Positions 1-64,000 of a stretch of DNA of 64,000 bases are shown here, piece by piece. The notes under the pieces are model-generated. The model was not told the origin of the DNA. It searched no databases and saw nothing but the letters and a program-made list of their open reading frames with translations. This DNA is from Prolixibacteraceae bacterium (GTDB lineage Bacteria > Bacteroidota > Bacteroidia > Bacteroidales > Prolixibacteraceae), in contig JABGRN010000016.1 in NCBI GenBank assembly GCA_018648265.1, positions 1 to 64,000 on the forward strand, read 5' to 3'. Position numbers and translations under genes: made by a program. The first letter of the stretch is position 1, and every line of letters starts with the position of its first letter.

Positions 1-194
1 AAACTTTGCAAGATGACTTATTAAAGAGTGAACTAACAATTATTGTTGAACAATTATGTTATCCATTGCCTGAAAGGCGAGGACATCCAAAAGACATTAA
101 ATCCATAGGAAGTAATTATAATTTAGAAAGGTATATCAGTAGATTTGAACTACTGCATAAAAAGTTTCTATATCAACTCACTAAGAAAAAGTAA
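1..194 (+). CDS. 3' end of an unrecognised protein, cut by the window edge
   Basis: The reading frame is open to the left edge and ends with TAA at 192-194. The ATG of the next gene follows directly, so the two are probably co-transcribed and translationally coupled. An internal TTG could be a start, but an open frame to position 1 fits better with a gene that enters from outside. The visible tail of about 63 residues is charged, with a run of lysines at the end. I recognise no domain and assign no function. Confidence 0.5.
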   Translation, partial: TLQDDLLKSELTIIVEQLCYPLPERRGHPKDIKSIGSNYNLERYISRFELLHKKFLYQLTKKK

Positions 195-1706
195 ATGGCA
201 AACATTTTTGAATTCAAGAAACGTAGAGTTATCCCTAATTGGAGAACATTTTGCACCACAGTTTCATTAGGCGAATTAAATAATTCTTTGGCAATAAAAG
301 AACTGCCAAATTTAAATATTGATTCTTATATTATTGACTGGAATTTTGATAAATCAATTTCTAAAGCCGGTGAATTATTAAGTGCTGCCATTGTAAACAA
401 TTATATTACAAATAATTCTGTAATTGAAGCGGCGCAGTTCATACTATCAAATAAGCAAGATTCAACATTAGCTCAAATTTCATTAGCAAAAAATATTTTG
501 TCTTTAAATAATAAAAAGAAAGAAGAGGAACTTGCTACAGACTTATTGGATATAATTATTGAAAAAGAACCTTTTTATAAAAAAATAAATCAGTTAAAGA
601 AAAATATAATAGCATTTCCAAGAAATGCTATCGCGTATGTTGAAATAGCAAGACTTTATTCAATTTTAGGACAAAATGATAAAGCTGATTTTTATTTAAA
701 AAATGCGATTTCAATAGCACCAGACAATAGATTTATCTTGCGTGCAATTTCGCGTCATTTTGCAAAAACAGATATTGGATTTGCTCATGATATTCTAAGA
801 AAGTCAAATTTAACAAATGTTGACCCGTGGTTAACTTCAACTGAAATTGCATTGGCTACAATTAGAAATAGGTCATCAAGATTTGTTAAGAAAGGACTTA
901 ATCTTATAAATTCTAACAATTTCCATCCGCATATTCTAACGGAATTGTCAAGTTCAATTGGGACTTTAGAATTAATAAATGGTAGTTTTAAAAGCGGGAA
1001 AAAACTTTTTAATAGTTCATTGATTTCACCAAATGATAATTCTTTAGCGCAAGCTGAATGGGCTTCAAAAGAATTTGGATTATCATTTTATTCTTCCCCC
1101 ATTGACTTTGACATTCAGAATAATTATGAAGCTGTTGCAATGGATAATTTCTTTCAAGAGAATTGGGATATGTCCTTTAATAATGCATTATTGTGGTTTA
1201 TTGATACTCCTTACGCAAAAAGACCGATTCAATTGGCATCTCATATTGCTAGTTCAATAACTGATAATCAAGAAGACGCAATAAAAATTATCAAAGCAGG
1301 ATTGACATCACATCCTAATGATGCGGAATTGCTCAATAATATTGCATATTCATTAGGTCTAACAAACCAAATTGAAGAAGCTGAAAAGTATTTAAACAAA
1401 ATAAGTTTAAATCCTGATTTGACTGAAAAAAACAAAATTTGCTTAGTGGCAACAAAAGGATTAATTCTTCATAGAAAAGGCTTTCATGATGCTGGACGAA
1501 AACTATATTTAGAGGCAATAAAAAGTGCAAAGGACAAGGACTTTCAATATCTCCATTCTCTCGCAATTGTAAATTTCGTTAGAGAGGAAATTCTAAGTGG
1601 AGCTTCGAATAAAACAGAATTACTTACCATGATAGAAAATTTACCAGTAAAAGATAAACATGTGGAAATTAATAAAATAAAAGAGAATATAATTAAATTG
1701 AAATGA
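195..1706 (+). CDS. TPR-repeat protein of unknown function (503 aa)
   Basis: A 503-residue soluble protein without signal peptide or membrane segment. Helical repeats resembling tetratricopeptide repeats are visible around residues 138-205 (an alanine-rich helix pair with the segment YLKNAISIAPDN), 372-410 (LLNNIAYSLG, then EEAEKYLNKI) and 415-460. TPR arrays normally bind partner proteins, so a scaffold or regulatory role is likely, but the partner is unknown. The start directly abuts the stop of the preceding gene. The gene is visibly more AT-rich than the glycan genes to its right and does not belong to their theme, so this pair may be an accessory unit. TPR call is fairly sure; function is open. 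Confidence 0.7.
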   Translation: MANIFEFKKRRVIPNWRTFCTTVSLGELNNSLAIKELPNLNIDSYIIDWNFDKSISKAGELLSAAIVNNYITNNSVIEAAQFILSNKQDSTLAQISLAKNILSLNNKKKEEELATDLLDIIIEKEPFYKKINQLKKNIIAFPRNAIAYVEIARLYSILGQNDKADFYLKNAISIAPDNRFILRAISRHFAKTDIGFAHDILRKSNLTNVDPWLTSTEIALATIRNRSSRFVKKGLNLINSNNFHPHILTELSSSIGTLELINGSFKSGKKLFNSSLISPNDNSLAQAEWASKEFGLSFYSSPIDFDIQNNYEAVAMDNFFQENWDMSFNNALLWFIDTPYAKRPIQLASHIASSITDNQEDAIKIIKAGLTSHPNDAELLNNIAYSLGLTNQIEEAEKYLNKISLNPDLTEKNKICLVATKGLILHRKGFHDAGRKLYLEAIKSAKDKDFQYLHSLAIVNFVREEILSGASNKTELLTMIENLPVKDKHVEINKIKENIIKLK

Positions 1707-1734
1707 AAGCCCAGCAGGTAACAAAATGTAAATG

Positions 1735-1812
1735 TAATGCGAGTTTCAGTGGGTAATCCAACTGTAGTTCTTCCCCCGCTGGCGCGGATTTGCAATCCGT
1801 GCCATATTTGAG
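1735..1812. repeat. Dispersed repeat with REP-like hairpin, copy 1
   Basis: The core at 1781-1803 is an inverted repeat: arms GGCGCGGATT and AATCCGTGCC around a TGC loop, with one G-T pair. It is preceded at 1735-1772 by a motif (AATGCGAGTTTCAGTGGGTA and following) that recurs at 4163-4199. The same hairpin recurs at 3161-3183. Small REP-like elements of this kind are commonly scattered through genomes. I see no coding capacity. Confidence 0.7.
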
Positions 1813-1878
1813 CAAAAAAATACAAGTTCTATAATCGTGAAGGTATTTATTTCGTATTGTATGCAGTGGGGTATTGTT

Positions 1879-2925
1879 TTATTCAAGCGGTATAAACATT
1901 GAATAAGAGTCGCCATTTGTTTCTTTCATGCCAACTGTTAGTACTTTGGCTACTCCATCTTCAACAAAAACAAACGGACGTTCTAATTTGGTGGCTTTTA
2001 TTTCTTTTCCATTTTTATGTGAATAAGATTTTCCAAGGACTTTGTAGTGTTTTGCATTTTTCCAGTTTAATCCATCTAATGAAGTTATGAGTCCTATATA
2101 TCCAAAAGCATGATAAATCCCATAATACCTTTTTCTATTATGATCATACCAAACAGCAGGATCTTCTGAATTCAGGTCACCTACAGCAGCTTTGGGTTGG
2201 ATCTCCCATGGACCAATTGGAGTAGGTGAAAGTGCTACCGCCTGACTTCTAACCAAATCATTTTCATCAGGTTTGTCTCCCCTGACAAGCATAAGGTAAC
2301 CTCCGTCAGGTCGTTGAGTTATGGCCGGGTTACAGGTGATCTTTGCAATTGGTCCGCCTGGTTCTACAATAGGTTTATCAAATCTTGTCCACGGACCATC
2401 TATACTTTCGGAAACAGCCACCCCAATTCGTTGATTTTCCCTAACAATCGATCTGAATTTATTGTCGTATCTTTCGTGTTGTGCCTGATCCCATTCCTCA
2501 GGAGTTAATGTTTGTCCACCAAGGTTAGTGGACATATAATAAATATAGTATTTTCCTTCGAAGTATTTTATTCTGGGATTATGGGCAGTGTGGGCATCCC
2601 AATATCCGGTACCACGACCTTCAAGTACAATTTCTTTATGTTTATATGGACCTGCAGGAGAGTCAGACACAGCGTGAGATATTACACCATTAGTAAGCCA
2701 GGTATGAAACCCATGCTCCCTTGGCATCTGAGCATAAAATAAATGATATTTGCCGTCTTCCCCTTTTATTATTGATGAACCCCAATTAAAATATGCTGAA
2801 TCGTATAGTATATTTTCATCTCCTACCTTTTGGATTTTTATAGATAGATCCAAATCATCCGTATCGGTTTGAGTACATTGAAATAATATAAAACCTACCA
2901 GGAATAATAAAACTGCATTTTTCAT
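1879..2925 (-). CDS. GH43/GH117-like five-bladed propeller glycosidase, lipoprotein
   Basis: Predicted lipoprotein of 348 residues: hydrophobic N-terminus ending at a lipobox-like LFQC (Cys16), so probably anchored in the outer membrane. The body has repeated blade motifs of the type DG-x-Y/H-x-L-x-Y (GEDGKYHLFYA, FEGKYYIYYMS, PDGGYLMLVRG) and the segments CNPAI and SEDPAVWYD. These are characteristic of five-bladed beta-propeller glycosidases of the GH43 and GH117 type. Such enzymes remove arabinose, xylose, galactose or anhydrogalactose side groups. Substrate and exact family cannot be fixed by eye. It is a single gene on the minus strand, flanked on both sides by REP-like hairpins. Fold call is good; activity is inferred. 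Confidence 0.65.
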   Translation of the reverse strand: MKNAVLLFLVGFILFQCTQTDTDDLDLSIKIQKVGDENILYDSAYFNWGSSIIKGEDGKYHLFYAQMPREHGFHTWLTNGVISHAVSDSPAGPYKHKEIVLEGRGTGYWDAHTAHNPRIKYFEGKYYIYYMSTNLGGQTLTPEEWDQAQHERYDNKFRSIVRENQRIGVAVSESIDGPWTRFDKPIVEPGGPIAKITCNPAITQRPDGGYLMLVRGDKPDENDLVRSQAVALSPTPIGPWEIQPKAAVGDLNSEDPAVWYDHNRKRYYGIYHAFGYIGLITSLDGLNWKNAKHYKVLGKSYSHKNGKEIKATKLERPFVFVEDGVAKVLTVGMKETNGDSYSMFIPLE

Positions 2926-3311
2926 AAATAAATAGATTAAAGATTTAATGTTTACAGAGCATAATTCGAATATTACGTTGACAAGAGTTCTGTTGTAATA
3001 TAAATAAATAATTTTATTTTAATACTTGTAAATAAAACTATTCGATAATTCAAAACACCAATCTGGTAATAACCAGTTTAACATGTTTACTTCTTTTTTA
3101 AAGTTATATCTAGGATGGTATGAATACCCTTAGTTGGCAACTTTTTATTCTAATCCCGCTGGCGCGGATTTGCAATCTGTGCCACATTTGAGCATACTAA
3201 GTATTTATGACCGAGATTATACTAACTTGACAGGGATTAAATAGTTCTTACTCTATGACCGAACTATATTCGGTATTAATTATATATTTAAGTTAAAATA
3301 AAAGAAGTACA
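2926..3311. other. Intergenic region between divergent genes
   Basis: This 386-base AT-rich stretch separates the minus-strand GH43-like gene from a plus-strand secreted-protein gene, so it should hold promoters for both. The only clear structure is the hairpin repeat at 3161-3183. No ORF worth calling was seen. Confidence 0.5.
3151..3197. repeat. Dispersed repeat with REP-like hairpin, copy 2
   Basis: Near-identical to copy 1 over about 45 bases (CCCGCTGGCGCGGATTTGCA and onward, then CATTTGAGCA). The core hairpin is 3161-3183. It differs from copy 1 by a C-to-T change in the right arm, which turns a G-C pair into a G-T pair. The stem is therefore still able to form, which hints that the structure matters. 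Confidence 0.7.
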
Positions 3312-4088
3312 ATGAAAAGAATAGTTAGCTTACTCGCAATTCTTCTGATTATTAAGGCCGGATATACACAGCAAAACACAGGAGTTGTCGATAATAAATA
3401 TTTAAAATTACATAAAGGTTCCTCTTTCTCCCATTCATACCGTGCGGTATTAACTTCTGATATCGACACCACATGGAATATGTGGAAACAAAAAGGGTAT
3501 CATTTTGGATTCGACACTCGCTTAACACCAATGTTTACAACTGTTGATGGAATATTAAGCACTCCGTATATGATTCAGGTAAGAGGAAATACTTACGAGA
3601 AAAACAAAAAACGCTGGGGTTATCATGTTTTTGAAGGGTACGCCAGCGACGATAAATCGAGGATTACAATGTTAGTAAACAAACATGTTGAAGAAGAACG
3701 TCCGGTTGCCGAGTTGTACTATTACAGTCCCTTGTGGGGTCATTCAAACCAGACCTACAATTGGTTTCGAATTGGCTCCGATGTAAGACAGCACTCTTTT
3801 ATGTTTAGTAGAGACAATGCCATTTTTTACGGAGCTTTACAATTAACAAATGCCCTTACACTGGGAAGAATTAGCAAAGAAGATTTAAGAGAGGATGAAC
3901 CTGCCGGAGACGATGAGCAAAATTATATCGAAAGTGCAAAACATGTAAACTACAAAGCACTAAAAAACAGCGACGACGGAACCATTTTTTACGATAAAGA
4001 AAACCATATTGTAGTAATAAAAATAGATGGACAATGGATGAAATTGCGGGTGGAAACATTGCCTGAAAATGTAAAATACGACTTTTAA
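3312..4088 (+). CDS. Secreted protein of unknown function (258 aa)
   Basis: Starts with a clear Sec signal peptide (MKRIVSLLAILLIIKAGYTQ) and has no lipobox, so the product is probably periplasmic or released. The mature part is rich in Tyr, Trp and charged residues with alternating hydrophobic stretches, suggesting a beta-rich fold. The C-terminal quarter is acidic (EDEPAGDDEQN) and ends in a strand-like segment. I do not recognise a family. It stands alone between a REP-like hairpin upstream and a degenerate repeat downstream, so context gives little help beyond lying beside glycan genes. Confidence 0.65.
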   Translation: MKRIVSLLAILLIIKAGYTQQNTGVVDNKYLKLHKGSSFSHSYRAVLTSDIDTTWNMWKQKGYHFGFDTRLTPMFTTVDGILSTPYMIQVRGNTYEKNKKRWGYHVFEGYASDDKSRITMLVNKHVEEERPVAELYYYSPLWGHSNQTYNWFRIGSDVRQHSFMFSRDNAIFYGALQLTNALTLGRISKEDLREDEPAGDDEQNYIESAKHVNYKALKNSDDGTIFYDKENHIVVIKIDGQWMKLRVETLPENVKYDF

Positions 4089-4448
4089 AACTATTCCCTG
4101 GCTTTGCATCATATACATTATAAACTAACCTTTCTAATGTTTGTCAATGCAAATTTAAAGTCAATGCGGGATTCGGCGGGTAATCAAACCAGAGTTCTTT
4201 GTTGCAACACAGCGAATATAATATTAGATTGGATATTCCTTATTCACAGCAAAATATTAATGATGTAATAGAGTGTCTAAAAATACCTGATTCAAGCGAT
4301 TTAGGTGCCTCATTGCGGAATACAGGAAAAGGCTGAGGGGCAACTTTGAGAATTACAAATTATCTGTCGGTTAATGTACCGAAAAATAGTTTAAACTCTG
4401 GAAATAAATTCTTCCCGAATTCCTTTTGAATAGATTAAAGTTTATAGG
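4089..4448. other. Intergenic region with a repeat remnant
   Basis: A 360-base stretch between two convergent genes. At 4163-4199 it carries a degenerate copy of the motif that precedes the hairpin at 1781 (AATGCGGGATTCGGCGGGTA and following), here without the hairpin. The remainder, 4200-4440, shows no convincing ORF or terminator. Confidence 0.5.
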
Positions 4449-5561
4449 CTAATTCAAAAAAACCGGTTGGGTCCAGGCAAAAAGTTTTTCAAAACCTTTG
4501 TCAGTTTCAGTGCAATATGTTATCCTTGCCCTTACGTATTTATCAACTCTTTTTGGTTTGTAACTTGCTTTTAATCCATTTGTTCCTGAAAGAACAATAC
4601 CATTGTTTCCAATAAATTCGATTGTGTAACCAATTTGCCCGGTTTTGTCGATACGAGGTACACCATACGAATCCAGAATTTCTTTTTGAGTTGCAATTTC
4701 ATCAATTTCAATTACACATTTTTTAGCGGTCATTTTATCTGTTTTCAAAGTAACACCGTTGGTAGAATAAAAATCGCCATTTAAAATAGATTGATGAATT
4801 GACTCAATAGTTAATTCTTTGCTTTTTACCATTACCCAACCTTTAAACAGGCTCGATTTGTTTGGCGTATTGATTGTTAAACTATGCATGTCGTCGGCAG
4901 CAACACCATACATTATCCTTCCCCGGCTAAGTAACGAATCCCATTTTGCTTCGACAGAAACGTGCCCTTCTTTTCCCCAATTGGCAACATCCGGGTGTCC
5001 GTTGTATAATTCAATATGGTGCAGGTTTGTAACAGGTAAAATATCGCTGACTTGCAAGGCAGAACTAAAATTAGGATGATTGAGAAATGGAATGCCTTCT
5101 GCTTTAAGAATTCCATCAACATGCATTTGCAGTAATTCTGTTTTACTTAAATTAGTTGGCGATTTTATAGTTTTAATAATCTCTTCCCGTCTTTTTTGTA
5201 TGTCGGTTTCAAGGTTTGGATCGCCACTAAAAGGAACATATTCCTTTATATTAAAAGCAGTGGTATGTACCGATTTTTTGTCAGTTACCTCTTCTCCAGG
5301 AATCATTAAAAAATCAGTACGCAAATTTTCCGGCATTTTTATCGTGTCTTTGTCAACGAGGTAATTATGATCGGTTAGCAGCAAAAAATTGTATCCATGA
5401 TCGTGGTATGCTTTTACAACTTTAAACGGTGCACTATCCCCGTCGCTAATTATCGAGTGACAATGTGTATTTCCTTTGAACCAAAGATAACCGTTTTCTT
5501 CGTTATTGTTACATGCAAAAAAGAAGGCAGTTAAAAACAGAAATAGTATAAAATTTTTCAT
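4449..5561 (-). CDS. PHP-domain metal-dependent hydrolase, lipoprotein (CehA/McbA-like)
   Basis: A 370-residue lipoprotein with a lipobox-like FFAC (Cys17). The mature N-terminus carries PHP-superfamily metal-binding motifs: NTHCHSIISDGD (His33, His35, Asp40) and LLLTDHN (Asp64, His65). The PHP fold hydrolyses phosphoesters and related bonds; secreted members of the CehA/McbA group are common in glycan loci, often with unknown substrate. Residues after about 290 form a separate beta-rich tail. It lies downstream of the sialidase remnant and symporter on the same strand, so it may be the last gene of that unit. Fold is secure; substrate unknown. Confidence 0.7.
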   Translation of the reverse strand: MKNFILFLFLTAFFFACNNNEENGYLWFKGNTHCHSIISDGDSAPFKVVKAYHDHGYNFLLLTDHNYLVDKDTIKMPENLRTDFLMIPGEEVTDKKSVHTTAFNIKEYVPFSGDPNLETDIQKRREEIIKTIKSPTNLSKTELLQMHVDGILKAEGIPFLNHPNFSSALQVSDILPVTNLHHIELYNGHPDVANWGKEGHVSVEAKWDSLLSRGRIMYGVAADDMHSLTINTPNKSSLFKGWVMVKSKELTIESIHQSILNGDFYSTNGVTLKTDKMTAKKCVIEIDEIATQKEILDSYGVPRIDKTGQIGYTIEFIGNNGIVLSGTNGLKASYKPKRVDKYVRARITYCTETDKGFEKLFAWTQPVFLN

Positions 5562-5617
5562 GATTTGAGTTTAATTTGTCGAAAGTAATAAAAATCGTCT
5601 AAAACTTTATTGAACTG

Positions 5618-6043
5618 TCAATCATCATTTAATTTTGCTTTGGTTTTAGTTTCGAAGGAATAACAACAGTGTGTTTTATTAATTTTCGGTTCCAGGTGGA
5701 ATATCTCAAATTGACGAATGTCATTGGCCACTTCAACCGGGATTGACCTTGAACCATTCGAAAAAGTGCTCAACCAGATTCCAACACCGCGATCTTTTTC
5801 TGCCTTTCCTCCAAACCATGTGGCAATCGGCCCATTTTCTGTCTTTTTAATTGTTGAGGCATGACAACTTTGGAACGTTACATTTTCAGCTGTGTAAATA
5901 AATTTTAATTTTACAACTGCGTTTTTGTCATTAAAAGGTTGTTGTTCAAAAATTTCTGCCGATAGAAGCATAAATAAAAACAGTTTAGCATTAAGGGTTT
6001 CATGTTTTGAATAATTTTTTAATCCTGTAAAACTATTTTTCAA
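5618..6043 (-). pseudogene. Broken sialidase-like (BNR) gene fragment
   Basis: The 141-codon frame contains the N-terminal hallmark of a bacterial exo-sialidase-like family: QSCHASTI, then ATWFGGKAEKD, GIWLS and PVEVAND. After about position 5715 the family match continues in a different frame, which reads VNLRYSTWN and stops at 5629. This resembles the family's RYP-x-WNP motif. A frameshift near 5708-5720 is therefore likely, and the remaining roughly two thirds of the gene is absent. The 5' end overlaps the symporter stop by 11 bases, and the signal peptide is also not in a clean frame. I read this as a decayed gene that once belonged with the symporter and lyase genes. Confidence 0.75.
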
Positions 6044-7529
6044 CTTTTTTTACTGAGAATAGTTTTATTGAAATAAAGCCAACAAGGAAAATAACCAGCG
6101 TACCAATAACAATTGTAAGGTTACTGTGAAATGGGCTTTTAAATGCTAACAGGTTCCCCTCTGTAAAATAGAGTGGGGTCAAACTCATCCAGATAATTAC
6201 AAGTACACCAATAATTACCCCGATAACAGCATCTATATTTCGCACTTTTTTTGATAGAAATGCAAGTAGGAAAAGGCCAAGCATCCCGCCGCTGAAAATT
6301 GATGCAAGCGACCACCAGGTATCTAAAACACTTTCAACACCAACAAGGGCCAGCGAGATAATTACACCCAGGGCACCAAATATTACCGATGAAATATAAA
6401 GCACTTTCATCGATGATTTTTCATTCGGGTTTTTGTTGAAATAGCGTTTGTAATAATCGGAAAGAACAATTGTGGCGGTACTGTTAATACTTGTTGAAAC
6501 AGTACTCATCCCGGCGGCAAATATCGCAGCAATTAGTAATCCCGTTATTCCGGTAGGCAGGGCATTCACAATAAAATGCGGGAATACTTTGTCGCCGGCA
6601 CCGGGAACTTTTAGTTCAGCAGGTAATAAATCTGGTTGAGCCGTGTAATACGAAAAGAGTGCAGTACCGATATAAAAGAAAACCAATGAAACGGGGAGAT
6701 ATAACAGGGCACCAAATAATGTCGATGATTTTGCTTTTTTAACCGAGCTGGTTGTCATATAACGTTGTACAAAATTCTGGTCGATCCCAAAATTTTGAAG
6801 GTTAATAAACAAACTATAAATTAGTATCACCCAGAAGGTAGATTCCGACAAACTGGCACCAAAACTGCCCAGGCTGAACTTATCGTTTGCCGCTGCAATT
6901 TCAAATAATTGTTTTGGGCCTTCTGGCATCGAAAATGTTAAAACTATTGCACTTACCAATGCCCCCACAATAAGGATAATTGCCTGTATAGCATCGGTCC
7001 AGATTACTGCCTGGATGCCACCAAGCATTGAATATGCAGTTACCGCAATTCCTGTTACAATAATAATGGTTTTGATGTTCCATCCAAACAAAGCATTTAA
7101 GGGAAGGGCCAGCAAAAGTAAAATTGCACCTGTCCGCATCAATTGGGTTAACATGTAACATATTGAAGCATAAATACGCGCCCATGTCCCAAAACGGATT
7201 TCAAGGTAATTATAGGCCGAAATGCTGCCAAGGCTCCGGTACAATGGAACAAAAAACTTAACTGCAAGAATTGATGCAATGGGAATAGAAAAACTAAAAA
7301 CCAAAGCATTCCAATTCGACATATACGCTTTTCCGGGCAAAGCCAAAAAACTAATGCTACTTACAAAAGTTGCAAATATCGACATCCCAACTACCCAGGC
7401 CGGTAATTTGCCCCCCCCCGAAGTAAACTGGTCGGATGTTTTGTTCCTGAAGTAAAAACTGGCGCCAAACAGGACATTCCCAAAGGTTATTAATATAAAA
7501 ACGGCAAGGTCTAAAACGGGCAGCTTCAT
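6033..7529 (-). CDS. Sodium:solute symporter (SSS family)
   Basis: A 498-residue membrane protein with about 13 hydrophobic segments. It has the SSS-type early motif SGGGKLPAWVVGMSIFAT and the TM4-5 region YNYLEIRFG, plus the conserved SMLGGIQAVIWTDAIQ. It should import a small organic solute, for example a sialic acid, uronate or sugar, with sodium. The neighbouring NanA/DapA-family lyase and sialidase fragment suggest a sialic-acid-like or other 2-keto sugar acid. The gene lies 63 bases downstream of the lyase gene on the same strand, so they probably share a transcript. Family call is firm; substrate is inferred from context. Confidence 0.85.
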   Translation of the reverse strand: MKLPVLDLAVFILITFGNVLFGASFYFRNKTSDQFTSGGGKLPAWVVGMSIFATFVSSISFLALPGKAYMSNWNALVFSFSIPIASILAVKFFVPLYRSLGSISAYNYLEIRFGTWARIYASICYMLTQLMRTGAILLLLALPLNALFGWNIKTIIIVTGIAVTAYSMLGGIQAVIWTDAIQAIILIVGALVSAIVLTFSMPEGPKQLFEIAAANDKFSLGSFGASLSESTFWVILIYSLFINLQNFGIDQNFVQRYMTTSSVKKAKSSTLFGALLYLPVSLVFFYIGTALFSYYTAQPDLLPAELKVPGAGDKVFPHFIVNALPTGITGLLIAAIFAAGMSTVSTSINSTATIVLSDYYKRYFNKNPNEKSSMKVLYISSVIFGALGVIISLALVGVESVLDTWWSLASIFSGGMLGLFLLAFLSKKVRNIDAVIGVIIGVLVIIWMSLTPLYFTEGNLLAFKSPFHSNLTIVIGTLVIFLVGFISIKLFSVKKVEK

Positions 7530-7592
7530 AGTTTAATATTATTAGATTTTGTAAATTTAGCTGATAAAGTTGGCAATTTTTTTAAACAGTTT

Positions 7593-8486
7593 CTAAAACC
7601 CTTTTAGGTTTTTTTCTATTTGTTTACGTTCAGCTTTATTAAATTTACGAAACGGATGAGCAACATAATCGTTACAAACCCCTATTACTGACAAAGCGCA
7701 TTTTATACTTTTAATATGCTTTGATGGCGTTTTGCCAACGTCAAAAATTTTATCTCCAATTTGTATCAGCTTTTGGCGAAGCAGGGCAATTCTCGCAAGG
7801 TCTTTTTCCAATGAAGCTTCATACAAATCAACATATAAACGCGGAAATATATTTGCTCCCCCGGCTACAGCACCATGTCCGCCATAAATAATTGTTTCGG
7901 GAATATAAAGTTCGCTGCCTGAAATGATTGAAAATTCTGGTGAGCCTTTAAATTCTTCAATCAGGGAATATAAATATGATATGTCGCCTGAACTGTCTTT
8001 TATGCCAATTGCACCCAAATCTTTTGCTTTTCTAATTGTATCAATTGTCATGTGCAGCTTTGTGCAGCTTGGCATATTATACATAATAAACGGAAGTGGT
8101 AATTTCGGAACGAGATCTTCAAGGTATTCGATCATTTCGTTTTGGGTAATCGGCACATAATAGGGAGGCGCAATAACAAGGGCATCGGCACCTGCATTTT
8201 TTGCTGATTCCGCTATTTTTAGCGAACCTTCAAAAGAAGTATCTGTAATTCCTACCAGGACTGGGATTCTTTTATCGATTAGTTTGCACGCTTTTGTTAT
8301 AAATGTACTGCGGAGTTTATAACTTAAATTGGGTGCTTCTCCTGTTGTTCCCAATAAAAATATACCATGCACACCCCCAGAAATTAAATGTTCGATCAAA
8401 TTTCTTAACCCTTGTTCGTCAATTTCATCGTTATTTTTCAGTGGGGTTACAACTGGTGGAATAATTCCTTTTAATAATAATTTCAT
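7593..8486 (-). CDS. DapA/NanA-family aldolase (N-acetylneuraminate lyase or related 2-keto acid lyase)
   Basis: A class I aldolase of the DHDPS/NAL family, a cytoplasmic TIM barrel that cleaves or forms 2-keto acids through a Schiff base. I start it at 8486 rather than at the upstream ATG (8558) because the family's usual N-terminus (MKLLLKGIIPPVVTPL) begins there. With that start the catalytic Tyr falls at residue 136 (IMYNMPS) and the Schiff-base Lys at 163 (GIKDSSGD), close to E. coli NanA Tyr137 and Lys165. The GTTGE loop is present. Symporter and sialidase remnant downstream favour a lyase for sialic acid or a similar sugar acid over lysine biosynthesis. The substrate is not certain. 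Confidence 0.8.
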   Translation of the reverse strand: MKLLLKGIIPPVVTPLKNNDEIDEQGLRNLIEHLISGGVHGIFLLGTTGEAPNLSYKLRSTFITKACKLIDKRIPVLVGITDTSFEGSLKIAESAKNAGADALVIAPPYYVPITQNEMIEYLEDLVPKLPLPFIMYNMPSCTKLHMTIDTIRKAKDLGAIGIKDSSGDISYLYSLIEEFKGSPEFSIISGSELYIPETIIYGGHGAVAGGANIFPRLYVDLYEASLEKDLARIALLRQKLIQIGDKIFDVGKTPSKHIKSIKCALSVIGVCNDYVAHPFRKFNKAERKQIEKNLKGF

Positions 8487-8607
8487 ATACAAATGAAGTG
8501 GAATGTAAGCAATATTACTTCTGCTATTTTGTTTTGTTTGCATTGAATTTTGATTCATGTTAAGATTAAATCTATATATTTACGTCAATTAGGTTTAAAA
8601 AAGACAG

Positions 8608-9459
8608 ATGGAATTTATTTACGAAAAAATATTTGTCCCACACAAACATTCATTTATTACTCGTAAATTAAAGATGGATCCAAATTCGGATAAAATTCAT
8701 TCTCATAAAAATTTTGAACTTAATTTAATAACATCCGGTGCTGGGCGGCGAATTGTAGGAAATCATATTTCAAGTTATCAAAAGGGTGATTTGGTATTAT
8801 TGGGACCAAATATTTCGCATTGTTGGGAAATTCTGGAAACTGAAATAAATACTGAGCCGGAATGTATTGTAACCCATTTTTATGAAAATATTATCAGTTC
8901 CGATTTTTTTAATATTCCAGAGTTAGAGCCAGTTGTAAATTTGTTGAAAGATGCGAAAAATGGTATCTGGTTTAAAGGGCCTAAAGCAGAAAAAGTTGCT
9001 GCGACCTTACATAAAATGGTTAACTTAAGCGGTTTGGAGTTGTACATTCAGTTGCTAAAGGTATTTGATCTTTTGCTTAAGATTGAAAACAGGGAGTATT
9101 TGGCACTGCCTTCTTCACTTCCAAGTTCTTATAAAAAAGATGGCGATCAGATAAATACAATTTACGAATATGTTTTTCAGAATATTCAGGAAGGCGTAAA
9201 ACTTAAGGAAGCTGCTTCGTTGGTTTTTATGGAACCCAGTTCGTTTTGCAGGTATTTTAAGAAAAAAACCAACAAGACTTTTATGGAATATGTAAAAAGT
9301 GTCCGCATTGGAATTGCGGCTAAATTACTTGCCGAAACCGATAAACAGGTTACACAAATTTGTTATGAATGTGGTTATAATAATCTTGCAAATTTTAATC
9401 ACTATTTTAAAATAACAATGAATAAAACGCCGTCGGAATATCGAAAATCGTTTAAATAA
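8608..9459 (+). CDS. AraC-family transcriptional regulator
   Basis: A 283-residue regulator with an N-terminal cupin-like sensor domain (HSHKNFELNLI, GDLVLLGPNISHCW) and a C-terminal AraC double helix-turn-helix. HTH features include VKLKEAASLVFMEPSSFCRY and the signature QICYECGYNNLANFNHYFK followed by TPSEYRK. It is transcribed divergently from the lyase-symporter unit with only a short shared control region (about 120 bases), the classic layout for a local regulator of those genes. The cupin domain probably binds a sugar or sugar acid. It is the only intact transcriptional regulator in the window. Confidence 0.88.
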   Translation: MEFIYEKIFVPHKHSFITRKLKMDPNSDKIHSHKNFELNLITSGAGRRIVGNHISSYQKGDLVLLGPNISHCWEILETEINTEPECIVTHFYENIISSDFFNIPELEPVVNLLKDAKNGIWFKGPKAEKVAATLHKMVNLSGLELYIQLLKVFDLLLKIENREYLALPSSLPSSYKKDGDQINTIYEYVFQNIQEGVKLKEAASLVFMEPSSFCRYFKKKTNKTFMEYVKSVRIGIAAKLLAETDKQVTQICYECGYNNLANFNHYFKITMNKTPSEYRKSFK

Positions 9460-9516
9460 AGTCAGTTTTAATCTTCGCAAAAATTATCCTGATTTGCTAC
9501 GTTAAATTCTATTAAA

Positions 9517-10335
9517 ATGAGATTAGCACTTAAATATTTTTTTCTTTTGTTTTTTACTTTATCAATTGTTCCAGGCTGTTTCACGCAATATAAAACAGAA
9601 TTAGAACAACAAAAACTCAAATCAATTCCCGATATTATTTCTTACTCAAAAAACTACGATGGACATTTGCAAGGATTAGCAAGCGATTTCGATAACTTCA
9701 TTTTTTGGTCGCATACCAAACAACTGGTAAAAACCGATCTGACCGGGAATATTTTAAAAGTTATCGATGTCCCGTTTCATCATGGCGATTTAGAATTTTA
9801 TAAAGGACAAATATTTGTAGCAGTAAATTTTGGTAAGTTTAACGAAGAACCTGGTCTGGCCGATTCGTGGGTTCATGTTTACAACGCTGACGATTTAAGT
9901 TTTAGTAAAAAATATCCTGTGCCAGAAGTTGTGCATGGAGCAGGCGGGATTGCTATTCACGATGAAAAAGTAATGATAGTTGGCGGTCTTCCCGAAGATG
10001 GAAACTACGATGTAAATTTTATTTATGAATACAACCTGAGTTTCAACTTGCAAAAAATACACGAACTGGCAAGTGGTTTTACTTATAAAGGAATTCAGAC
10101 TGCATGTTATTTTAAAGATTATTGGTACTTTGCCTGCTACGGAAATTTAGAAAAAGGGTATTTCCCAAAAGTGTTAAAAGTTAAGGAAAATAACAACGAC
10201 GACCTTGAATTGATTCAGTCGTTTGATGTTGACATGTCGTACGGAATGATTGGACTGAAAGGTGATGAGTTTTTGTTTTCAAACCGAAACCTTGATTCAA
10301 CGCTCAGAAAATCAAGTCTCTTTTCATTCAAATAG
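9517..10335 (+). CDS. Secreted protein of unknown function, probably a beta-propeller lipoprotein
   Basis: A 272-residue protein with an N-terminal hydrophobic segment ending in a lipobox-like VPGC, so probably a lipoprotein. The mature part has repeating blade-like strands (DLTGNILKVIDVP, FYKGQIFVAVNFG, IHDEKVMIVGG, LKGDEFLFSNRN), which suggest a six- or seven-bladed propeller with short blades. No catalytic motif is evident. It follows the AraC gene by 57 bases on the same strand and may be co-transcribed, but the role is unknown. Confidence 0.6.
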   Translation: MRLALKYFFLLFFTLSIVPGCFTQYKTELEQQKLKSIPDIISYSKNYDGHLQGLASDFDNFIFWSHTKQLVKTDLTGNILKVIDVPFHHGDLEFYKGQIFVAVNFGKFNEEPGLADSWVHVYNADDLSFSKKYPVPEVVHGAGGIAIHDEKVMIVGGLPEDGNYDVNFIYEYNLSFNLQKIHELASGFTYKGIQTACYFKDYWYFACYGNLEKGYFPKVLKVKENNNDDLELIQSFDVDMSYGMIGLKGDEFLFSNRNLDSTLRKSSLFSFK

Positions 10336-10811
10336 AAAAAAAATTTTATGAGTTTCTTCAATAAATTATGCAAATATTGAAACAAGTTTCAATTAACAAA
10401 ACTTTGCCAACTCCGAAAAATCAAAATGTCCGTATTGTAAGAGTTCACCCAAAATTAATAGGCATAATAAGTAAATGACATTAGATGCTGAAACAAATTC
10501 AGCATGACGATATTATCAACTAAGGTCTAAGTTTTTAACGTCATCCCGTACTCGTTTCGGGATCTCTAAATTAAGATCTGTCATTGGTAGAGATCACCCA
10601 AAAATATTAGGCATAATATGTAAATGACAGCTGAGATGCCGAAATAAATTCGGCATTACGTTCAAACTAGCGTTGTTTATTAGAACTTCATGCTGAATTT
10701 GTTTCAGGATCTTAAAAAGAAGATCTGTTATTAATAATTAATTGTAATTTGGTACTTGTTCTTTTTGTTAGTTTTTTGAATTAGGTTTTAAAGAGAGGCC
10801 CCGATTATTTG
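10336..10811. repeat. Cluster of dispersed palindromic repeats
   Basis: A 476-base gene-free stretch packed with repeats. Two direct copies of about 40 bases lie at 10441-10480 and 10590-10629 (GAGTTCACCC or GAGATCACCC, then AGGCATAATA). Each is followed by a small hairpin: ATGCTGAA/TTCAGCAT at 10485-10505 and ATGCCGAA/TTCGGCAT at 10636-10656. A third hairpin, ATCCCG/CGGGAT, is at 10543-10563, and an inverted relative (CATGCTGAATTTGTTTCAGG) is at about 10689-10708. Such elements recur through many Bacteroidota genomes. No ORF is present. Confidence 0.75.
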
Positions 10812-12221
10812 TTATAATCTTTTACCCGCCAGGTTATTACTTGTTTTAAATAATAAATCGCTTACATAATCGCCCATCGATGGGCCGAACCAACCCATTA
10901 AATACGATTCGTAGGTTTTATCGTAATAATATTTTGAAGGAGTTACATACCCAAGATACGCACCATTAAAACTGGTAAACATTGAATTGTAGCCAGCATG
11001 TTTTAACGCATTTTTTACATCGAGCGCAATTTCTCCGCTGAGTTCAAGCGGGGCAGTAACCCATATTAAATCTCCCAGCCTCATTCCCTGAATGTAACAG
11101 GAATCGGCCTGTGGCAGCATCTTATCCGACACAAACGGTGCAAGGAAAAGGTTTTTAGTAACCCGAAATTGCATCCTCGAAGTTTTTAAAGGAAAAGAAA
11201 AAAATGAAAGTGAAGCAGAGTCGTTAACCTGCATTTCATTACTTTCGATAAGTTTTTTTGCCAACTCTTCTCCCATGTATTTGGGTTTATCGAATCCGTC
11301 GCCAATTCCTTTATGAGAATGACTTCCCAGCGTACCTGCAAAATAGATTGCCACATCGGCAAATTCTTCCTCAATTTTTCGTTGCCAGTATCCGGGGAAG
11401 TCGCCGCTAAATTCCATGTTGCTATCGCCAAGTGTTGTTGAATGAGCTGCAAAAGCCCCAATTACAGCTTTTCGTCCATTTATTTGTTGAATCTGAAGCC
11501 CTGAAAATTTATCATTTAATCTTCCCTTTTCTCCGTTCATCCTGTTTCTAACTAACTCAGGTGCATTTATTTCAAAAGAGTTAAATGTAGCAGGTTTCAA
11601 ATCTGTTAAAGCATGAATAGCAGCATCGGTAAATTTATGATACAAAAATGTGATAATACCGGGTTGAAATTCGCCCGAAAACATTTCACCAATAATCCCG
11701 GGTGTCATTCCACCAATACTTGAGTGGGTGTGAGTAGCTCCAAAAAATAATTGTTCTCGCGAAATCCCGGCATTCTTTTTTAGTAGAAATGCAACACTGT
11801 CGGCAACTTGTGGGGGGATTAACAAAAGATCCGCACTAATTGTTAGTACTGTTTTATTCCCAACTTTCAGGGCTGCTGCTTTTACAAAAATTGAATCGTG
11901 AACGCCGGTGGCAGGAGTTTTCCGATCGCCAAAACCCGCCAGCGGAACTTTTTTAAATTTACCTTCAAGTGGATTTTCTTCTCCGGAAATAATATTGGGA
12001 GTAATATTTACTACTCCAAAACCGGCTTCTAATTGCCCGGTTCCCTCCGTATTATTTGCTAATATTTCGTTAAACGAATCAAAGGTTTCATTATAATATT
12101 CCGTTTTAAAATAGGGAGTTTTATCTACAACCCGAATGGTTGCAACAAGAATTATAACAACCAATGAAAACAATACCACAAATGAAACCCAGATTATTTT
12201 CCAAAGCTTTTTTAAAGTCAT
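10812..12221 (-). CDS. Neutral ceramidase-fold protein, membrane-anchored (paralog 1)
   Basis: A 469-residue protein with an N-terminal membrane segment (residues 8-30) that probably anchors it facing the periplasm. The body resembles the N-terminal domain of neutral/alkaline ceramidase: FGVVNITPN near residue 68, a metal-site motif GATHTHSS with His164 and His166, and a later His260 (AAHSTT) followed by SGDFPGYW. True ceramidases carry the catalytic serine in a GD-x-SPN motif; here the matching place reads GTLGSHSHKG (about 296-305), so the classical nucleophile context is changed. It overlaps no neighbour and lies 40 bases beyond the deacetylase gene on the same strand. The enzyme probably cleaves an amide or ester bond, but a ceramidase activity should not be assumed. 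Confidence 0.7.
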   Translation of the reverse strand: MTLKKLWKIIWVSFVVLFSLVVIILVATIRVVDKTPYFKTEYYNETFDSFNEILANNTEGTGQLEAGFGVVNITPNIISGEENPLEGKFKKVPLAGFGDRKTPATGVHDSIFVKAAALKVGNKTVLTISADLLLIPPQVADSVAFLLKKNAGISREQLFFGATHTHSSIGGMTPGIIGEMFSGEFQPGIITFLYHKFTDAAIHALTDLKPATFNSFEINAPELVRNRMNGEKGRLNDKFSGLQIQQINGRKAVIGAFAAHSTTLGDSNMEFSGDFPGYWQRKIEEEFADVAIYFAGTLGSHSHKGIGDGFDKPKYMGEELAKKLIESNEMQVNDSASLSFFSFPLKTSRMQFRVTKNLFLAPFVSDKMLPQADSCYIQGMRLGDLIWVTAPLELSGEIALDVKNALKHAGYNSMFTSFNGAYLGYVTPSKYYYDKTYESYLMGWFGPSMGDYVSDLLFKTSNNLAGKRL

Positions 12222-12261
12222 TTTTAAGAAATCAAAATTGAATATTACACATTTATCTACA

Positions 12262-13251
12262 CTACTTTTCGAACCTCGCCATCATCTCTTTCCAGTTGGT
12301 AAAAATAATTCCCTCGTCTTTGAAAAACTGAATTAGATCGGCATCGGCAAATATTTTGGCTTCCCAAACACGTTGCTGCCACGAACCAGTAATCGACTTT
12401 AGATTTTCAGTTTCTACCGACGGGTGAAAAATTATTTCGGTAATACCCGGTTTTAGCTGATTTATTAATTGTTTAAAATTATCTACCTTTTCTTCGTACG
12501 ATTTTGCGTTGGGTGCGCTTGTAAAAAAATCTACTTTAGGTAAGGTATATTTATTTACTAACTCAATAACATCGTCGGTAATTGGGTATCCCTGCTCACG
12601 AAAAACAGCAACTACTTCCGGGTTGGAAAGGTCGATGGCATTTGCAGGGATTTTGTATTCCTGCGCCACTTTTAAAAATGCAGCAACAAAACTCGGGTGA
12701 CCGTACAAAGTTCCCATATGCGTGTCGATGTGGCTCGGACGGTAACCCTGTGCAATTACTTTTTCGATTTGTGCCCTGATTTCTTTCTCAACTTCTGCCG
12801 CCGTTGCATTCATAACAACTTGCGGTACATTGTGCCACATTTTTCCATCCGGGTCAATTAAACCAGGTACTTCGGCCGGATCGGCAACAGTTCCCCAACG
12901 GTATTCTTTCCACTCGCTGGTATGGGTAAGGTGCACACCAACATCTTTTGTTGGATTCTTTTTAGCCCATTCAACAAAAGCCTCTGCATTTTCGCATGGA
13001 ACCATTACCGCCGCCGATTGTATAAAATTATTTTCAAGATAATACTCGGTGGCAATATTTGCTTCTTCGCACATTCCGGCATCGTCGGAATGTAAAATAA
13101 TTACCTTCGAACCGGCAGGATATCCCAGCTTTTCGGCCCAATTTTGCTCGGTTTTGTTACTTTCTGTTTCACTGTTTGATGCTTTTATAATTGAAAAATG
13201 AGAAATCATAAAAGTGCTGATAATTAATAATGCAACTACTATTTTTTTCAT
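12262..13251 (-). CDS. YdjC/ChbG-type carbohydrate deacetylase, secreted
   Basis: A 329-residue protein with a signal peptide (about 25 residues). It has the motifs of the ChbG/HpnK (YdjC) deacetylase family: ILHSDDAGMCEEAN near residue 53, VGVHLTHT near 103, and HIDTHMGTLYGHP near 175. These supply the Asp-His-His metal site. Characterised relatives remove acetyl groups from N-acetylated oligosaccharides in the cytoplasm, whereas the signal peptide here points to periplasmic action on a polymer or oligomer. The neighbours (ceramidase-fold protein, GH31) support a shared pathway for decorated glycans. Confidence 0.8.
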   Translation of the reverse strand: MKKIVVALLIISTFMISHFSIIKASNSETESNKTEQNWAEKLGYPAGSKVIILHSDDAGMCEEANIATEYYLENNFIQSAAVMVPCENAEAFVEWAKKNPTKDVGVHLTHTSEWKEYRWGTVADPAEVPGLIDPDGKMWHNVPQVVMNATAAEVEKEIRAQIEKVIAQGYRPSHIDTHMGTLYGHPSFVAAFLKVAQEYKIPANAIDLSNPEVVAVFREQGYPITDDVIELVNKYTLPKVDFFTSAPNAKSYEEKVDNFKQLINQLKPGITEIIFHPSVETENLKSITGSWQQRVWEAKIFADADLIQFFKDEGIIFTNWKEMMARFEK

Positions 13252-13307
13252 AACGAACTGTTTTTTGAATGACGTAAAATACGATTTTAATTTTTTATAA
13301 ATATAGA

Positions 13308-15095
13308 CTATTTAGAAATGTTTTTAAGTATTTGATATTCTCCAACTGAATAAGTTTCGGTTTTAATTTTAAGTCTTTTTTTCTCTTTCTCAAATTGAAA
13401 ATGTACACCTGCTTCGAGTGGCCGCTTATCTAATAAAACCTGCTGCGGTTTTTCATTCATTTTAATATTTAGAATATGAGGAATTTTTTCCCCGCCTAAT
13501 ATTATCTCAATTTCATTGGCCGTTTCATTTATTTTTATCGATGTACTATCGCTATTTTCTGTGTCAAAAACAGTAAAACTACTTTCTTTTTCAGGATAAA
13601 TTAAAAACGTTAAAAATCCTTTGTCGTTTTCAGCTCCAATTCCTGTATAATTTCTTTCAATATTCATCGGAATTATTGCACCTTCTTTTATATAAACAGG
13701 AAATTCTTCCAGCGGAAATTCATGTTCGAAAGTTATTGGTCCTTCAATTATTTCATTGTCATCGAACCAATATCTCCATTTTCCTTTCGGTAGTGTTACT
13801 TTGTTTTTTAGGTCATCTTTATAAATGGGCGCAACCAAAAGGTAATCGCCAAACATGTAGTGATATTTTCCTTTTACAGGTCGTTGAAGTACGTCGCCTC
13901 CATTATGTGCACTCACAACATAACTATAAATGTACGGGATTAATTCGGTGTGCAACCACGAGAATTCCCTGATAATCTCTAGTTCCTGCTGGCTTCTTTT
14001 CCATAAAGCCCGTTCTCCATGTCCGCCGTTTAAAAACAGTCCGCAGAATGTCGAAAACTGTGTCCAACGAATGTATAACCGGGGAGGAATTTTACTTCCT
14101 GAAAAACCAGCAATATCAGAACCAATTATATTGTATCCTACTTTGGCGGCATTCATTATATTTTCCATTGCCATTTCAATGCCTTTGGCTCCATCCATTA
14201 CCAATTCTGTTTTGTCTTCAGCACCAAAATCACTGTCCTTATTTGATTTCCATGAATGACGTTGATCGCCAACCCAGGTAACTGGTGCGGCATCGAAGGG
14301 AGCAAAACCTTCGGGGTGAAATCCCCGATCCATTGAACGCGATAAGGTTACAAATTCAGGGTTTTGAGACAATCCAAAAAAATATTCATCGCGATAATAG
14401 TGATCCATGTATTTACGGGTTGTGATAATTCCCGATTTTGTTTTTTTATAGAAAAATGGAACCGGGCCAATTTTCGACCAGAAAAGTGTGGCCGAACCGT
14501 CTAATTTCCAACCATCTATTCCATAATCGAAAACTTCCTGTTGTAAACCGTGCCACCATTTTACTGCTTCCGGGTTTGAATAATCGATAAATCCACCTTT
14601 GCCTTTCCACCAACTATTTATCTGTCCTTTTCCTGCTAAAAATCCTTTGTCGTGTGCTTTAATGTACCAATCATCCGAATTTTCAATTTTTAATCCTTTG
14701 TTGAAATTATTAACGTTTGGAGTCATCCATAAGGCAACTCGATAACCGTTATCTTGTAGTTTTTTGAACCACTTTTTAGGTTCAGGGTACAATGTTGTAT
14801 CAACCTTAAAATCGTTGTATCGCAAACTCCACGGGCTGTCTAATAAAATTGTACGAACCGGGATATCATGTTTTTTATATCCTTCAAGCAATTCGTCAAC
14901 TTTTTCGGCAGTATTTACATCGTCTTCCCAAAGCCAGCATTCCAAAGCCCAGGCCGGAGTTAACGGGAGAGTGCCATGACGTTGTGCATTAAAAGGAACA
15001 CCCCGAAATGGTAATGCAAAATAGAAATAGTAAACTACCGTTAAAATCGCAACAATTATTAGAAATATTTTTATGATCTTTTTACCTCTTTTCAC
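13308..15095 (-). CDS. GH31 family alpha-glycosidase, N-terminally anchored
   Basis: A 595-residue enzyme with an N-terminal membrane segment (residues 8-28). It contains the GH31 catalytic signature WKLDG with the nucleophile at Asp199 and the acid/base region WVGDQRHSW with Asp277. Further GH31 features are IPVRTILLDSPW, NGYRVALWMTP, IGSDIAGFSG and a C-terminal beta domain (KVTLPKGKWRYWFDD). It lacks the usual long N-terminal beta-sandwich, so it is a shortened member. Family activities include alpha-glucosidase, alpha-xylosidase, alpha-galactosidase and sulfoquinovosidase; I cannot choose between them. The gene starts 4 bases after the stop of the esterase-like gene upstream, so the two are co-transcribed. 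Confidence 0.85.
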   Translation of the reverse strand: MKRGKKIIKIFLIIVAILTVVYYFYFALPFRGVPFNAQRHGTLPLTPAWALECWLWEDDVNTAEKVDELLEGYKKHDIPVRTILLDSPWSLRYNDFKVDTTLYPEPKKWFKKLQDNGYRVALWMTPNVNNFNKGLKIENSDDWYIKAHDKGFLAGKGQINSWWKGKGGFIDYSNPEAVKWWHGLQQEVFDYGIDGWKLDGSATLFWSKIGPVPFFYKKTKSGIITTRKYMDHYYRDEYFFGLSQNPEFVTLSRSMDRGFHPEGFAPFDAAPVTWVGDQRHSWKSNKDSDFGAEDKTELVMDGAKGIEMAMENIMNAAKVGYNIIGSDIAGFSGSKIPPRLYIRWTQFSTFCGLFLNGGHGERALWKRSQQELEIIREFSWLHTELIPYIYSYVVSAHNGGDVLQRPVKGKYHYMFGDYLLVAPIYKDDLKNKVTLPKGKWRYWFDDNEIIEGPITFEHEFPLEEFPVYIKEGAIIPMNIERNYTGIGAENDKGFLTFLIYPEKESSFTVFDTENSDSTSIKINETANEIEIILGGEKIPHILNIKMNEKPQQVLLDKRPLEAGVHFQFEKEKKRLKIKTETYSVGEYQILKNISK

Positions 15096-15099
15096 CCAA

Positions 15100-16011
15100 C
15101 TATTTCTTTTCGTTTTCAGGTTTCAAATGCGTATTAAACCAGTTTATTCCATCGGTATAAACATCGTTTATGGGAATGTCGTGATGTTTCGAAGTATACC
15201 AAATAATCTGTTTTGGCTTATTTGCTTTTTTGTACAACAGCTTGCTCATTAATGGTGGAATAATATCGTCGTTTTCAGCATTTATCATTAACAAAGGCCG
15301 GGGTGCAATTTGTTCCACAAAATTTATTGGTTCAATAATACTCAGGTAGTTTTTTGTGTTTGCTGAAAGAGCTTGTTTTCCAAACATCAGGTTCATTTGG
15401 CCGCCTGCCAAAACTATAACTGGAACTTGTACCCGTTTTTCCACACCGCAAAATATGGTGCCGGTTATTCCGCCCAGACTAATTCCTAGAAATCCAATTC
15501 TATTTTGGTCAAGCTCGTTTCTGCTCGATATAAAATCTACTGCACGTCGGAGGTCAAAAACAGTTTGAGTTAAAATATCGCGTGTCCAATATCGCGTATC
15601 TCCTTTAAAATCGAAATCATAACTATTTTCTATTCTATCTCCGTGATTTATAATATCGATTCTGAGAACGGCAAAACCGTTTTTATATAACAATTCGTTA
15701 CCATACTCAATGTAATCAACTGTTTTACGATCTCCTTTTCCGTGCAACAAAATTATTACGGGCAATGGATTTTCATGGCCAGCCGGAATCGTTAATAATC
15801 CGGTTACCTTTTTGTTTTGAACGCTCTGGAATGTAACATAAAACAGTTTGTAATCAGCAGTTTCTTTTATCAGTTTTACAGAATCCTGAAGTGGTAACTT
15901 TTTGTCGTATTCATAAAAACTGGAAACCGGAAGTAATTTGCTGTTCCCGCAAGAGATTAAAAAAACGAGTATAAATAAATAGATAATAGTTTTGAATTGC
16001 ATAAACCTCAA
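15100..16011 (-). CDS. Alpha/beta-hydrolase lipoprotein (esterase/dienelactone-hydrolase-like)
   Basis: A 303-residue lipoprotein with lipobox FLISC (Cys21). It has an alpha/beta-hydrolase core: oxyanion-side motif VIILLHGKGDRK, nucleophile elbow GISLGGITG, an acidic residue in INAENDDIIPP and a histidine in SKHHDIP. This is the complete Ser-Asp-His set. Enzymes of this kind in glycan loci often remove acetyl or methyl esters from polysaccharides. It is coupled to the GH31 gene downstream. Esterase activity is inferred from fold and context. Confidence 0.78.
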   Translation of the reverse strand: MRFMQFKTIIYLFILVFLISCGNSKLLPVSSFYEYDKKLPLQDSVKLIKETADYKLFYVTFQSVQNKKVTGLLTIPAGHENPLPVIILLHGKGDRKTVDYIEYGNELLYKNGFAVLRIDIINHGDRIENSYDFDFKGDTRYWTRDILTQTVFDLRRAVDFISSRNELDQNRIGFLGISLGGITGTIFCGVEKRVQVPVIVLAGGQMNLMFGKQALSANTKNYLSIIEPINFVEQIAPRPLLMINAENDDIIPPLMSKLLYKKANKPKQIIWYTSKHHDIPINDVYTDGINWFNTHLKPENEKK

Positions 16012-16187
16012 TTTGATTAGTTTTTATAAAATTCCAAAAAACAAAAACCAAAGTTCAAATAAATTACAACGACCGAAATCTCAATATTCAAAATAGTTTA
16101 TAACTTTTAAACATTGCAGGTTTGTGATTTGAATTTTGCTATTTGTTGTTTCATCTAAAAAACTGCAAACTTATTGTCAGACTCTAA

Positions 16188-17552
16188 TTAAAGTATTTCA
16201 TCGTTATCTACCACATACATTCTTGTACTTTTGGTGTATTTCCCACCTTTCGGATCGGCATACTCCATATCAATATAAAATGCTTTAAATCCGTTTTTCG
16301 GAAATTCAACCTCAGAACTAATTTGCTCTTTGTTTTCAATTGTTATTGCTGTGAACTCTTCATCTCTAAAATCACGATCATCGGAATCGGCAATCCATAG
16401 AAATACATTCAATAATTCATCAGAATTCGATTCAACTGATAAGGTTGCTGATTTTTCATCTGAAGTAATCTCATAATTAAATTTTGGATATTCTTGTTTT
16501 TCAAGAGTCCGTCCCCAAAAAGCACTTAATGCTCGAACAGCTTGCTCGCCACCACCTAAATCGTGCCCTGCATTTGGTACATAATGAATATAATTTTCTC
16601 CAGGAATATCGTTTATGTAATGTTTTATGGCGTCAACGGGCCAGTATTCATCGTTGGTACCTATAAAAATTATTTTTGGAATAGTCAGTTTTTCGCGATA
16701 AGAATAAGGATCGATCATTTGACTAATTGCATCGCCGTCGGGCGAATTTACAGTTTGCGGAATTTCCAGTTTTGTGTAATCTTCAATTTGAATACTATAC
16801 TCGCTCCAGGCTTCAACCTGGTAATCGAGACTTACCGGCATATTTAAAACGTCGATAACCATTGGTCCGATGGCTTCAACACGCGAATCGTTTGCACCGG
16901 TCAGCCAGGTTGTCCAGCCCCGTTTCGAAGCTCCGGAAATTGTAAAACGTGAGATTTCAGTATCAAAATTTTCTTTAGAAAATGCTTGAACAACATCCAT
17001 TGCACGAACCGCAGTTTTTACCATCGGGAAAAGCAATGGCCACGTGTAATCTTTGTCTTCTTTAAAATTATGCAGGGTAAACGAAATTAACTGATCTTCA
17101 ACTAAATCGTCGTAAAGTGGCTGATTTGGAGTTTGCCTGATAATTGCGACTACAGCATTATTTTTCTGAGCAACCTGTGCAAAAAGTTTTGCTTCGTTAT
17201 TATCTTTTTCTTTCCAATTTGGCAAACCATCTTTAACACTGCCTCCGGTAATAAAAAGTAACGCACCATCATAATTAATTTCTTTAGGAACGTACAATGT
17301 AAGTTGATGAGTCCAAATATGATCGCGCCAGTTTTGCGAGGTGAGAAGTATGTCGAATGCTGATAATTCACCGTACGAGAATTTTTCTTTTAATTCCCAT
17401 TTAAAACTTTCATCACCGTTGTCGAGATATCTTTGCAAAGCAGTTTTAGGAGTAATTGGTTCCTGATTTTGAGCTTTCTTCGTTCCTGTAGAACACGATA
17501 GTACAAATAATAAGGCTGGAATTAATATTAGAATCGAGAGTTTCTTTTTCAT
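16188..17552 (-). CDS. PhoPQ-activated pathogenicity-related (PqaA-like) alpha/beta-hydrolase lipoprotein
   Basis: A 454-residue lipoprotein with lipobox VLSC (Cys20). The sequence follows the PqaA-like family: ALQRYLDNGDESFKWE near the mature start, WRDHIWTHQLTLYVP, a nucleophile elbow SGASKRGWTTWLTGANDSR, and YWPVDAIKHYINDIPG with PNAGHDLGG near the end, where the acid and histidine of the triad should lie. The family is named after a Salmonella gene but its reaction is not established. In Bacteroidota it often sits in glycan loci, where an esterase or peptidase-like role is plausible. Same strand as its neighbours. Confidence 0.78.
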   Translation of the reverse strand: MKKKLSILILIPALLFVLSCSTGTKKAQNQEPITPKTALQRYLDNGDESFKWELKEKFSYGELSAFDILLTSQNWRDHIWTHQLTLYVPKEINYDGALLFITGGSVKDGLPNWKEKDNNEAKLFAQVAQKNNAVVAIIRQTPNQPLYDDLVEDQLISFTLHNFKEDKDYTWPLLFPMVKTAVRAMDVVQAFSKENFDTEISRFTISGASKRGWTTWLTGANDSRVEAIGPMVIDVLNMPVSLDYQVEAWSEYSIQIEDYTKLEIPQTVNSPDGDAISQMIDPYSYREKLTIPKIIFIGTNDEYWPVDAIKHYINDIPGENYIHYVPNAGHDLGGGEQAVRALSAFWGRTLEKQEYPKFNYEITSDEKSATLSVESNSDELLNVFLWIADSDDRDFRDEEFTAITIENKEQISSEVEFPKNGFKAFYIDMEYADPKGGKYTKSTRMYVVDNDEIL

Positions 17553-17607
17553 AATGTATTTTGAATTTGTAAAATTTATTTTTTGGAAATTTTCTGTGGA
17601 CTTATTC

Positions 17608-18867
17608 CTATTTATTTGGATCCGGGGAATTTTTAATTAGTTCGAGTACTTCTTCAATAAAAATTTCACCGGTCATTTCTCCAAGGCTGGTGCGGCTAAT
17701 ATAATTATAGCGTTCAAAACTATTAAAATCGACCTTTGTTAAAAGGTAACCAAAAGCATCGTTTGTAAGTCCAAAAAGAAAGGAATGTTTTGTGGGCATT
17801 TTTCGTTTCAGGTAAAAACCAATGTTTGGTAAAGCTTCTCCGGGGATTGTTAAAATTTGTGCCGTTCCAATATTTAAAAGGTTAACAACTGTAGATATTT
17901 TATTTTTTTCTAATTTGTTTTGCATTAAAGGGGAACCATTTAAAATTGTCTGCATTAATTCCGATTCAACCGGAAACTCAACTATTTTGCTTGTACAATA
18001 AATTTCCGGGTTCGGTTGAATCTTGGCTTTTTCAATAATTCGAAGTGCTTCGTCTGCAAGCAACTCTCCATTTCTAATGCACTCTTCCCAGTTATTTGCT
18101 TCTCCGCCACCTTCCAAACGGTTGTCAGCAGTTACCATTCCACCCTGCGCTCCGTTCATAAAAATTGCGATGCCGCCAACTTTATTTTCAATTCTATCGT
18201 ACAATGGGCCACATAAATCAGGCGTTAATATCCCGCGTTCAGAGCCAATGATTTCGGGGTGAGTTGCATAGTTTACAAGTGTTGCAATAGTTTTATCGCT
18301 GTTTTGCGAAACGGCTTGAATAACTCCACACCGTCGATCGTAAAGTTGTGGTGCATAATAATTATAGGCTATATTTTCTTTTGCCTCTTCAACAGCAATT
18401 TTTAAATTGGCTGGTTCTAAATTATTAATTGCTTCGTTTACGGCATCAGCAATTTGAATCACACACCAATCCAGGTATTTCAAATCGGCACCAATATTTC
18501 CGTTTTCATCGGGAAAACCGTAAGCATCGGGTGCACTGTGCGTATGAGTTACACCTATTAATATATTCTCGGCAGGAATCCCTTTTATTAACTCGCGCGA
18601 TTTATTACCAAGAACTGCCGGCCATCCCAAATTATCGATGCCAACAATTGCAATCCTCTCCGAACCTTTTTCAAAAACAAGGGCACGTACAAATAAATCT
18701 CCCTTTTTTGTAGTAACCGGGTTCGGAGTCCCAACTCCTCCCGAAACGGATAATAATGGTTGTGGAGTAATAACTCTTTTTGCCGCCCCAGCCTTAAAAA
18801 TTTTTTCTTGCCCAAAGGATATTGAATAAGTTACCACTAAAAACAGAATACCTAATAAATACTTCAT
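17608..18867 (-). CDS. Neutral ceramidase-fold protein, secreted (paralog 2)
   Basis: A 419-residue protein with a Sec signal peptide (cleavage near residue 20, FGQ). It has the ceramidase N-terminal domain pattern: AGAAKRVITPQP, GVTHTHSAPD with His108 and His110, and NYATHPEIIG with His203. The position of the ceramidase nucleophile motif is occupied by NGAQGGMVT (238-246), with no serine. It is the first gene of the minus-strand run, divergent from the PKD-SusC-SusD unit and sharing a 286-base control region with it. That placement suggests co-regulation with the surface glycan importer. It is likely a metal-dependent hydrolase of unknown substrate. Confidence 0.72.
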   Translation of the reverse strand: MKYLLGILFLVVTYSISFGQEKIFKAGAAKRVITPQPLLSVSGGVGTPNPVTTKKGDLFVRALVFEKGSERIAIVGIDNLGWPAVLGNKSRELIKGIPAENILIGVTHTHSAPDAYGFPDENGNIGADLKYLDWCVIQIADAVNEAINNLEPANLKIAVEEAKENIAYNYYAPQLYDRRCGVIQAVSQNSDKTIATLVNYATHPEIIGSERGILTPDLCGPLYDRIENKVGGIAIFMNGAQGGMVTADNRLEGGGEANNWEECIRNGELLADEALRIIEKAKIQPNPEIYCTSKIVEFPVESELMQTILNGSPLMQNKLEKNKISTVVNLLNIGTAQILTIPGEALPNIGFYLKRKMPTKHSFLFGLTNDAFGYLLTKVDFNSFERYNYISRTSLGEMTGEIFIEEVLELIKNSPDPNK

Positions 18868-19153
18868 TCAGTTATTTTTTTCGTTTGCTAAACCGTTTTA
18901 AATATAATATTTTTTTAAGTCCTTAACCTTTTTTAAGTTATATTTACGGTACGAAACCTACGTTGGGGGAAAATAGTATTGGTTTAGGTTAAGAAAGTTT
19001 AAATTAGTATTCGTTAATTTTTATTAATTGCCTAATAAAATAACTCCCCCCAAAAAATATATTTAAAGTTCATTGCTTAATTATGTAAAAAGACTTGATA
19101 TTTCAATCTTAAAATATTTTGATGTGATAATACTTTAACTAAAAAACTAGCTT
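18868..19153. promoter_or_regulatory. Shared control region between divergent operons
   Basis: This 286-base AT-rich region lies between the ceramidase-fold gene (minus) and the PKD lipoprotein gene (plus), so it must contain promoters in both directions. A G-run (TTGGGGGA near 18963) and a C-run (TCCCCCCAA near 19046) are complementary and could pair across about 75 bases in the plus-strand transcript. I could not fix a Bacteroidota -33/-7 promoter with confidence. Confidence 0.4.
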
Positions 19154-20086
19154 ATGAAAAACAAATCTTTTACTAGTGGCATGGTACTTTTTCTCATTGC
19201 GATATTCGTTGTATCGTCATGTGACAAGGAACCAGTTAGGCCAACGTTTCCACTTTCAGCTGTAATTTTCCATAGCGTGGTGGATAAACAAGTTGCCTTT
19301 ACAGCTTTAACCCATAGCGCCACAAGTTGGTTATGGGATTTTGGTGATGGAAACACAAGTACCGAACAGAATCCGGTTTATGTTTATGAGAGTGGTGGTT
19401 ACTATGTAGCTACTTTGACTGCCACAGATGGCAGTGGCAATTCTGTTGTTGCTGAAGTAAATTTAGCAGTTGCTTTAACTCCTTACGTTTTACTTACCGG
19501 AGGGCCAACTGCGACAAACGGCAAAACCTGGAAACTTAGCGCAAATCACTCTGCCACAGACAGATTTGCAGATGCAGATGCAGATTTTTCTGAAGTTGAA
19601 GCGCTTCCACAGGGTGCGTTTGATTTGTATTTGGGAATGGGGGAAGTTTATAACGATGAATTTACATTTCATTTTGATGGAGGTTATGGACATGACACAA
19701 AAGAAGATGGTGCTGCCTTTAGCGGATACGTTTATCAGTTGGTTACAACTGGCGGTGCCGGAATCAAGAATGCCGGTGGTGCAGCATTTGGTCTTTGTAC
19801 CGCTTCATATACTCCAGAGAGCGGGGCTACTTTTACTTATGTTGAAAACGAAGATCTCAATGTCCCTTCTGTTTATGGACCAGGTGGGGTTATGACGTAT
19901 AAGAATGTTAGTACTCTCGACTTTTCCGGAACTGAATTTTTAGGATTTTGGGATTTCCAAAAAAAGATAATCGTGAAAGAAGTAAAAGATAAATCAATGC
20001 AGGTGGTAATGTTTATGGCAGCTTCACCTGATCATCTTCCACTTAACACGCACGCCCTTGTACTTACATTCGACGCAGTTAATTAG
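19154..20086 (+). CDS. PKD-domain lipoprotein, likely surface glycan-binding protein
   Basis: A 310-residue lipoprotein with lipobox VVSSC (Cys at about 23). A PKD domain occupies about residues 35-105, with its signature WLWDFGDGNTSTEQNP and a YVATLTATD strand. The C-terminal domain (about 115-310) is beta-rich with many aromatic and Gly residues. Lying directly upstream of susC and susD with 63 bases between, it has the position and build of a surface glycan-binding protein that helps capture substrate, although such genes more often follow susD. Confidence 0.7.
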   Translation: MKNKSFTSGMVLFLIAIFVVSSCDKEPVRPTFPLSAVIFHSVVDKQVAFTALTHSATSWLWDFGDGNTSTEQNPVYVYESGGYYVATLTATDGSGNSVVAEVNLAVALTPYVLLTGGPTATNGKTWKLSANHSATDRFADADADFSEVEALPQGAFDLYLGMGEVYNDEFTFHFDGGYGHDTKEDGAAFSGYVYQLVTTGGAGIKNAGGAAFGLCTASYTPESGATFTYVENEDLNVPSVYGPGGVMTYKNVSTLDFSGTEFLGFWDFQKKIIVKEVKDKSMQVVMFMAASPDHLPLNTHALVLTFDAVN

Positions 20087-20149
20087 AAATTAATGTTATA
20101 CGGTAAAAATTTAAAATAAACGTAAAGAAATTAATTCAATATAAGAGTT

Positions 20150-23100
20150 ATGGATTATAAATATTATTTAAAAAATATTACAAGACAATTACTTGTCTTT
20201 TTAATATCTGCAACTTTGCTACTGGTATTTTCCGTGGCAACTGCACAAAATACGAACGGGCACAGGGTTACTGGAAAAGTTACCTCAGCAAGCGATAACC
20301 TGGGATTACCCGGTTTAAGTATCATTGTAAAAGGTACGACTCGTGGGACAGTTACCGATGTTGATGGTAACTACAGTATCGGGGTAGATGAAAGTAATGC
20401 GACACTGGTATTTTCTTTTGTAGGATTTACAACAAAAGAAGTTGCTGTTAACGGACAGAGCGTTATTGACGTGATTATGGAAGAAAGTTTTGAAGCACTC
20501 GGGGAAGTGGTTGTTACAGCACTTGGTATAAAAAGGGAAGAAAAATCCCTTGGCTTTTCTGTTGGCAGGGTCGACGGAGAAGAACTTACCAGGGTTGCCC
20601 AGGAGAATGTCCTGAATTCAATGGCAGGGAAAGTTTCAGGAGTAACAATTAATTCAACCGGAGGTGCAGGTTCCACAGTTAGTATGGTAATTAGGGGTGC
20701 CTCATCGATGACCACGGATAATCAACCTCTTTTTGTTGTAGATGGAGTTCCAATGTCTAATACCGTAAATAATGTAGGAGGATTTGGTAAAGATAACAGA
20801 GTGGATTATGGAAATGCGATTGCGGATTTGGATCCCGAAAGCATTGAAAATGTTACAATATTAAAAGGACCCAGCGCGGCAGCTCTTTATGGTACACGTG
20901 CAGGGAATGGCGTTGTTCTTATAACAACAAAAAAAGCAACGGGCACAGATGGGATGAAGGTTTCGGTTACATCCAATACAGTGTTTGATATACCAGCCCG
21001 TTTTCTTGATGCACAAACTCAATTCTCTTCCGGATTTTTCTCCTTTAGGCCAGAAGATGTTGGAGGAGGAATATTACCAACAATAAGCGCAGGCGATGGA
21101 ACAGGTGCTGGACCTGAAAATGACAAAGGTTACTGGGCAGTGCAATGGGATGCACCGTTAGATGCAAATGGAGTTCCGGTGCCAACAGAGGTTATGTCGT
21201 ACCCCAATAATATTAGTAATTTCATCAACGACTATGCTTACACTACTACAAATGGTGCATCCATCTCAAGTAGTAATTCTACTACAAGCTACAGGCTTGG
21301 TTTAACCAATATGGTTCATAGTGGATTGGTGCCAAATTCCGACCTTAATAAAAATGGTTTAACCTTATCGGCTTTATCAAAGGTGCGGGAGAATTTTACT
21401 GTTAGCACAGATATTAATTTTAGCAATACCTTTGCTGATAACAGGCCGGCTTCAAACAGGGGGGCAAATCCATTGGAGTGGGTTTACAAACATCCGGCAA
21501 ATATCGACATTCTGAAATTGGAGGATTATGGGACAGGGAGCGATATCGCAAGGGTTTCAGGAAACCATGAAAATCCATATTTTTTAGCTTACGATGTAAA
21601 CAACAGTTTTAACAGGTACCGGATTTATGGCAATATTGTTGCTAATTGGGAGATTTCGCCGGTGCTAAATGTCATGGGGCGGTTTACCATGAACAAAATT
21701 GATGAAGTGCGAGAAACAAAAATGGCTCCAGGTTATACAAAAGAACCAAACAATGGAGCTTATGGAATTGTAAATAGCAACGGGCTTGAAAGAAACATTG
21801 ATATATTGGGTACTTATAAAAATAATTGGGGCGATATAACAGCATCAATTTCTGCCGGAGGAAATATTTTATACTCAAAAGCTTCAAGTATAAGTAATTC
21901 ATCTAAATCGGGATCAGGCTTAGTGGTTCCAAATGTATTTACCGTTCAAAATATAAGTTCCGGTGCATTAAATTTCAGCAACTATAGAAGCCAGAGAGGA
22001 ATGAACAGTGTTTATGCCATGGCTAATTTAGGATGGAAAGATATTGCGTTTCTTGATTTAACAGCAAGAAATGACTGGTCGAGTACCCTGCCACCTGAAA
22101 ATCGATCTTACTTTTACCCTTCCGCTTCATTAAGTATTTTAGCTGATGAAATATTTAATATGGGAGCAATTGTTGACATGCTTAAACTAAGGGGTGGTTG
22201 GGCACAGGTAGGAAACGACACAAGTCCATATGGACTGGTTGCAACGTACGGTAATGCCGGACAGTGGGGAGATGCAATAAGGTTAGCAAAAAGCAGTGGG
22301 TTGTTAAGCCCTAATCTTTTACCCGAAGAATCAACATCGCTTGAATTTGGTGCAGATATTAGATTATTTGGTAATAAATTGCGTTTTGAAGGAACTTATT
22401 ATACCGTTGATAACAGGAACCAAATATTAGGTGTCCCTTTAGCAGCTTCTACCGGTTTTAGCGGGGTTCAAATTAATGCAGGTTTATTGCAAAGTACTGG
22501 TTGGGAATTTTTACTGGGGGGGACTCCTGTGAATACAACTAACTGGAATTGGGATCTGAATATGAATTTCACGAAAAATGAAACCAGGATCATAGAATTA
22601 ACTGATGAGGTGGAGTTTATCCAGTTCTGGGATAATGCCAGGGTGAAAAATATCGGTTATGTTCAAGATGAAGAACTTGATCGCGATGGTTTGGTAGGTA
22701 ATTTATACTCCCGAAAGGTTAATCGGGTAAGCGATGAAAATTCGCCATACTTTGGATATCCAATCCTTGGTAGTGGGCTTGATGCTGAATGGGAAGGTGA
22801 AGAGGAATATTCAAAAGTGGGAAATTATAACCCCGATTTTATAATGGGCTTACAATCATCACTTTCGTATAAGAATTTTACCTTAAACCTGACATTCGAT
22901 TGGAGATATGGTGGCCAGTATATATCGCAAACCACACGTTATTTAACTGAAGGGGTGTCCACGCAAACATGGCTTGATGAGTTAGTACATCCAGGTGAAT
23001 TGGGTGGTGCACCAAGCCAGGCACTTCGCGATTGGGTTGTCGCAAACGAAGATCAACTATTGTTAAGCGATAAATTAAGGCCTGTTGGTGGGCCAACACC

Positions 23101-23557
23101 CGAATATGGTGGATTTCCTGAAAGCTTTAGCGGGGTAACTGTTTACGATGGTACTTTTGCACCTGGTGTAATGGGTTATTATGATGATAATGGAAATTTT
23201 ATTCTGGTACAAGAGAACCTGGGTAACGAGGGTACAGTATTTTTACCGTACGTTGTGAGCTATCCCTGGGATCTTGGCGAGGCTAATTTGTTTGACGCCG
23301 ACTATATAAAATTGAGGGAAATTTCAATTAATTACAGGCTTCCCAATAATATCTCACAATCGATTGGGATGCAGGATGTAAATTTCTCTGTTTATAGTCG
23401 TAATATATTAATCTGGACCAAAGATGCTAAATTAGGTGTGGATCCCGAAAGGGCATATCAGGCAGAAGGAAGTGGGCGTTTTAGCCAAGGGGTTGAAAGG
23501 TTTAATGCGGAGCCCTGGGTTGTTCCTGTTGGATTTAAGGTAGGATTTACTTTTTAA
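20150..23557 (+). CDS. SusC/RagA-family TonB-linked outer-membrane transporter
   Basis: A 1135-residue protein, normal for the family. After a signal peptide it shows a carboxypeptidase-D-like regulatory domain (VTGKVTSASDNLG, GTVTDVDGNYSI; about 40-115), then the plug domain (VVVTALGIKREEKSLGFS, PLFVVDGVPM, ILKGPSAAALYG) and a long beta-barrel ending in a strand with a terminal Phe (KVGFTF). It moves oligosaccharides or other bulky nutrients across the outer membrane using TonB energy, with the SusD partner as lid. It has no FecR-interacting N-terminal extension, so sigma/anti-sigma control is not indicated. The susD gene follows after 14 bases. Confidence 0.95.
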   Translation: MDYKYYLKNITRQLLVFLISATLLLVFSVATAQNTNGHRVTGKVTSASDNLGLPGLSIIVKGTTRGTVTDVDGNYSIGVDESNATLVFSFVGFTTKEVAVNGQSVIDVIMEESFEALGEVVVTALGIKREEKSLGFSVGRVDGEELTRVAQENVLNSMAGKVSGVTINSTGGAGSTVSMVIRGASSMTTDNQPLFVVDGVPMSNTVNNVGGFGKDNRVDYGNAIADLDPESIENVTILKGPSAAALYGTRAGNGVVLITTKKATGTDGMKVSVTSNTVFDIPARFLDAQTQFSSGFFSFRPEDVGGGILPTISAGDGTGAGPENDKGYWAVQWDAPLDANGVPVPTEVMSYPNNISNFINDYAYTTTNGASISSSNSTTSYRLGLTNMVHSGLVPNSDLNKNGLTLSALSKVRENFTVSTDINFSNTFADNRPASNRGANPLEWVYKHPANIDILKLEDYGTGSDIARVSGNHENPYFLAYDVNNSFNRYRIYGNIVANWEISPVLNVMGRFTMNKIDEVRETKMAPGYTKEPNNGAYGIVNSNGLERNIDILGTYKNNWGDITASISAGGNILYSKASSISNSSKSGSGLVVPNVFTVQNISSGALNFSNYRSQRGMNSVYAMANLGWKDIAFLDLTARNDWSSTLPPENRSYFYPSASLSILADEIFNMGAIVDMLKLRGGWAQVGNDTSPYGLVATYGNAGQWGDAIRLAKSSGLLSPNLLPEESTSLEFGADIRLFGNKLRFEGTYYTVDNRNQILGVPLAASTGFSGVQINAGLLQSTGWEFLLGGTPVNTTNWNWDLNMNFTKNETRIIELTDEVEFIQFWDNARVKNIGYVQDEELDRDGLVGNLYSRKVNRVSDENSPYFGYPILGSGLDAEWEGEEEYSKVGNYNPDFIMGLQSSLSYKNFTLNLTFDWRYGGQYISQTTRYLTEGVSTQTWLDELVHPGELGGAPSQALRDWVVANEDQLLLSDKLRPVGGPTPEYGGFPESFSGVTVYDGTFAPGVMGYYDDNGNFILVQENLGNEGTVFLPYVVSYPWDLGEANLFDADYIKLREISINYRLPNNISQSIGMQDVNFSVYSRNILIWTKDAKLGVDPERAYQAEGSGRFSQGVERFNAEPWVVPVGFKVGFTF

Positions 23558-23571
23558 GAAATTAAACATTT

Positions 23572-25230
23572 ATGATCATGAATAAAATAAAAAATAGTTT
23601 TATAATCGCATTAGCTTTAGTGTTTACTTTTGTTATATCTTGTAAAGATCTGGACGAATTAAATATTAATCCAAATGGTGTTGATCCTGAAAAGGCAGAC
23701 CTTAACTTATTATTACCTACAATAGTTACGGGCGTTGGTCAATATGTTGTAAGTTTAGGATTCGATCGTTTTTCCGGCGTTATGCAACATACCCAAAAAG
23801 ACGGGTGGTCGGGTAACCATAACGATTATGACTGGGATAATTCAAGTACTAGTTGGTCAGGTTACTATAGTATATTAAGAAATAATGATGAGTATTACAA
23901 AAAAGCAATAGAAGGGGAAAACGAGTTTCATCAAGGTGTTGCATTAGTAATGAAAGCTTATACTTTTGGGCTAATTACCGATTTATGGGGTGATGCACCA
24001 TATTTAGAAGCACTAAAGGCCGATCTGGGTGAAGAATTTTTCAAACCAGTATTTGATTCTCAAAAGGATATTTATACCGGTATTCTTGCTGATTTGGAGA
24101 CTGCAAATACATTATTGTCAAAAAGTAGCGACTCGTATTCAAATATATCTCCAAGCCAGGATGTATTGTATAATGGTGATGTAACAAAATGGAGAAAATT
24201 TGCAAATTCACTGGCACTTCGGTATTATATGAGATTATCCCTAAAAGAACCGGGAGTAGCGGAACAGGGGATTAGAAATATTGCTTCTAATCCTGGCACT
24301 TATCCATTAATTACAAGTGCAGCCGATGATGCAACTGTTAGTTACATAGGTTTATCACCGGCTGATTCATGGCCAACAAATACAGTATTCAATCCCGATC
24401 CAAGTGGTACTTACATGAGGTTAAAATTGTGTGCAACTCTTGTTGATGTTCTTCAGGATCTGAATGATCCAAGATTAGGTGTATGGGCAAATAAGATTGA
24501 AACACCGTTGGAGTTAGTGGATGGGGAAAATATTGACCAAATTATTGGTGGCGTAAGACAAATTTCGCAAGACATTGTTGATGCGTACGAGCTATCATGG
24601 TCGTTGGGAGTAGATTATGATCCTGAATATGTAGGAATTCCTCCCTCGGTGTTTGCTGCTCCACAATACAATTTAAATCCAAATTTGGATCAGGGAGTTT
24701 TTAATCCACATGCTTCTCATTTGAACGACATTTATAAAGAATCAGCAGGTTCCTTGTTACTAATGAGAATAATGTCCGCTGCCGAAGTTCACTTTATTCT
24801 AGCCGAAGCAGCTTTATATGGCTGGGCATCAGGAACTCCGGAAGGACATTATGCTGTCGGTATTGAACAATCATTTAATGCCTGGGGTGTTGGCGATGCT
24901 TTTGGAAATTATATTGACGGTGCTCCTTATTCAGGCCTCGAAAGTATAATTGAACAAAAATGGATTGCAAGTTGGACCGCTGCAGCCGAATCCTGGTTTG
25001 ATTATCGAAGAACTGGTCTGCCAGATCTGCAAACAGGCGAATCTGCAAAAAGAGCTGCATTACCTCTTCGGTTTTATTATCATTATGATGATGAAATAGC
25101 AAAAAATACGGTCAATGCAGAAGCGGCAATAGAGAAATTAGAACCAACGGCTTTTAAAGGTAACGACATAAGTAATAACAGTGCATGGTCAAAAACATGG
25201 TTGTTACAGGGAACAGGTAAACCTTATTAG
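23572..25230 (+). CDS. SusD/RagB-family lipoprotein (SusD-like_2 type)
   Basis: A 552-residue lipoprotein with lipobox FVISC and the N-terminal motif ELNINPNGVDPEKADLN typical of the SusD-like_2 branch. Conserved features include FGLITDLWGDAPY, the TPR-like helices, AEVHFILAEAAL and YRRTGLPDL. It should cap the SusC barrel and bind the glycan at the cell surface. Translation may begin at 23572 or at the second ATG at 23578; I keep the first. It is the last gene before a strong terminator. No local hybrid two-component or ECF regulator is present. Confidence 0.93.
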   Translation: MIMNKIKNSFIIALALVFTFVISCKDLDELNINPNGVDPEKADLNLLLPTIVTGVGQYVVSLGFDRFSGVMQHTQKDGWSGNHNDYDWDNSSTSWSGYYSILRNNDEYYKKAIEGENEFHQGVALVMKAYTFGLITDLWGDAPYLEALKADLGEEFFKPVFDSQKDIYTGILADLETANTLLSKSSDSYSNISPSQDVLYNGDVTKWRKFANSLALRYYMRLSLKEPGVAEQGIRNIASNPGTYPLITSAADDATVSYIGLSPADSWPTNTVFNPDPSGTYMRLKLCATLVDVLQDLNDPRLGVWANKIETPLELVDGENIDQIIGGVRQISQDIVDAYELSWSLGVDYDPEYVGIPPSVFAAPQYNLNPNLDQGVFNPHASHLNDIYKESAGSLLLMRIMSAAEVHFILAEAALYGWASGTPEGHYAVGIEQSFNAWGVGDAFGNYIDGAPYSGLESIIEQKWIASWTAAAESWFDYRRTGLPDLQTGESAKRAALPLRFYYHYDDEIAKNTVNAEAAIEKLEPTAFKGNDISNNSAWSKTWLLQGTGKPY

Positions 25231-25247
25231 AATATTATTATAATTGT

Positions 25248-25280
25248 AAAAAGCAGGAGGCAAAGTCTTCCTGCTTTTTT
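25248..25280 (+). terminator. Rho-independent terminator after susD
   Basis: Inverted repeat AAGCAGGA at 25251-25258 and TCCTGCTT at 25269-25276 with a 10-base loop, flanked by A-runs and followed by T-rich sequence. It lies 18 bases beyond the susD stop and should end the PKD-susC-susD transcript. Confidence 0.85.
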
Positions 25281-25313
25281 ATATATAAAAGATTAAGATT
25301 CAAATTGAATAAT

Positions 25314-26867
25314 ATGAAAAAATGGTTATTAAGAATTGGAGCAACAATACTTGGTATTTTGCTTCTGTTAATAGTATTGGGATTGTTAAATATGCGTGAT
25401 CGTCATCCCGGATATGAAGTAGATTTGCTCATTCACGGAGCAGAAACTCCTGGTACAATCAAAGTAGGTTTTGCGGCTTTTCCAATCACTCCAACAGTTA
25501 TCGACACCTGGAACGACAAAAACGGCGATGCAAGGTTTAATGAAAAAGATGGCGACACCTATAACGACAACAATAACAATGGAAAATTCGATGCATTTTG
25601 GATAGCCGGTTTTAGCAATAAAAAGCCTGCCAACGGAGTACACGACGACGTTTGGGCACGCACTGTAGTTTTTGATGATGGCAACACCCGACTAGCAATG
25701 GTTTCGCTCGATGCCATTGGTTTTATGCACGAAGATGTTGTTGATATCCGGCTGGAAATTCCTGAAGAACTGGGAATAGATTATACCGTTATTTCGAGTA
25801 CACACACACACGAAAGCAACGACTTAATTGGTATTTGGGGCGAAAGTCCTTTGAAAAGCGGGGTGAATAAAGAGATGATGAAATATGTGAAGAGTCAAAC
25901 TCTTGCGTCAATTACTAAAGCTGTCAAAGGATTGCGTCCTGCAAAACTCCAATTTTCAGAAGATTTAACAGGTGCAAAAGACCAATTAATGGACACGCGC
26001 GAGCCCATTGTATTTGATGCAGGAATGCGTTTTATTCAAGCCATCGACACAGAAAATGATTCAACACTCGGAGTTGTAGTAACCTGGGGAAACCACCCTG
26101 AAACATTATGGGCCGATAACCTGCTAATCAGCTCCGACTTTCCACATTATGTTCGCGAATTTATTGAAAAAGGTGTATATAATAATGGGGAATTAATTAT
26201 GCCGGGCGTTGGTGGAACTGCAGTTTATTTTAGCGGTGCCGTTGGTGGATTAATGACAACACGTGGTTCGATGCCAATAAAGGGACCTTTCTCTGATACA
26301 GAATTCACAACACCCAATTATGACAAACTTTTAGCTCAAGGACAAAAATTGGGATTACTTTCTCTAAATGCTTTGGCAAACCCTGATTCAATTGTAGAAG
26401 AATCACAAATTTCAATTCATGCAAAAACAATTGAATTACCACTTGCCAACAATACCTTTAAACTTGCAGCAGCTATAGGATTACTGAACAAAGGACTTAC
26501 CGGATTTTTTACTGCTCGGACCGAAATTGCTGCATTCTCAATTGGCCCGGCTAGCATTATTTGTGTTCCGGGAGAAATATATCCCGAAATTGTTAATGGT
26601 GGGATTGAAACGCCGGAAGGACAAGATTTTGATATTCAACCTGTCGAAACTCCACCTTTACGTGAGTTAATGCCTGGAAAATATAAATTTGTTCTCGGAT
26701 TAGCCAATGATGAAATTGGATACATTATACCAAAAAGCGAGTGGGATGTGGAAGCACCTTATTTATACGGAGCAAAAAAATCTCCTTACGGCGAAGGAAA
26801 CTCTTTTGGACCTGAAACAGCACCAATTTTACACAAAGAATTTCAAACCATTTTAGGTGAACTGTAG
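25314..26867 (+). CDS. Neutral ceramidase-fold protein with calcium-loop insert (paralog 3)
   Basis: I begin at the ATG at 25314; the upstream TTG at 25305 adds only three residues and has no support. The 517-residue product has an N-terminal membrane segment. After the start of the ceramidase-like domain (VGFAAFPITP) comes an Asp/Asn-rich insert, DKNGDARFNEKDGD and YNDNNNNGKFD (about 68-93), which looks like tandem calcium-binding loops. The metal-site motif SSTHTHESN (His164, His166) and GNHPETLW (His261) are kept, but the catalytic-serine motif of true ceramidases is replaced by FSGAVGGLMTT. It follows the susD terminator, so it probably has its own promoter. Likely a periplasmic metallohydrolase of unknown substrate. 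Confidence 0.72.
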   Translation: MKKWLLRIGATILGILLLLIVLGLLNMRDRHPGYEVDLLIHGAETPGTIKVGFAAFPITPTVIDTWNDKNGDARFNEKDGDTYNDNNNNGKFDAFWIAGFSNKKPANGVHDDVWARTVVFDDGNTRLAMVSLDAIGFMHEDVVDIRLEIPEELGIDYTVISSTHTHESNDLIGIWGESPLKSGVNKEMMKYVKSQTLASITKAVKGLRPAKLQFSEDLTGAKDQLMDTREPIVFDAGMRFIQAIDTENDSTLGVVVTWGNHPETLWADNLLISSDFPHYVREFIEKGVYNNGELIMPGVGGTAVYFSGAVGGLMTTRGSMPIKGPFSDTEFTTPNYDKLLAQGQKLGLLSLNALANPDSIVEESQISIHAKTIELPLANNTFKLAAAIGLLNKGLTGFFTARTEIAAFSIGPASIICVPGEIYPEIVNGGIETPEGQDFDIQPVETPPLRELMPGKYKFVLGLANDEIGYIIPKSEWDVEAPYLYGAKKSPYGEGNSFGPETAPILHKEFQTILGEL

Positions 26868-26945
26868 GCCAGCATATTGAACCTATTATTGAATTGTAAC
26901 ATTAAAACAAACCAACTATTTATTTAAATTTAAAAATATTGAACT

Positions 26946-27809
26946 ATGAAACGTTACATTTCATTTATTAGTCTTCTTATTATTCTGTTACAAATTAGTT
27001 GTAATGGGCTTGCCCCCAAAAACAACATTGATAACATTCTTGAAAAATTCCATGATGCTAATTCCGAATATGTAATGGTTGTAGCTCACCGGGCGGCACA
27101 TAAAGAATATCCTGAAAATTCTATTTCAGCAATTAAACGAGCTATTGAATTAGGCGTTGACATTGTTGAGTTGGATGCACGAACAACATTAGATGGGAAT
27201 GTTGTAATTATGCATGACAATACAATTGATAGGACAACAAATGGAATCGGGAGGGCTGAAGACCAAACCTTGGCTGAACTTCAAACATATCGATTAAAGA
27301 ATACGGATGGAACAACGGCGGAAGAAACTATACCCACATTAGAAGAAGCCCTGGAAGTGATTTCTGGAAATCTCATGATTGACATTCACATTATTACTGC
27401 CAGTGTGAAACAGATAATTGAAGTAGTAGAGAAAACAAATACAAATAAGCAAGTTCTGTACTACAGCAGTAACAACGATATTCTGAAAGAGATTCAATTA
27501 TTGGACGAAAGTTCAATGCTTATGCCTATTACACACTCCTACCAAACGACTGACTCTGCAATTAATATGTTTCATCCAAAGGTTATTCATATCTATCCAT
27601 CTTTCTACACACCGGAAGTAACAGACCTAATAAGAAATAACGGTGCCAGGGTTTGGATTAATTCTCTTGGTGAAATTGACGAAAAAATACGCGATGGAAA
27701 AGCACAAGAGGATTTGCCTACATTACTTCAATACAAAGCCAACATTATACAAACCGATGAGCCGGAATTATTAATACAATATCTTAAATCGAAGGGATTG
27801 AGAAACTAA
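26946..27809 (+). CDS. Glycerophosphodiester phosphodiesterase-family lipoprotein
   Basis: A 287-residue lipoprotein (lipobox LQISC). It carries the GDPD motifs VVAHRAAHKEYPENSISA (catalytic His), DIVELDARTTLDG (metal-binding Glu and Asp) and VVIMHDNTIDRTTNG (second catalytic His), followed by TIPTLEEAL and a C-terminal DEPELLIQYLK. Such enzymes hydrolyse glycerophosphodiesters to an alcohol and glycerol-3-phosphate. In this position it may act on a phosphodiester-bearing glycan or on lipid headgroups. It lies 78 bases after the ceramidase-fold gene and is probably co-transcribed. Confidence 0.82.
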   Translation: MKRYISFISLLIILLQISCNGLAPKNNIDNILEKFHDANSEYVMVVAHRAAHKEYPENSISAIKRAIELGVDIVELDARTTLDGNVVIMHDNTIDRTTNGIGRAEDQTLAELQTYRLKNTDGTTAEETIPTLEEALEVISGNLMIDIHIITASVKQIIEVVEKTNTNKQVLYYSSNNDILKEIQLLDESSMLMPITHSYQTTDSAINMFHPKVIHIYPSFYTPEVTDLIRNNGARVWINSLGEIDEKIRDGKAQEDLPTLLQYKANIIQTDEPELLIQYLKSKGLRN

Positions 27810-28065
27810 TAGTTTTTAAAACAAATGATTGGAAAATTCGGCTAGCGGAAAATTGTTGAATGAAATAAAATTGAAAAAGCAAAAAGATGGCACCACTAAA
27901 CTATTCGAGTTGATGAAATAGGAATAGAACATCCATCAAAATAAATATGTTTTTTACCTAAAGGATTCTGTTCAAAAGCTAAATCTAAATGAAGCAGCAT
28001 GACAAATTCTTCTGAAAAAATAATAAAAATGACATTTTTTTTAGTAAACCGTAAATAGAATTATT

Positions 28066-30210
28066 ATGAAGAATTTTATTTATTTAATATTATTATTGAC
28101 TTTAGGAGCTTGTGCAATTTCTGATAACGAAAGACAGGAGATTAGCCTAAATGGCTCGTGGGAATTAACCAGCACCGACAATCAATCAGATATTCCCACA
28201 GTGTTTGAAAGTAAAGTCCCGGTTCCGGGTTTAATTGACATGGCAAAACCTGTTATTCAAAATCAAGATACTATTTACGAGAACTCTACATTTTGGTATA
28301 AAACAAAATTCAAACTTGATCATGCCAAAATCAAAAACGTAAAATTAAAAATCAATAAGGCTAAATATTCCACAAGCGTGTATTTGAACAACCAGCTTGT
28401 CGGAGAAAACAGTTACAATTTCACACCATCCGTTTTTGATATTAAATCAGCACTAAATAAATCGGGTGAAGAGAATGTATTGATTATTGCTATTGGCTCT
28501 AGAAATAATCTGCCTGACACCGTGGCCAATGGCCATGATTTTGAAAAAATAAAATATATACCCGGAATCTACGACGATGTAAAACTTATTTTAGCTAACG
28601 GACCATTTATAAGCAATATTCAAACTGTGCCAGATATTGAACAGGAAGAACTTCGTATTGTGGCAAATATTGAGACAGATAATCCGGGTCAAATTATTAA
28701 ATCATCCTATGTAATAAGAGAACTTGTTTCAAAAAAAGTTGTAGCAAGTGGGAGCAATAAAAACATTAAATTGATTGAAAAAGGAAATATCGATTTTACG
28801 GTATCGATACCTGATTGCAAACTTTGGTCTCCCGAAAATCCATTTCTTTATGAATTAGAGTTTTCAACCCAAAACGACAAAGTAAAAGTTCGGTTTGGAA
28901 TGAGAAATTTTTATTTTGACAATAACAAGGGTTATGCCATGCTAAATGGAAAACCATACTACATGCGGGGAACAAACGTATGTATATTCCGTTTTTTTGA
29001 AGACCCAGAAAGGAATGGATTACCATGGGATAAAAAATGGGTAACTAAACTGCATGAGAAATTCAAGGAAATGAATTGGAACAGCATTCGTTATTGTATT
29101 GGTTTTCCTCCCGAAGAATGGTACAATATTGCTGACAGCCTAGGTTTCCTTATTCAGGATGAATTTCCTATCTGGACATTAAGCAAAGGATTTGAAGAGT
29201 TTCAGGGCGGATTAACCTCAACCCATCTTTCAACTGAATTTTATCAATGGATGGAAGAACGTTGGAATCATCCATCCGTAGTTATTTGGGATGCACAAAA
29301 TGAAACTGTAACTGATGTAACGGGAGATGCCATCAAAAAAGTGCGACATTACGATTTATCAAATCGCCCATGGGACAATGGCTGGGGTGCTCCGGTTAGC
29401 GAATCAGATTGTGTCGAAACTCACCCCTATTTATTTCAAAGGTATAATGAAGGCTCAAAGCCAGGTCCATATGGAGGGCAATTCCCTTCTCAACTTGGAC
29501 CATTAAAAGATTTGTTAACCGAGGTCAGGATTCCATTTAACGGGCCAAATATGAAATCTCCAAGACCTGATGGAAAACGATACAATAACCCGATAATTGT
29601 AAATGAATACGCATGGATTTGGCTAAACCGCGATGGCTCTCCAACCACACTTACTGATAGAGTTTTTCGAATCTGTTTTCCGGAAGCCGATACCCCTGAA
29701 AAAAAGCATGAAGCATATTCAAAACACTTGGGCATTCTTACTGAATATTGGAGAGTACACCGTAATTCTGCTGCAATTATGCATTTCTGTGGTTTGGGGT
29801 ATTCACGTCCGGAAGCTCCACGTGGTCAAACCAGTGACAACTTTACTGACATTAAAAACCTTGTTTACGAGCCGCATTTTCTTCAATATGTAAAACCGTC
29901 TTTTAGCCCGGTCGGTTTAATGATTGAAGTATGGGATAAAGCATTTAAACCAGGAGCTACTGTTGATGTCCCTGTACATATTATAAACGATACCTATGAA
30001 AAGTGGTTTGATACTATTAAACTTTCTATCATATCAGGCGAACAAGTTGTGTCTCAGCAGAATATAGAATGCGACTTAGAAATGTTGGGGAAAAACGTAT
30101 ATAATTTATCCATGAAAATGCCATCAGAAAATGGGAAATACAAGCTTGTCGCAGAAATAATATACAAAGATGAACCAGTAAAAAGTATCAGAGATTTTAT
30201 TATTGAATAA
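28066..30210 (+). CDS. GH2-family glycoside hydrolase, lipoprotein
   Basis: A 714-residue enzyme with a lipobox-like LGAC. It has the GH2 order: sugar-binding jelly-roll (SLNGSWELTS, then FWYKTKFKL), immunoglobulin-like domain, and a TIM barrel starting near MRNFYF and YYMRGTNVCIFR. The acid/base is Glu413 in VIWDAQNET and the likely nucleophile is Glu514 in IIVNEYAWIW. GH2 members cleave beta-galactosides, beta-glucuronides, beta-mannosides or alpha-arabinofuranosides; the sequence does not decide between these. It opens the tight enzyme operon that ends at 43190. The 256 bases upstream contain no gene and should hold its promoter. Confidence 0.85.
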   Translation: MKNFIYLILLLTLGACAISDNERQEISLNGSWELTSTDNQSDIPTVFESKVPVPGLIDMAKPVIQNQDTIYENSTFWYKTKFKLDHAKIKNVKLKINKAKYSTSVYLNNQLVGENSYNFTPSVFDIKSALNKSGEENVLIIAIGSRNNLPDTVANGHDFEKIKYIPGIYDDVKLILANGPFISNIQTVPDIEQEELRIVANIETDNPGQIIKSSYVIRELVSKKVVASGSNKNIKLIEKGNIDFTVSIPDCKLWSPENPFLYELEFSTQNDKVKVRFGMRNFYFDNNKGYAMLNGKPYYMRGTNVCIFRFFEDPERNGLPWDKKWVTKLHEKFKEMNWNSIRYCIGFPPEEWYNIADSLGFLIQDEFPIWTLSKGFEEFQGGLTSTHLSTEFYQWMEERWNHPSVVIWDAQNETVTDVTGDAIKKVRHYDLSNRPWDNGWGAPVSESDCVETHPYLFQRYNEGSKPGPYGGQFPSQLGPLKDLLTEVRIPFNGPNMKSPRPDGKRYNNPIIVNEYAWIWLNRDGSPTTLTDRVFRICFPEADTPEKKHEAYSKHLGILTEYWRVHRNSAAIMHFCGLGYSRPEAPRGQTSDNFTDIKNLVYEPHFLQYVKPSFSPVGLMIEVWDKAFKPGATVDVPVHIINDTYEKWFDTIKLSIISGEQVVSQQNIECDLEMLGKNVYNLSMKMPSENGKYKLVAEIIYKDEPVKSIRDFIIE

Positions 30211-30322
30211 CAGGTTCAACAAAATTTGACTGGCAATTATTATGTTGTAAACATCGGTTTGAAGAATCAACAATATTGAAAGGAGCAATCGGACAACAGT
30301 CTGGTAAATACCAAAAAGCAAA

Positions 30323-32905
30323 ATGAGAAATTCATTTCAAAAATTAAATTTAAGGATAATATTTTCGATTAATGTATTTGTGATTAGTTTGTTATCAGTT
30401 TCAGCTCAATCGACAAACATTTTTAATATTACTGATTTTGGCGGAATTGGTGATGGACAAACAATAAATACAAATGCCATTCAACAAACGATTGACGCCT
30501 GTTCTGCTCAAGGAGGTGGTGTTGTTAATTTTCCGGCTGGAGATTATGTTTCTGGTACAATATATCTAAAAGATAACATAACCCTGAATTTAGAGGCTGG
30601 GGCAATTTTAATGGGAAGCACCACACATAAAGATTACCCACTCAATAATTGCGATTTTGCATCTTTTACGGATAGTTACACCGGAAGGGCATTGATTTGG
30701 GGCGAAGGTTTGCACAATATCGCTATTACCGGGCGAGGAACTATCGATGGACGAGGAACAGAATTCAGGGATATTCACCCAAGCAAAGAAGAATGGGAAG
30801 AGCAGATTAAATTTTATAAAGACAGTACCCGGTATGTTCCCGGTGAAAATTATATTAACCGCCCCTATGCAATTCGTTTTATAAGTTGCTCAAATGTTCT
30901 GGTTGAAGGAGTTACAATGAGAAACTCAGCAATGTGGATGCAGCATTATCTAAATTGTGAATTTGTTACAATTAAAAATATAAACGTATTTAACCATGGC
31001 AGTGCAAATAACGATATGATTGACATTGATGGTTGCAGAAATGTTGTTATGTCGGATTGCTTTGGGGATACAGAAGATGATGCCCTTACTTTAAAAAGCA
31101 CAGCAGAAATGCCAACTGAAAATGTGAGTATCAGCAACTGTGTTATCCGTACCCGGACTAATGCAATAAAAGCCGGAACAGAATCTTCGGGGGGCTTTAA
31201 AAATATATCAATAAGCAATTGTGTAATAAAAGCCTCTACAGTTGGTGAGCGCGTTGCGGGAACTAATAAAGGACAGGCAGGAATTGCTCTTGAGTTAGTG
31301 GATGGTGGTGTTCTCGATAAAATTACCATTTCCAATATTACAATTGAAAACATGATTGCCCCCATTTTTTTAAGACTTGGAAACAGGGCAAGGAAATATC
31401 GGAAAAATATTAAAACACCAAAAACAGGGGTTTTTCAAAATGTAAAAATCAGCAACATAATTGCAACCGGAGCCGGAGATACAGGCTGTTCGATCCTTGG
31501 GCTGAAAGATCATCCTATAAAAAATGTTTCTATTAATGATGTCAGAATAAGTTTTGCCGGTGGGGGAACTTTGTTGGATGCTCAAAAGGAAATTCCGGAA
31601 GATGTGGATGGTTATCCCGAAAGTACTCGTTTTGGAAATTTACCAGCATATGGATTTTTTGTAAGACACGCTGAAGAGATTACTTTTAGGGATATTTATT
31701 TTGATTTTTATACTGCTGAAAAAAGGACTGCCCTACTTTTTGATGATGTAAATAAATTGAAAATATACAATTTGCATGCAGAAGTATCACCTGAAATTCC
31801 ACAGGTAACTTTAAAGAATACCAACGAGGTATTTATTTCTGAATGTTATCCTGCCAAAACAGACATTTTTTTAAAAATTGAAAATAATAGTGAACAAGTT
31901 GGTTTGATCGGCAATAACTTTAACCGAATTGATAAACCATTAGTATTGGATGAATCAATCAAATTGGCCAATCTTCAATTTGCCGGTAACTTTCCTTACA
32001 AATCATTGTTTGCTACACTTCAACCAACTGTAAAAAGGGATCAATTTGGCTTGATAAACATCTCTTCCTTCACTCCTAATAGTGATATTTATTACACACT
32101 CGATGGGACAGAGCCTACAATATCGTCGAAAAAATACAGTACTCCTGTAGAACATACCGAAAAAGTGTTACTTAAGGCGAAAGTATTTAAGAACAAAAAT
32201 GTAAGCCGCACTACAGTAGTAAATTTAGATAAGGCTACGGTCATAAATCCGCAAATCGAACCTTCAAATTCATATTTTAATAAAGATTTAAATGTTGAAC
32301 TTTCATGTACTGATCCTAAGGCTGAAATAAGATATACTTTAGATGGAGCTGAACCAGTTGCAACTTCGATGTTATATCGAAAACCAATTAAAATTGGGAA
32401 TACTTGTACCGTTAGGGCAAAAGCTTTTAAAAATGGGTATGAACCCAGTTCTGGGGTAACATCAAAATACGAACAGGTTCCTCTGGTGGATGGAGTTCAA
32501 TATAAATATTACGAAGGGGGTTGGTACGACATTCCGGAATTAATTGAGCTCTCTCCAATCAGAACAGGAATTGTACCTGATTTTAGTCTTGGGGAAATTG
32601 GACCAAAAGTCCTAAAATATGCTTTATTAATGATTGGGTATATTAATATTGAAAAATCGGGCAACTATACTTTTTACTGCAGTTCAAACGATGACAGCGA
32701 ATTATACATTGATAGTAAACTGTTAATTTATGATGTCTTTTTCGGATTTCAGGAATTGAAAAAAGAAATTTATCTGGAGAAGGGCATACATCAAATTGAA
32801 GTGAGATATATCCAAAGAGGCGGGTTGGAATCTTATAAAATTTCAATTGAAGGAGAAGGACTTGAAAAACAAGAACTCACCTCAGAAAAATTAAGCGGGC
32901 ATTAA
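30323..32905 (+). CDS. GH28-family polygalacturonase-like enzyme with CHB_HEX and PA14 modules
   Basis: An 860-residue secreted protein. Residues about 30-560 form a GH28 parallel beta-helix: FNITDFGGIGDGQTINT at the start, then SANNDMIDIDGC and FGDTEDDALTLKS, which hold the catalytic aspartates, and many ISN-x-x-I coil repeats. GH28 enzymes hydrolyse alpha-galacturonide bonds in pectin or rhamnogalacturonan. Two chitobiase-C-terminal-like modules follow, each with a YTLDG-x-EP core (about 590 and 672), then a PA14-like module (TGIVPDFSL, GYINIEKSGNYTFYCSSNDD) to the end. The same tail occurs on the GH92 protein at 38576. It suggests binding to a common glycan or surface target. The exact linkage cleaved is unknown. 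Confidence 0.85.
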   Translation: MRNSFQKLNLRIIFSINVFVISLLSVSAQSTNIFNITDFGGIGDGQTINTNAIQQTIDACSAQGGGVVNFPAGDYVSGTIYLKDNITLNLEAGAILMGSTTHKDYPLNNCDFASFTDSYTGRALIWGEGLHNIAITGRGTIDGRGTEFRDIHPSKEEWEEQIKFYKDSTRYVPGENYINRPYAIRFISCSNVLVEGVTMRNSAMWMQHYLNCEFVTIKNINVFNHGSANNDMIDIDGCRNVVMSDCFGDTEDDALTLKSTAEMPTENVSISNCVIRTRTNAIKAGTESSGGFKNISISNCVIKASTVGERVAGTNKGQAGIALELVDGGVLDKITISNITIENMIAPIFLRLGNRARKYRKNIKTPKTGVFQNVKISNIIATGAGDTGCSILGLKDHPIKNVSINDVRISFAGGGTLLDAQKEIPEDVDGYPESTRFGNLPAYGFFVRHAEEITFRDIYFDFYTAEKRTALLFDDVNKLKIYNLHAEVSPEIPQVTLKNTNEVFISECYPAKTDIFLKIENNSEQVGLIGNNFNRIDKPLVLDESIKLANLQFAGNFPYKSLFATLQPTVKRDQFGLINISSFTPNSDIYYTLDGTEPTISSKKYSTPVEHTEKVLLKAKVFKNKNVSRTTVVNLDKATVINPQIEPSNSYFNKDLNVELSCTDPKAEIRYTLDGAEPVATSMLYRKPIKIGNTCTVRAKAFKNGYEPSSGVTSKYEQVPLVDGVQYKYYEGGWYDIPELIELSPIRTGIVPDFSLGEIGPKVLKYALLMIGYINIEKSGNYTFYCSSNDDSELYIDSKLLIYDVFFGFQELKKEIYLEKGIHQIEVRYIQRGGLESYKISIEGEGLEKQELTSEKLSGH

Positions 32906-32930
32906 AAAAATGACATTAAAATAAATTACA

Positions 32931-34163
32931 ATGAAAACGTACAAACATTATCTTTTAAACACACTATTTGCAATAATTTTAACAATAATATTTTCTCCTG
33001 TGTCTTTTGCTCAGGAAAACCAAATAGATTTTAATCCTGAGTTTGAAAAGGTAAAATCAAGGGTGAGTTATGTTCCCGGAATAAAAGTTATAAGAGGCGA
33101 AACTCATGTTATCGCGCCTGAACACGAAAGTTTTTGTCCGGCTGGCAGTGTTTTTAAATTTACTAATGGCGATATCCAGGTGTATAACAGAAGATCCTCC
33201 GATGGAGGAAAAAGCTGGAAACAAGTAGATCATATCCTTGAAAATTCTACTTATCAGTATCCCGGATCAGATGGAGAAGTGATTATGTTTCAATCTGCTA
33301 ATCCGGCAGGAAGCTCAACAAATGAGGGAAGACCTGAAGTTTCTTTACAAAAGATTAACGAGGAAGGAGTTTTTGAGGCTAATTTTTTTCGTTCAAAAGA
33401 CAATGGAATAAGCAGGGAAAGCGACCCCGCTAAAATTTTCCTTCCAAAGGAATTTGCTGATTGGTCAGGTGTTTTGTGTCGCAAAATAGTAAAGCTCGCC
33501 GATGGGAATTTGCTCGTGAGCATGTACATTAGAAATCCAGAAGGAAATTTGCACGAAAAAATGTTTCGTGTTTTGGCATTGCAATCAACTGATCGGGGCA
33601 AAACCTGGCATTATCTTTCAACAATCGCCTTCGATATGGCAGATGATGTACGGGGTGAAGGTTTTAACGAATCAGCTTTACTTGTTCTTCCCGATGGAAA
33701 AGTGATATGTTATATTCGATCTGGGGCCAGCTACCAAAACTCTTTGGGGAGCTACAATAACAACGATTGGAATACTAAAATGCCTTTTAGTTACGGCAAA
33801 CAAACAGCTATTTACAAAAGTGTTTCAATAGACGGTGGAAAAAACTGGAGTTATCCAGACCCCATAACTACACATGGAGTTTGGCCCGATGCATTGCTTA
33901 TGAAAAATGGAATCATTGCAATGACGTATGGACGACCAGGCAATTGGATAATGTTTAACGATGGGAAAAGCGAAAACTGGGGTCCTATTATTCCATTTTA
34001 TAATGACATTTATCCGCCAGATTGTGGAAACTATATTTCATTGGCGGAAGTCGCTCCAAATATTTTATTGGTAGTTTATTCCCGCACAAATCCCAACGAC
34101 CATTGGCAAAGTGAAATTGTTGGCACTTACTTTAATGTTAAACCGATGATGATAAATGAATAA
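32931..34163 (+). CDS. Sialidase-fold (BNR/Asp-box) secreted hydrolase
   Basis: A 410-residue protein with a signal peptide ending near FAQE. It has at least three Asp boxes of the S/T-x-D-x-G-x-x-W type: RSSDGGKSW (about 90), STDRGKTW (about 220) and SIDGGKNW (about 299), giving a six-bladed propeller. The RIP arginine motif of true GH33 sialidases is not visible in the first blade, where the sequence reads CPAGSVFKFTNGD, so sialic acid is doubtful as substrate. Other sialidase-fold families act on arabinan or other pectic glycans, which fits the GH28 genes on either side (25 and 12 bases apart). Confidence 0.7.
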   Translation: MKTYKHYLLNTLFAIILTIIFSPVSFAQENQIDFNPEFEKVKSRVSYVPGIKVIRGETHVIAPEHESFCPAGSVFKFTNGDIQVYNRRSSDGGKSWKQVDHILENSTYQYPGSDGEVIMFQSANPAGSSTNEGRPEVSLQKINEEGVFEANFFRSKDNGISRESDPAKIFLPKEFADWSGVLCRKIVKLADGNLLVSMYIRNPEGNLHEKMFRVLALQSTDRGKTWHYLSTIAFDMADDVRGEGFNESALLVLPDGKVICYIRSGASYQNSLGSYNNNDWNTKMPFSYGKQTAIYKSVSIDGGKNWSYPDPITTHGVWPDALLMKNGIIAMTYGRPGNWIMFNDGKSENWGPIIPFYNDIYPPDCGNYISLAEVAPNILLVVYSRTNPNDHWQSEIVGTYFNVKPMMINE

Positions 34164-34175
34164 ATAGAGACTATT

Positions 34176-35862
34176 ATGAATCCTGAAAAATCAGAAATAC
34201 CATACAAACCATTAGTTATATTTTTATTTATTGGGATCATTTTAATGGTTTTTGACTTTTCTGCCAATTCGAAGCAAACTGTTTTTTTTGATGTAACAGA
34301 TTTTGGTGCTACCGGTAATGGAAAGATTAAAGATACGCCCGTAATCCAAAAAGCTATAGATGCTGCGAGTAAGGCAGGTGGTGGTACAGTTTATTTTCCG
34401 GCGGGCACCTATTTGTCGGGTGGCCTTATGTTGTGCGATCATGTAACTTTGCACCTCGAAGGAGGATCAACATTACTAAGAAGCACCGACCTTGCCGATT
34501 TTCCTTCGCATTCCACACAATTTCGTTCCTTCACCGAAAGATACGTCCACCACAGCCTTCTTTTTGCTGAAGATCTGGAGAATATAACTATCGAAGGCCG
34601 TGGTACAATTGACGGGCAAGGTACAATTTATCGTAAATTGAATCGGCAATTTCGTCAACGTCCCCACATTATCCGTTTTGTAAGTTGCCGTAACATCCGG
34701 ATCAGGGATATTACAATGGTTAACTCCCCTTTTTGGGTTCAGCACTACCTCGATTGCGATGATTTGGTAATAGATGGAATCCGTGTCAACAGTTACGAAG
34801 GGTTAAATAACGACGGAATGGATATTGACTGTTGTAGAAACGTCAGGGTCTCAAATTGTTATATCCACTCCCATGACGACGCTATCGCTATTAAAAGTAC
34901 ATCTGATCAAACAAGTGAAAATATAACTATTACCAACTGTGTTTTAAGTACGGCATCTCAGGGTATAAAACTTGGAACGGAATCTAACGGTGGATTTCGT
35001 AATATTACTGTTACAAATTGCACTATCAGGAAACCGGGTCTGGATGAAAAGGATTGGGACCGGGTGCCTCGTGGTGTTTGCGCTATTGGAATGATGATAA
35101 TTGATGGTGGGTTTCTCGAGCGGATAAATATTTCAAACATTACAGTGCGTGGTATGGACGCAATACTTTTTATTCGCCTTCGCAATCGTGCACGGCCTTT
35201 TCTTCGCAACCTCAACGATCCTGAATTGCCGGAATTTCCCAACGCACCTAAGGCTAAAATTGGCTCTGTGCGTGATGTTCATATTAGCAACATTATTGCT
35301 CGTGATATTGGGCCACGGGGATCAGATATTACCGGGTTGCCAGGATATCCGGTTGAAAATATTTCTATCAGCGACATTGATATAAATGTTGAAGGTGGTG
35401 AATGCTTTTCCGGCTAATTATGTAATTAAAGAAGTTCTCGAAGGTGATCCAGCCCTAAAATTGGATCATGCAACAAAAATGAAAAAATTATTGCCATCCA
35501 ATGGTTTCTATTGTCGGCATGTAAATGACCTTAGGTTTCGGAGTATCAATATTGGATCGGAAAAACCGGATCAGAGGCCGGCTTTGATTTGTGACGATGT
35601 GAAAAATTTGGAAATTGACAGATATATTGGCCCGTCTGTGCCAGGTGGATCAGCAATGATGGATTTTAAGGATGTTCAGGGAGCATTTATCCGGGGCTGT
35701 TTTGTACCTGAGGCTTGCGATGTATTTATGCGATTTGAAGGTAAAAAGAACAGACATTTTACTGTTATGGGTAACGACCTGAGCCTTGTAAAAACTGCCT
35801 TTGTTTTTGAAGGTGGGGCAACGGGTAAATGTTTATACGAATCAAACAACCGGAGAAAATAG
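34176..35862 (+). pseudogene. GH28-family enzyme gene interrupted by a frameshift
   Basis: The first frame (34176-35417, 413 codons) is a GH28 beta-helix with a signal anchor, FFDVTDFGATGNGKIKDT, LNNDGMDIDCCRN and HSHDDAIAIKS. It ends abruptly at VEGGECFSG. A second frame (stop at 35862) resumes the same protein family: NAFPANYVIKEV, GFYCRHVNDLRFRSINIG, and a tail that parallels residues 430-560 of the GH28 protein at 30323. Removing one base at about 35398-35401 would join them as VEGG-NAFPANYV, giving an enzyme of about 560 residues. Either the gene is recently inactivated, or this is a sequencing error or a programmed shift. The catalytic aspartates are in the first part. Confidence 0.8.
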
Positions 35863-35935
35863 CCAAAATCGGATGCCTTATTTATCATAAAATAAATAAA
35901 CAGCTTAAAAACAGCAATTTGTAAAATTACACCCA

Positions 35936-38533
35936 ATGAAAACAAAACACAGAAAATTAATTGTTACGTGCTTTTTAAGTTTCATTACAACATTAAATTT
36001 ATTTGCACAAAAAATGGAAGTTGATGTTAATAGTCAATCTAACTTGATGCCGGATATGGATATAGAATATCGTACCGCAGGCGATTACCATGACAGTGGA
36101 AGTTGGAAAAAAACATTAAATGACAAAGCAGTTTATTTTGAAAAGAATACAATTGAACGTCACAATATTGAAGGTACATATCCATCGTCGGTAAGGTTGC
36201 GCCCCCCAACGAGGTTTTATAATGGTTCGCAAAAAGATGCATGGAAAATATTAAATACAACAGGTGAATTGCCACAAGGTTGGTTTGTGGACCATGGAAC
36301 AACCGGATTGTCAAATGTTGCCCATACCAGCTCGTGGACGGGAAACCTTATAACGGCCAAGGCTTTCCATGTGGCATTTCTACGAAAAACGAAAGGCGAA
36401 AACAATAAGGAATTCAAGGCTGCATATAAACAGGCAAATGAAATAATCTCCGGGATAAGAAAACTAACTTTAGTTAGTGGACAAGCTGGATATCTGGCAA
36501 GAGGCTTTGCTTTAGGTCATGGACCCACGTACGCCGAACGTCATTACCGTTGGGGAGAAGACAATTCCCGCGATTTATGGAAACAAGGGGTAGGGGAGTT
36601 TTCTAACTTAAGATATCGGGGAGGCCCAAGCCATCATAATTACGACCAGGTTTTTAGGGGCCTGGGTATTTACTATTTTATTGCTGCTGATAGTATTCAA
36701 AAGGAAAATATCAGGGAAATTGTTGAAGATATGTCAAATTGGGCGCATCTAAAAAATAACATGAATGTTATGCTCGAAAATGGTGAAGATATTAGTACCG
36801 AACTGATTGGCGGCTGGCGTGCACTCGATGGTGATTCAAGGCCATCGGGAAGTTCAATTATGGCAACAACAGGGTTAAAAATTGCATATCTTATTACAGG
36901 CAATAAAAAAGTGAAAGAGCTCTACGATAAGTGGGTTGAAATACTTCAGTATCGCGAATTTAAAGATTCAGAGGAAAATTTTATGGGAGAAGAACGCGAA
37001 AACTACGACGATACTGATCATTTGCTTCCTGATCTTTACCTTCTTAATATAATTGAGGAAGATGAAGACTTGCTGGCGTTTTATAAAAAATGTGTAAAAG
37101 ATTCATGGAGTGTACACAAAAACGACAAATTATCGTGGTTTAATTTTATTTATCAGGCTGTTTTGGGTGATGAATTTGGGGATAGTGAAGGTTCGATTTG
37201 GAACCTGCAAACATTTCCCACAAACAGGATTTTACAACCCCAGATGAACAGCATTAGAAACGATATTGAGTTTTACAATAATAATGGAGACAAGCAAGCT
37301 CTTCATCCTTTACCGGTTTATGCTCGCCCATCGGACAACGAATATGAATGGAAACGTTCTCCGTATGCATTGGATGGATGGTTAAGCCGAACTATTAACG
37401 TACTGGAAGTTTCGCCCTACGATAATTATGTGCAATTCGCCATAGAAACAAATGGTAGTGTTCATCGAAGTTTGACCAAGGGTGAAACCTGGCAAAAAAT
37501 GGATGGGCTTTCCGGGGTTAACGACATCCTGTTATTTTCGAATTACAGATGGCTCGTTATTGCCGCAACAGAACATGGTATTTATCGCTCGTTTAATTGT
37601 GGGGATACCTGGGAAAAATCTTCAGATTTGGTGGTCGATCGATTTTATCAAAAAAGTAAAAATTCAAACATCATTTATGCCCTTTCTTCCGAAGGAATTT
37701 ATGTTAGTAATGATTTTGGTGAGTGGGGGGCAGCAGGGAACTGGGAATTAATAAGTGGGAAAACACCAAGGTTATCGTCTAAGAATTTTGCTGTTGAAAT
37801 TGATGATAAAGTTGTAAATATGTTTATGCAAACAGCACAGGGATTGTATTGCAAAACTAATAATGATTTAAATTGGTCGCCACCGGCACCTGCTATCCGT
37901 GGTAGGGGATTTAGTGAAGTTATGACCTTCCCCGGAAAACCAATATGGACCAAGGTGCATGGTAAAAGAATTTTTAGTGCCATATTAATTTCCGATTGGG
38001 CATTCAAAGGAAATATTATTGTTGTAAGTGAAGATGAAGGTAAAAGTTGGGTCCCGATTGTAAAAGAATTAGATCCTATTTATAAATGGATGATTCATGC
38101 CAAAGAAGGAAAGTCGCTGCATGTCAACGAATTAACGAAATTATTAGATCAACTTAAAATGTTATCGATACAGGATTTGATTATTGATAAAGAAGACAGT
38201 AACACCTGGTATGGAATGATTGAATCGGGTGTGGCAATTACTCATAATGCCGGTAAAACATGGAAAATCAGCAATAATGGATTATACATCCCACGGGTAA
38301 ACAAGATTTTTACTTCGAGATATTCAAACGATATTTATGTAAGTACTCCGGCCGGGGTGTACGTTAGTAAAAATAAAGGGGAATCGTGGGATGATACTTC
38401 GCTGATCCTGAACGACGTTGGAGCCCTCAGAGCAGAAATAGGAGGTGTAGGATATCTTGAAGCCTATTGGTTGGGAATGTATCACGGATTTATTACCAGC
38501 GAAGAGGCAAACCAACTTTGGTGGCAAGAGTAA
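35936..38533 (+). CDS. Secreted protein with helical (toroid-like) N-domain and Asp-box propeller; candidate new glycanase or lyase
   Basis: An 865-residue protein with a signal peptide (cleavage near LFAQ). Residues about 85-470 look mainly helical, with conserved-looking Trp, His and Tyr clusters (WFVDHGTTGLSN, GHGPTYAERHYRWGEDNS, YRGGPSHHNYDQVFRGLG, NYDDTDHLLPDLYLL), as in alpha/alpha-toroid hydrolases and lyases. From about 500 to 820 there are five Asp boxes (SLTKGETW, SFNCGDTW, SEDEGKSW, THNAGKTW, SKNKGESW), indicating a beta-propeller of the sortilin/BNR type. I do not recognise the N-domain as a named CAZyme family. The place in the operon, between GH28 and GH92, argues for a role in breaking or binding the same glycan. 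Confidence 0.65.
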   Translation: MKTKHRKLIVTCFLSFITTLNLFAQKMEVDVNSQSNLMPDMDIEYRTAGDYHDSGSWKKTLNDKAVYFEKNTIERHNIEGTYPSSVRLRPPTRFYNGSQKDAWKILNTTGELPQGWFVDHGTTGLSNVAHTSSWTGNLITAKAFHVAFLRKTKGENNKEFKAAYKQANEIISGIRKLTLVSGQAGYLARGFALGHGPTYAERHYRWGEDNSRDLWKQGVGEFSNLRYRGGPSHHNYDQVFRGLGIYYFIAADSIQKENIREIVEDMSNWAHLKNNMNVMLENGEDISTELIGGWRALDGDSRPSGSSIMATTGLKIAYLITGNKKVKELYDKWVEILQYREFKDSEENFMGEERENYDDTDHLLPDLYLLNIIEEDEDLLAFYKKCVKDSWSVHKNDKLSWFNFIYQAVLGDEFGDSEGSIWNLQTFPTNRILQPQMNSIRNDIEFYNNNGDKQALHPLPVYARPSDNEYEWKRSPYALDGWLSRTINVLEVSPYDNYVQFAIETNGSVHRSLTKGETWQKMDGLSGVNDILLFSNYRWLVIAATEHGIYRSFNCGDTWEKSSDLVVDRFYQKSKNSNIIYALSSEGIYVSNDFGEWGAAGNWELISGKTPRLSSKNFAVEIDDKVVNMFMQTAQGLYCKTNNDLNWSPPAPAIRGRGFSEVMTFPGKPIWTKVHGKRIFSAILISDWAFKGNIIVVSEDEGKSWVPIVKELDPIYKWMIHAKEGKSLHVNELTKLLDQLKMLSIQDLIIDKEDSNTWYGMIESGVAITHNAGKTWKISNNGLYIPRVNKIFTSRYSNDIYVSTPAGVYVSKNKGESWDDTSLILNDVGALRAEIGGVGYLEAYWLGMYHGFITSEEANQLWWQE

Positions 38534-38575
38534 ATAGTACTTCTAAGAGACACTAAATAACTAAAAATTATCGGC

Positions 38576-41500
38576 ATGAAAAATTCGGTTTATATTATCA
38601 GCTTAATAGCTATTTTTTTATTGTCAGGATGTAGCCCGTTTTTAACAGATAAAGAACCGGTAGATTTTGTTGATCCCTTACTAGGTACTTCCAGTTGCCG
38701 TTGGATGCTTTTCCCCGGGCCAAGTATGCCATTTGGGATGGTAAAATTAAGTCCCGACAATACCGATGAATACCTGATGGATGCCGGCTATGAATTTGGA
38801 ATTAATAGTATTGCCGGTTTTGGGCATGTCCACTCATGGTCCATGGGGAGTTTTTTAACAATGCCGGCAACAGGAGAAATAAAGATATTGCCAGGAACAA
38901 AAGATGATCCTGATTCCGGATACCGTTCAAGAATTAACCATGATAACGAAAAGGCCTCTCCCGGATATTATTCCATTTTATTGGATGATTATGGAATAAA
39001 AGCAGAACTGACTTTAACAACGCGAGCTGGGTTTCAAAGATATACCTTCCCAAAAATGAAAAGCGGGCACGTACTCTTCGACTTGCAGGTGCCTGAAGAA
39101 GTACAATCTACCATTATAAAAGCATCTATAATAAAAGTGAGTGATACTGAAATTGCCGGATATGTACAACGTGAAGCCGGATGGAATGAATATATCCTTC
39201 ATTTTGTTGCCAGGTTCAACCGTCCCTTTTATTCAATGGGTGGATGGCAGGGATCCGATATTCTTGATGATGCAATGGAGATAGTGGTAGGTTCAGATTC
39301 TGATATCGGGGCATTTTTGAAATTTAATTTGGATGACCATCAAACTGTTTTAATGAAAACCGGCATTTCCTATGTAAGCATTGAACAGGCCCGGCTTAAT
39401 ATGGAAACAGAAATGGAAGAGTTTGGGTGGGATTTTAACGCCCTTCATAAAAATGCAAGGGATACATGGAACAATTTATTGGGTAAAATAAAAGTCGAAG
39501 GAAATTCGGAAACGGATAAAATAAAATTTTATACAAACCTTTATCGGTCATATTCTGCCAGGACAATTTTTAGTGATGTGAACGGGAAATATGTTGATAT
39601 GTGTGAGAATGTAAATCAACTGGCCGATCCTGATTCTCCAGTTTACGGTTGCGATGCATTCTGGAATACATTTTGGAATTTGAACCAGCTTTGGGGATTA
39701 GTCAACCCCGATATCACCGAAAAATGGGTTAATTCCTTACTCGAAATTTACGATAAAGGAGGATGGTTGCCAAAAGGTCCCGGAGGAATTGAATATTCAA
39801 GTATTATGGTTGCGTCGCATGAAATTCCGCTTATCGTAAATGCCTGGCAAAAAGGTATTCGTAATTTTGATGTTGAGAAGGCTTATAAAGCCATGAAGGA
39901 TATTCAGATGATGCCTGCCCAAACTCATAAATGCGGCGGAAATGTCGGAAACTGGAACTTAATGAAATACATCGAAATGGGCTATGTCCCGGTAAACGAA
40001 GGCCCGGCATCGAATACACTTGAATATGCGTACGATGATTGGTGCCTGGCACAAATAGCAAAAGCCCTGGGGAAAATGGATGATTATGAATATTTTATGA
40101 AAAGGTCCCAAAATTATCGCAATATTTTTGACCTTTCTACCGGATATATGAGACCAAAATATTCTGGTGGTCCTTGGTTTGAAGAGTTTACTCCTATAAA
40201 AAGTGCAGTGGGAAAAGAAGATAATTTTGGAACAAAAGATTATGTTGAAGCAAATGCCTGGCAGTTTAGTTGGTTCGTACCTCATGATTTAAAGGGATTG
40301 ATTGATTTAATGGGTCTCAACGAGTTTAATAAAAGGTTAGAAGAAGGATTTGAAAATTCGCGCCCGGTGTTCACCAGCGAATTTGTAAATCACAGTAATC
40401 AACCCAATATGCAGGCCCCCTGGCTTTTTAACTATTCCGGAAAACCCTGGCTTACCCAATATTGGGTACGCGAAGTCCTTGACAATTATTATGGGACTGG
40501 CCCTGTTGACGGTTATCCGGGCGATGAAGATCAGGGACAAATGGGGGCGTGGTACGTAATGAGTGCCATTGGTCTTTTTCAGATGGACGGTGGGGCTTCG
40601 GTTGACCCGGTTTACGAAATTTCGGGTCCGATTTTCGAAAAAGTGACCATAAAGCTTGATCAGAATTATTATGAAGGCAATGAGTTTATAATTGAAGCAA
40701 AAAATGCCTCTTCTGAAAATAGGTATATACAAAAGGCTACTTTAAACGGTAAAGAATTAAATAATTTCTGGTTAAAACATTCAGAGTTGGTTGAAGGTGG
40801 AAAACTTGTTTTGATAATGGGACCTAAACCGAACAAAAAGTGGGCTTCAACCAGCGAACATCCTCAGATAATGGATGTTGACCCTATTATTACAACACCT
40901 TATGTAATTGATACAGACAAAATATTCCTTTCCGAAAGATTGGTTAAACTTGCTTGCGATACTAAAGATGCCGAAATTTACTATACACTTGATGGTTCAG
41001 ATCCCGATAAGAATTCGCAATTATATAATGAACCTTTTATTGTTAATAAAACAACAAAGGTAAAAATGATAGCCTGGAAAGGTGAACAAACGAGTTTATC
41101 TTCCTTGGCCATTATTACAAAAACAATAATGAGCAAACCAGTTCAACTTGTAGAAGTTGAACATGGCCTTTTGTACAAATATATACAGGGTTCTTTCCGA
41201 ATGGTTAATGATTTTTTAGAAATCCCACCCATAGAAACCGGCATTGTACCTCATTTTTCAATTGAACCAAGGAACCAAGAACAATATTTTGCTTTCGATT
41301 ATCAAGGCTATATTAATATTGCTGAAGACGGGATTTATACATTTTATATTGCCTCAAACGATGGCGGACAACTTTACATCGACAATCGTATCCTGATAAA
41401 TAGTGATGGCTTACATCCTCTGGCAGAAGTTTATAAACCTATTGCATTAAAAGTCGGGTTTCACCCAATTTCGGTAAAATATTTCCAGGCTGGTGGAAGT

Positions 41501-41587
41501 AATGGTTTAACTGTGTCGTGGCAGGGCCAGGGATTTGCGAAGCAGGAAATACCGGGTTCAGTATTGTTTCATAAAAAAGGTCAATAA
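38576..41587 (+). CDS. GH92-family alpha-mannosidase with CHB_HEX and PA14 modules
   Basis: A 1003-residue lipoprotein (lipobox LLSGC). The GH92 N-terminal sandwich begins VDFVDPLLGTSS and continues with FPGPSMPFGMVKLSPDN and GFGHVHSWSMG. The catalytic barrel includes WNTFWNLNQLWGLVNP and the signature GDEDQGQMGAWYVMSAIGLF. GH92 enzymes are calcium-dependent exo-alpha-mannosidases. After about residue 760 come a chitobiase-C-terminal-like module (YYTLDGSDP) and a PA14-like module (TGIVPHFSI, GYINIAEDGIYTFYIASNDG), matching the tail of the GH28 protein at 30323. The gene follows the 865-residue protein by 42 bases. Alpha-mannosidase activity is the family's known reaction; the polymer is inferred. 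Confidence 0.9.
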   Translation: MKNSVYIISLIAIFLLSGCSPFLTDKEPVDFVDPLLGTSSCRWMLFPGPSMPFGMVKLSPDNTDEYLMDAGYEFGINSIAGFGHVHSWSMGSFLTMPATGEIKILPGTKDDPDSGYRSRINHDNEKASPGYYSILLDDYGIKAELTLTTRAGFQRYTFPKMKSGHVLFDLQVPEEVQSTIIKASIIKVSDTEIAGYVQREAGWNEYILHFVARFNRPFYSMGGWQGSDILDDAMEIVVGSDSDIGAFLKFNLDDHQTVLMKTGISYVSIEQARLNMETEMEEFGWDFNALHKNARDTWNNLLGKIKVEGNSETDKIKFYTNLYRSYSARTIFSDVNGKYVDMCENVNQLADPDSPVYGCDAFWNTFWNLNQLWGLVNPDITEKWVNSLLEIYDKGGWLPKGPGGIEYSSIMVASHEIPLIVNAWQKGIRNFDVEKAYKAMKDIQMMPAQTHKCGGNVGNWNLMKYIEMGYVPVNEGPASNTLEYAYDDWCLAQIAKALGKMDDYEYFMKRSQNYRNIFDLSTGYMRPKYSGGPWFEEFTPIKSAVGKEDNFGTKDYVEANAWQFSWFVPHDLKGLIDLMGLNEFNKRLEEGFENSRPVFTSEFVNHSNQPNMQAPWLFNYSGKPWLTQYWVREVLDNYYGTGPVDGYPGDEDQGQMGAWYVMSAIGLFQMDGGASVDPVYEISGPIFEKVTIKLDQNYYEGNEFIIEAKNASSENRYIQKATLNGKELNNFWLKHSELVEGGKLVLIMGPKPNKKWASTSEHPQIMDVDPIITTPYVIDTDKIFLSERLVKLACDTKDAEIYYTLDGSDPDKNSQLYNEPFIVNKTTKVKMIAWKGEQTSLSSLAIITKTIMSKPVQLVEVEHGLLYKYIQGSFRMVNDFLEIPPIETGIVPHFSIEPRNQEQYFAFDYQGYINIAEDGIYTFYIASNDGGQLYIDNRILINSDGLHPLAEVYKPIALKVGFHPISVKYFQAGGSNGLTVSWQGQGFAKQEIPGSVLFHKKGQ

Positions 41588-41759
41588 ATTACAATTGGAT
41601 TTCAACTTTATAAAAAATTACGAAAAATATTAAATTCTGATCCTTTTTCAGGTTAATATTAATTTGATAGTTATTAAGTGTCTTATTTATTTGCCTTTAA
41701 GACAAAATAAGGATAAATTTAACTTGTTTAAAATCGACAACTTAAAACCGTTACTTATT

Positions 41760-43190
41760 ATGAAGAACAAAAGCAATTTTACACGCAGGGGTTTTTTGGC
41801 AACTACTGCAACCGCTGCTGCCGGATTAACGATCGTTCCCTCAAATACCATTGCAGGATTAGGGCATAAGGCTCCCAGCGATAAACTGAATATCGCAGGT
41901 ATTGGAGTTGGCGGCATGGGCAAAGGTAACCTTAGAAGAATGGCTGGTGAAAACATTGTTGCACTTTGCGATGTTGACTGGACTACCGGCGGAAGAATTA
42001 ATGTACCACAGGTTTTTGAAACTTACCCAAAAGCTGCACAGTATTACGACTGGCGAAAAATGTATGATGAAATGGGGAAATCGATTGATGCGATTATGGT
42101 TGCAACTGCAGACCACACCCATGCCATTATTACAGCAAATGCAATTGCGATGGGTAAACATGCGTTTACCCAAAAACCATTAACCCACAGTGTTTACGAA
42201 TCACGCTTACTAACAAAGCTGGCAGCAAAACACAAAGTGGCTACTCAGATGGGAAACCAGGGATCTTCAGCAGAAGGTGTAAAGTTGATCTGCGAGTGGA
42301 TTTGGAATGGAGAAATTGGTGAAGTAAAAGAGATAGAAGCGTACACAAATCGCCCAATTTGGCCACAAGGATTAGATGCACCTACAGAAGTAATGCCTGT
42401 ACCTGAAGGCCTGAAATGGGATCTTTTCTTAGGACCAGCGAAGTTCCGTCAGTACAATTCGGCTTATCATCCTTGGGTATGGCGTGGTTGGTGGGATTTT
42501 GGAACTGGTGCACTTGGCGATATGGCTTGCCATATTATGCATCCAATATTTACAGCTATGAAGCTACAATACCCTACAAAGGTAATTGGTAGTTCTACAC
42601 CTTTTACGCCCGATTGTGCACCAAATGCAGAGATAGTACATCTTACGTATCCGGCACGTAAAAAGCCGGCAAACGTCAAAATAGATTTACCCGAAGTTCA
42701 GGTAACATGGTACGATGGTGGTCTTAAACCTCAATTCCCAGATAGTTGGCCGATTGACAGAGTTCAAAATTCAGGTGTTCTTTTCCATGGAACTAAAGAC
42801 ACGCTTGTTTGCGGTGAGTATGGAACTGATCCAATACTTCTTTCTGGCAGGGTACCCAATGTTCCTAAAACGGAGAGGCGTATCGAAGGTCATGAACTAG
42901 ATTGGATACGTGCTTGTAAAGAAAGCCCTGAGAATCGTGTGGCGACCGCATCTGATTTTAAAGATTCGGGTCCATTCAACGAAATGGTTGTTATGGGTGT
43001 TCTGGCAACCCGTCTTCAAGCCCTCAATAAAGTTCTACATTGGGATGGACCAAACATGACCTTTACAAATGTAAGCGAAGACGATCAACTCAGGATTAGC
43101 AGACGTAATTCTATCCCGGCGAAAGAATTTGCTGACGGATTGATCAAACATAATTATCGTGATGGGTGGTCATTACCCGACATGCCCTAA
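41760..43190 (+). CDS. Gfo/Idh/MocA-family oxidoreductase, Tat-exported
   Basis: I start at 41760 because the protein then begins with a twin-arginine signal (NFTRRGFLATTATAAAGL); the longer frame from 41664 adds 32 residues with no signal character. The Rossmann fold follows (NIAGIGVGGMGKGNLRRM, VALCDVDW), with the family's QKPLTH in place of the usual EKP and a C-terminal dehydrogenase domain (WRGWWDFGTGALGDMACH). Members oxidise or rearrange sugars with bound NAD; some exported relatives act as glycosidases by a redox mechanism (GH109-type). It is the last gene of the operon and is followed by a strong terminator. Confidence 0.85.
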   Translation: MKNKSNFTRRGFLATTATAAAGLTIVPSNTIAGLGHKAPSDKLNIAGIGVGGMGKGNLRRMAGENIVALCDVDWTTGGRINVPQVFETYPKAAQYYDWRKMYDEMGKSIDAIMVATADHTHAIITANAIAMGKHAFTQKPLTHSVYESRLLTKLAAKHKVATQMGNQGSSAEGVKLICEWIWNGEIGEVKEIEAYTNRPIWPQGLDAPTEVMPVPEGLKWDLFLGPAKFRQYNSAYHPWVWRGWWDFGTGALGDMACHIMHPIFTAMKLQYPTKVIGSSTPFTPDCAPNAEIVHLTYPARKKPANVKIDLPEVQVTWYDGGLKPQFPDSWPIDRVQNSGVLFHGTKDTLVCGEYGTDPILLSGRVPNVPKTERRIEGHELDWIRACKESPENRVATASDFKDSGPFNEMVVMGVLATRLQALNKVLHWDGPNMTFTNVSEDDQLRISRRNSIPAKEFADGLIKHNYRDGWSLPDMP

Positions 43191-43217
43191 TCTAATTGTA
43201 AATTAAAGATGTTAATT

Positions 43218-43255
43218 TTTCTCCTTTGCCTTTTTGGCAAGGGAGAAATTTTTTT
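43218..43255 (+). terminator. Rho-independent terminator of the enzyme operon
   Basis: A 13-pair stem, TTTCTCCTTTGCC at 43218-43230 and GGCAAGGGAGAAA at 43236-43248, with a five-T loop and one G-T pair, followed by a run of seven T. It lies 27 bases after the oxidoreductase stop. Confidence 0.9.
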
Positions 43256-43480
43256 AAAAGTGTTTTCAAGACATTGATTAGTGTCCGTCAATAAAGATGT
43301 TAATTTTTGCTTTTATGTTTGTATGTTGATATTTTATTAATTGTTTTGAATTCCGTATTGATTTAGCTTATGAGTGTTATTTTTTTAGTAATGAGTTCAA
43401 AAATAGTTTGTTATTAAACTAAATTTTCTTTTTGATTTTTTTTTCAGAATCCTCATTCACCTGAAAACGAGAAGTTCTGA

Positions 43481-43588
43481 GAAAAAATCAAACACCTTAC
43501 CAAGATTAACCATTTGACTATTGACGAACTTGGTTTCGAAAAAGGTTTCTATAGTCCTCTATTTTTCTACTTATTCAAAAGGTTTTAG
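43481..43588 (+). pseudogene. Possible remnant of an AraC-type HTH gene
   Basis: A 35-codon frame ending in TAG at 43586-43588 reads LTIDELGFEKGF, then YSPLFFYLFKRF. This resembles the second helix-turn-helix of AraC regulators (pattern I-x-EIA-x-x-x-GF-x-x-x-x-YF-x-x-x-FK). It has no start codon, and an in-frame stop precedes it at 43478. The match is short, so it may be chance. Confidence 0.3.
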
Positions 43589-43787
43589 AGAAAACTTTAT
43601 TTTATTTTTTTTACCCAAAAAGCTTATTTTAAACTCGAAACATACATTTTAAGCTAATTATCAAGCAAAACAAAATATTGTAATTATTTTTAGAAATAGT
43701 TGGTAAAAAGGCATTTATAATTCAAATACGCAATGGGAGGTTTTTTACAAACTGCAGTGGGCAATTTTTTTTAAAAGACAAATTAAC

Positions 43788-44171
43788 ATGAAACATAAAT
43801 TAGAACTGAATAAACAAAACGCGGTAGCATTTTATAAAATGTCTTATGAAGGCAACCCAAAAAAAGCTGTTGATTTATATGTTGGCGCTGAATACATTCA
43901 GCATAATCCCATGGTCGGAGATGGGACTCAACCGTTTATTAATTATTTTGACCGAATGGCTAAAGAATATCCTGAAAAATCGATTGAATTTGTGAGAGTA
44001 ATTGCAGAAGATGACCTGGTTGCTCTTCATACACATCAAGTTTGGCCAGATAACATTGAATATGTTACAATGGATTTTTTCAGGTTTGATAATAATGGAA
44101 AGATAATAGAACATTGGGATTCGATGCAGGAAATTCCAAAGCGTTCAGCTAATAATAATACAATGTATTAA
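43788..44171 (+). CDS. NTF2-like/SnoaL-like domain protein
   Basis: A 127-residue cytoplasmic protein of the NTF2-like superfamily, with the pattern NAVAFYKMSYEGNPKKAVDLYV, then YIQHNPMVGDG and a final strand set (VTMDFFRFDNNGKIIEHWD). Small proteins of this SnoaL-like type include isomerases, cyclases and proteins of unknown role; the EHWD ending is typical of the ester-cyclase-like branch. It starts the next block of catabolic genes but stands alone with 600-base gaps on both sides. No partner can be inferred. Confidence 0.8.
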   Translation: MKHKLELNKQNAVAFYKMSYEGNPKKAVDLYVGAEYIQHNPMVGDGTQPFINYFDRMAKEYPEKSIEFVRVIAEDDLVALHTHQVWPDNIEYVTMDFFRFDNNGKIIEHWDSMQEIPKRSANNNTMY

Positions 44172-44768
44172 TAAATTCAAAAAACAGAATCAAAAGATAT
44201 TTTTATACTAATTAGTGCTTCTGAGAAACTATATAGTATAATTTCAAAAAGAAGGCACGTTTATCGCCCCTTCAATTCTTTCCAATTATAATCGAAATAT
44301 GTAGTATCCTAACCCAGATAAACCGGAAAAAACAAATTTCAAAAAATAAAATTTTCTAAACAATTTCATTCAAGGATTTTAGAATTTAGGCAGCTTATTA
44401 ATTAGATTTTATTTGAAATTTGATGATTGAATATTGGGATTTCTGTCCTTTACTTATTATGCCTATTAAAAAATTATGGACTCTCAGGGTGACACTTATA
44501 GGAGCGTATTCGAAGACCTGGTGCTTGCCTGTTGAGATTTTATTGTTAATTTTTAAATTCAGGTTAACAGCTTTTTCTGATTGATCCTGCCAGGTTATTA
44601 TGGGACACATTTCAATAAAATAAATAATTGCATTTCAAACTTGTGTTTTGTAACTTGTTTGAAAATTACAATTCTCAATGAAAAAAAATGTTCACAATGT
44701 ATTTTCCCGGATGGTATTTTATAATGTCAAAAACGTTAAAACTTCAAATAATCCTAAAAACTTAAATC
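44172..44768. other. Gene-free region, probably decayed sequence
   Basis: A 597-base AT-rich gap. On the minus strand there is an open frame of 70 codons (44398-44610) with no recognisable domain, and a short peptide-like end (TTYFDYNWKELKGR) read from about 44300 down to 44257. Both could be gene remnants, but neither is long enough to support a call. No terminator was found. Confidence 0.4.
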
Positions 44769-45911
44769 ATGTATTACAACACTCACATTCATACCTTTAA
44801 ACACGAAGACGTACCTGAACGATTTCTTCCTTTTAGATTAGTACGATGGTTGGCGAAAAACAAACATTCCAAAAGATTGATTTGGCTGTTAAATATATTA
44901 ATCCCTTTTACCGATAAAGATTTATTAAGCCGTTATGCTCGTTTTCTTGAAATTGGCAAGTTTAAATCTCAGGAGGTAATTTTTAAGGAATGCCAAAAAT
45001 TTTATCCTGAAAATACCCGCTTTGTTGTTTTACCAATGGATATGAAATTTATGAAAGCCGGAAAAGTACCTCGTGATTACACTAAACAAATAGAGGAATT
45101 AGGCAATTTTGCTAAAACCGATCCTAACGTAATTCCATTTTTTGCTGTTGATCCTCGCAGGGAAGGTGTTTTTGATTTATTAAAGGAAAGTGTGGATAAG
45201 TGGAATATAAAAGGCATAAAACTTTATGCGCCACTTGGTTATTTTCCTTTCGACAAACGTTTGTATCCGATATACGAATTTTGTCAGGAAAATAGTCTTT
45301 CGGTAGTTTCTCATTGTAGCCCGTATAATCTGGTACATTTTCGTGGAAGTAAGCGTGAACTTGAATTATTACTCGAAGATGCGATTTATCCAATTTTAAA
45401 TCCGGGGAAAAGTAAAAAGCTTCTTTGTGCAAATTTTGCATATCCCGAAAATTATCGTCCTGTACTTGAAGATTTCCCCAATCTTAAAATTTGCCTGGCG
45501 CATTTTGGTTCAGGCAGTTATTGGGAAGAATTTCTTGATCATCCCGGAGAAAAAGGTAACTGGTTTAAAATTATTCGTGAAATGATTGAAAAATACGATA
45601 ACCTTTACACCGATTTGTCTTTTACAATGAATAACAAAGAATTGTATCCTTTAATAAAGATTCTTTTTGAAAACAACAAATTGGCAAAAAGGGTTTTGTT
45701 TGGTTCCGATTATTATATGGTTGAAACAAAATCAAATGAACGTAGATTTGGATTAGATTTCCGTGCATTTATTGGTGAAAAATATTTTACTCAAATTGCT
45801 AAAGAGAATCCAGAGAGATTTTTAAATATTGCAAAGCCGGCAAATATAAAATTCGGGTCATCCACGAATGCTAATATTTCGTCACAAAATATGGCAAACA
45901 CCTATTATTGA
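44769..45911 (+). CDS. Amidohydrolase_2-family metal-dependent hydrolase
   Basis: A 380-residue cytoplasmic TIM-barrel protein. It has an N-terminal NTHIHTF metal motif, VSHCSPYN, a later LAHFGSGSYWEE and FGSDYYM near the C-terminus, giving the His/Asp set of amidohydrolase_2 proteins. The segment WNIKGIKLYAPLGYFPFD is also typical. The family includes lactonases and decarboxylases; a sugar-acid lactonase would suit the uronate neighbourhood, but that is a guess. Residues after about 350 form a Ser/Asn-rich tail without motif. It is followed by a symporter gene after 227 bases. Confidence 0.75.
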   Translation: MYYNTHIHTFKHEDVPERFLPFRLVRWLAKNKHSKRLIWLLNILIPFTDKDLLSRYARFLEIGKFKSQEVIFKECQKFYPENTRFVVLPMDMKFMKAGKVPRDYTKQIEELGNFAKTDPNVIPFFAVDPRREGVFDLLKESVDKWNIKGIKLYAPLGYFPFDKRLYPIYEFCQENSLSVVSHCSPYNLVHFRGSKRELELLLEDAIYPILNPGKSKKLLCANFAYPENYRPVLEDFPNLKICLAHFGSGSYWEEFLDHPGEKGNWFKIIREMIEKYDNLYTDLSFTMNNKELYPLIKILFENNKLAKRVLFGSDYYMVETKSNERRFGLDFRAFIGEKYFTQIAKENPERFLNIAKPANIKFGSSTNANISSQNMANTYY

Positions 45912-46004
45912 CACACATACTATAAAATCTTAAAACAACTTTAACGATATAAATTGAAATAGAAAGAATAATTGGCTAAAAGATGACAATTTAAATTATC
46001 GTTG

Positions 46005-46021
46005 CATAAATGTAATTTATG
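46005..46021. promoter_or_regulatory. Perfect inverted repeat upstream of the symporter gene
   Basis: CATAAAT, GTA, ATTTATG: seven-base arms with a three-base spacer, 118 bases upstream of the symporter start. The size suits a regulator dimer site, but in AT-rich DNA this could arise by chance. Confidence 0.35.
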
Positions 46022-46138
46022 TGTTAAATTGCTAAAAACAAAAACAAAAATATCAACTATCAATAATGTCGAATTCTCAACGTCCGGATAAATATCATTC
46101 AAATAATTTAATCTTAGTTTTAACCTAAAATTAAAATC

Positions 46139-47491
46139 ATGTTAAACACAATTGATTATTTTTTTATTGCTGTATATTTTTTGGTAATTCTATTTGTTGG
46201 CTTATGGACAGGCCGTAAACAAGAAAAGGAAGACTATCTTATAGCTAATCGAAAACTTAAAACCCTTGAAGCAACAAGCACCATTTTTTCGAGTAGGATT
46301 GGGGCTGCAATTCTTTTAACATATACTGCTTTAGTTTATATTTACGGGCTGGGTGCTTACTGGTATTTTATTGGTTCTGTATTTGGTTTGTTTGTTTTTT
46401 ATTTTTTTGGGAAAAAGGTTAAAAAACTGGGTGCCGAACAAAATTTTTACACTTTGTCCGATTTCTTTTTCTATCTGAAAGGTAAAACAGCAGGTTATCT
46501 TTCGGCTGTTGTTGTTGTTATTATTATGTTTGGCTGGGTAGTTTTGAATTTTACGGCGGGAGCAAAACTTGTTCAGGAATATACACCAATTAGTTATGAT
46601 ATTTCTGTTATTCTGATTGGTGTTATTATATTAATTTACCTGTTAGCAGGAGGTTTTAGGGCAGTTGTCAGAACAGATGTCATTCAAACCGGAGGTATTT
46701 TTCTGCTTTTTATTTTAATGATTTATCTCTTATTAACAACCAACGTAAAACCTAACTTGGCTCTTTCTGAATTGTTTGGTATCCCTGCTAAAGAAATTGT
46801 AAATTTCTTTCTAGCCGGCTTTTTTATTCCGATGGCTTCTCCCGAATTGTGGCAAAGGATTTATGCGATTGAAGATCAAAAACAATTTAAAAAAAGCTTA
46901 ATTCTTTCATCATCATTCTATTTTATAATTGGTTTTATCCTACTAATGATTGGGATGGTTATCCGTACCGATATCCCTGGTTTAAGCCCTGATACAGCAT
47001 TAATTGTTGGTTTTAGTAAGTTGCTTCCGGTAGGTTTGGCAGGTTTGTCGGTTGTGATTATTTATTCCGCTATTTCATCGTCTGCTGATACTTATATGTT
47101 TACAACTGCTTCTTCAGTTACACAGGATTTTCTCGAAAGGTTAGGACTGCTAAAAAAGGAGAAACTACCAGTAACAATGAGGTTAATATTAACTTTATTG
47201 ATGATTTTAGGGATAGCAATGGCTCTGATTCTTCGCGATATTGTTGACACAACTTTTTTCTTTGTATCACTCACAATGTCTCTGGGTTTTTTAATTCTTG
47301 TTTTATGGATTTATCCCAAACTGAATAAATACAGTGTCAACTTTTCAATAATATTATGCCTTGTGGGGGTTACAATTCCTGCCATTGTAATTGGTATTTC
47401 TACGAGCCTGGTTATTTATGCAATTGCTTTGTGTATTGCTGGCCTTGTTATAGGATTTATTTATTATTTGATTAAAAAAGCTGTAAAATAA
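46139..47491 (+). CDS. Sodium:solute symporter (SSS family), second copy
   Basis: A 450-residue membrane protein with about 12-13 hydrophobic segments. SSS motifs: LIANRKLKTLEATSTIFSSR early, YLLAGGFRAVVRTDVIQT in the middle, and the region SPELWQRIYAIEDQKQFKK. It differs clearly from the symporter at 6033, so it is not a recent duplicate. In this block it could import a sugar acid or monosaccharide released by the enzymes to the left. The following small secreted protein is 67 bases away. Confidence 0.83.
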   Translation: MLNTIDYFFIAVYFLVILFVGLWTGRKQEKEDYLIANRKLKTLEATSTIFSSRIGAAILLTYTALVYIYGLGAYWYFIGSVFGLFVFYFFGKKVKKLGAEQNFYTLSDFFFYLKGKTAGYLSAVVVVIIMFGWVVLNFTAGAKLVQEYTPISYDISVILIGVIILIYLLAGGFRAVVRTDVIQTGGIFLLFILMIYLLLTTNVKPNLALSELFGIPAKEIVNFFLAGFFIPMASPELWQRIYAIEDQKQFKKSLILSSSFYFIIGFILLMIGMVIRTDIPGLSPDTALIVGFSKLLPVGLAGLSVVIIYSAISSSADTYMFTTASSVTQDFLERLGLLKKEKLPVTMRLILTLLMILGIAMALILRDIVDTTFFFVSLTMSLGFLILVLWIYPKLNKYSVNFSIILCLVGVTIPAIVIGISTSLVIYAIALCIAGLVIGFIYYLIKKAVK

Positions 47492-47558
47492 TTATCTTAA
47501 AACGAGCCTTTTACATAAAAGAACCACATTCTTAAAAGTTGTATTAATAAACAAAAAT

Positions 47559-47999
47559 ATGTTTGTTATGAAAAAACTTTCATTTCTGATACTGTTTGTT
47601 ATCTTTTTTTTTATTTCAGGTGCGCAAAATGAAGTTGCTACAAATTCTATTAAGCCAGCACTTCGGAAAAATTCTTTTTATGTTGAAACCCTCGTAATTT
47701 TGCCAGTCCTTAGTTACGACAGGTTTCTACCTATAAGCGAAAAAACAGGACTTGTTTTAAAAGTAGGTGTGAGTTCTTACGTCGATTTATTCTTTATAAC
47801 CGAAGCTTCAATTTTATTCGGAGATATAAAACATTTCTTTGAGCTTGGGATTGGTTGGGGAGGTAAAAACATGTGGGGACCGTATGGCAAACTGGGATAT
47901 CGATATATTGGCAAAAAAGGGTTAATATTAAAAGCCGGGGCAACAACGTCTAAAAATATTCCAATCTTTCCTACAGTTGGAATCGGATTTTCGATTTGA
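47559..47999 (+). CDS. Small secreted protein, possibly an outer-membrane beta-barrel
   Basis: A 146-residue protein with a signal peptide (hydrophobic to about residue 22, then GAQNEV). An alternative ATG at 47568 gives a shorter signal with a better positive start (MKKLSFL). The mature part has alternating strands with Gly and aromatic residues (FFELGIGWGGKNMWGPYG, LGYRYIGKKGLILKAGA) and ends with IGFSI, as in small outer-membrane barrels. No family recognised. Confidence 0.6.
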   Translation: MFVMKKLSFLILFVIFFFISGAQNEVATNSIKPALRKNSFYVETLVILPVLSYDRFLPISEKTGLVLKVGVSSYVDLFFITEASILFGDIKHFFELGIGWGGKNMWGPYGKLGYRYIGKKGLILKAGATTSKNIPIFPTVGIGFSI

Positions 48000-48029
48000 G
48001 GATTATATTTTTTTGTAATAATATTTTAT

Positions 48030-48152
48030 ACTAATAGGAATTTTCTTGAATTTATTTTTGCGTACACAAAAGATGCTGATGGGAAATTGCAAATTATTAT
48101 GCTTGGTTCGCACCTTCGATATTCACCCGTTAAAACCACTAATCCAATTTAG
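48030..48152 (+). pseudogene. Remnant of an NTF2-like/DUF4440-type gene
   Basis: The frame ending in TAG at 48150-48152 reads NFLEFIFAYTKDADG, then KLQIIMLGSHLRYSP. This resembles the last two strands of NTF2-like proteins, where the family has a KDG-x-x-KIV-x-HHSS-type ending. There is no start codon and the N-terminal two thirds are missing. The match is by eye and short. Confidence 0.4.
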
Positions 48153-48200
48153 GAATTAATATTTGTAGGAATTTTTGGTTACATAAAATAGTTTCAAAAA

Positions 48201-48245
48201 AAAGAACCGTTCTTTCTTTATCTGATTAAGAGAGAACGGTTCTTT
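48201..48245 (+). terminator. Strong hairpin terminator
   Basis: Arms of 18 bases, AAAGAACCGTTCTTTCTT at 48201-48218 and AAGAGAGAACGGTTCTTT at 48228-48245, pair with only one G-T pair around a 9-base loop. A short T-rich stretch (ACTTTTT) follows. It can work in both directions and should insulate the dehydrogenase gene from upstream transcription. Confidence 0.8.
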
Positions 48246-48260
48246 ACTTTTTCCGGGTGA

Positions 48261-48284
48261 TGCGATTTCCAAATCGCATTTTTT
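48261..48284 (+). terminator. Short hairpin with T-run
   Basis: TGCGATTT and AAATCGCA with a CC spacer, followed directly by six T. It may be a second terminator after the long hairpin or a small dispersed repeat. Confidence 0.45.
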
Positions 48285-48402
48285 ATTACAGGCAATTCTG
48301 AAATTGGCGAACAAACGTTGAATTTATTCCACCAATTACATTTGAGTTTTTGAAATCCCCAATTTAAACTGTATTTTGGGAACTTAAATCTAAACCATTA
48401 AA

Positions 48403-49449
48403 ATGAAAGCAGCCGTTTTAGAATCATACAATAATTTTGTTTGGAAAGATGTTGAAACTCCAAAAGTAAAACCCGGAGAAGTTTTGTGCAGAATTAAATT
48501 TGCCAGTATTTGTGGTACTGACATGCACATATTTCCGGGCGATTTTCATCCACGCACCCCAGTTCCGTTTATTCCCGGCCACGAAATGGGCGGTGTTGTT
48601 GAAGAAGTTGGTGAAGGCGTTTCCGGGTTTCAGCCAGGCGACAAAGTTGCTATCGACCCTATTATCTGGTGTAATGAATGTCCTGCCTGTAAAAGAAAAC
48701 ATTATCCGGCATGTATCAATTTAAAATTACTTGGAGTTGATATGGATGGCGGTTTTGCCGAATACGTGGTTGCCCAGCCGCATATGTTGTTTAAAGCAGC
48801 TCAGGAATTGCCTGATGAACATGTTGCTTTAACTGAAATTTATGGAATTGGGTTTCATGCCAACAGTCGTGCAGAAACAAAAGAAGGCGATGTACTTGCA
48901 ATTTGGGGTGCAGGACGGGTTGGACAAGTAATTTTGCAGGCAGCGCGTACAAAAACCAGCGGTACTATTTTTATGATCGATCCTTTGGATAATCGATTAG
49001 AAATTGCAGAAAAACATAATAAGAATGTAATTGGAATAAATCCGAAAAAAGAAAATCCGGTTGAAGCAATTAAGCGGCATACAAATGGAAATGGAGTTGA
49101 CATTGCTTTTGAAGCGGTTGGACATGCCGAGGAAATTAAAGGCGTTTTTACACCAATCCGAAGTTGTATTCAGAGCTTACGTGGTGGAGGAAAAGTGTGT
49201 GTACTTGGTTTATCCGATCATCCGGCAGCAATTGTATTTAAAGAACTAATCTGGAAAGAGGCGCAAATAATTACGTCGCGTGTGAGCGATGGGGAATTTA
49301 CGGAAGTTATTGAACATTTAAACGCTGGTAATTTAAAACCCGATGCATTGATTTCAAAAGTGATGCACGGTTCACAAATTCAGGAAGCATTTGAATTGGT
49401 ACAAAAAGAAAAAGAAAAGTACCTGAAAGTGTTGCTGGATTTTAGTTAA
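48403..49449 (+). CDS. Zinc-dependent medium-chain dehydrogenase, candidate hexuronate/polyol oxidoreductase
   Basis: A 348-residue MDR dehydrogenase, normal length. Catalytic zinc ligands are visible in ASICGTDMH (Cys37) and FIPGHEMGG (His60, Glu61). The structural zinc site has four cysteines at 90, 93, 96 and 104. The Rossmann motif is AIWGAGRVGQ. Relatives act on threonine, sorbitol, galactitol or sugar acids. In this cluster the hexuronate route needs a fructuronate-to-mannonate reductase and no UxuB is present, so this enzyme is a candidate for that step. That role is inference from context only. The sulfatase gene follows after a repeat-bearing gap of 114 bases. Confidence 0.82.
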   Translation: MKAAVLESYNNFVWKDVETPKVKPGEVLCRIKFASICGTDMHIFPGDFHPRTPVPFIPGHEMGGVVEEVGEGVSGFQPGDKVAIDPIIWCNECPACKRKHYPACINLKLLGVDMDGGFAEYVVAQPHMLFKAAQELPDEHVALTEIYGIGFHANSRAETKEGDVLAIWGAGRVGQVILQAARTKTSGTIFMIDPLDNRLEIAEKHNKNVIGINPKKENPVEAIKRHTNGNGVDIAFEAVGHAEEIKGVFTPIRSCIQSLRGGGKVCVLGLSDHPAAIVFKELIWKEAQIITSRVSDGEFTEVIEHLNAGNLKPDALISKVMHGSQIQEAFELVQKEKEKYLKVLLDFS

Positions 49450-49455
49450 TATCTT

Positions 49456-49503
49456 TTAACTCCGTGAAACTCTGTGCCTACTCCGTGTCCTTTGTGGTTA
49501 TTT
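49456..49503 (+). repeat. Dispersed GTG-rich repeat, copy 1
   Basis: Text of the type CTCCGTGAAACTCTGTG, then CTCCGTGTCCTTTGTGGTTA, lying just after the dehydrogenase stop. It resembles the sequence at 53833-53862 (CTATGTGTACTATGTGTCTA and TTGTGGTAAA). It does not encode protein and appears to be a member of a scattered repeat family. Confidence 0.55.
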
Positions 49504-49563
49504 TTTTAACACCAGGTCAGAAAAAATAAATAAGAATTTGAATTCAATTTTAAGCTAAACAAA

Positions 49564-51027
49564 ATGAGACATCTAATTATCTCTGTACTATCAATTCTGT
49601 TCTTGACCAATTGCTCAACAAAATCAGAATTGCCGGAAAATCCAAACATCGTAATTATTTTGGCCGATGATATGGGTTATGGCGATGTACAAGCATTAAA
49701 TCCGAAATCGAATATTCCTACTCCGAATTTAAACCGTTTGGCAGAAGAAGGAATTATTTTTATGGATGCACACTCACCTTCAGCAGTTTGTACTCCAACG
49801 CGTTATGGCTTATTAACTGGCAGGTATTCCTGGAGAAGTCGGTTAAAAAGAGGTGTGCAAAATGGTTATGGCGAACCTTTAATAGAAACCGACCGGCCAA
49901 CCATTGCAACGCTTTTAAAAGAAGTTGGTTACAAAACCGGGATAGTTGGTAAATGGCATCTGGGACTTGGTTTTCAGAAAAATGAAAATGGTGAATTTGA
50001 CTTCTCAAAATCTGTGACTTATTCACCCAATAATGTGGGTTTCGATTATTCGTATATAATCCCTGCATCGCTTGATTTTCCACCTTATGTTTATATTGAA
50101 AACACTGAAATAACAGAGTTCCCATCGATTGTAGAAGAGGTAAGTAGTTTTCCAGGTTTTTGGAGAAAAGGCGAACGTTCTCCAGATTTTGTTATGGAGG
50201 AAACTCTTGATCATTTGCTTTATAAGGCGAACGGATTTATAGAAAATAATGCAAATAAAGAAAATCCGTTTTTACTTTATTTTCCGCTGACAGCACCCCA
50301 CAAACCGGTGTTGCCGCATGAACGATTTCGAGGTGAAACAGAATTGGGAGTTTATGGAGATTTTGTACATCAGGTGGATTGGACCGTTGGCGAAGTACTC
50401 AAGAAATTAGATGAACTAAAAATTGCAGAAAATACCTTAGTAATTTACACAAGCGACAATGGTTCTTTTATGTATCGAAGAAATGCCGGAGAACTAGATC
50501 ATTTAACAGATGAAACTCTTCAGCAATTTGATGAAACAAACCACACGTCGAATTATGTTTTTCGGGGAACAAAAGCAGATATTTGGGAGGCGGGTCATCA
50601 TGTTCCGTTTTTTGTGCGCTGGCCAAAAAATATTAAGGCTGGTAGCAAAGTTGACAACACAATTTCTTTAACCGACATTTATTCAACATTGTCACAAATT
50701 TTAAATCACCCGCAAATACCGGGAAGCGGGGAAGATAGTTTTAGTTTTTATCCGCTTTTAAACGGGAATGGTTCACAATATTCGAGGGTGCCGGTTATTC
50801 ATCATTCAGTGAGTGGAATGTTTTCCATTAGAAAAGGCGATTGGAAATTGGTGCTGGGAAATGGTTCTGGTGGTCGCGAACAACCCAAAGGAAATGCATT
50901 TGAAAAACCATATCAGTTATTCAATTTAAAAGAAGATTTAAGCGAAAAAAATAATGTAATTGAGAAATATCCTGAAATTGCTGCTGAATTAGAAAAAGAA
51001 TGTTTGACAATAAAAGGGGAGGATTAA
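49564..51027 (+). CDS. Sulfatase (S1 family), lipoprotein
   Basis: A 487-residue lipoprotein (lipobox LTNC, Cys17). The sulfatase active-site signature CTPTR is at residues 76-80, where Cys76 would be converted to formylglycine, followed by GLLTGRYSWR. Metal-binding residues are in VIILADDMGYGD (Asp35, Asp36) and the later YTSDNGSF. GKWHLGLG is the usual lysine-histidine motif. It removes sulfate esters from sugars, so the target glycan may be sulfated. The anaerobic maturase or FGE needed for activation is not in the window. It lies inside the uronate block. Confidence 0.9.
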   Translation: MRHLIISVLSILFLTNCSTKSELPENPNIVIILADDMGYGDVQALNPKSNIPTPNLNRLAEEGIIFMDAHSPSAVCTPTRYGLLTGRYSWRSRLKRGVQNGYGEPLIETDRPTIATLLKEVGYKTGIVGKWHLGLGFQKNENGEFDFSKSVTYSPNNVGFDYSYIIPASLDFPPYVYIENTEITEFPSIVEEVSSFPGFWRKGERSPDFVMEETLDHLLYKANGFIENNANKENPFLLYFPLTAPHKPVLPHERFRGETELGVYGDFVHQVDWTVGEVLKKLDELKIAENTLVIYTSDNGSFMYRRNAGELDHLTDETLQQFDETNHTSNYVFRGTKADIWEAGHHVPFFVRWPKNIKAGSKVDNTISLTDIYSTLSQILNHPQIPGSGEDSFSFYPLLNGNGSQYSRVPVIHHSVSGMFSIRKGDWKLVLGNGSGGREQPKGNAFEKPYQLFNLKEDLSEKNNVIEKYPEIAAELEKECLTIKGED

Positions 51028-51115
51028 GAAAGTTCAGAGTTCAGGGTTTAAAGTTTAAAGTAAATTCGATACAATTTAAAATATTGATTAATCAATAATA
51101 AATCCACAATTGTAA
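51028..51115. promoter_or_regulatory. Gap with AAGTTTAAAG repeat and 16-base palindrome
   Basis: Just after the sulfatase stop is a low-complexity repeat (AGTTCAGAGTTCAGGGTTTA and AAGTTTAAAG). At 51082-51097 is a perfect palindrome, TATTGATTAATCAATA, ending 18 bases before the transporter start. The palindrome could be an operator for the transporter-uxaE-uxaC genes; the evidence is symmetry and position only. Confidence 0.35.
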
Positions 51116-52471
51116 ATGTCAACAGATCCTTATAAAAGAACAGCGGCGGGTATTAAGCCTGCACCAACTTCATTTTTTGGCAAACTAAAATATTTGGGGC
51201 CAGGATTTGTTTTGTCAGCTTCGGTAGTTGGTTCCGGAGAATTGATTTCAACCACAACACTCGGGGCAAAAGCAGGTTTTGTAACTTTTTGGGTGATTAT
51301 AGTAAGTTGTTTTGTAAAAGTTGCTATTCAACTCGAATTTGGGAAACAAGCAATTCGCACCGGCGAAACGGTGATGACATCGTTAAATCGTTTAGGTGGT
51401 CCACGTTTTGGCAAACGTAAAGCCAACTGGAGTTTATGGACGTGGTTGATTCTTTGGCTTTTCAAACCACTTCAACTGGGAGGCATAATTGGAGGAGTTG
51501 CAATTACTTTAAATATGGCTTTCCCTTCAATTAGCATTACCTGGTTTGCGGTAATTGTTGGCATTGTTGTGGCAACTATGGTTTTTAAAGGGTACTATTC
51601 TTTTATCGAAAAAGTATCGGTCGTTCTTATGTTATTATTTACGGTATTCACAATGGTGGCTGTTTTTATGCTTCAAAATACAGATTATGCCTTTGTAATG
51701 GATGACGTTATTGAAGGAGTTCGGTTTAAACTCCCTGCGGCCACAGTTGGCTTTGCAATTGCTGCTTTTGGTTTAACCGGAGTTGGCGGCGACGAAATTG
51801 TAGCTTATAATTATTGGTGCCTCGAAAAAGGATACGCACGTTTTACAGGCCCTTATGAAAATACCGAAGAATGGAGGAAACGTGCAAAAGGTTGGATTAA
51901 AGTAATGAACATGGATGCCATTTTATCTATGGTTGTTTACACCTTGGTTACAGCAGCATTTTATCTACTTGGTGCAGCAGTTTTATACCAACGAGGAGAA
52001 ATACCTGCTGGCTTTGAAATGATTGAAACTTTATCGAAAATGTACACCGGAGCTTACGGTCCGTGGGCGAAAAGTTTTTTCCTGTTTGGTTCTTTTATGG
52101 TGCTTTTCTCTACTTTGTTTTCCGCGCTTGCCGCACGAACCCGCATTTTTTCAGACCTTTTTGGACAAGTTGGATGGATCGATTTCTTCAACCTAAAACA
52201 ACGAAAAAGGACGGTTGCAATTTCAGCCTGGGTTTTTCCATTGTTATGGGTAATTGCTTTGGTATGGGTTAGACTGCCGGTAATAATGGTTACCATTGGC
52301 GGAATAATAACCTTTTTTATGCTCCTGATTATCGTTTATGCAGGATTACATTTCAGGTATAAACAAAAACAATACGGATTGGAATCTTCTAAATTTTACG
52401 ATGTTGCTTTGTGGGTAAGTTGCATCGTTATATTTCTTGTGGGTTTTTACGGGGCTGTTTCACTTATTTAA
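51116..52471 (+). CDS. Nramp-related membrane transporter lacking the metal-binding motif
   Basis: A 451-residue protein with about 11 membrane segments. The start LKYLGPGFVLSASVVGSGEL aligns by eye with the Nramp TM1 motif GPGF-x-x-x-x-x-x-x-DPGN, but the DPGN metal site is GSGE. The TM6 metal motif MPH is also missing; the corresponding region reads GVGGDEIVAYNYW. It is therefore an Nramp-superfamily (LeuT-fold) protein unlikely to carry divalent metals in the classical way. Lying between a sulfatase and the uronate isomerase/epimerase genes, it is a candidate carrier for an organic acid such as a uronate. Fold is likely; substrate is inference. Confidence 0.72.
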   Translation: MSTDPYKRTAAGIKPAPTSFFGKLKYLGPGFVLSASVVGSGELISTTTLGAKAGFVTFWVIIVSCFVKVAIQLEFGKQAIRTGETVMTSLNRLGGPRFGKRKANWSLWTWLILWLFKPLQLGGIIGGVAITLNMAFPSISITWFAVIVGIVVATMVFKGYYSFIEKVSVVLMLLFTVFTMVAVFMLQNTDYAFVMDDVIEGVRFKLPAATVGFAIAAFGLTGVGGDEIVAYNYWCLEKGYARFTGPYENTEEWRKRAKGWIKVMNMDAILSMVVYTLVTAAFYLLGAAVLYQRGEIPAGFEMIETLSKMYTGAYGPWAKSFFLFGSFMVLFSTLFSALAARTRIFSDLFGQVGWIDFFNLKQRKRTVAISAWVFPLLWVIALVWVRLPVIMVTIGGIITFFMLLIIVYAGLHFRYKQKQYGLESSKFYDVALWVSCIVIFLVGFYGAVSLI

Positions 52472-52536
52472 AATCAAAACATATTATTGCATAACACCTT
52501 AATAATTTTTGGTACTAAAAAATATAATCATATTTT

Positions 52537-52550
52537 CGTGTTCGTACACG
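52537..52550. promoter_or_regulatory. CG-centred palindrome upstream of uxaE
   Basis: CGTGTTC and GTACACG form a 14-base near-palindrome (one mismatched pair) with a central CG, a pattern common to LacI-type operators. It lies 34 bases before the uxaE start. No LacI-family gene is in the window, so the link is tentative. Confidence 0.4.
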
Positions 52551-52583
52551 GAAAAGAAATTTAAATAACTTTAACCAACAATA

Positions 52584-53831
52584 ATGAAACTAGGAAAATA
52601 CAGTTTTGGTGTGGGGGACCGCTTTAACCACCAAGGTCAGGCGCAATTAAGGGCACTTATTAAAGCTAATTCGAAGGGTGTTGAAGTAACACCAGTTTGG
52701 AATAAATCGAACCGGGAGCACGATATTGTGCATTCAGAACCGGAGGGGACCCGAATTGAGGCAGATGAAGCCGTTAAAACATTAGGTTGGGAGGAAGCTT
52801 ATTGTGTTGATGCAGATCATATTAATTTGTCAAATGTTGACCGTTTTATTGAACATTCAGATTTTTTTACCCTCGATGTTGCTATGTACATCGGAAATGA
52901 ATCTCCAGTTGAAAATGTTGAAGCATTCAAAAAATCATGTGCAGTATTAGGCGGAGAAGTTAATATTCCCGGAATAGCTGAACCGATTATTGTAACTGAT
53001 GCTTTGTTAGATGAAGTCTCAGGGAAATACCTGGCTGCTGTTAAGGAGGCAGGAAAAATTTACAGGCACATAGAATCGGTAAAAGGTGCAGGTAATTTTG
53101 TCACCGAAGTTTCAATGGATGAAGTGGAAGAGCCACAAACTCCGGTTGATATGTTTTTCATTATGAAAATGATTGCTGATGAAAAAATTCCCGCACAAAC
53201 AATTGCACCAAAATTTACTGGTCGTTTTAATAAAGGTGTGGATTACGTTGGAGATGTGGAACAGTTTACAAAAGAGTTTGAACAGGATGTTTTGGTAATT
53301 GATTATGCAGTAAAAGAATTTGGACTTCCTGAAGATCTGAAAATGAGTGTTCATTCGGGTTCAGATAAATTTACTATTTATCCGATAATGGCTGAAATTA
53401 TTAAAAAATACGATAAAGGTCTGCACGTAAAAACTGCAGGAACAACCTGGCTCGAAGAGGTTATTGGATTGGCAATTTCAGGTGATGAAGGATTAGTAGT
53501 TGCGAAAGAAATCTACTCAAAAGCATTGGCAAGAAAAGATGAACTTTGTGCTCCTTATGCCGATGTTATTGATATTGATGATGCCCAACTTCCAACAGCA
53601 GACGAAGTTGAAGGATGGACTGGTGAAAAATTTGGAAATACTTTGCGCCATATTCCTTGGCATCCCGATTACAACTTAAATTTCCGACAACTAATTCATG
53701 TTGGATATAAAGTTGCTTCCGAAATGGGTGAAAAATATACCGGGCTTCTGGAAAAATATGCCGATGTTGTTGGTAGTTGCGTTGAAGAAAATATTTACGA
53801 CCGCCATTTAAAAAGATTATTTGATTTATAA
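52584..53831 (+). CDS. uxaE: Tagaturonate/fructuronate epimerase
   Basis: A 415-residue cytoplasmic enzyme that resembles the UxaE family: FGVGDRFNHQGQAQLRA at the start, then GVEVTPVWNKSNREH, CVDADHINLSNVDRF and KTAGTTWLEEVIGLA. UxaE interconverts tagaturonate and fructuronate (first described in Thermotoga), so that galacturonate can enter the glucuronate branch. The neighbour uxaC supplies tagaturonate from galacturonate and fructuronate from glucuronate. A hairpin-forming repeat lies between the two genes (53844-53887). This choice of epimerase in place of UxaA/UxaB explains why altronate genes are absent. Confidence 0.85.
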   Translation: MKLGKYSFGVGDRFNHQGQAQLRALIKANSKGVEVTPVWNKSNREHDIVHSEPEGTRIEADEAVKTLGWEEAYCVDADHINLSNVDRFIEHSDFFTLDVAMYIGNESPVENVEAFKKSCAVLGGEVNIPGIAEPIIVTDALLDEVSGKYLAAVKEAGKIYRHIESVKGAGNFVTEVSMDEVEEPQTPVDMFFIMKMIADEKIPAQTIAPKFTGRFNKGVDYVGDVEQFTKEFEQDVLVIDYAVKEFGLPEDLKMSVHSGSDKFTIYPIMAEIIKKYDKGLHVKTAGTTWLEEVIGLAISGDEGLVVAKEIYSKALARKDELCAPYADVIDIDDAQLPTADEVEGWTGEKFGNTLRHIPWHPDYNLNFRQLIHVGYKVASEMGEKYTGLLEKYADVVGSCVEENIYDRHLKRLFDL

Positions 53832-53832
53832 A

Positions 53833-53896
53833 AACTATGTGTACTATGTGTCTATTGTGGTAAAAGAAGAACCACATAGGCACATAGCTCACAATA
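53833..53896. repeat. Inverted pair of GTG-rich repeats forming a hairpin, copy 2
   Basis: Left arm CTATGTGTCTATTGTGGT (53844-53861) pairs with ACCACATAGGCACATAG (53871-53887) with one bulge around AAAAGAAGA. The left half resembles the repeat at 49456-49503. In the mRNA it would form a stable stem between uxaE and uxaC, where it could affect decay or partial termination. There is no T-run, so a full terminator is unlikely. Confidence 0.65.
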
Positions 53897-53912
53897 GAAA
53901 AGCATAAGAATC

Positions 53913-55313
53913 ATGAAAAAATTTATGGATGAAAATTTCCTGTTGCAAACAAAAACTGCACAGGATTTATATCACAACCACGCGGCAAAAATGCCCATAT
54001 TTGATTATCACTGTCACATAAATCCGCAAGAGATTGCCGACGACAAACGATATGAAAACATGACTCAAGTGTGGTTATACGGCGACCATTACAAGTGGCG
54101 TGCGATGCGTACTAATGGCGTCGATGAGAAATATTGCACTGGAGATGCTTCAGACTGGGAAAAATTTGAAAAGTGGGCCGAAACGGTTCCTTATACTTTA
54201 AGGAATCCACTGTATCACTGGACTCATTTAGAATTGAAAAAATTCTTTGGAATTGATAAAGTTTTGAGTCCGGCAACTGCAAAAGAAATATGGGGCGAAT
54301 GCAACGCCAAATTACAAACACCCGAATATTCGAGTCGGAATATTATCCGAATGGCAAATGTAGATACCATTTGTACAACCGATGATCCGATTGATTCGCT
54401 GGAATTTCACAAGCAAATTAAAGATGATGGTTTTGAAATTGCCGTTTTACCTGCCTGGCGACCAGACAAAGCAATGGCAGTTGAAAATGCAGAATCTTAT
54501 AACGAATATATCGATAAACTTGCAGACGCAGCAGATTCAACAATAAAAACGTTTTCAAGTTTTATTGCTGCAATTGATAAAAGACATCAGTTTTTCCACG
54601 ACAATGGGTGTCGTTTGTCAGATCACGGGTTAGAAACTTTTATTGCTGAAGATTATACTGAATCTGAAATTGAACAAATTTTCGATAAAGTTAGGGGTGG
54701 AACAGATTTATCTTCAGAAGAAATATTAAAGTTTAAATCGTGCATGTTGTACGAATTTGGAATTATGGATCATTCCCGTGGCTGGACTCAGCAATTCCAT
54801 GTTGGCGCATTAAGAAATAACAGTACCCGACTTTTCAATAAACTCGGTGCCGACGTTGGTTTAGATTCAATTGGCGATTTCGAAATTGCCAAGCCCTTGT
54901 CGAAATTTCTGGACCGGCTGGATATGAAAAACCAGTTGGCTAAAACCGTTTTATATAATCTGAATCCGCGCGATAACGAATTGATGGGAACAATGATTGG
55001 TAATTTTCAGGATGGTTCGGTGCCTGGGAAAATGCAATTTGGTTCAGGGTGGTGGTTCCTCGATCAAAAAGACGGTATGGAAAAACAGATGAATGCACTT
55101 TCTAATTTGGGTTTGTTAAGTCGTTTTGTTGGAATGTTAACCGATTCCCGAAGTTTCCTTTCTTACACCCGTCATGAATATTTCCGTCGTACATTATGTA
55201 ATTTATTGGGTAACGATGTTGAAAATGGCGAAATTCCTTATGATATGGAATTATTGGGGAACATGGTGGAAAATATTTGTTTCAACAACGCCAAAGAGTA
55301 TTTTAATTTTTGA
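53913..55313 (+). CDS. uxaC: Uronate isomerase
   Basis: A 466-residue enzyme of the amidohydrolase fold, normal length for UxaC. Family motifs are clear: MPIFDYHCHINPQEIADD, VWLYGDHYKWRAMRTNG, NPLYHWTHLELKKFFGI, TTDDPIDSLEFH, VLPAWRPDKA, and FVGMLTDSRSFLSYTRHEYF near the end. It converts galacturonate to tagaturonate and glucuronate to fructuronate, the first cytoplasmic step of hexuronate use. It lies 81 bases after uxaE. A second ATG at 53925 could also be the start. Confidence 0.95.
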   Translation: MKKFMDENFLLQTKTAQDLYHNHAAKMPIFDYHCHINPQEIADDKRYENMTQVWLYGDHYKWRAMRTNGVDEKYCTGDASDWEKFEKWAETVPYTLRNPLYHWTHLELKKFFGIDKVLSPATAKEIWGECNAKLQTPEYSSRNIIRMANVDTICTTDDPIDSLEFHKQIKDDGFEIAVLPAWRPDKAMAVENAESYNEYIDKLADAADSTIKTFSSFIAAIDKRHQFFHDNGCRLSDHGLETFIAEDYTESEIEQIFDKVRGGTDLSSEEILKFKSCMLYEFGIMDHSRGWTQQFHVGALRNNSTRLFNKLGADVGLDSIGDFEIAKPLSKFLDRLDMKNQLAKTVLYNLNPRDNELMGTMIGNFQDGSVPGKMQFGSGWWFLDQKDGMEKQMNALSNLGLLSRFVGMLTDSRSFLSYTRHEYFRRTLCNLLGNDVENGEIPYDMELLGNMVENICFNNAKEYFNF

Positions 55314-55371
55314 GATAAAGTGATTGATTTTTAATGAAAATGTATGAATATTTTTAGAGAAATGTATCTTA

Positions 55372-55383
55372 GCAATCGATTGC
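55372..55383. promoter_or_regulatory. Perfect palindrome upstream of kdgK (LacI-like operator candidate)
   Basis: GCAATCGATTGC is a perfect 12-base palindrome with a CG centre, 27 bases before the kdgK start. Its form matches typical LacI-family operators. It would make kdgK-kdgA-TRAP a separately controlled unit within the uronate block. The regulator would have to be encoded elsewhere. Confidence 0.5.
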
Positions 55384-55409
55384 AATGAAATTTTTCTAAG
55401 ATTTGAAAT

Positions 55410-56447
55410 ATGAATAATAGAGTAATTACATTCGGTGAAATAATGTTGCGACTTGCAACACCTGATTATTTGCGCTTTTCACAAAGCAGACAATTAACAG
55501 CTACATTTGGTGGTGGAGAGGCAAATGTTGCAGTTTCGTTGGCCAATTACGGAATCCCTGTTGATTTTGTTACCCGGCTTCCAAAAAACGATATTGGACG
55601 TTCATGCAAAATGGAGTTGCAGAAATATGGAGTTGGCATTGATAAAATTATATATGGTGGCGAACGTCTCGGAATCTATTTTTTGGAAACGGGTGCTGTG
55701 AGCCGCGGAAGCAAAGTGGTTTACGACAGAGCTCATTCTGCAGTTTCCGAAATTAAGCGTGGAATGATTGATTGGGACAAAGTTTTTGAAAGGGCCAACT
55801 GGTTTCACTGGACAGGGATTACTCCTGCTATTTCACAAAGTGCTGCAGACGTTTGTCTTGAAGCCATTCAAAAAGCAAATGAAATTGGTGTAACAGTTTC
55901 ATGCGATTTGAATTACCGTAAAAACTTATGGAATTTTGGGAAAACGGCTGGCGAAGTTATGCCTGAATTGGTTGCCGGAACTGATATTATTCTTGGAAAT
56001 GAAGAGGATGCGGAAAAGGTTCTTGGAATAAAACCTGATGGAGTTGATGTAACTGGTGGTCATGTTGATGGTGCTGCGTATGAATCCGTTTCAAAACAGA
56101 TTATGAAACAGTTTCCACGATGCAAAAAAGTAATTACAACTTTGCGTGGTTCAGTAAATGCCAACCACAATAGTTGGTCAGGTGTACTTTGGGACGGAGA
56201 AAAACTGTTTGAAGCACCAACCTATGAAATTACGCACATTGTTGATCGGGTTGGTGGAGGCGATTCATTTATGGGCGGTTTAATTTATGGTCTGCTAACG
56301 TACAAAAATAACGACCCAAAAGCTTTACATTTTGCAGTAGCTGCTTCGTGTTTAAAACATACAGTTTATGGAGATTTCAATCAGGTAACTGTTGATGAAG
56401 TAGAAAAATTGATGGGAGGAGATGCATCGGGAAGAGTGGCACGATGA
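55410..56447 (+). CDS. kdgK: 2-keto-3-deoxygluconate kinase
   Basis: A 345-residue PfkB-family sugar kinase. The N-terminal motif VITFGEIMLRL, FGGGEANVAVSLANYG and the C-terminal signature DRVGGGDSFMGGLIYG, with the catalytic Asp, are present, along with SCDLNYRKNLW. It phosphorylates KDG to KDPG with ATP. Context with uxaC and the KDPG aldolase supports KDG rather than fructose or ribose. A possible operator lies just upstream at 55372. The downstream gap contains one arm of an inverted repeat. Confidence 0.9.
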   Translation: MNNRVITFGEIMLRLATPDYLRFSQSRQLTATFGGGEANVAVSLANYGIPVDFVTRLPKNDIGRSCKMELQKYGVGIDKIIYGGERLGIYFLETGAVSRGSKVVYDRAHSAVSEIKRGMIDWDKVFERANWFHWTGITPAISQSAADVCLEAIQKANEIGVTVSCDLNYRKNLWNFGKTAGEVMPELVAGTDIILGNEEDAEKVLGIKPDGVDVTGGHVDGAAYESVSKQIMKQFPRCKKVITTLRGSVNANHNSWSGVLWDGEKLFEAPTYEITHIVDRVGGGDSFMGGLIYGLLTYKNNDPKALHFAVAASCLKHTVYGDFNQVTVDEVEKLMGGDASGRVAR

Positions 56448-56488
56448 AAAGTAAAAAGTAGAAAGGCAAAAGGTAAAAGAGGAAAAGA
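56448..56488. repeat. Left inverted-repeat arm next to the four-helix-bundle gene
   Basis: A-rich repeat AAAAGTAAAAAGTAGAAAGG followed by CAAAAGGTAAAAGAGGAAAA. Its reverse complement, with about 70-80 percent identity by eye, is at 56917-56952 on the other side of the small gene. It begins right after the kdgK stop. Confidence 0.55.
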
Positions 56489-56545
56489 TTTTATTTTGAT
56501 ACATTTTGAGGACTTATTTAGAATATAAATTAAATACTACATTTA

Positions 56546-56905
56546 ATGAGAAATGATTTACCTGATCGATTGTTTGATTTTGCTGTTCGAAATGTAATGT
56601 TTATGAAAAATCTTCCCGGTGAGCCTGAATTTAACAATATTCGTTATCAATTATCCAAATCTGCAACATCTCCCGGAGCAAATTATGAAGAAGCGCAAGC
56701 AGGATCTTCAAAAGCTGATTTCATTTTTAAAACTGAAATTTCTTTGAGAGAAATGCGAGAAAGCAATTATTGGATTAGAATTATTGAAGCAACCCTTATA
56801 CATGGTAGTGATGCGACGAAAGAATTAGTTTATTTGAAAAATGAATCAACAGAATTAAAAAAGATTTTAGGAAGTATTGTTGTTAAATCAAAATCTAATC
56901 GATAA
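56546..56905 (+). CDS. Four-helix-bundle protein (23S rRNA intervening-sequence protein family)
   Basis: A 119-residue helical protein with the family pattern: RLFDFAVRNVMFMKNLP, then YQLSKSATSPGANYEEAQAG, FKTEISLREMRESNYWIRII and LKKILGSIVVKSK. This family was first found inside 23S rRNA intervening sequences, is related in fold to Avd of diversity-generating retroelements, and also occurs alone in Bacteroidota chromosomes with unknown function. Here it splits kdgK from kdgA and is flanked by an inverted A-rich repeat, which suggests insertion as a small cassette. It has no evident role in uronate use. Confidence 0.88.
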   Translation: MRNDLPDRLFDFAVRNVMFMKNLPGEPEFNNIRYQLSKSATSPGANYEEAQAGSSKADFIFKTEISLREMRESNYWIRIIEATLIHGSDATKELVYLKNESTELKKILGSIVVKSKSNR

Positions 56906-56916
56906 ATACGATTAAA

Positions 56917-56952
56917 TTACTTTTGATTTTTAACTTTTAATTTTCTACTTGA
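56917..56952. repeat. Right inverted-repeat arm next to the four-helix-bundle gene
   Basis: Reads ACTTTTGATTTTTAACTTTT, then AATTTTCTACTT. Its reverse complement begins AAGTAGAAAATTAAAAGTTA, matching the left arm AAGTAGAAAGGCAAAAGGTA at most positions. It ends 4 bases before the kdgA start, so the kdgA leader lies within the repeat. Confidence 0.55.
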
Positions 56953-56955
56953 ATT

Positions 56956-57627
56956 ATGGCACGATTTACAAGAATAGAAGTTGCACTTAAAATGAAAGAA
57001 ACAGGGATGATTCCGGTGTTTTATAATTCAGATATTAAGGTGTGTAAAAATGTTGTTAAGGCTTGTTATGAAGGTGGTGTTCGTGTATTTGAGTTCACCA
57101 ACCGTGGTGATTTTGCATCGTTGGTTTTTGCCGAATTAAATAAATGGGCAATTGAAGAATGCCCTGAAATGATTATGGGTGTCGGTTCGGTAATTGACCA
57201 GGGAACGGCAGCAATGTATATCGCTTTGGGTGCAAATTTTATTGTTTCGCCTTTAATAGATGAAGGAACTGCAAAAGTTTGTAATAAACGAAAGGTGTCG
57301 TGGAGTCCGGGTTGCGGTTCGGTTACCGAAATTGGCCGCGCGCATGAATTGGGAGCAGAAGTAGTTAAAATATTTCCCGGTTCACAAGTTGGAGGCCCCG
57401 GTTTTGTAAAAGCTGTTTTAGGACCAATGCCTTGGACAAGCATAATGCCAACGGGCGGAGTTTCACCAACAGAAGATAATTTAAAAGCATGGTTTGAAGC
57501 CGGAGCAACCTGTGTGGGGATGGGATCACAGTTATTCCCTAAAGAAATTATGGCAAATGAAAATTATAGTTACATTCAAGAAAAATGTATCGAGACACTG
57601 TTAATCATTAAAAAATATAAAAAATAA
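56956..57627 (+). CDS. kdgA: KDPG/KHG aldolase
   Basis: A 223-residue class I aldolase (Eda family). Catalytic Glu is in VRVFEFTNRGD, the substrate loop in MGVGSVIDQGTA, and the Schiff-base Lys in AEVVKIFPGSQVGG, followed by PTGGVSPTEDNLKAWFEAG. It splits KDPG into pyruvate and glyceraldehyde-3-phosphate, the last step of the uronate route. It is followed after 12 bases by the TRAP binding-protein gene, so aldolase and transporter form one unit. Confidence 0.93.
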   Translation: MARFTRIEVALKMKETGMIPVFYNSDIKVCKNVVKACYEGGVRVFEFTNRGDFASLVFAELNKWAIEECPEMIMGVGSVIDQGTAAMYIALGANFIVSPLIDEGTAKVCNKRKVSWSPGCGSVTEIGRAHELGAEVVKIFPGSQVGGPGFVKAVLGPMPWTSIMPTGGVSPTEDNLKAWFEAGATCVGMGSQLFPKEIMANENYSYIQEKCIETLLIIKKYKK

Positions 57628-57639
57628 GAACCATATCAA

Positions 57640-58623
57640 ATGATAAAAAGAAGATTAAAACATTTAATGTTTGGGGCACTTTTACTTGCCACAGGCTCTT
57701 GTGTCGGACCAGACGAAAAAAGAGAATTAAAACTAGCGCATGGATTGCCCGTCGATCATCCGGTACACAGAGCCATGGAATTTATGGCTCAGCGTGCAGA
57801 TGAATTGTCGGAAGGTAAACTCAGTATCGATATTTATCCAGCTGAACAATTGGGATCGGAGCAACAGTGTGTTGAATTGGTTCAGATTGGCAGCCTTGCA
57901 ATTACAAAAGTTTCAGCGGCTGTAATGGAAAGTTTTGCTGAAGAATATAAAGTTTTCGGACTCCCATATATTTTTAGGTCGAAAGAACATGCTTTTAAAA
58001 TTATGGATGGAGAAATAGGTAATGATTTGCTTTTGAGCACCGAAGATAAGTGGATTAGAGGGCTGTGTTATTATGATGCAGGATCGAGAAGTTTCTATAC
58101 CAAGTCGAAACCCATAACTCACCCCGATGATTTAGCTGGGATGAAGATGAGGGTTATGCGAAGTATTACTGCTGTTGAAATGGTCAGGGCGCTTGGTGGC
58201 TCTGCAACACCTATTTCGTGGGGCGAACTTTATACAGCATTGCAAAGTGGTGTGGTTGACGGAGCTGAAAATAACCCTCCAAGTCTTTATACATCACGCC
58301 ATTATGAGGTTTGTAAATTTTATTCGCTGGATGAACACACGACTATTCCTGATGTACTGGTAATTAGTCAAAAAGTTTGGAATAAACTTTCACCACAAGA
58401 AAAAGAATGGATTCAGCAGGCTGCGGATGAATCTGCGGTTTTAGAAAGAAAACTTTGGGCGGAATCTGAAATAGAATCGTACGAAGAAGTTCAAAAGGCT
58501 GGAGTAAAAATAAACTATCCGGATAAAGGACCATTTATGGAAAAAGTAAAACCTTTGCTGGAAAGCTACAAGAAATATCCTGCAATTTATGCCTATATAA
58601 AGAGAATACAAGCGGTTGAATAA
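57640..58623 (+). CDS. TRAP transporter substrate-binding protein (DctP type), lipoprotein
   Basis: A 327-residue protein with a lipobox-like TGSC, so it is probably membrane-tethered in the periplasm, unlike free DctP proteins. Family motifs include LKLAHGLPVDHPVHRAMEFM, LSIDIYPAEQLGSEQQCVE, and MKMRVMRSITAVEMVRALGG. The last contains the conserved Arg that pairs with the substrate carboxylate. The segment GELYTALQSGVVDGAENN is also typical. Substrate is probably a uronate or other sugar acid, given the operon. The two permease genes follow directly. Confidence 0.93.
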   Translation: MIKRRLKHLMFGALLLATGSCVGPDEKRELKLAHGLPVDHPVHRAMEFMAQRADELSEGKLSIDIYPAEQLGSEQQCVELVQIGSLAITKVSAAVMESFAEEYKVFGLPYIFRSKEHAFKIMDGEIGNDLLLSTEDKWIRGLCYYDAGSRSFYTKSKPITHPDDLAGMKMRVMRSITAVEMVRALGGSATPISWGELYTALQSGVVDGAENNPPSLYTSRHYEVCKFYSLDEHTTIPDVLVISQKVWNKLSPQEKEWIQQAADESAVLERKLWAESEIESYEEVQKAGVKINYPDKGPFMEKVKPLLESYKKYPAIYAYIKRIQAVE

Positions 58624-58635
58624 AATATATATAAA

Positions 58636-59115
58636 ATGACTATACGAAAATTTATTGAAAAAACACTGGAGTGGTTACTCGTATTTCTTATGAGTGTTTT
58701 GGTTATCGATGTATTGTGGCAAGTGACAAGCCGATATATAATGAACTCTCCCAGTAGTTTCACCGATGAACTTGCCGGATTTCTTCTCATTTGGGTTGGT
58801 CTGCTCGGTGCAGCCTATGTGGCCGGTAAACGCGAACATTTGGCTATCGACTTGCTTGTTCAGCGAAGTGGACCAAAAAGAAAATTTTATCTCGAAATGA
58901 TTATCAGTTCAGTTATTATAATATTTGCCATTACGGTTATGATTATTGGTGGAACCTGGCTGGCATACACACGGTTCTTTCTTTCGGTAAAATCTGCTGC
59001 ATTGGGATTACCTTTAGGAGGCGTTTACATTGTACTACCGGTAAGTGGTGTTCTAATAACTTATTTCGACATTGACAATATGATTAACATGGTTAAGGAA
59101 AACCGGAAAAATTAA
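58636..59115 (+). CDS. TRAP transporter small permease (DctQ type)
   Basis: A 159-residue membrane protein with four hydrophobic segments and the DctQ pattern VLWQVTSRYIMNSPSSFTDELAGFLLIWVGLLGAA, read here in parts: QVTSRY, TDELAGFLLIW and GLLGAAYVAGKREHLAID. It forms the membrane complex with the large permease. The gene is 12 bases from its upstream and 5 bases from its downstream neighbour, which fixes the operon. Confidence 0.9.
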   Translation: MTIRKFIEKTLEWLLVFLMSVLVIDVLWQVTSRYIMNSPSSFTDELAGFLLIWVGLLGAAYVAGKREHLAIDLLVQRSGPKRKFYLEMIISSVIIIFAITVMIIGGTWLAYTRFFLSVKSAALGLPLGGVYIVLPVSGVLITYFDIDNMINMVKENRKN

Positions 59116-59120
59116 ATTTT

Positions 59121-60584
59121 ATGGAATTACTTGAAATATTTGTACTCGTTTTTAGTTTTATAATTTTACTAATTATTGGTGTGCCAATTGCTTTTAGTAT
59201 TGGTATTTCCGGTATATTAACCATGCTGGTAAGTATCGATATGATTCCGGCATTGACTACATTTTCTCAACGCATGGCAACTGGTCTCGATAGTTTTGCG
59301 TTGCTCGCTATTCCATTCTTTATATTGGCGGGGAATATAATGAACAGCGGAGGTATTGCCATTCGGCTCATCGATTTTGCCCGTGTGTTGGTTGGTGGAA
59401 TTCCGGGGGGAGTCGCAATAGTAAATGTTATGGCCAATATGCTTTTTGGAGCTATTTCTGGTTCGGCAGCTGCATCGGCATCGGCAATTGGAAGTATAAT
59501 GGGGCCGGAAATGAAAAAAGAGGGTTATCCCGAAAATTTCAGTGCAGCGGTTAATATTACTTCAGCAACAACCGGATTGTCTATTCCGCCAAGTAACATT
59601 CTGATTGTTTATTCACTGGCCAGCGGTGGTGTTTCTATTACTGCTTTGTTTCTTGCCGGTTACCTACCAGGATTTCTTACAGGAATAGGTATTATTATTA
59701 CTGCAATGACAATGCTTATTTATAAACGAAAAGGTTTTAAGGCAGCTTTGAAAAATTTGGGAATTGTTTCGCTCGTCATTATTTCTCTTTTTCTTATTTA
59801 TCAGGGAGTTTCATTTTCCAGAGCTTCATTTTCTCCAACCATTAATCGTATTCTGATGTATTTGGTAATATTGGTTTTCGGTGTTTTTGCAGTTAACAAA
59901 ACGTTGAAAAATAAGAAAAAAGCAATGGAAGGAACAAAAAAGTTTCTTGATGCCATTCCTAGTTTTCTTATGCTGATTATTGTTATTGGTGGAATTGTTG
60001 CCGGTTTCTTTACTGCAACCGAAGCTTCTGCAATTGCAGTACTTTATTCACTTATACTTGCTTTTATATATCGGAATATTACGGTAAAAGATTTACCCGA
60101 TATTATATTGCGTTCAATTAAAACCACCGGAATTGTATTGTTACTTGTGGCTACATGTTTGGGCTTGTCGTGGATAATGGCTTATGAAAATATTCCACAG
60201 AATGTAAGTGCCGGACTTTTAGCTCTTACAAGTAATCCATTTATGATTTTATTAATCATTAATATGATTCTACTTTTTGTTGGTGTATTTATGGATATGA
60301 CTCCTGCTGTTTTGATATTTACTCCAATCTTTCTTCCTATTGTAACTGCAATGGGAGTTGATCCTGTTCACTTCGGAATTATAATGGTTCTTAACCTTAG
60401 TGTGGGACTTTGTACTCCTCCGGTTGGCTCGGTGTTATTTATCGGGTGTAGCGTCGCAGGCTTAAGTATCGACAAAGTAATAAGACCAATTTTACCAATG
60501 TTTATAGCAATGGTAATTGTGTTGCTTCTTGTTACTTATTTGCCTGAATTAACTTTGTGGTTACCAACAAAATTTGGATTTTAA
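59121..60584 (+). CDS. TRAP transporter large permease (DctM type)
   Basis: A 487-residue membrane protein with more than 12 hydrophobic segments. DctM motifs include GVPIAFSIGISGI, FSQRMATGLDSFALLAIPFFILAG, FGAISGSAAASASAIGS and PPSNILIVYSLA; near the end come FTPIFLPIVTAMGVDP and LCTPPVGSVLFIG. It is about 50-60 residues longer than the typical 425-430 because of an extra stretch with two hydrophobic segments around residues 205-275. It carries the sodium-coupled translocation step. A terminator follows the stop. Confidence 0.93.
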   Translation: MELLEIFVLVFSFIILLIIGVPIAFSIGISGILTMLVSIDMIPALTTFSQRMATGLDSFALLAIPFFILAGNIMNSGGIAIRLIDFARVLVGGIPGGVAIVNVMANMLFGAISGSAAASASAIGSIMGPEMKKEGYPENFSAAVNITSATTGLSIPPSNILIVYSLASGGVSITALFLAGYLPGFLTGIGIIITAMTMLIYKRKGFKAALKNLGIVSLVIISLFLIYQGVSFSRASFSPTINRILMYLVILVFGVFAVNKTLKNKKKAMEGTKKFLDAIPSFLMLIIVIGGIVAGFFTATEASAIAVLYSLILAFIYRNITVKDLPDIILRSIKTTGIVLLLVATCLGLSWIMAYENIPQNVSAGLLALTSNPFMILLIINMILLFVGVFMDMTPAVLIFTPIFLPIVTAMGVDPVHFGIIMVLNLSVGLCTPPVGSVLFIGCSVAGLSIDKVIRPILPMFIAMVIVLLLVTYLPELTLWLPTKFGF

Positions 60585-60956
60585 TGTAAAAATCAATATT
60601 TGGTGAAGATTTTAAAATATAAAATCCTGGTTAATTATTGGCCGGGATTTTCTTTAAAAACACTTTAATAGTGTCACCGTTTTAATATTTTAATAAAGGC
60701 AAATACCAGTTCTTTTCTGCTTCAATAAAAACTAAAGTTCTATGCTGGAAACGTTTCTACAAAAATTAATTCTTTAAGAATTATGGGATTTTTGATACTT
60801 TATCGACAAAAGGCTGGATTAAAATATATTACCTTTGGACTTTAATTTTATAAAATTTGCTTAATAAATAGGCCAACGGTAGGATATTTAATTAAGGCAA
60901 ACAATATTAAAATTAATTTCATTTTATTGCAATCGGAGTTAAAAAAATTAGGACAA
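60585..60956. other. Gene-free region before glyA
   Basis: This 372-base AT-rich gap holds the TRAP operon terminator at 60621-60655 and the promoter region of glyA. No ORF or further repeat was recognised. Confidence 0.5.
60621..60655 (+). terminator. Rho-independent terminator after the TRAP operon
   Basis: AAAATCCTGG at 60621-60630 pairs with CCGGGATTTT at 60642-60651 (one G-T pair) around an 11-base loop and runs into TCTTT. It lies 36 bases past the DctM stop. Confidence 0.75.
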
Positions 60957-62237
60957 ATGAAAAGAGATAAATTGGTTTTTGATATTATTCAGAAAGAACT
61001 TGAACGACAGTTGAACGGTATAGAATTAATTGCTTCAGAAAACTTTGTTAGTAACCAGGTTTTAGAAGCCATGGGTTCGGTTATGACGAACAAATATGCA
61101 GAAGGCTATCCGGGAAAAAGATATTATGGTGGTTGCCAATTTGTTGATATGACCGAACAATTAGCTATCGACCGTGTAAAAGAATTGTTTGGTGCAGAGT
61201 GGGCCAATGTTCAACCTCATTCTGGGGCTCAGGCAAATGCAGCGGTTTTAAGCGTTATTTTGAATCCCGGGGATACTTTTTTGGGATTGGATTTATCGCA
61301 CGGTGGGCATCTTTCTCACGGTTCGTTTGTAAATTCATCGGGGATTTTGTACAATCCGGTTGCTTATAAGGTAAAAGAAAATAGTGGTTTGGTTGATTAC
61401 GATGAAATGGAAGCCCTGGCGTTGGAGCATAAACCAAAACTGATTATTGGGGGTGCATCGGCCTACAGTCGTGATTGGGACTATAAAAAAATGCGCGAAA
61501 TTGCCGATAAAGTAGATGCTTTGCTAATGATCGACATGGCACACCCAGCAGGGTTGATTGCCGCCGATTTACTGAATAACCCACTGGAATTTGCCCATGT
61601 TGTAACTTCAACAACCCATAAAACTTTACGCGGCCCACGTGGCGGGATTATTCTGATTGGTAAAGATTTTGAAAACCCTTGGGGAATAACAACAAAAAAA
61701 GGCAAGATCAGAACAATGTCGTCTTTGCTCGATTCATCAGTGTTTCCAGGTCATCAGGGTGGACCGTTGGAGCATGTTATTGCTGCTAAAGCCATAGCAT
61801 TTGGCGAATCGCTTGCCCCCGAATTTAAGGAATACCAAAAACAGGTAAAATTGAATGCCCACGTAATGGCAAAAGCATTTGTTGATCTGGGTTACAAAGT
61901 AATTTCAGATGGAACTGATAATCACTCGATGTTGATTGATTTACGGACTAAATTTCCGGACATTACAGGAAAACAAGTTGAAAACACTTTGGTAAAAGCA
62001 GAAATTACTGTAAATAAAAATATGGTTCCCTTCGATAGCCGATCCCCATTTCAGACATCTGGGTTACGGGTGGGAACACCAGCAATTACCACACGCGGTG
62101 CAAAAGAAGATTTAATGCCTGAAGTAGTGCAATTAATCGACGATGTTATCTCGAAAATTGAGGACGAACATACACTAAAAATAGTGGGAGATAAGGTTTA
62201 TCAGTTGATGAAAGATTTTCCTTTATTTGCATATTAA
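60957..62237 (+). CDS. glyA: Serine hydroxymethyltransferase
   Basis: I choose the ATG at 60957 because GlyA proteins of this group begin MKRD; the frame also opens at a TTG at 60927, which adds ten residues without support. The 426-residue PLP enzyme shows [54 protein letters not shown] and the PLP-lysine motif [13 protein letters not shown]. It converts serine and tetrahydrofolate to glycine and 5,10-methylene-THF. It is a housekeeping gene, separated by a terminator from the uronate genes. Confidence 0.97.
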
Positions 62238-62389
62238 ATCAATAATCAGGACTTTAATATAAAGCTTTTGGATTAGAAAATATTTAATAACGTTGCTTTT
62301 ACAATAGGCAATGTTCTCAATTTTTCAAGTTTCTTAATATTTTTGAAGCCACTTTTTATTTAATCATAACATTATACTTTAAGCAAAAA

Positions 62390-63145
62390 ATGGAATGGTA
62401 TTACATACTTGCCCTTGTTGGAACCGGATTAGTTGCGGGTTTTATTAACACTGTGGCCGGTGGAGGCTCTACTTTAACCCTGCCACTTTTAATGTTTCTG
62501 GGGCTTCCGGCAAATGTTGCCAATGGAACCAACCGTATTGCTATTTTGTTGCAAAATGTAGTTGGGGTAAATACTTTCAGAAATAAAAAGGTGCTCAACT
62601 TGACTTCCGATTACAAATTAGCGGTACCGGCAATTTTAGGATCAATTTTAGGGGCATATTTTGCGGTTGAAATTGATGAGGAAACCCTTCGTAAAGTTAT
62701 TACAGGTTTAATGGTGGTAATGTTGTTGTTAGTGGTTTTAAAACCAGATGTTTGGGTGAAAAATAAGGCAGGTGCAATTAATATTAAACCATCAGTTTTT
62801 CAATATATTTTGTTTTTTTTTATTGGGGTGTACGGAGGATTTATCCAAATGGGCGTTGGATTTATTTTACTGGCCGGATTGGTTCTCGGATGTGGGCACG
62901 ATCTTGTAAAAGCAAATGCTGTTAAAGTTTTTATCGTTTTAATTTATACCATTTTTTCGCTTGGAATATTTTTTTATAACAAACAAGTTGATTTGATGGC
63001 GGGTTTAATTTTGGCGGGTGGAAATATGGGCGGAGCCTGGTTAGGGGCGCATTTCACAATAAAAGGCGGAGCTAAATATGTACGTTACGTTTTGCTACTG
63101 GCCTTGATTCTTATTATCTTAAATTTGTTAGGCGTTTTTGGGTAA
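62390..63145 (+). CDS. TSUP/TauE-SafE family membrane permease
   Basis: A 251-residue protein with about eight hydrophobic segments. The start GLVAGFINTVAGGGSTLTLP and the middle FIGVYGGFIQMGVGFILL are the two half-repeats of the TSUP family, with NGTNRIAILLQN in the first half. Characterised members export sulfite, sulfoacetate or take up organosulfur acids. Substrate is unknown here; sulfur handling after the upstream sulfatase is possible but distance and terminators argue against direct coupling. Confidence 0.88.
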   Translation: MEWYYILALVGTGLVAGFINTVAGGGSTLTLPLLMFLGLPANVANGTNRIAILLQNVVGVNTFRNKKVLNLTSDYKLAVPAILGSILGAYFAVEIDEETLRKVITGLMVVMLLLVVLKPDVWVKNKAGAINIKPSVFQYILFFFIGVYGGFIQMGVGFILLAGLVLGCGHDLVKANAVKVFIVLIYTIFSLGIFFYNKQVDLMAGLILAGGNMGGAWLGAHFTIKGGAKYVRYVLLLALILIILNLLGVFG

Positions 63146-63287
63146 AGTGGTTTTGGTTGCCGGAATTTGGATTTTACTGGTACCTGGATTGCCTGTTGAA
63201 CATTAGATGTTTCTAATTTTAACCAAAGAATCTTTATAATAAAATTGAATATTAATAATTTCCAGGGAAGCCGTGCAACAACAATGA

Positions 63288-64000
63288 ATGGGTAGAATCG
63301 GAAAAATATCAGTTTCAATAATTACCGGCTTTCTCGGAGCAGGGAAAACTACGTTTATAAACAACCTTCTAAAAAAATACCCAGAAACACAATTTGCTTT
63401 GGTTGAAAATGAATTCGGTGATGTTCCAATTGATAAGAAATTAATTAAAGGTGTTGATGCCAGCCTGATGTTCGAGTTAAAAGAAGGTTGTATATGTTGC
63501 ACTCTTACCGATGAATTTGAGCTGGTATTAAACGAATTGGCAGAACGGTATCCAAACACGGAACACTTGTTAATTGAAACTACTGGTGTCGCCGATCCTG
63601 TAACGGTAATTTCACCTTTTTTCAGGGATGAAAGTCTGAAAAATATTTACCATTTAAACGGTACAATTTGTTTGGTTGACGCACAAAACTTTGATGCACA
63701 TCCGGGAAAACAGACTTCCTTAAAACAAATTGTAATTGCTGATTTGGTGCTTGTAAACAAATCTGAAAATTTACCTGAGAAACAAATTCAGGATTTTTCA
63801 AAGATGGTTCAGAAAATAAATCCTTTTTGTAAAATTATAACTACCAAATTTGGTGGGGCATCAGAAATCGACTTAAACTCAATAATTCAGAAAGAGAAGA
63901 CCTTGTTTGATTTTACTAATTTCACAGATTCAGCATCGCATCCAACATTTAAAACAAGGACACTTTCTTTTAATCATCCACTAAATAGAGAAAAATTTAT
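63288..64000 (+). CDS. CobW/COG0523-family GTPase, 3' end cut by window
   Basis: The frame starts at the ATG at 63288 and is open to the window edge (237 codons seen). The ATG four bases earlier runs into a stop after two codons, so it is not used. It has the Walker A motif GFLGAGKTT at about residue 14, the metal-binding GCICC motif (about 68-72), the Walker B-like LLIETTGVADP and the G4 motif VNKSE. These mark a G3E GTPase of the zinc/cobalt metallochaperone group. Metal specificity cannot be read from the part seen. Confidence 0.88.
   Translation, partial: MGRIGKISVSIITGFLGAGKTTFINNLLKKYPETQFALVENEFGDVPIDKKLIKGVDASLMFELKEGCICCTLTDEFELVLNELAERYPNTEHLLIETTGVADPVTVISPFFRDESLKNIYHLNGTICLVDAQNFDAHPGKQTSLKQIVIADLVLVNKSENLPEKQIQDFSKMVQKINPFCKIITTKFGGASEIDLNSIIQKEKTLFDFTNFTDSASHPTFKTRTLSFNHPLNREKF

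Follow-up and report, generated by a model that had tools for sequence, protein, structure and literature searches.

The gene under study lies within a window of 64,000 nucleotides (the whole stretch of DNA that was analysed), in a run of genes headed by a TonB-dependent receptor/SusD pair and closed by a glycoside 3-dehydrogenase. Its neighbours in this run are the following:

20150-25230, + strand: TonB-dependent receptor/SusD pair, at the head of the gene run
28066-30210, + strand: GH2 (Pfam/NCBIfam)
30323-32905, + strand: GH28 (Pfam/NCBIfam)
32931-34163, + strand: BNR_2 protein (Pfam/NCBIfam)
34176-35417, + strand: second GH28 (Pfam/NCBIfam)
38576-41587, + strand: GH92 (Pfam/NCBIfam)
41664-43190, + strand: BT_2158-family glycoside 3-dehydrogenase (762 bits versus a cutoff of 750)

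An earlier note on this DNA had placed the gene in a tight operon with GH28, GH92 and GH2 enzymes. These neighbours are present, in a cluster of the polysaccharide-utilisation type, whereas the single operon is what strand and spacing suggest. The BT_2158-family enzyme closing the run hints at 3-keto-glycoside chemistry in the pathway, and a UxaC uronate isomerase gene is located about 15 kb downstream. Between 34176 and 35862 of the window, the GH28 frame 34176-35417 stops early, and an overlapping frame (35386-35862), in which Pfam found nothing, resembles by eye the missing tail; this split is likely a frameshift or an assembly error. A tail composed of Fn3_assoc/CHB_HEX_C_1 and PA14 is common to the GH28 at 30323-32905 and the GH92 at 38576-41587, and a tail of this type is also borne by the BNR_2 protein in L046. 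Two further proteins of the window (17608-18867 and 25305-26867) have sub-threshold matches to neutral ceramidase.

With regard to the gene itself, its features are, on the same numbering:

35936..38533, + strand: whole gene, 865 residues and stop (open frame)
35936..36007, + strand: signal-peptide-like N-terminus, residues 1-24 (read by eye)
36110..37378, + strand: toroid, first part, residues 59-481, helices alpha1 to alpha11 (hhalign with 35 relatives; model helices)
36326..36346, + strand: rim segment at alpha2, residues 131-137, at or beside the relatives' DNDG (the exact pairing varies between two alignments)
36617..36646, + strand: rim segment at alpha4, residues 228-237, with His233, His234 and Tyr236; replaces the relatives' SSDE
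36794..36817, + strand: rim segment, residues 287-294; replaces the TRWxxW part of the relatives' DGKPTRWxxW
37007..37021, + strand: rim segment at alpha8, residues 358-362, with Asp359 kept (alignment)
37247..37264, + strand: rim segment, residues 438-443, with Asn438, Arg441 and Asp443 kept (alignment)
37379..38410, + strand: inserted propeller, about residues 482-825 (VIA-align, Foldseek; second half poorly modelled)
37469..37492, + strand: Asp box 1 (loose), residues 512-519 (motif scan)
37589..37612, + strand: Asp box 2, residues 552-559 (motif scan)
38027..38050, + strand: Asp box 3, residues 698-705 (motif scan)
38240..38263, + strand: Asp box 4, residues 769-776 (motif scan)
38366..38389, + strand: Asp box 5, residues 811-818 (motif scan)
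38420..38485, + strand: last toroid helix alpha12, residues 829-850, 3' of the propeller (model helix 805-826, +24 giving protein numbering; hhalign tail)

That the 865-residue protein joins a helical domain to an Asp-box propeller, as previously proposed, is borne out by the frame at 35936-38533, by Pfam, by the Asp boxes and by the structural models. Of the five Asp boxes counted in the earlier note, four follow the strict form [ST]x[DN]xGx[TS]W (at residues 552, 698, 769 and 811), while the fifth (512) holds only in a loose form, its Asp position being occupied by Thr. Shuffled sequence (n=2000) yields on average 0.003 strict boxes (maximum 1) and 0.04 loose ones (maximum 2). At E ≤0.1, the only Pfam families matched by the protein are Sortilin-Vps10 (37.6 bits versus a cutoff of 33; best stretch 766-823) and BNR (22.7 bits versus a cutoff of 27; stretch 768-777). 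NCBIfam returns a single sub-threshold family (62.5 bits versus 175), with its best stretch, 490-564, in the propeller, and phmmer found no PDB chain at E ≤1. Repeated Asp boxes are combined with a predicted propeller fold, as in the Asp-box propellers of Ycf48, sortilin Vps10 and GH74. The best VIA-align match of the propeller is Ycf48 (5ojp_B; Z 17.4, rmsd 3.8, 268 aligned), which is not known to be an enzyme. Sortilin, Ycf48 and GH74 are among its Foldseek matches, GH74 and sortilin are likewise listed by VIA-align, and the matches listed for the full-length model (mean pLDDT 63) are all propellers.

What distinguishes this propeller from those three is its insertion in a toroid. It had been described as the C-terminal part of the protein, a placement that has to be given up: the propeller is nested, and the last toroid helix (residues 829-850) follows it. 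Its location in the last toroid loop follows from the matches of residues 59-481 to the toroid and of residues 832-859 to the final toroid helix. Against a template of 35 relatives, hhalign pairs the former with columns 27-404 (probability 99.7, pairwise E 3.6e-25) and the latter with columns 409-436 (probability 92.3, pairwise E 5.7e-7), these E-values being for one pair and not for a database. The template matches are contiguous across the propeller, whereas two propeller stretches of similar size, used as controls, were unmatched to the toroid template (probability 4.5% and 0.5%); with both hhalign parts, homology to the unnamed propeller-toroid family covers the whole toroid. In an alignment of 38 sequences, the relatives' last helix (YWxGRYHG) pairs with the extreme end of the 865-residue protein, beyond the propeller. 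The full-length model, in which most of residues 651-787 have a pLDDT below 50, has the propeller between the eleventh and the twelfth main toroid helix, the alpha12 blocks having pLDDT values of 34, 77 and 96. On alignment and model together, the propeller sits in the alpha11-alpha12 loop, on the presumed active-site rim. A classification of Asp-box propellers describes, in the excerpt consulted, the reverse case, in which other domains are set inside propellers or between them (PMC2716378). Among open-licence papers, searched by titles and abstract starts, no toroid with an inserted propeller was described.

The alpha/alpha-toroid suspected in the N-terminal part gained support from fold prediction and structural search. 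For the relative L026, modelling yields a high-confidence toroid (pLDDT 89.3, pTM 0.91) with twelve main helices, and twelve corresponding helices are found in the full-length model (pLDDT 63); both models contain short extra helices besides these, and the order of the twelve suggests that outer and inner helices alternate. In Foldseek, the L026 toroid has its best listed matches among 2-epimerases of cellobiose and N-acetylglucosamine (best E 7.2e-5, query TM-score 0.45, rmsd 9.8), with GH9, GH88 and GH146 entries standing lower in the list; query TM-scores reach only 0.39-0.47 for the ten best. VIA-align, which re-examines the Foldseek candidates, has 7tem, a putative exported protein, in its top row (Z 18.9, rmsd 3.9, 300 aligned). 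The rows below include GH76, cellobiose 2-epimerase, neutral invertase, GH9 and also GH105 (Z 15-17.5, rmsd about 4-5), and a family that has no row may still share the fold. For mostly helical models a Z below about 13 may be chance; the matches of the modelled toroid exceed this level and show a fold, not a function. This fold, seen through the relative's model, is that of the six-hairpin (alpha/alpha)6 superfamily (cellobiose 2-epimerase, GH76, GH9, GH88/105, GH146), but identity is about 5-14% in the listed matches and none of these families' HMMs scores above cutoff. The helical domain also remains unassigned, as it was in the earlier note, in that the toroid matches no characterised family of Pfam or NCBIfam above cutoff, nor the PDB by sequence. 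Neither outcome that the earlier note had named as a refutation, a clear hit to a characterised family or a predicted fold lacking a toroid or cleft, came up, the cleft itself being putative.

The toroid family is unnamed and occurs in Bacteroidota. Over 38 members, no convincing match was obtained with Pfam (best E 0.0087, single member) or NCBIfam (best E 0.066, single member), and the toroid profile gave five chance-level matches against PDB sequences (best E 0.56). GH127 (PF07944) was weak in 2 of the 38 members (best E 0.025) and not listed for the 865-residue protein at E 0.1; GH76, GH88/105 and GH9 were absent from the nine Pfam families matched by any of the 38 at E ≤5, a search in which few matches above about 0.1 pass the HMMER filters. 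Among 199 genomes near that of the window, a protein search with the helical part (E ≤0.001) found toroid relatives in at least 41, of which at least 24 gave more than one match; across the phylum it found them in at least 4 of 395 genomes, the window's own being included each time. A profile search, which scored no more than four candidates per genome, raised the phylum count to at least seven of 395. Besides the 865-residue protein, the window's genome encodes at least three toroid relatives. Plasmids contained no relatives of this toroid or of a canonical one.

Other than the gene itself, the helical-part protein search recovered distant relatives only. Their toroid is homologous and 12-helical, down to the final YWxGxYH helix (e.g., L002, L018, L026), but they usually have a propeller-like first half, whereas here an Asp-box propeller lies inside the toroid. 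In 49 of 55 gathered rows, 190-350 residues precede the toroid, and when four such N-terminally extended relatives were submitted to Pfam, two matched Reg_prop (one of them above cutoff), one had a sub-cutoff match to the PorZ propeller model, and one had no match. Little beyond the toroid is present in L008 (428-residue frame, no Pfam match), and in L016 (G401) the toroid is followed by a C-terminal FGE-sulfatase (sulfatase-modifying factor) domain. Most family members carry the DNDG, SSDE, DGKPT and DD motifs, and Gly185, Arg189, Trp215, Ser232, Gly283, Tyr339, Leu370, Tyr844 and Trp845 are invariant in the 38-row alignment. The nested form is rare: only two close relatives, L005 and L006, turned up among the species genomes, sharing 87% and 86% identity with the protein across 401 residues; the search that yielded them rested on short patterns from one protein. 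The nested form was found in at least 1 of 140 genomes of the family (up to six candidates scored per genome) and at least 1 of 393 of the order (up to four), each time the window's own. The branch of the nested clade amounts to 4.18 changes per column, in a tree that carries a long-branch warning and from which the position of the clade was not used.

Eleven acids are conserved in at least 90% of the 35 relatives, and all of them map to the inner-helix rim of the L026 model, i.e. the loops before the inner helices or their first turn, against a rim background of 31 of 54 acids (11/11 versus 31/54, p 0.0009, the 90% cut having been chosen after viewing the alignment). The 865-residue protein differs from its relatives in that nine of the eleven are changed; it keeps Asp359 and Asp443, on which a second (hhalign) alignment agrees, and so does not carry the full conserved set. 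At alpha4, the Ser-Asp present in 35/35 relatives is replaced by His233-His234, invariant in the three-sequence clade. More broadly, 29 of 32 family-conserved positions replaced here are invariant among the three clade sequences, in which invariance is high throughout; this count leaves out replaced residue 50, which the L005 and L006 rows stop short of in the alignment. Clade invariance of the rim segments (68/78) did not differ significantly from that of the rest of the toroid (247/304, p 0.25) or of the opposite rim (48/65, p 0.054), nor did the relatives' mean conservation differ between inner and outer rims (0.58 versus 0.56, p 0.39). The protein is under purifying selection, with dN/dS of 0.04-0.05 for the toroid (two of three pairs computable) and 0.10-0.19 for the propeller (three pairs, dS high); dS is near saturation versus L005, and toroid dS versus L006 is not computable. 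We hold with moderate confidence that the replaced rim represents a rebuilt site rather than decay.

The neighbourhoods of relatives were inspected in genomes of the window's genus or in its own, except for G190 and that of L006. In G401 and G405, relatives adjoin GH28, DUF2961 (GH172 in CAZy), a purple acid phosphatase and another phosphoesterase, and in G395 a relative adjoins GH2, BNR_2, and URO-D- and DHDPS-family genes. One relative in the window's own genome adjoins DUF2961, with DUF5916, carboxylesterase and PQQ genes nearby. A phosphorylated substrate is hinted at by the clustering of the toroid genes L045 and L050 (G401, G405) with a pair of calcineurin-like phosphoesterases, of which one matches the N-terminal domain of purple acid phosphatase. 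None of five scanned neighbours of the stand-alone toroid in G190 is a glycan gene. The nested gene L006 is adjoined by ASPIC/UnbV and asparagine synthase-like genes, not by glycosidases, so that the neighbourhood is not conserved, and the contig of L005 spans 3.2 kb only; the glycan-cluster context of the nested form therefore comes from one genome. As a whole, the context supports glycan breakdown, but no single substrate.

We tentatively favour the view that the 865-residue protein is a secreted carbohydrate-active enzyme of the polysaccharide utilisation cluster, more precisely a hydrolase with a rebuilt active site. Its catalytic body would be the (alpha/alpha)6 toroid, with the active site on the rim formed by the inner-helix N-termini. 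The propeller should wall or cap the cleft because it is inserted, in the alpha11-alpha12 loop, in this same rim, and it may help to choose the chain ends that enter. Most of the family acids would have been replaced in the clade by other residues maintained through selection, and glycosidic hydrolysis would be performed by rim carboxylates, either retained or newly acquired, with Asp359, Asp443 and Glu289 as candidates. The substrate would be a branched, uronate-containing glycan, presumably also attacked by the neighbouring GH28, GH2 and GH92. By our own analogy with PL40 Uly1040, the cleft might lie at the toroid-propeller interface. That enzyme also joins a toroid to a beta-rich domain, but the latter is, in the excerpt consulted, an antiparallel beta-sheet placed in tandem, whereas here the domain is a nested propeller (PMC12915356).

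The same cleft could accommodate a polysaccharide lyase or epimerase, in which the acid site has been swapped for a His/Tyr site acting on a uronic acid between toroid and propeller; His233, His234 and Tyr236 would stand at the alpha4 N-cap, while Asn438 and Arg441 would hold the carboxylate. This alternative, which we regard as conceivable but doubtful, draws on the clade-invariant His-His in place of the Ser-Asp of all 35 relatives, on the GH28 genes of the run and the UxaC gene downstream, and on the cellobiose 2-epimerases among the top listed Foldseek matches of L026. According to an excerpt on toroid lyases, PL12, PL15, PL17, PL39 and PL40 have a cavity between the toroid and the beta-sheet domain, and PL40 works with His and Tyr (PMC12915356). 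However, no sequence link to the toroid lyases was found, and the known ones, as far as that excerpt describes them, carry an antiparallel beta-sheet domain, not a propeller. No such domain follows the toroid of the 865-residue protein, where the propeller is found instead. That the clade constitutes a new enzyme family with new chemistry, namely a uronate lyase or epimerase with a His/Tyr site in the cleft between toroid and nested propeller, appears unlikely.

With only two of the eleven conserved acids left, catalysis could have been lost, and toroid and propeller would then bind or present a glycan. The nine replaced acids and the long branch of the clade are consistent with such a non-catalytic role, which we nevertheless deem quite improbable in view of the strong purifying selection, stronger on the toroid than on the propeller, and of the 29 of 32 replaced positions that are invariant in the clade, even though invariance there is high throughout. 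Least probable of all is a catalytic Asp-box propeller (GH33-, GH74- or GH93-like) with the toroid as mere scaffold, since the best VIA-align match of the propeller is Ycf48, not known as an enzyme, and the propeller evolves faster than the toroid, despite the GH74 and sortilin propellers among the listed structural matches and the statement, in an excerpt, that most medically important Asp-box-propeller proteins are glycosidases (PMC2716378).

To return to the putative hydrolase, its domain architecture is real and of interest, within a toroid family that goes unrecognised by the Pfam and NCBIfam copies used. Its activity, mechanism and substrate are putative, and it makes a good candidate for a sugar-cutting enzyme not yet described. 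Pipelines built on Pfam and NCBIfam would overlook this family, because neither library convincingly matches the 38 members searched, and the family provides a concrete candidate set for glycan-active enzymes. Within it, the nested clade resembles an experiment of nature that remade an active-site rim and inserted a whole propeller into it, and that is testable by mutation and structure.
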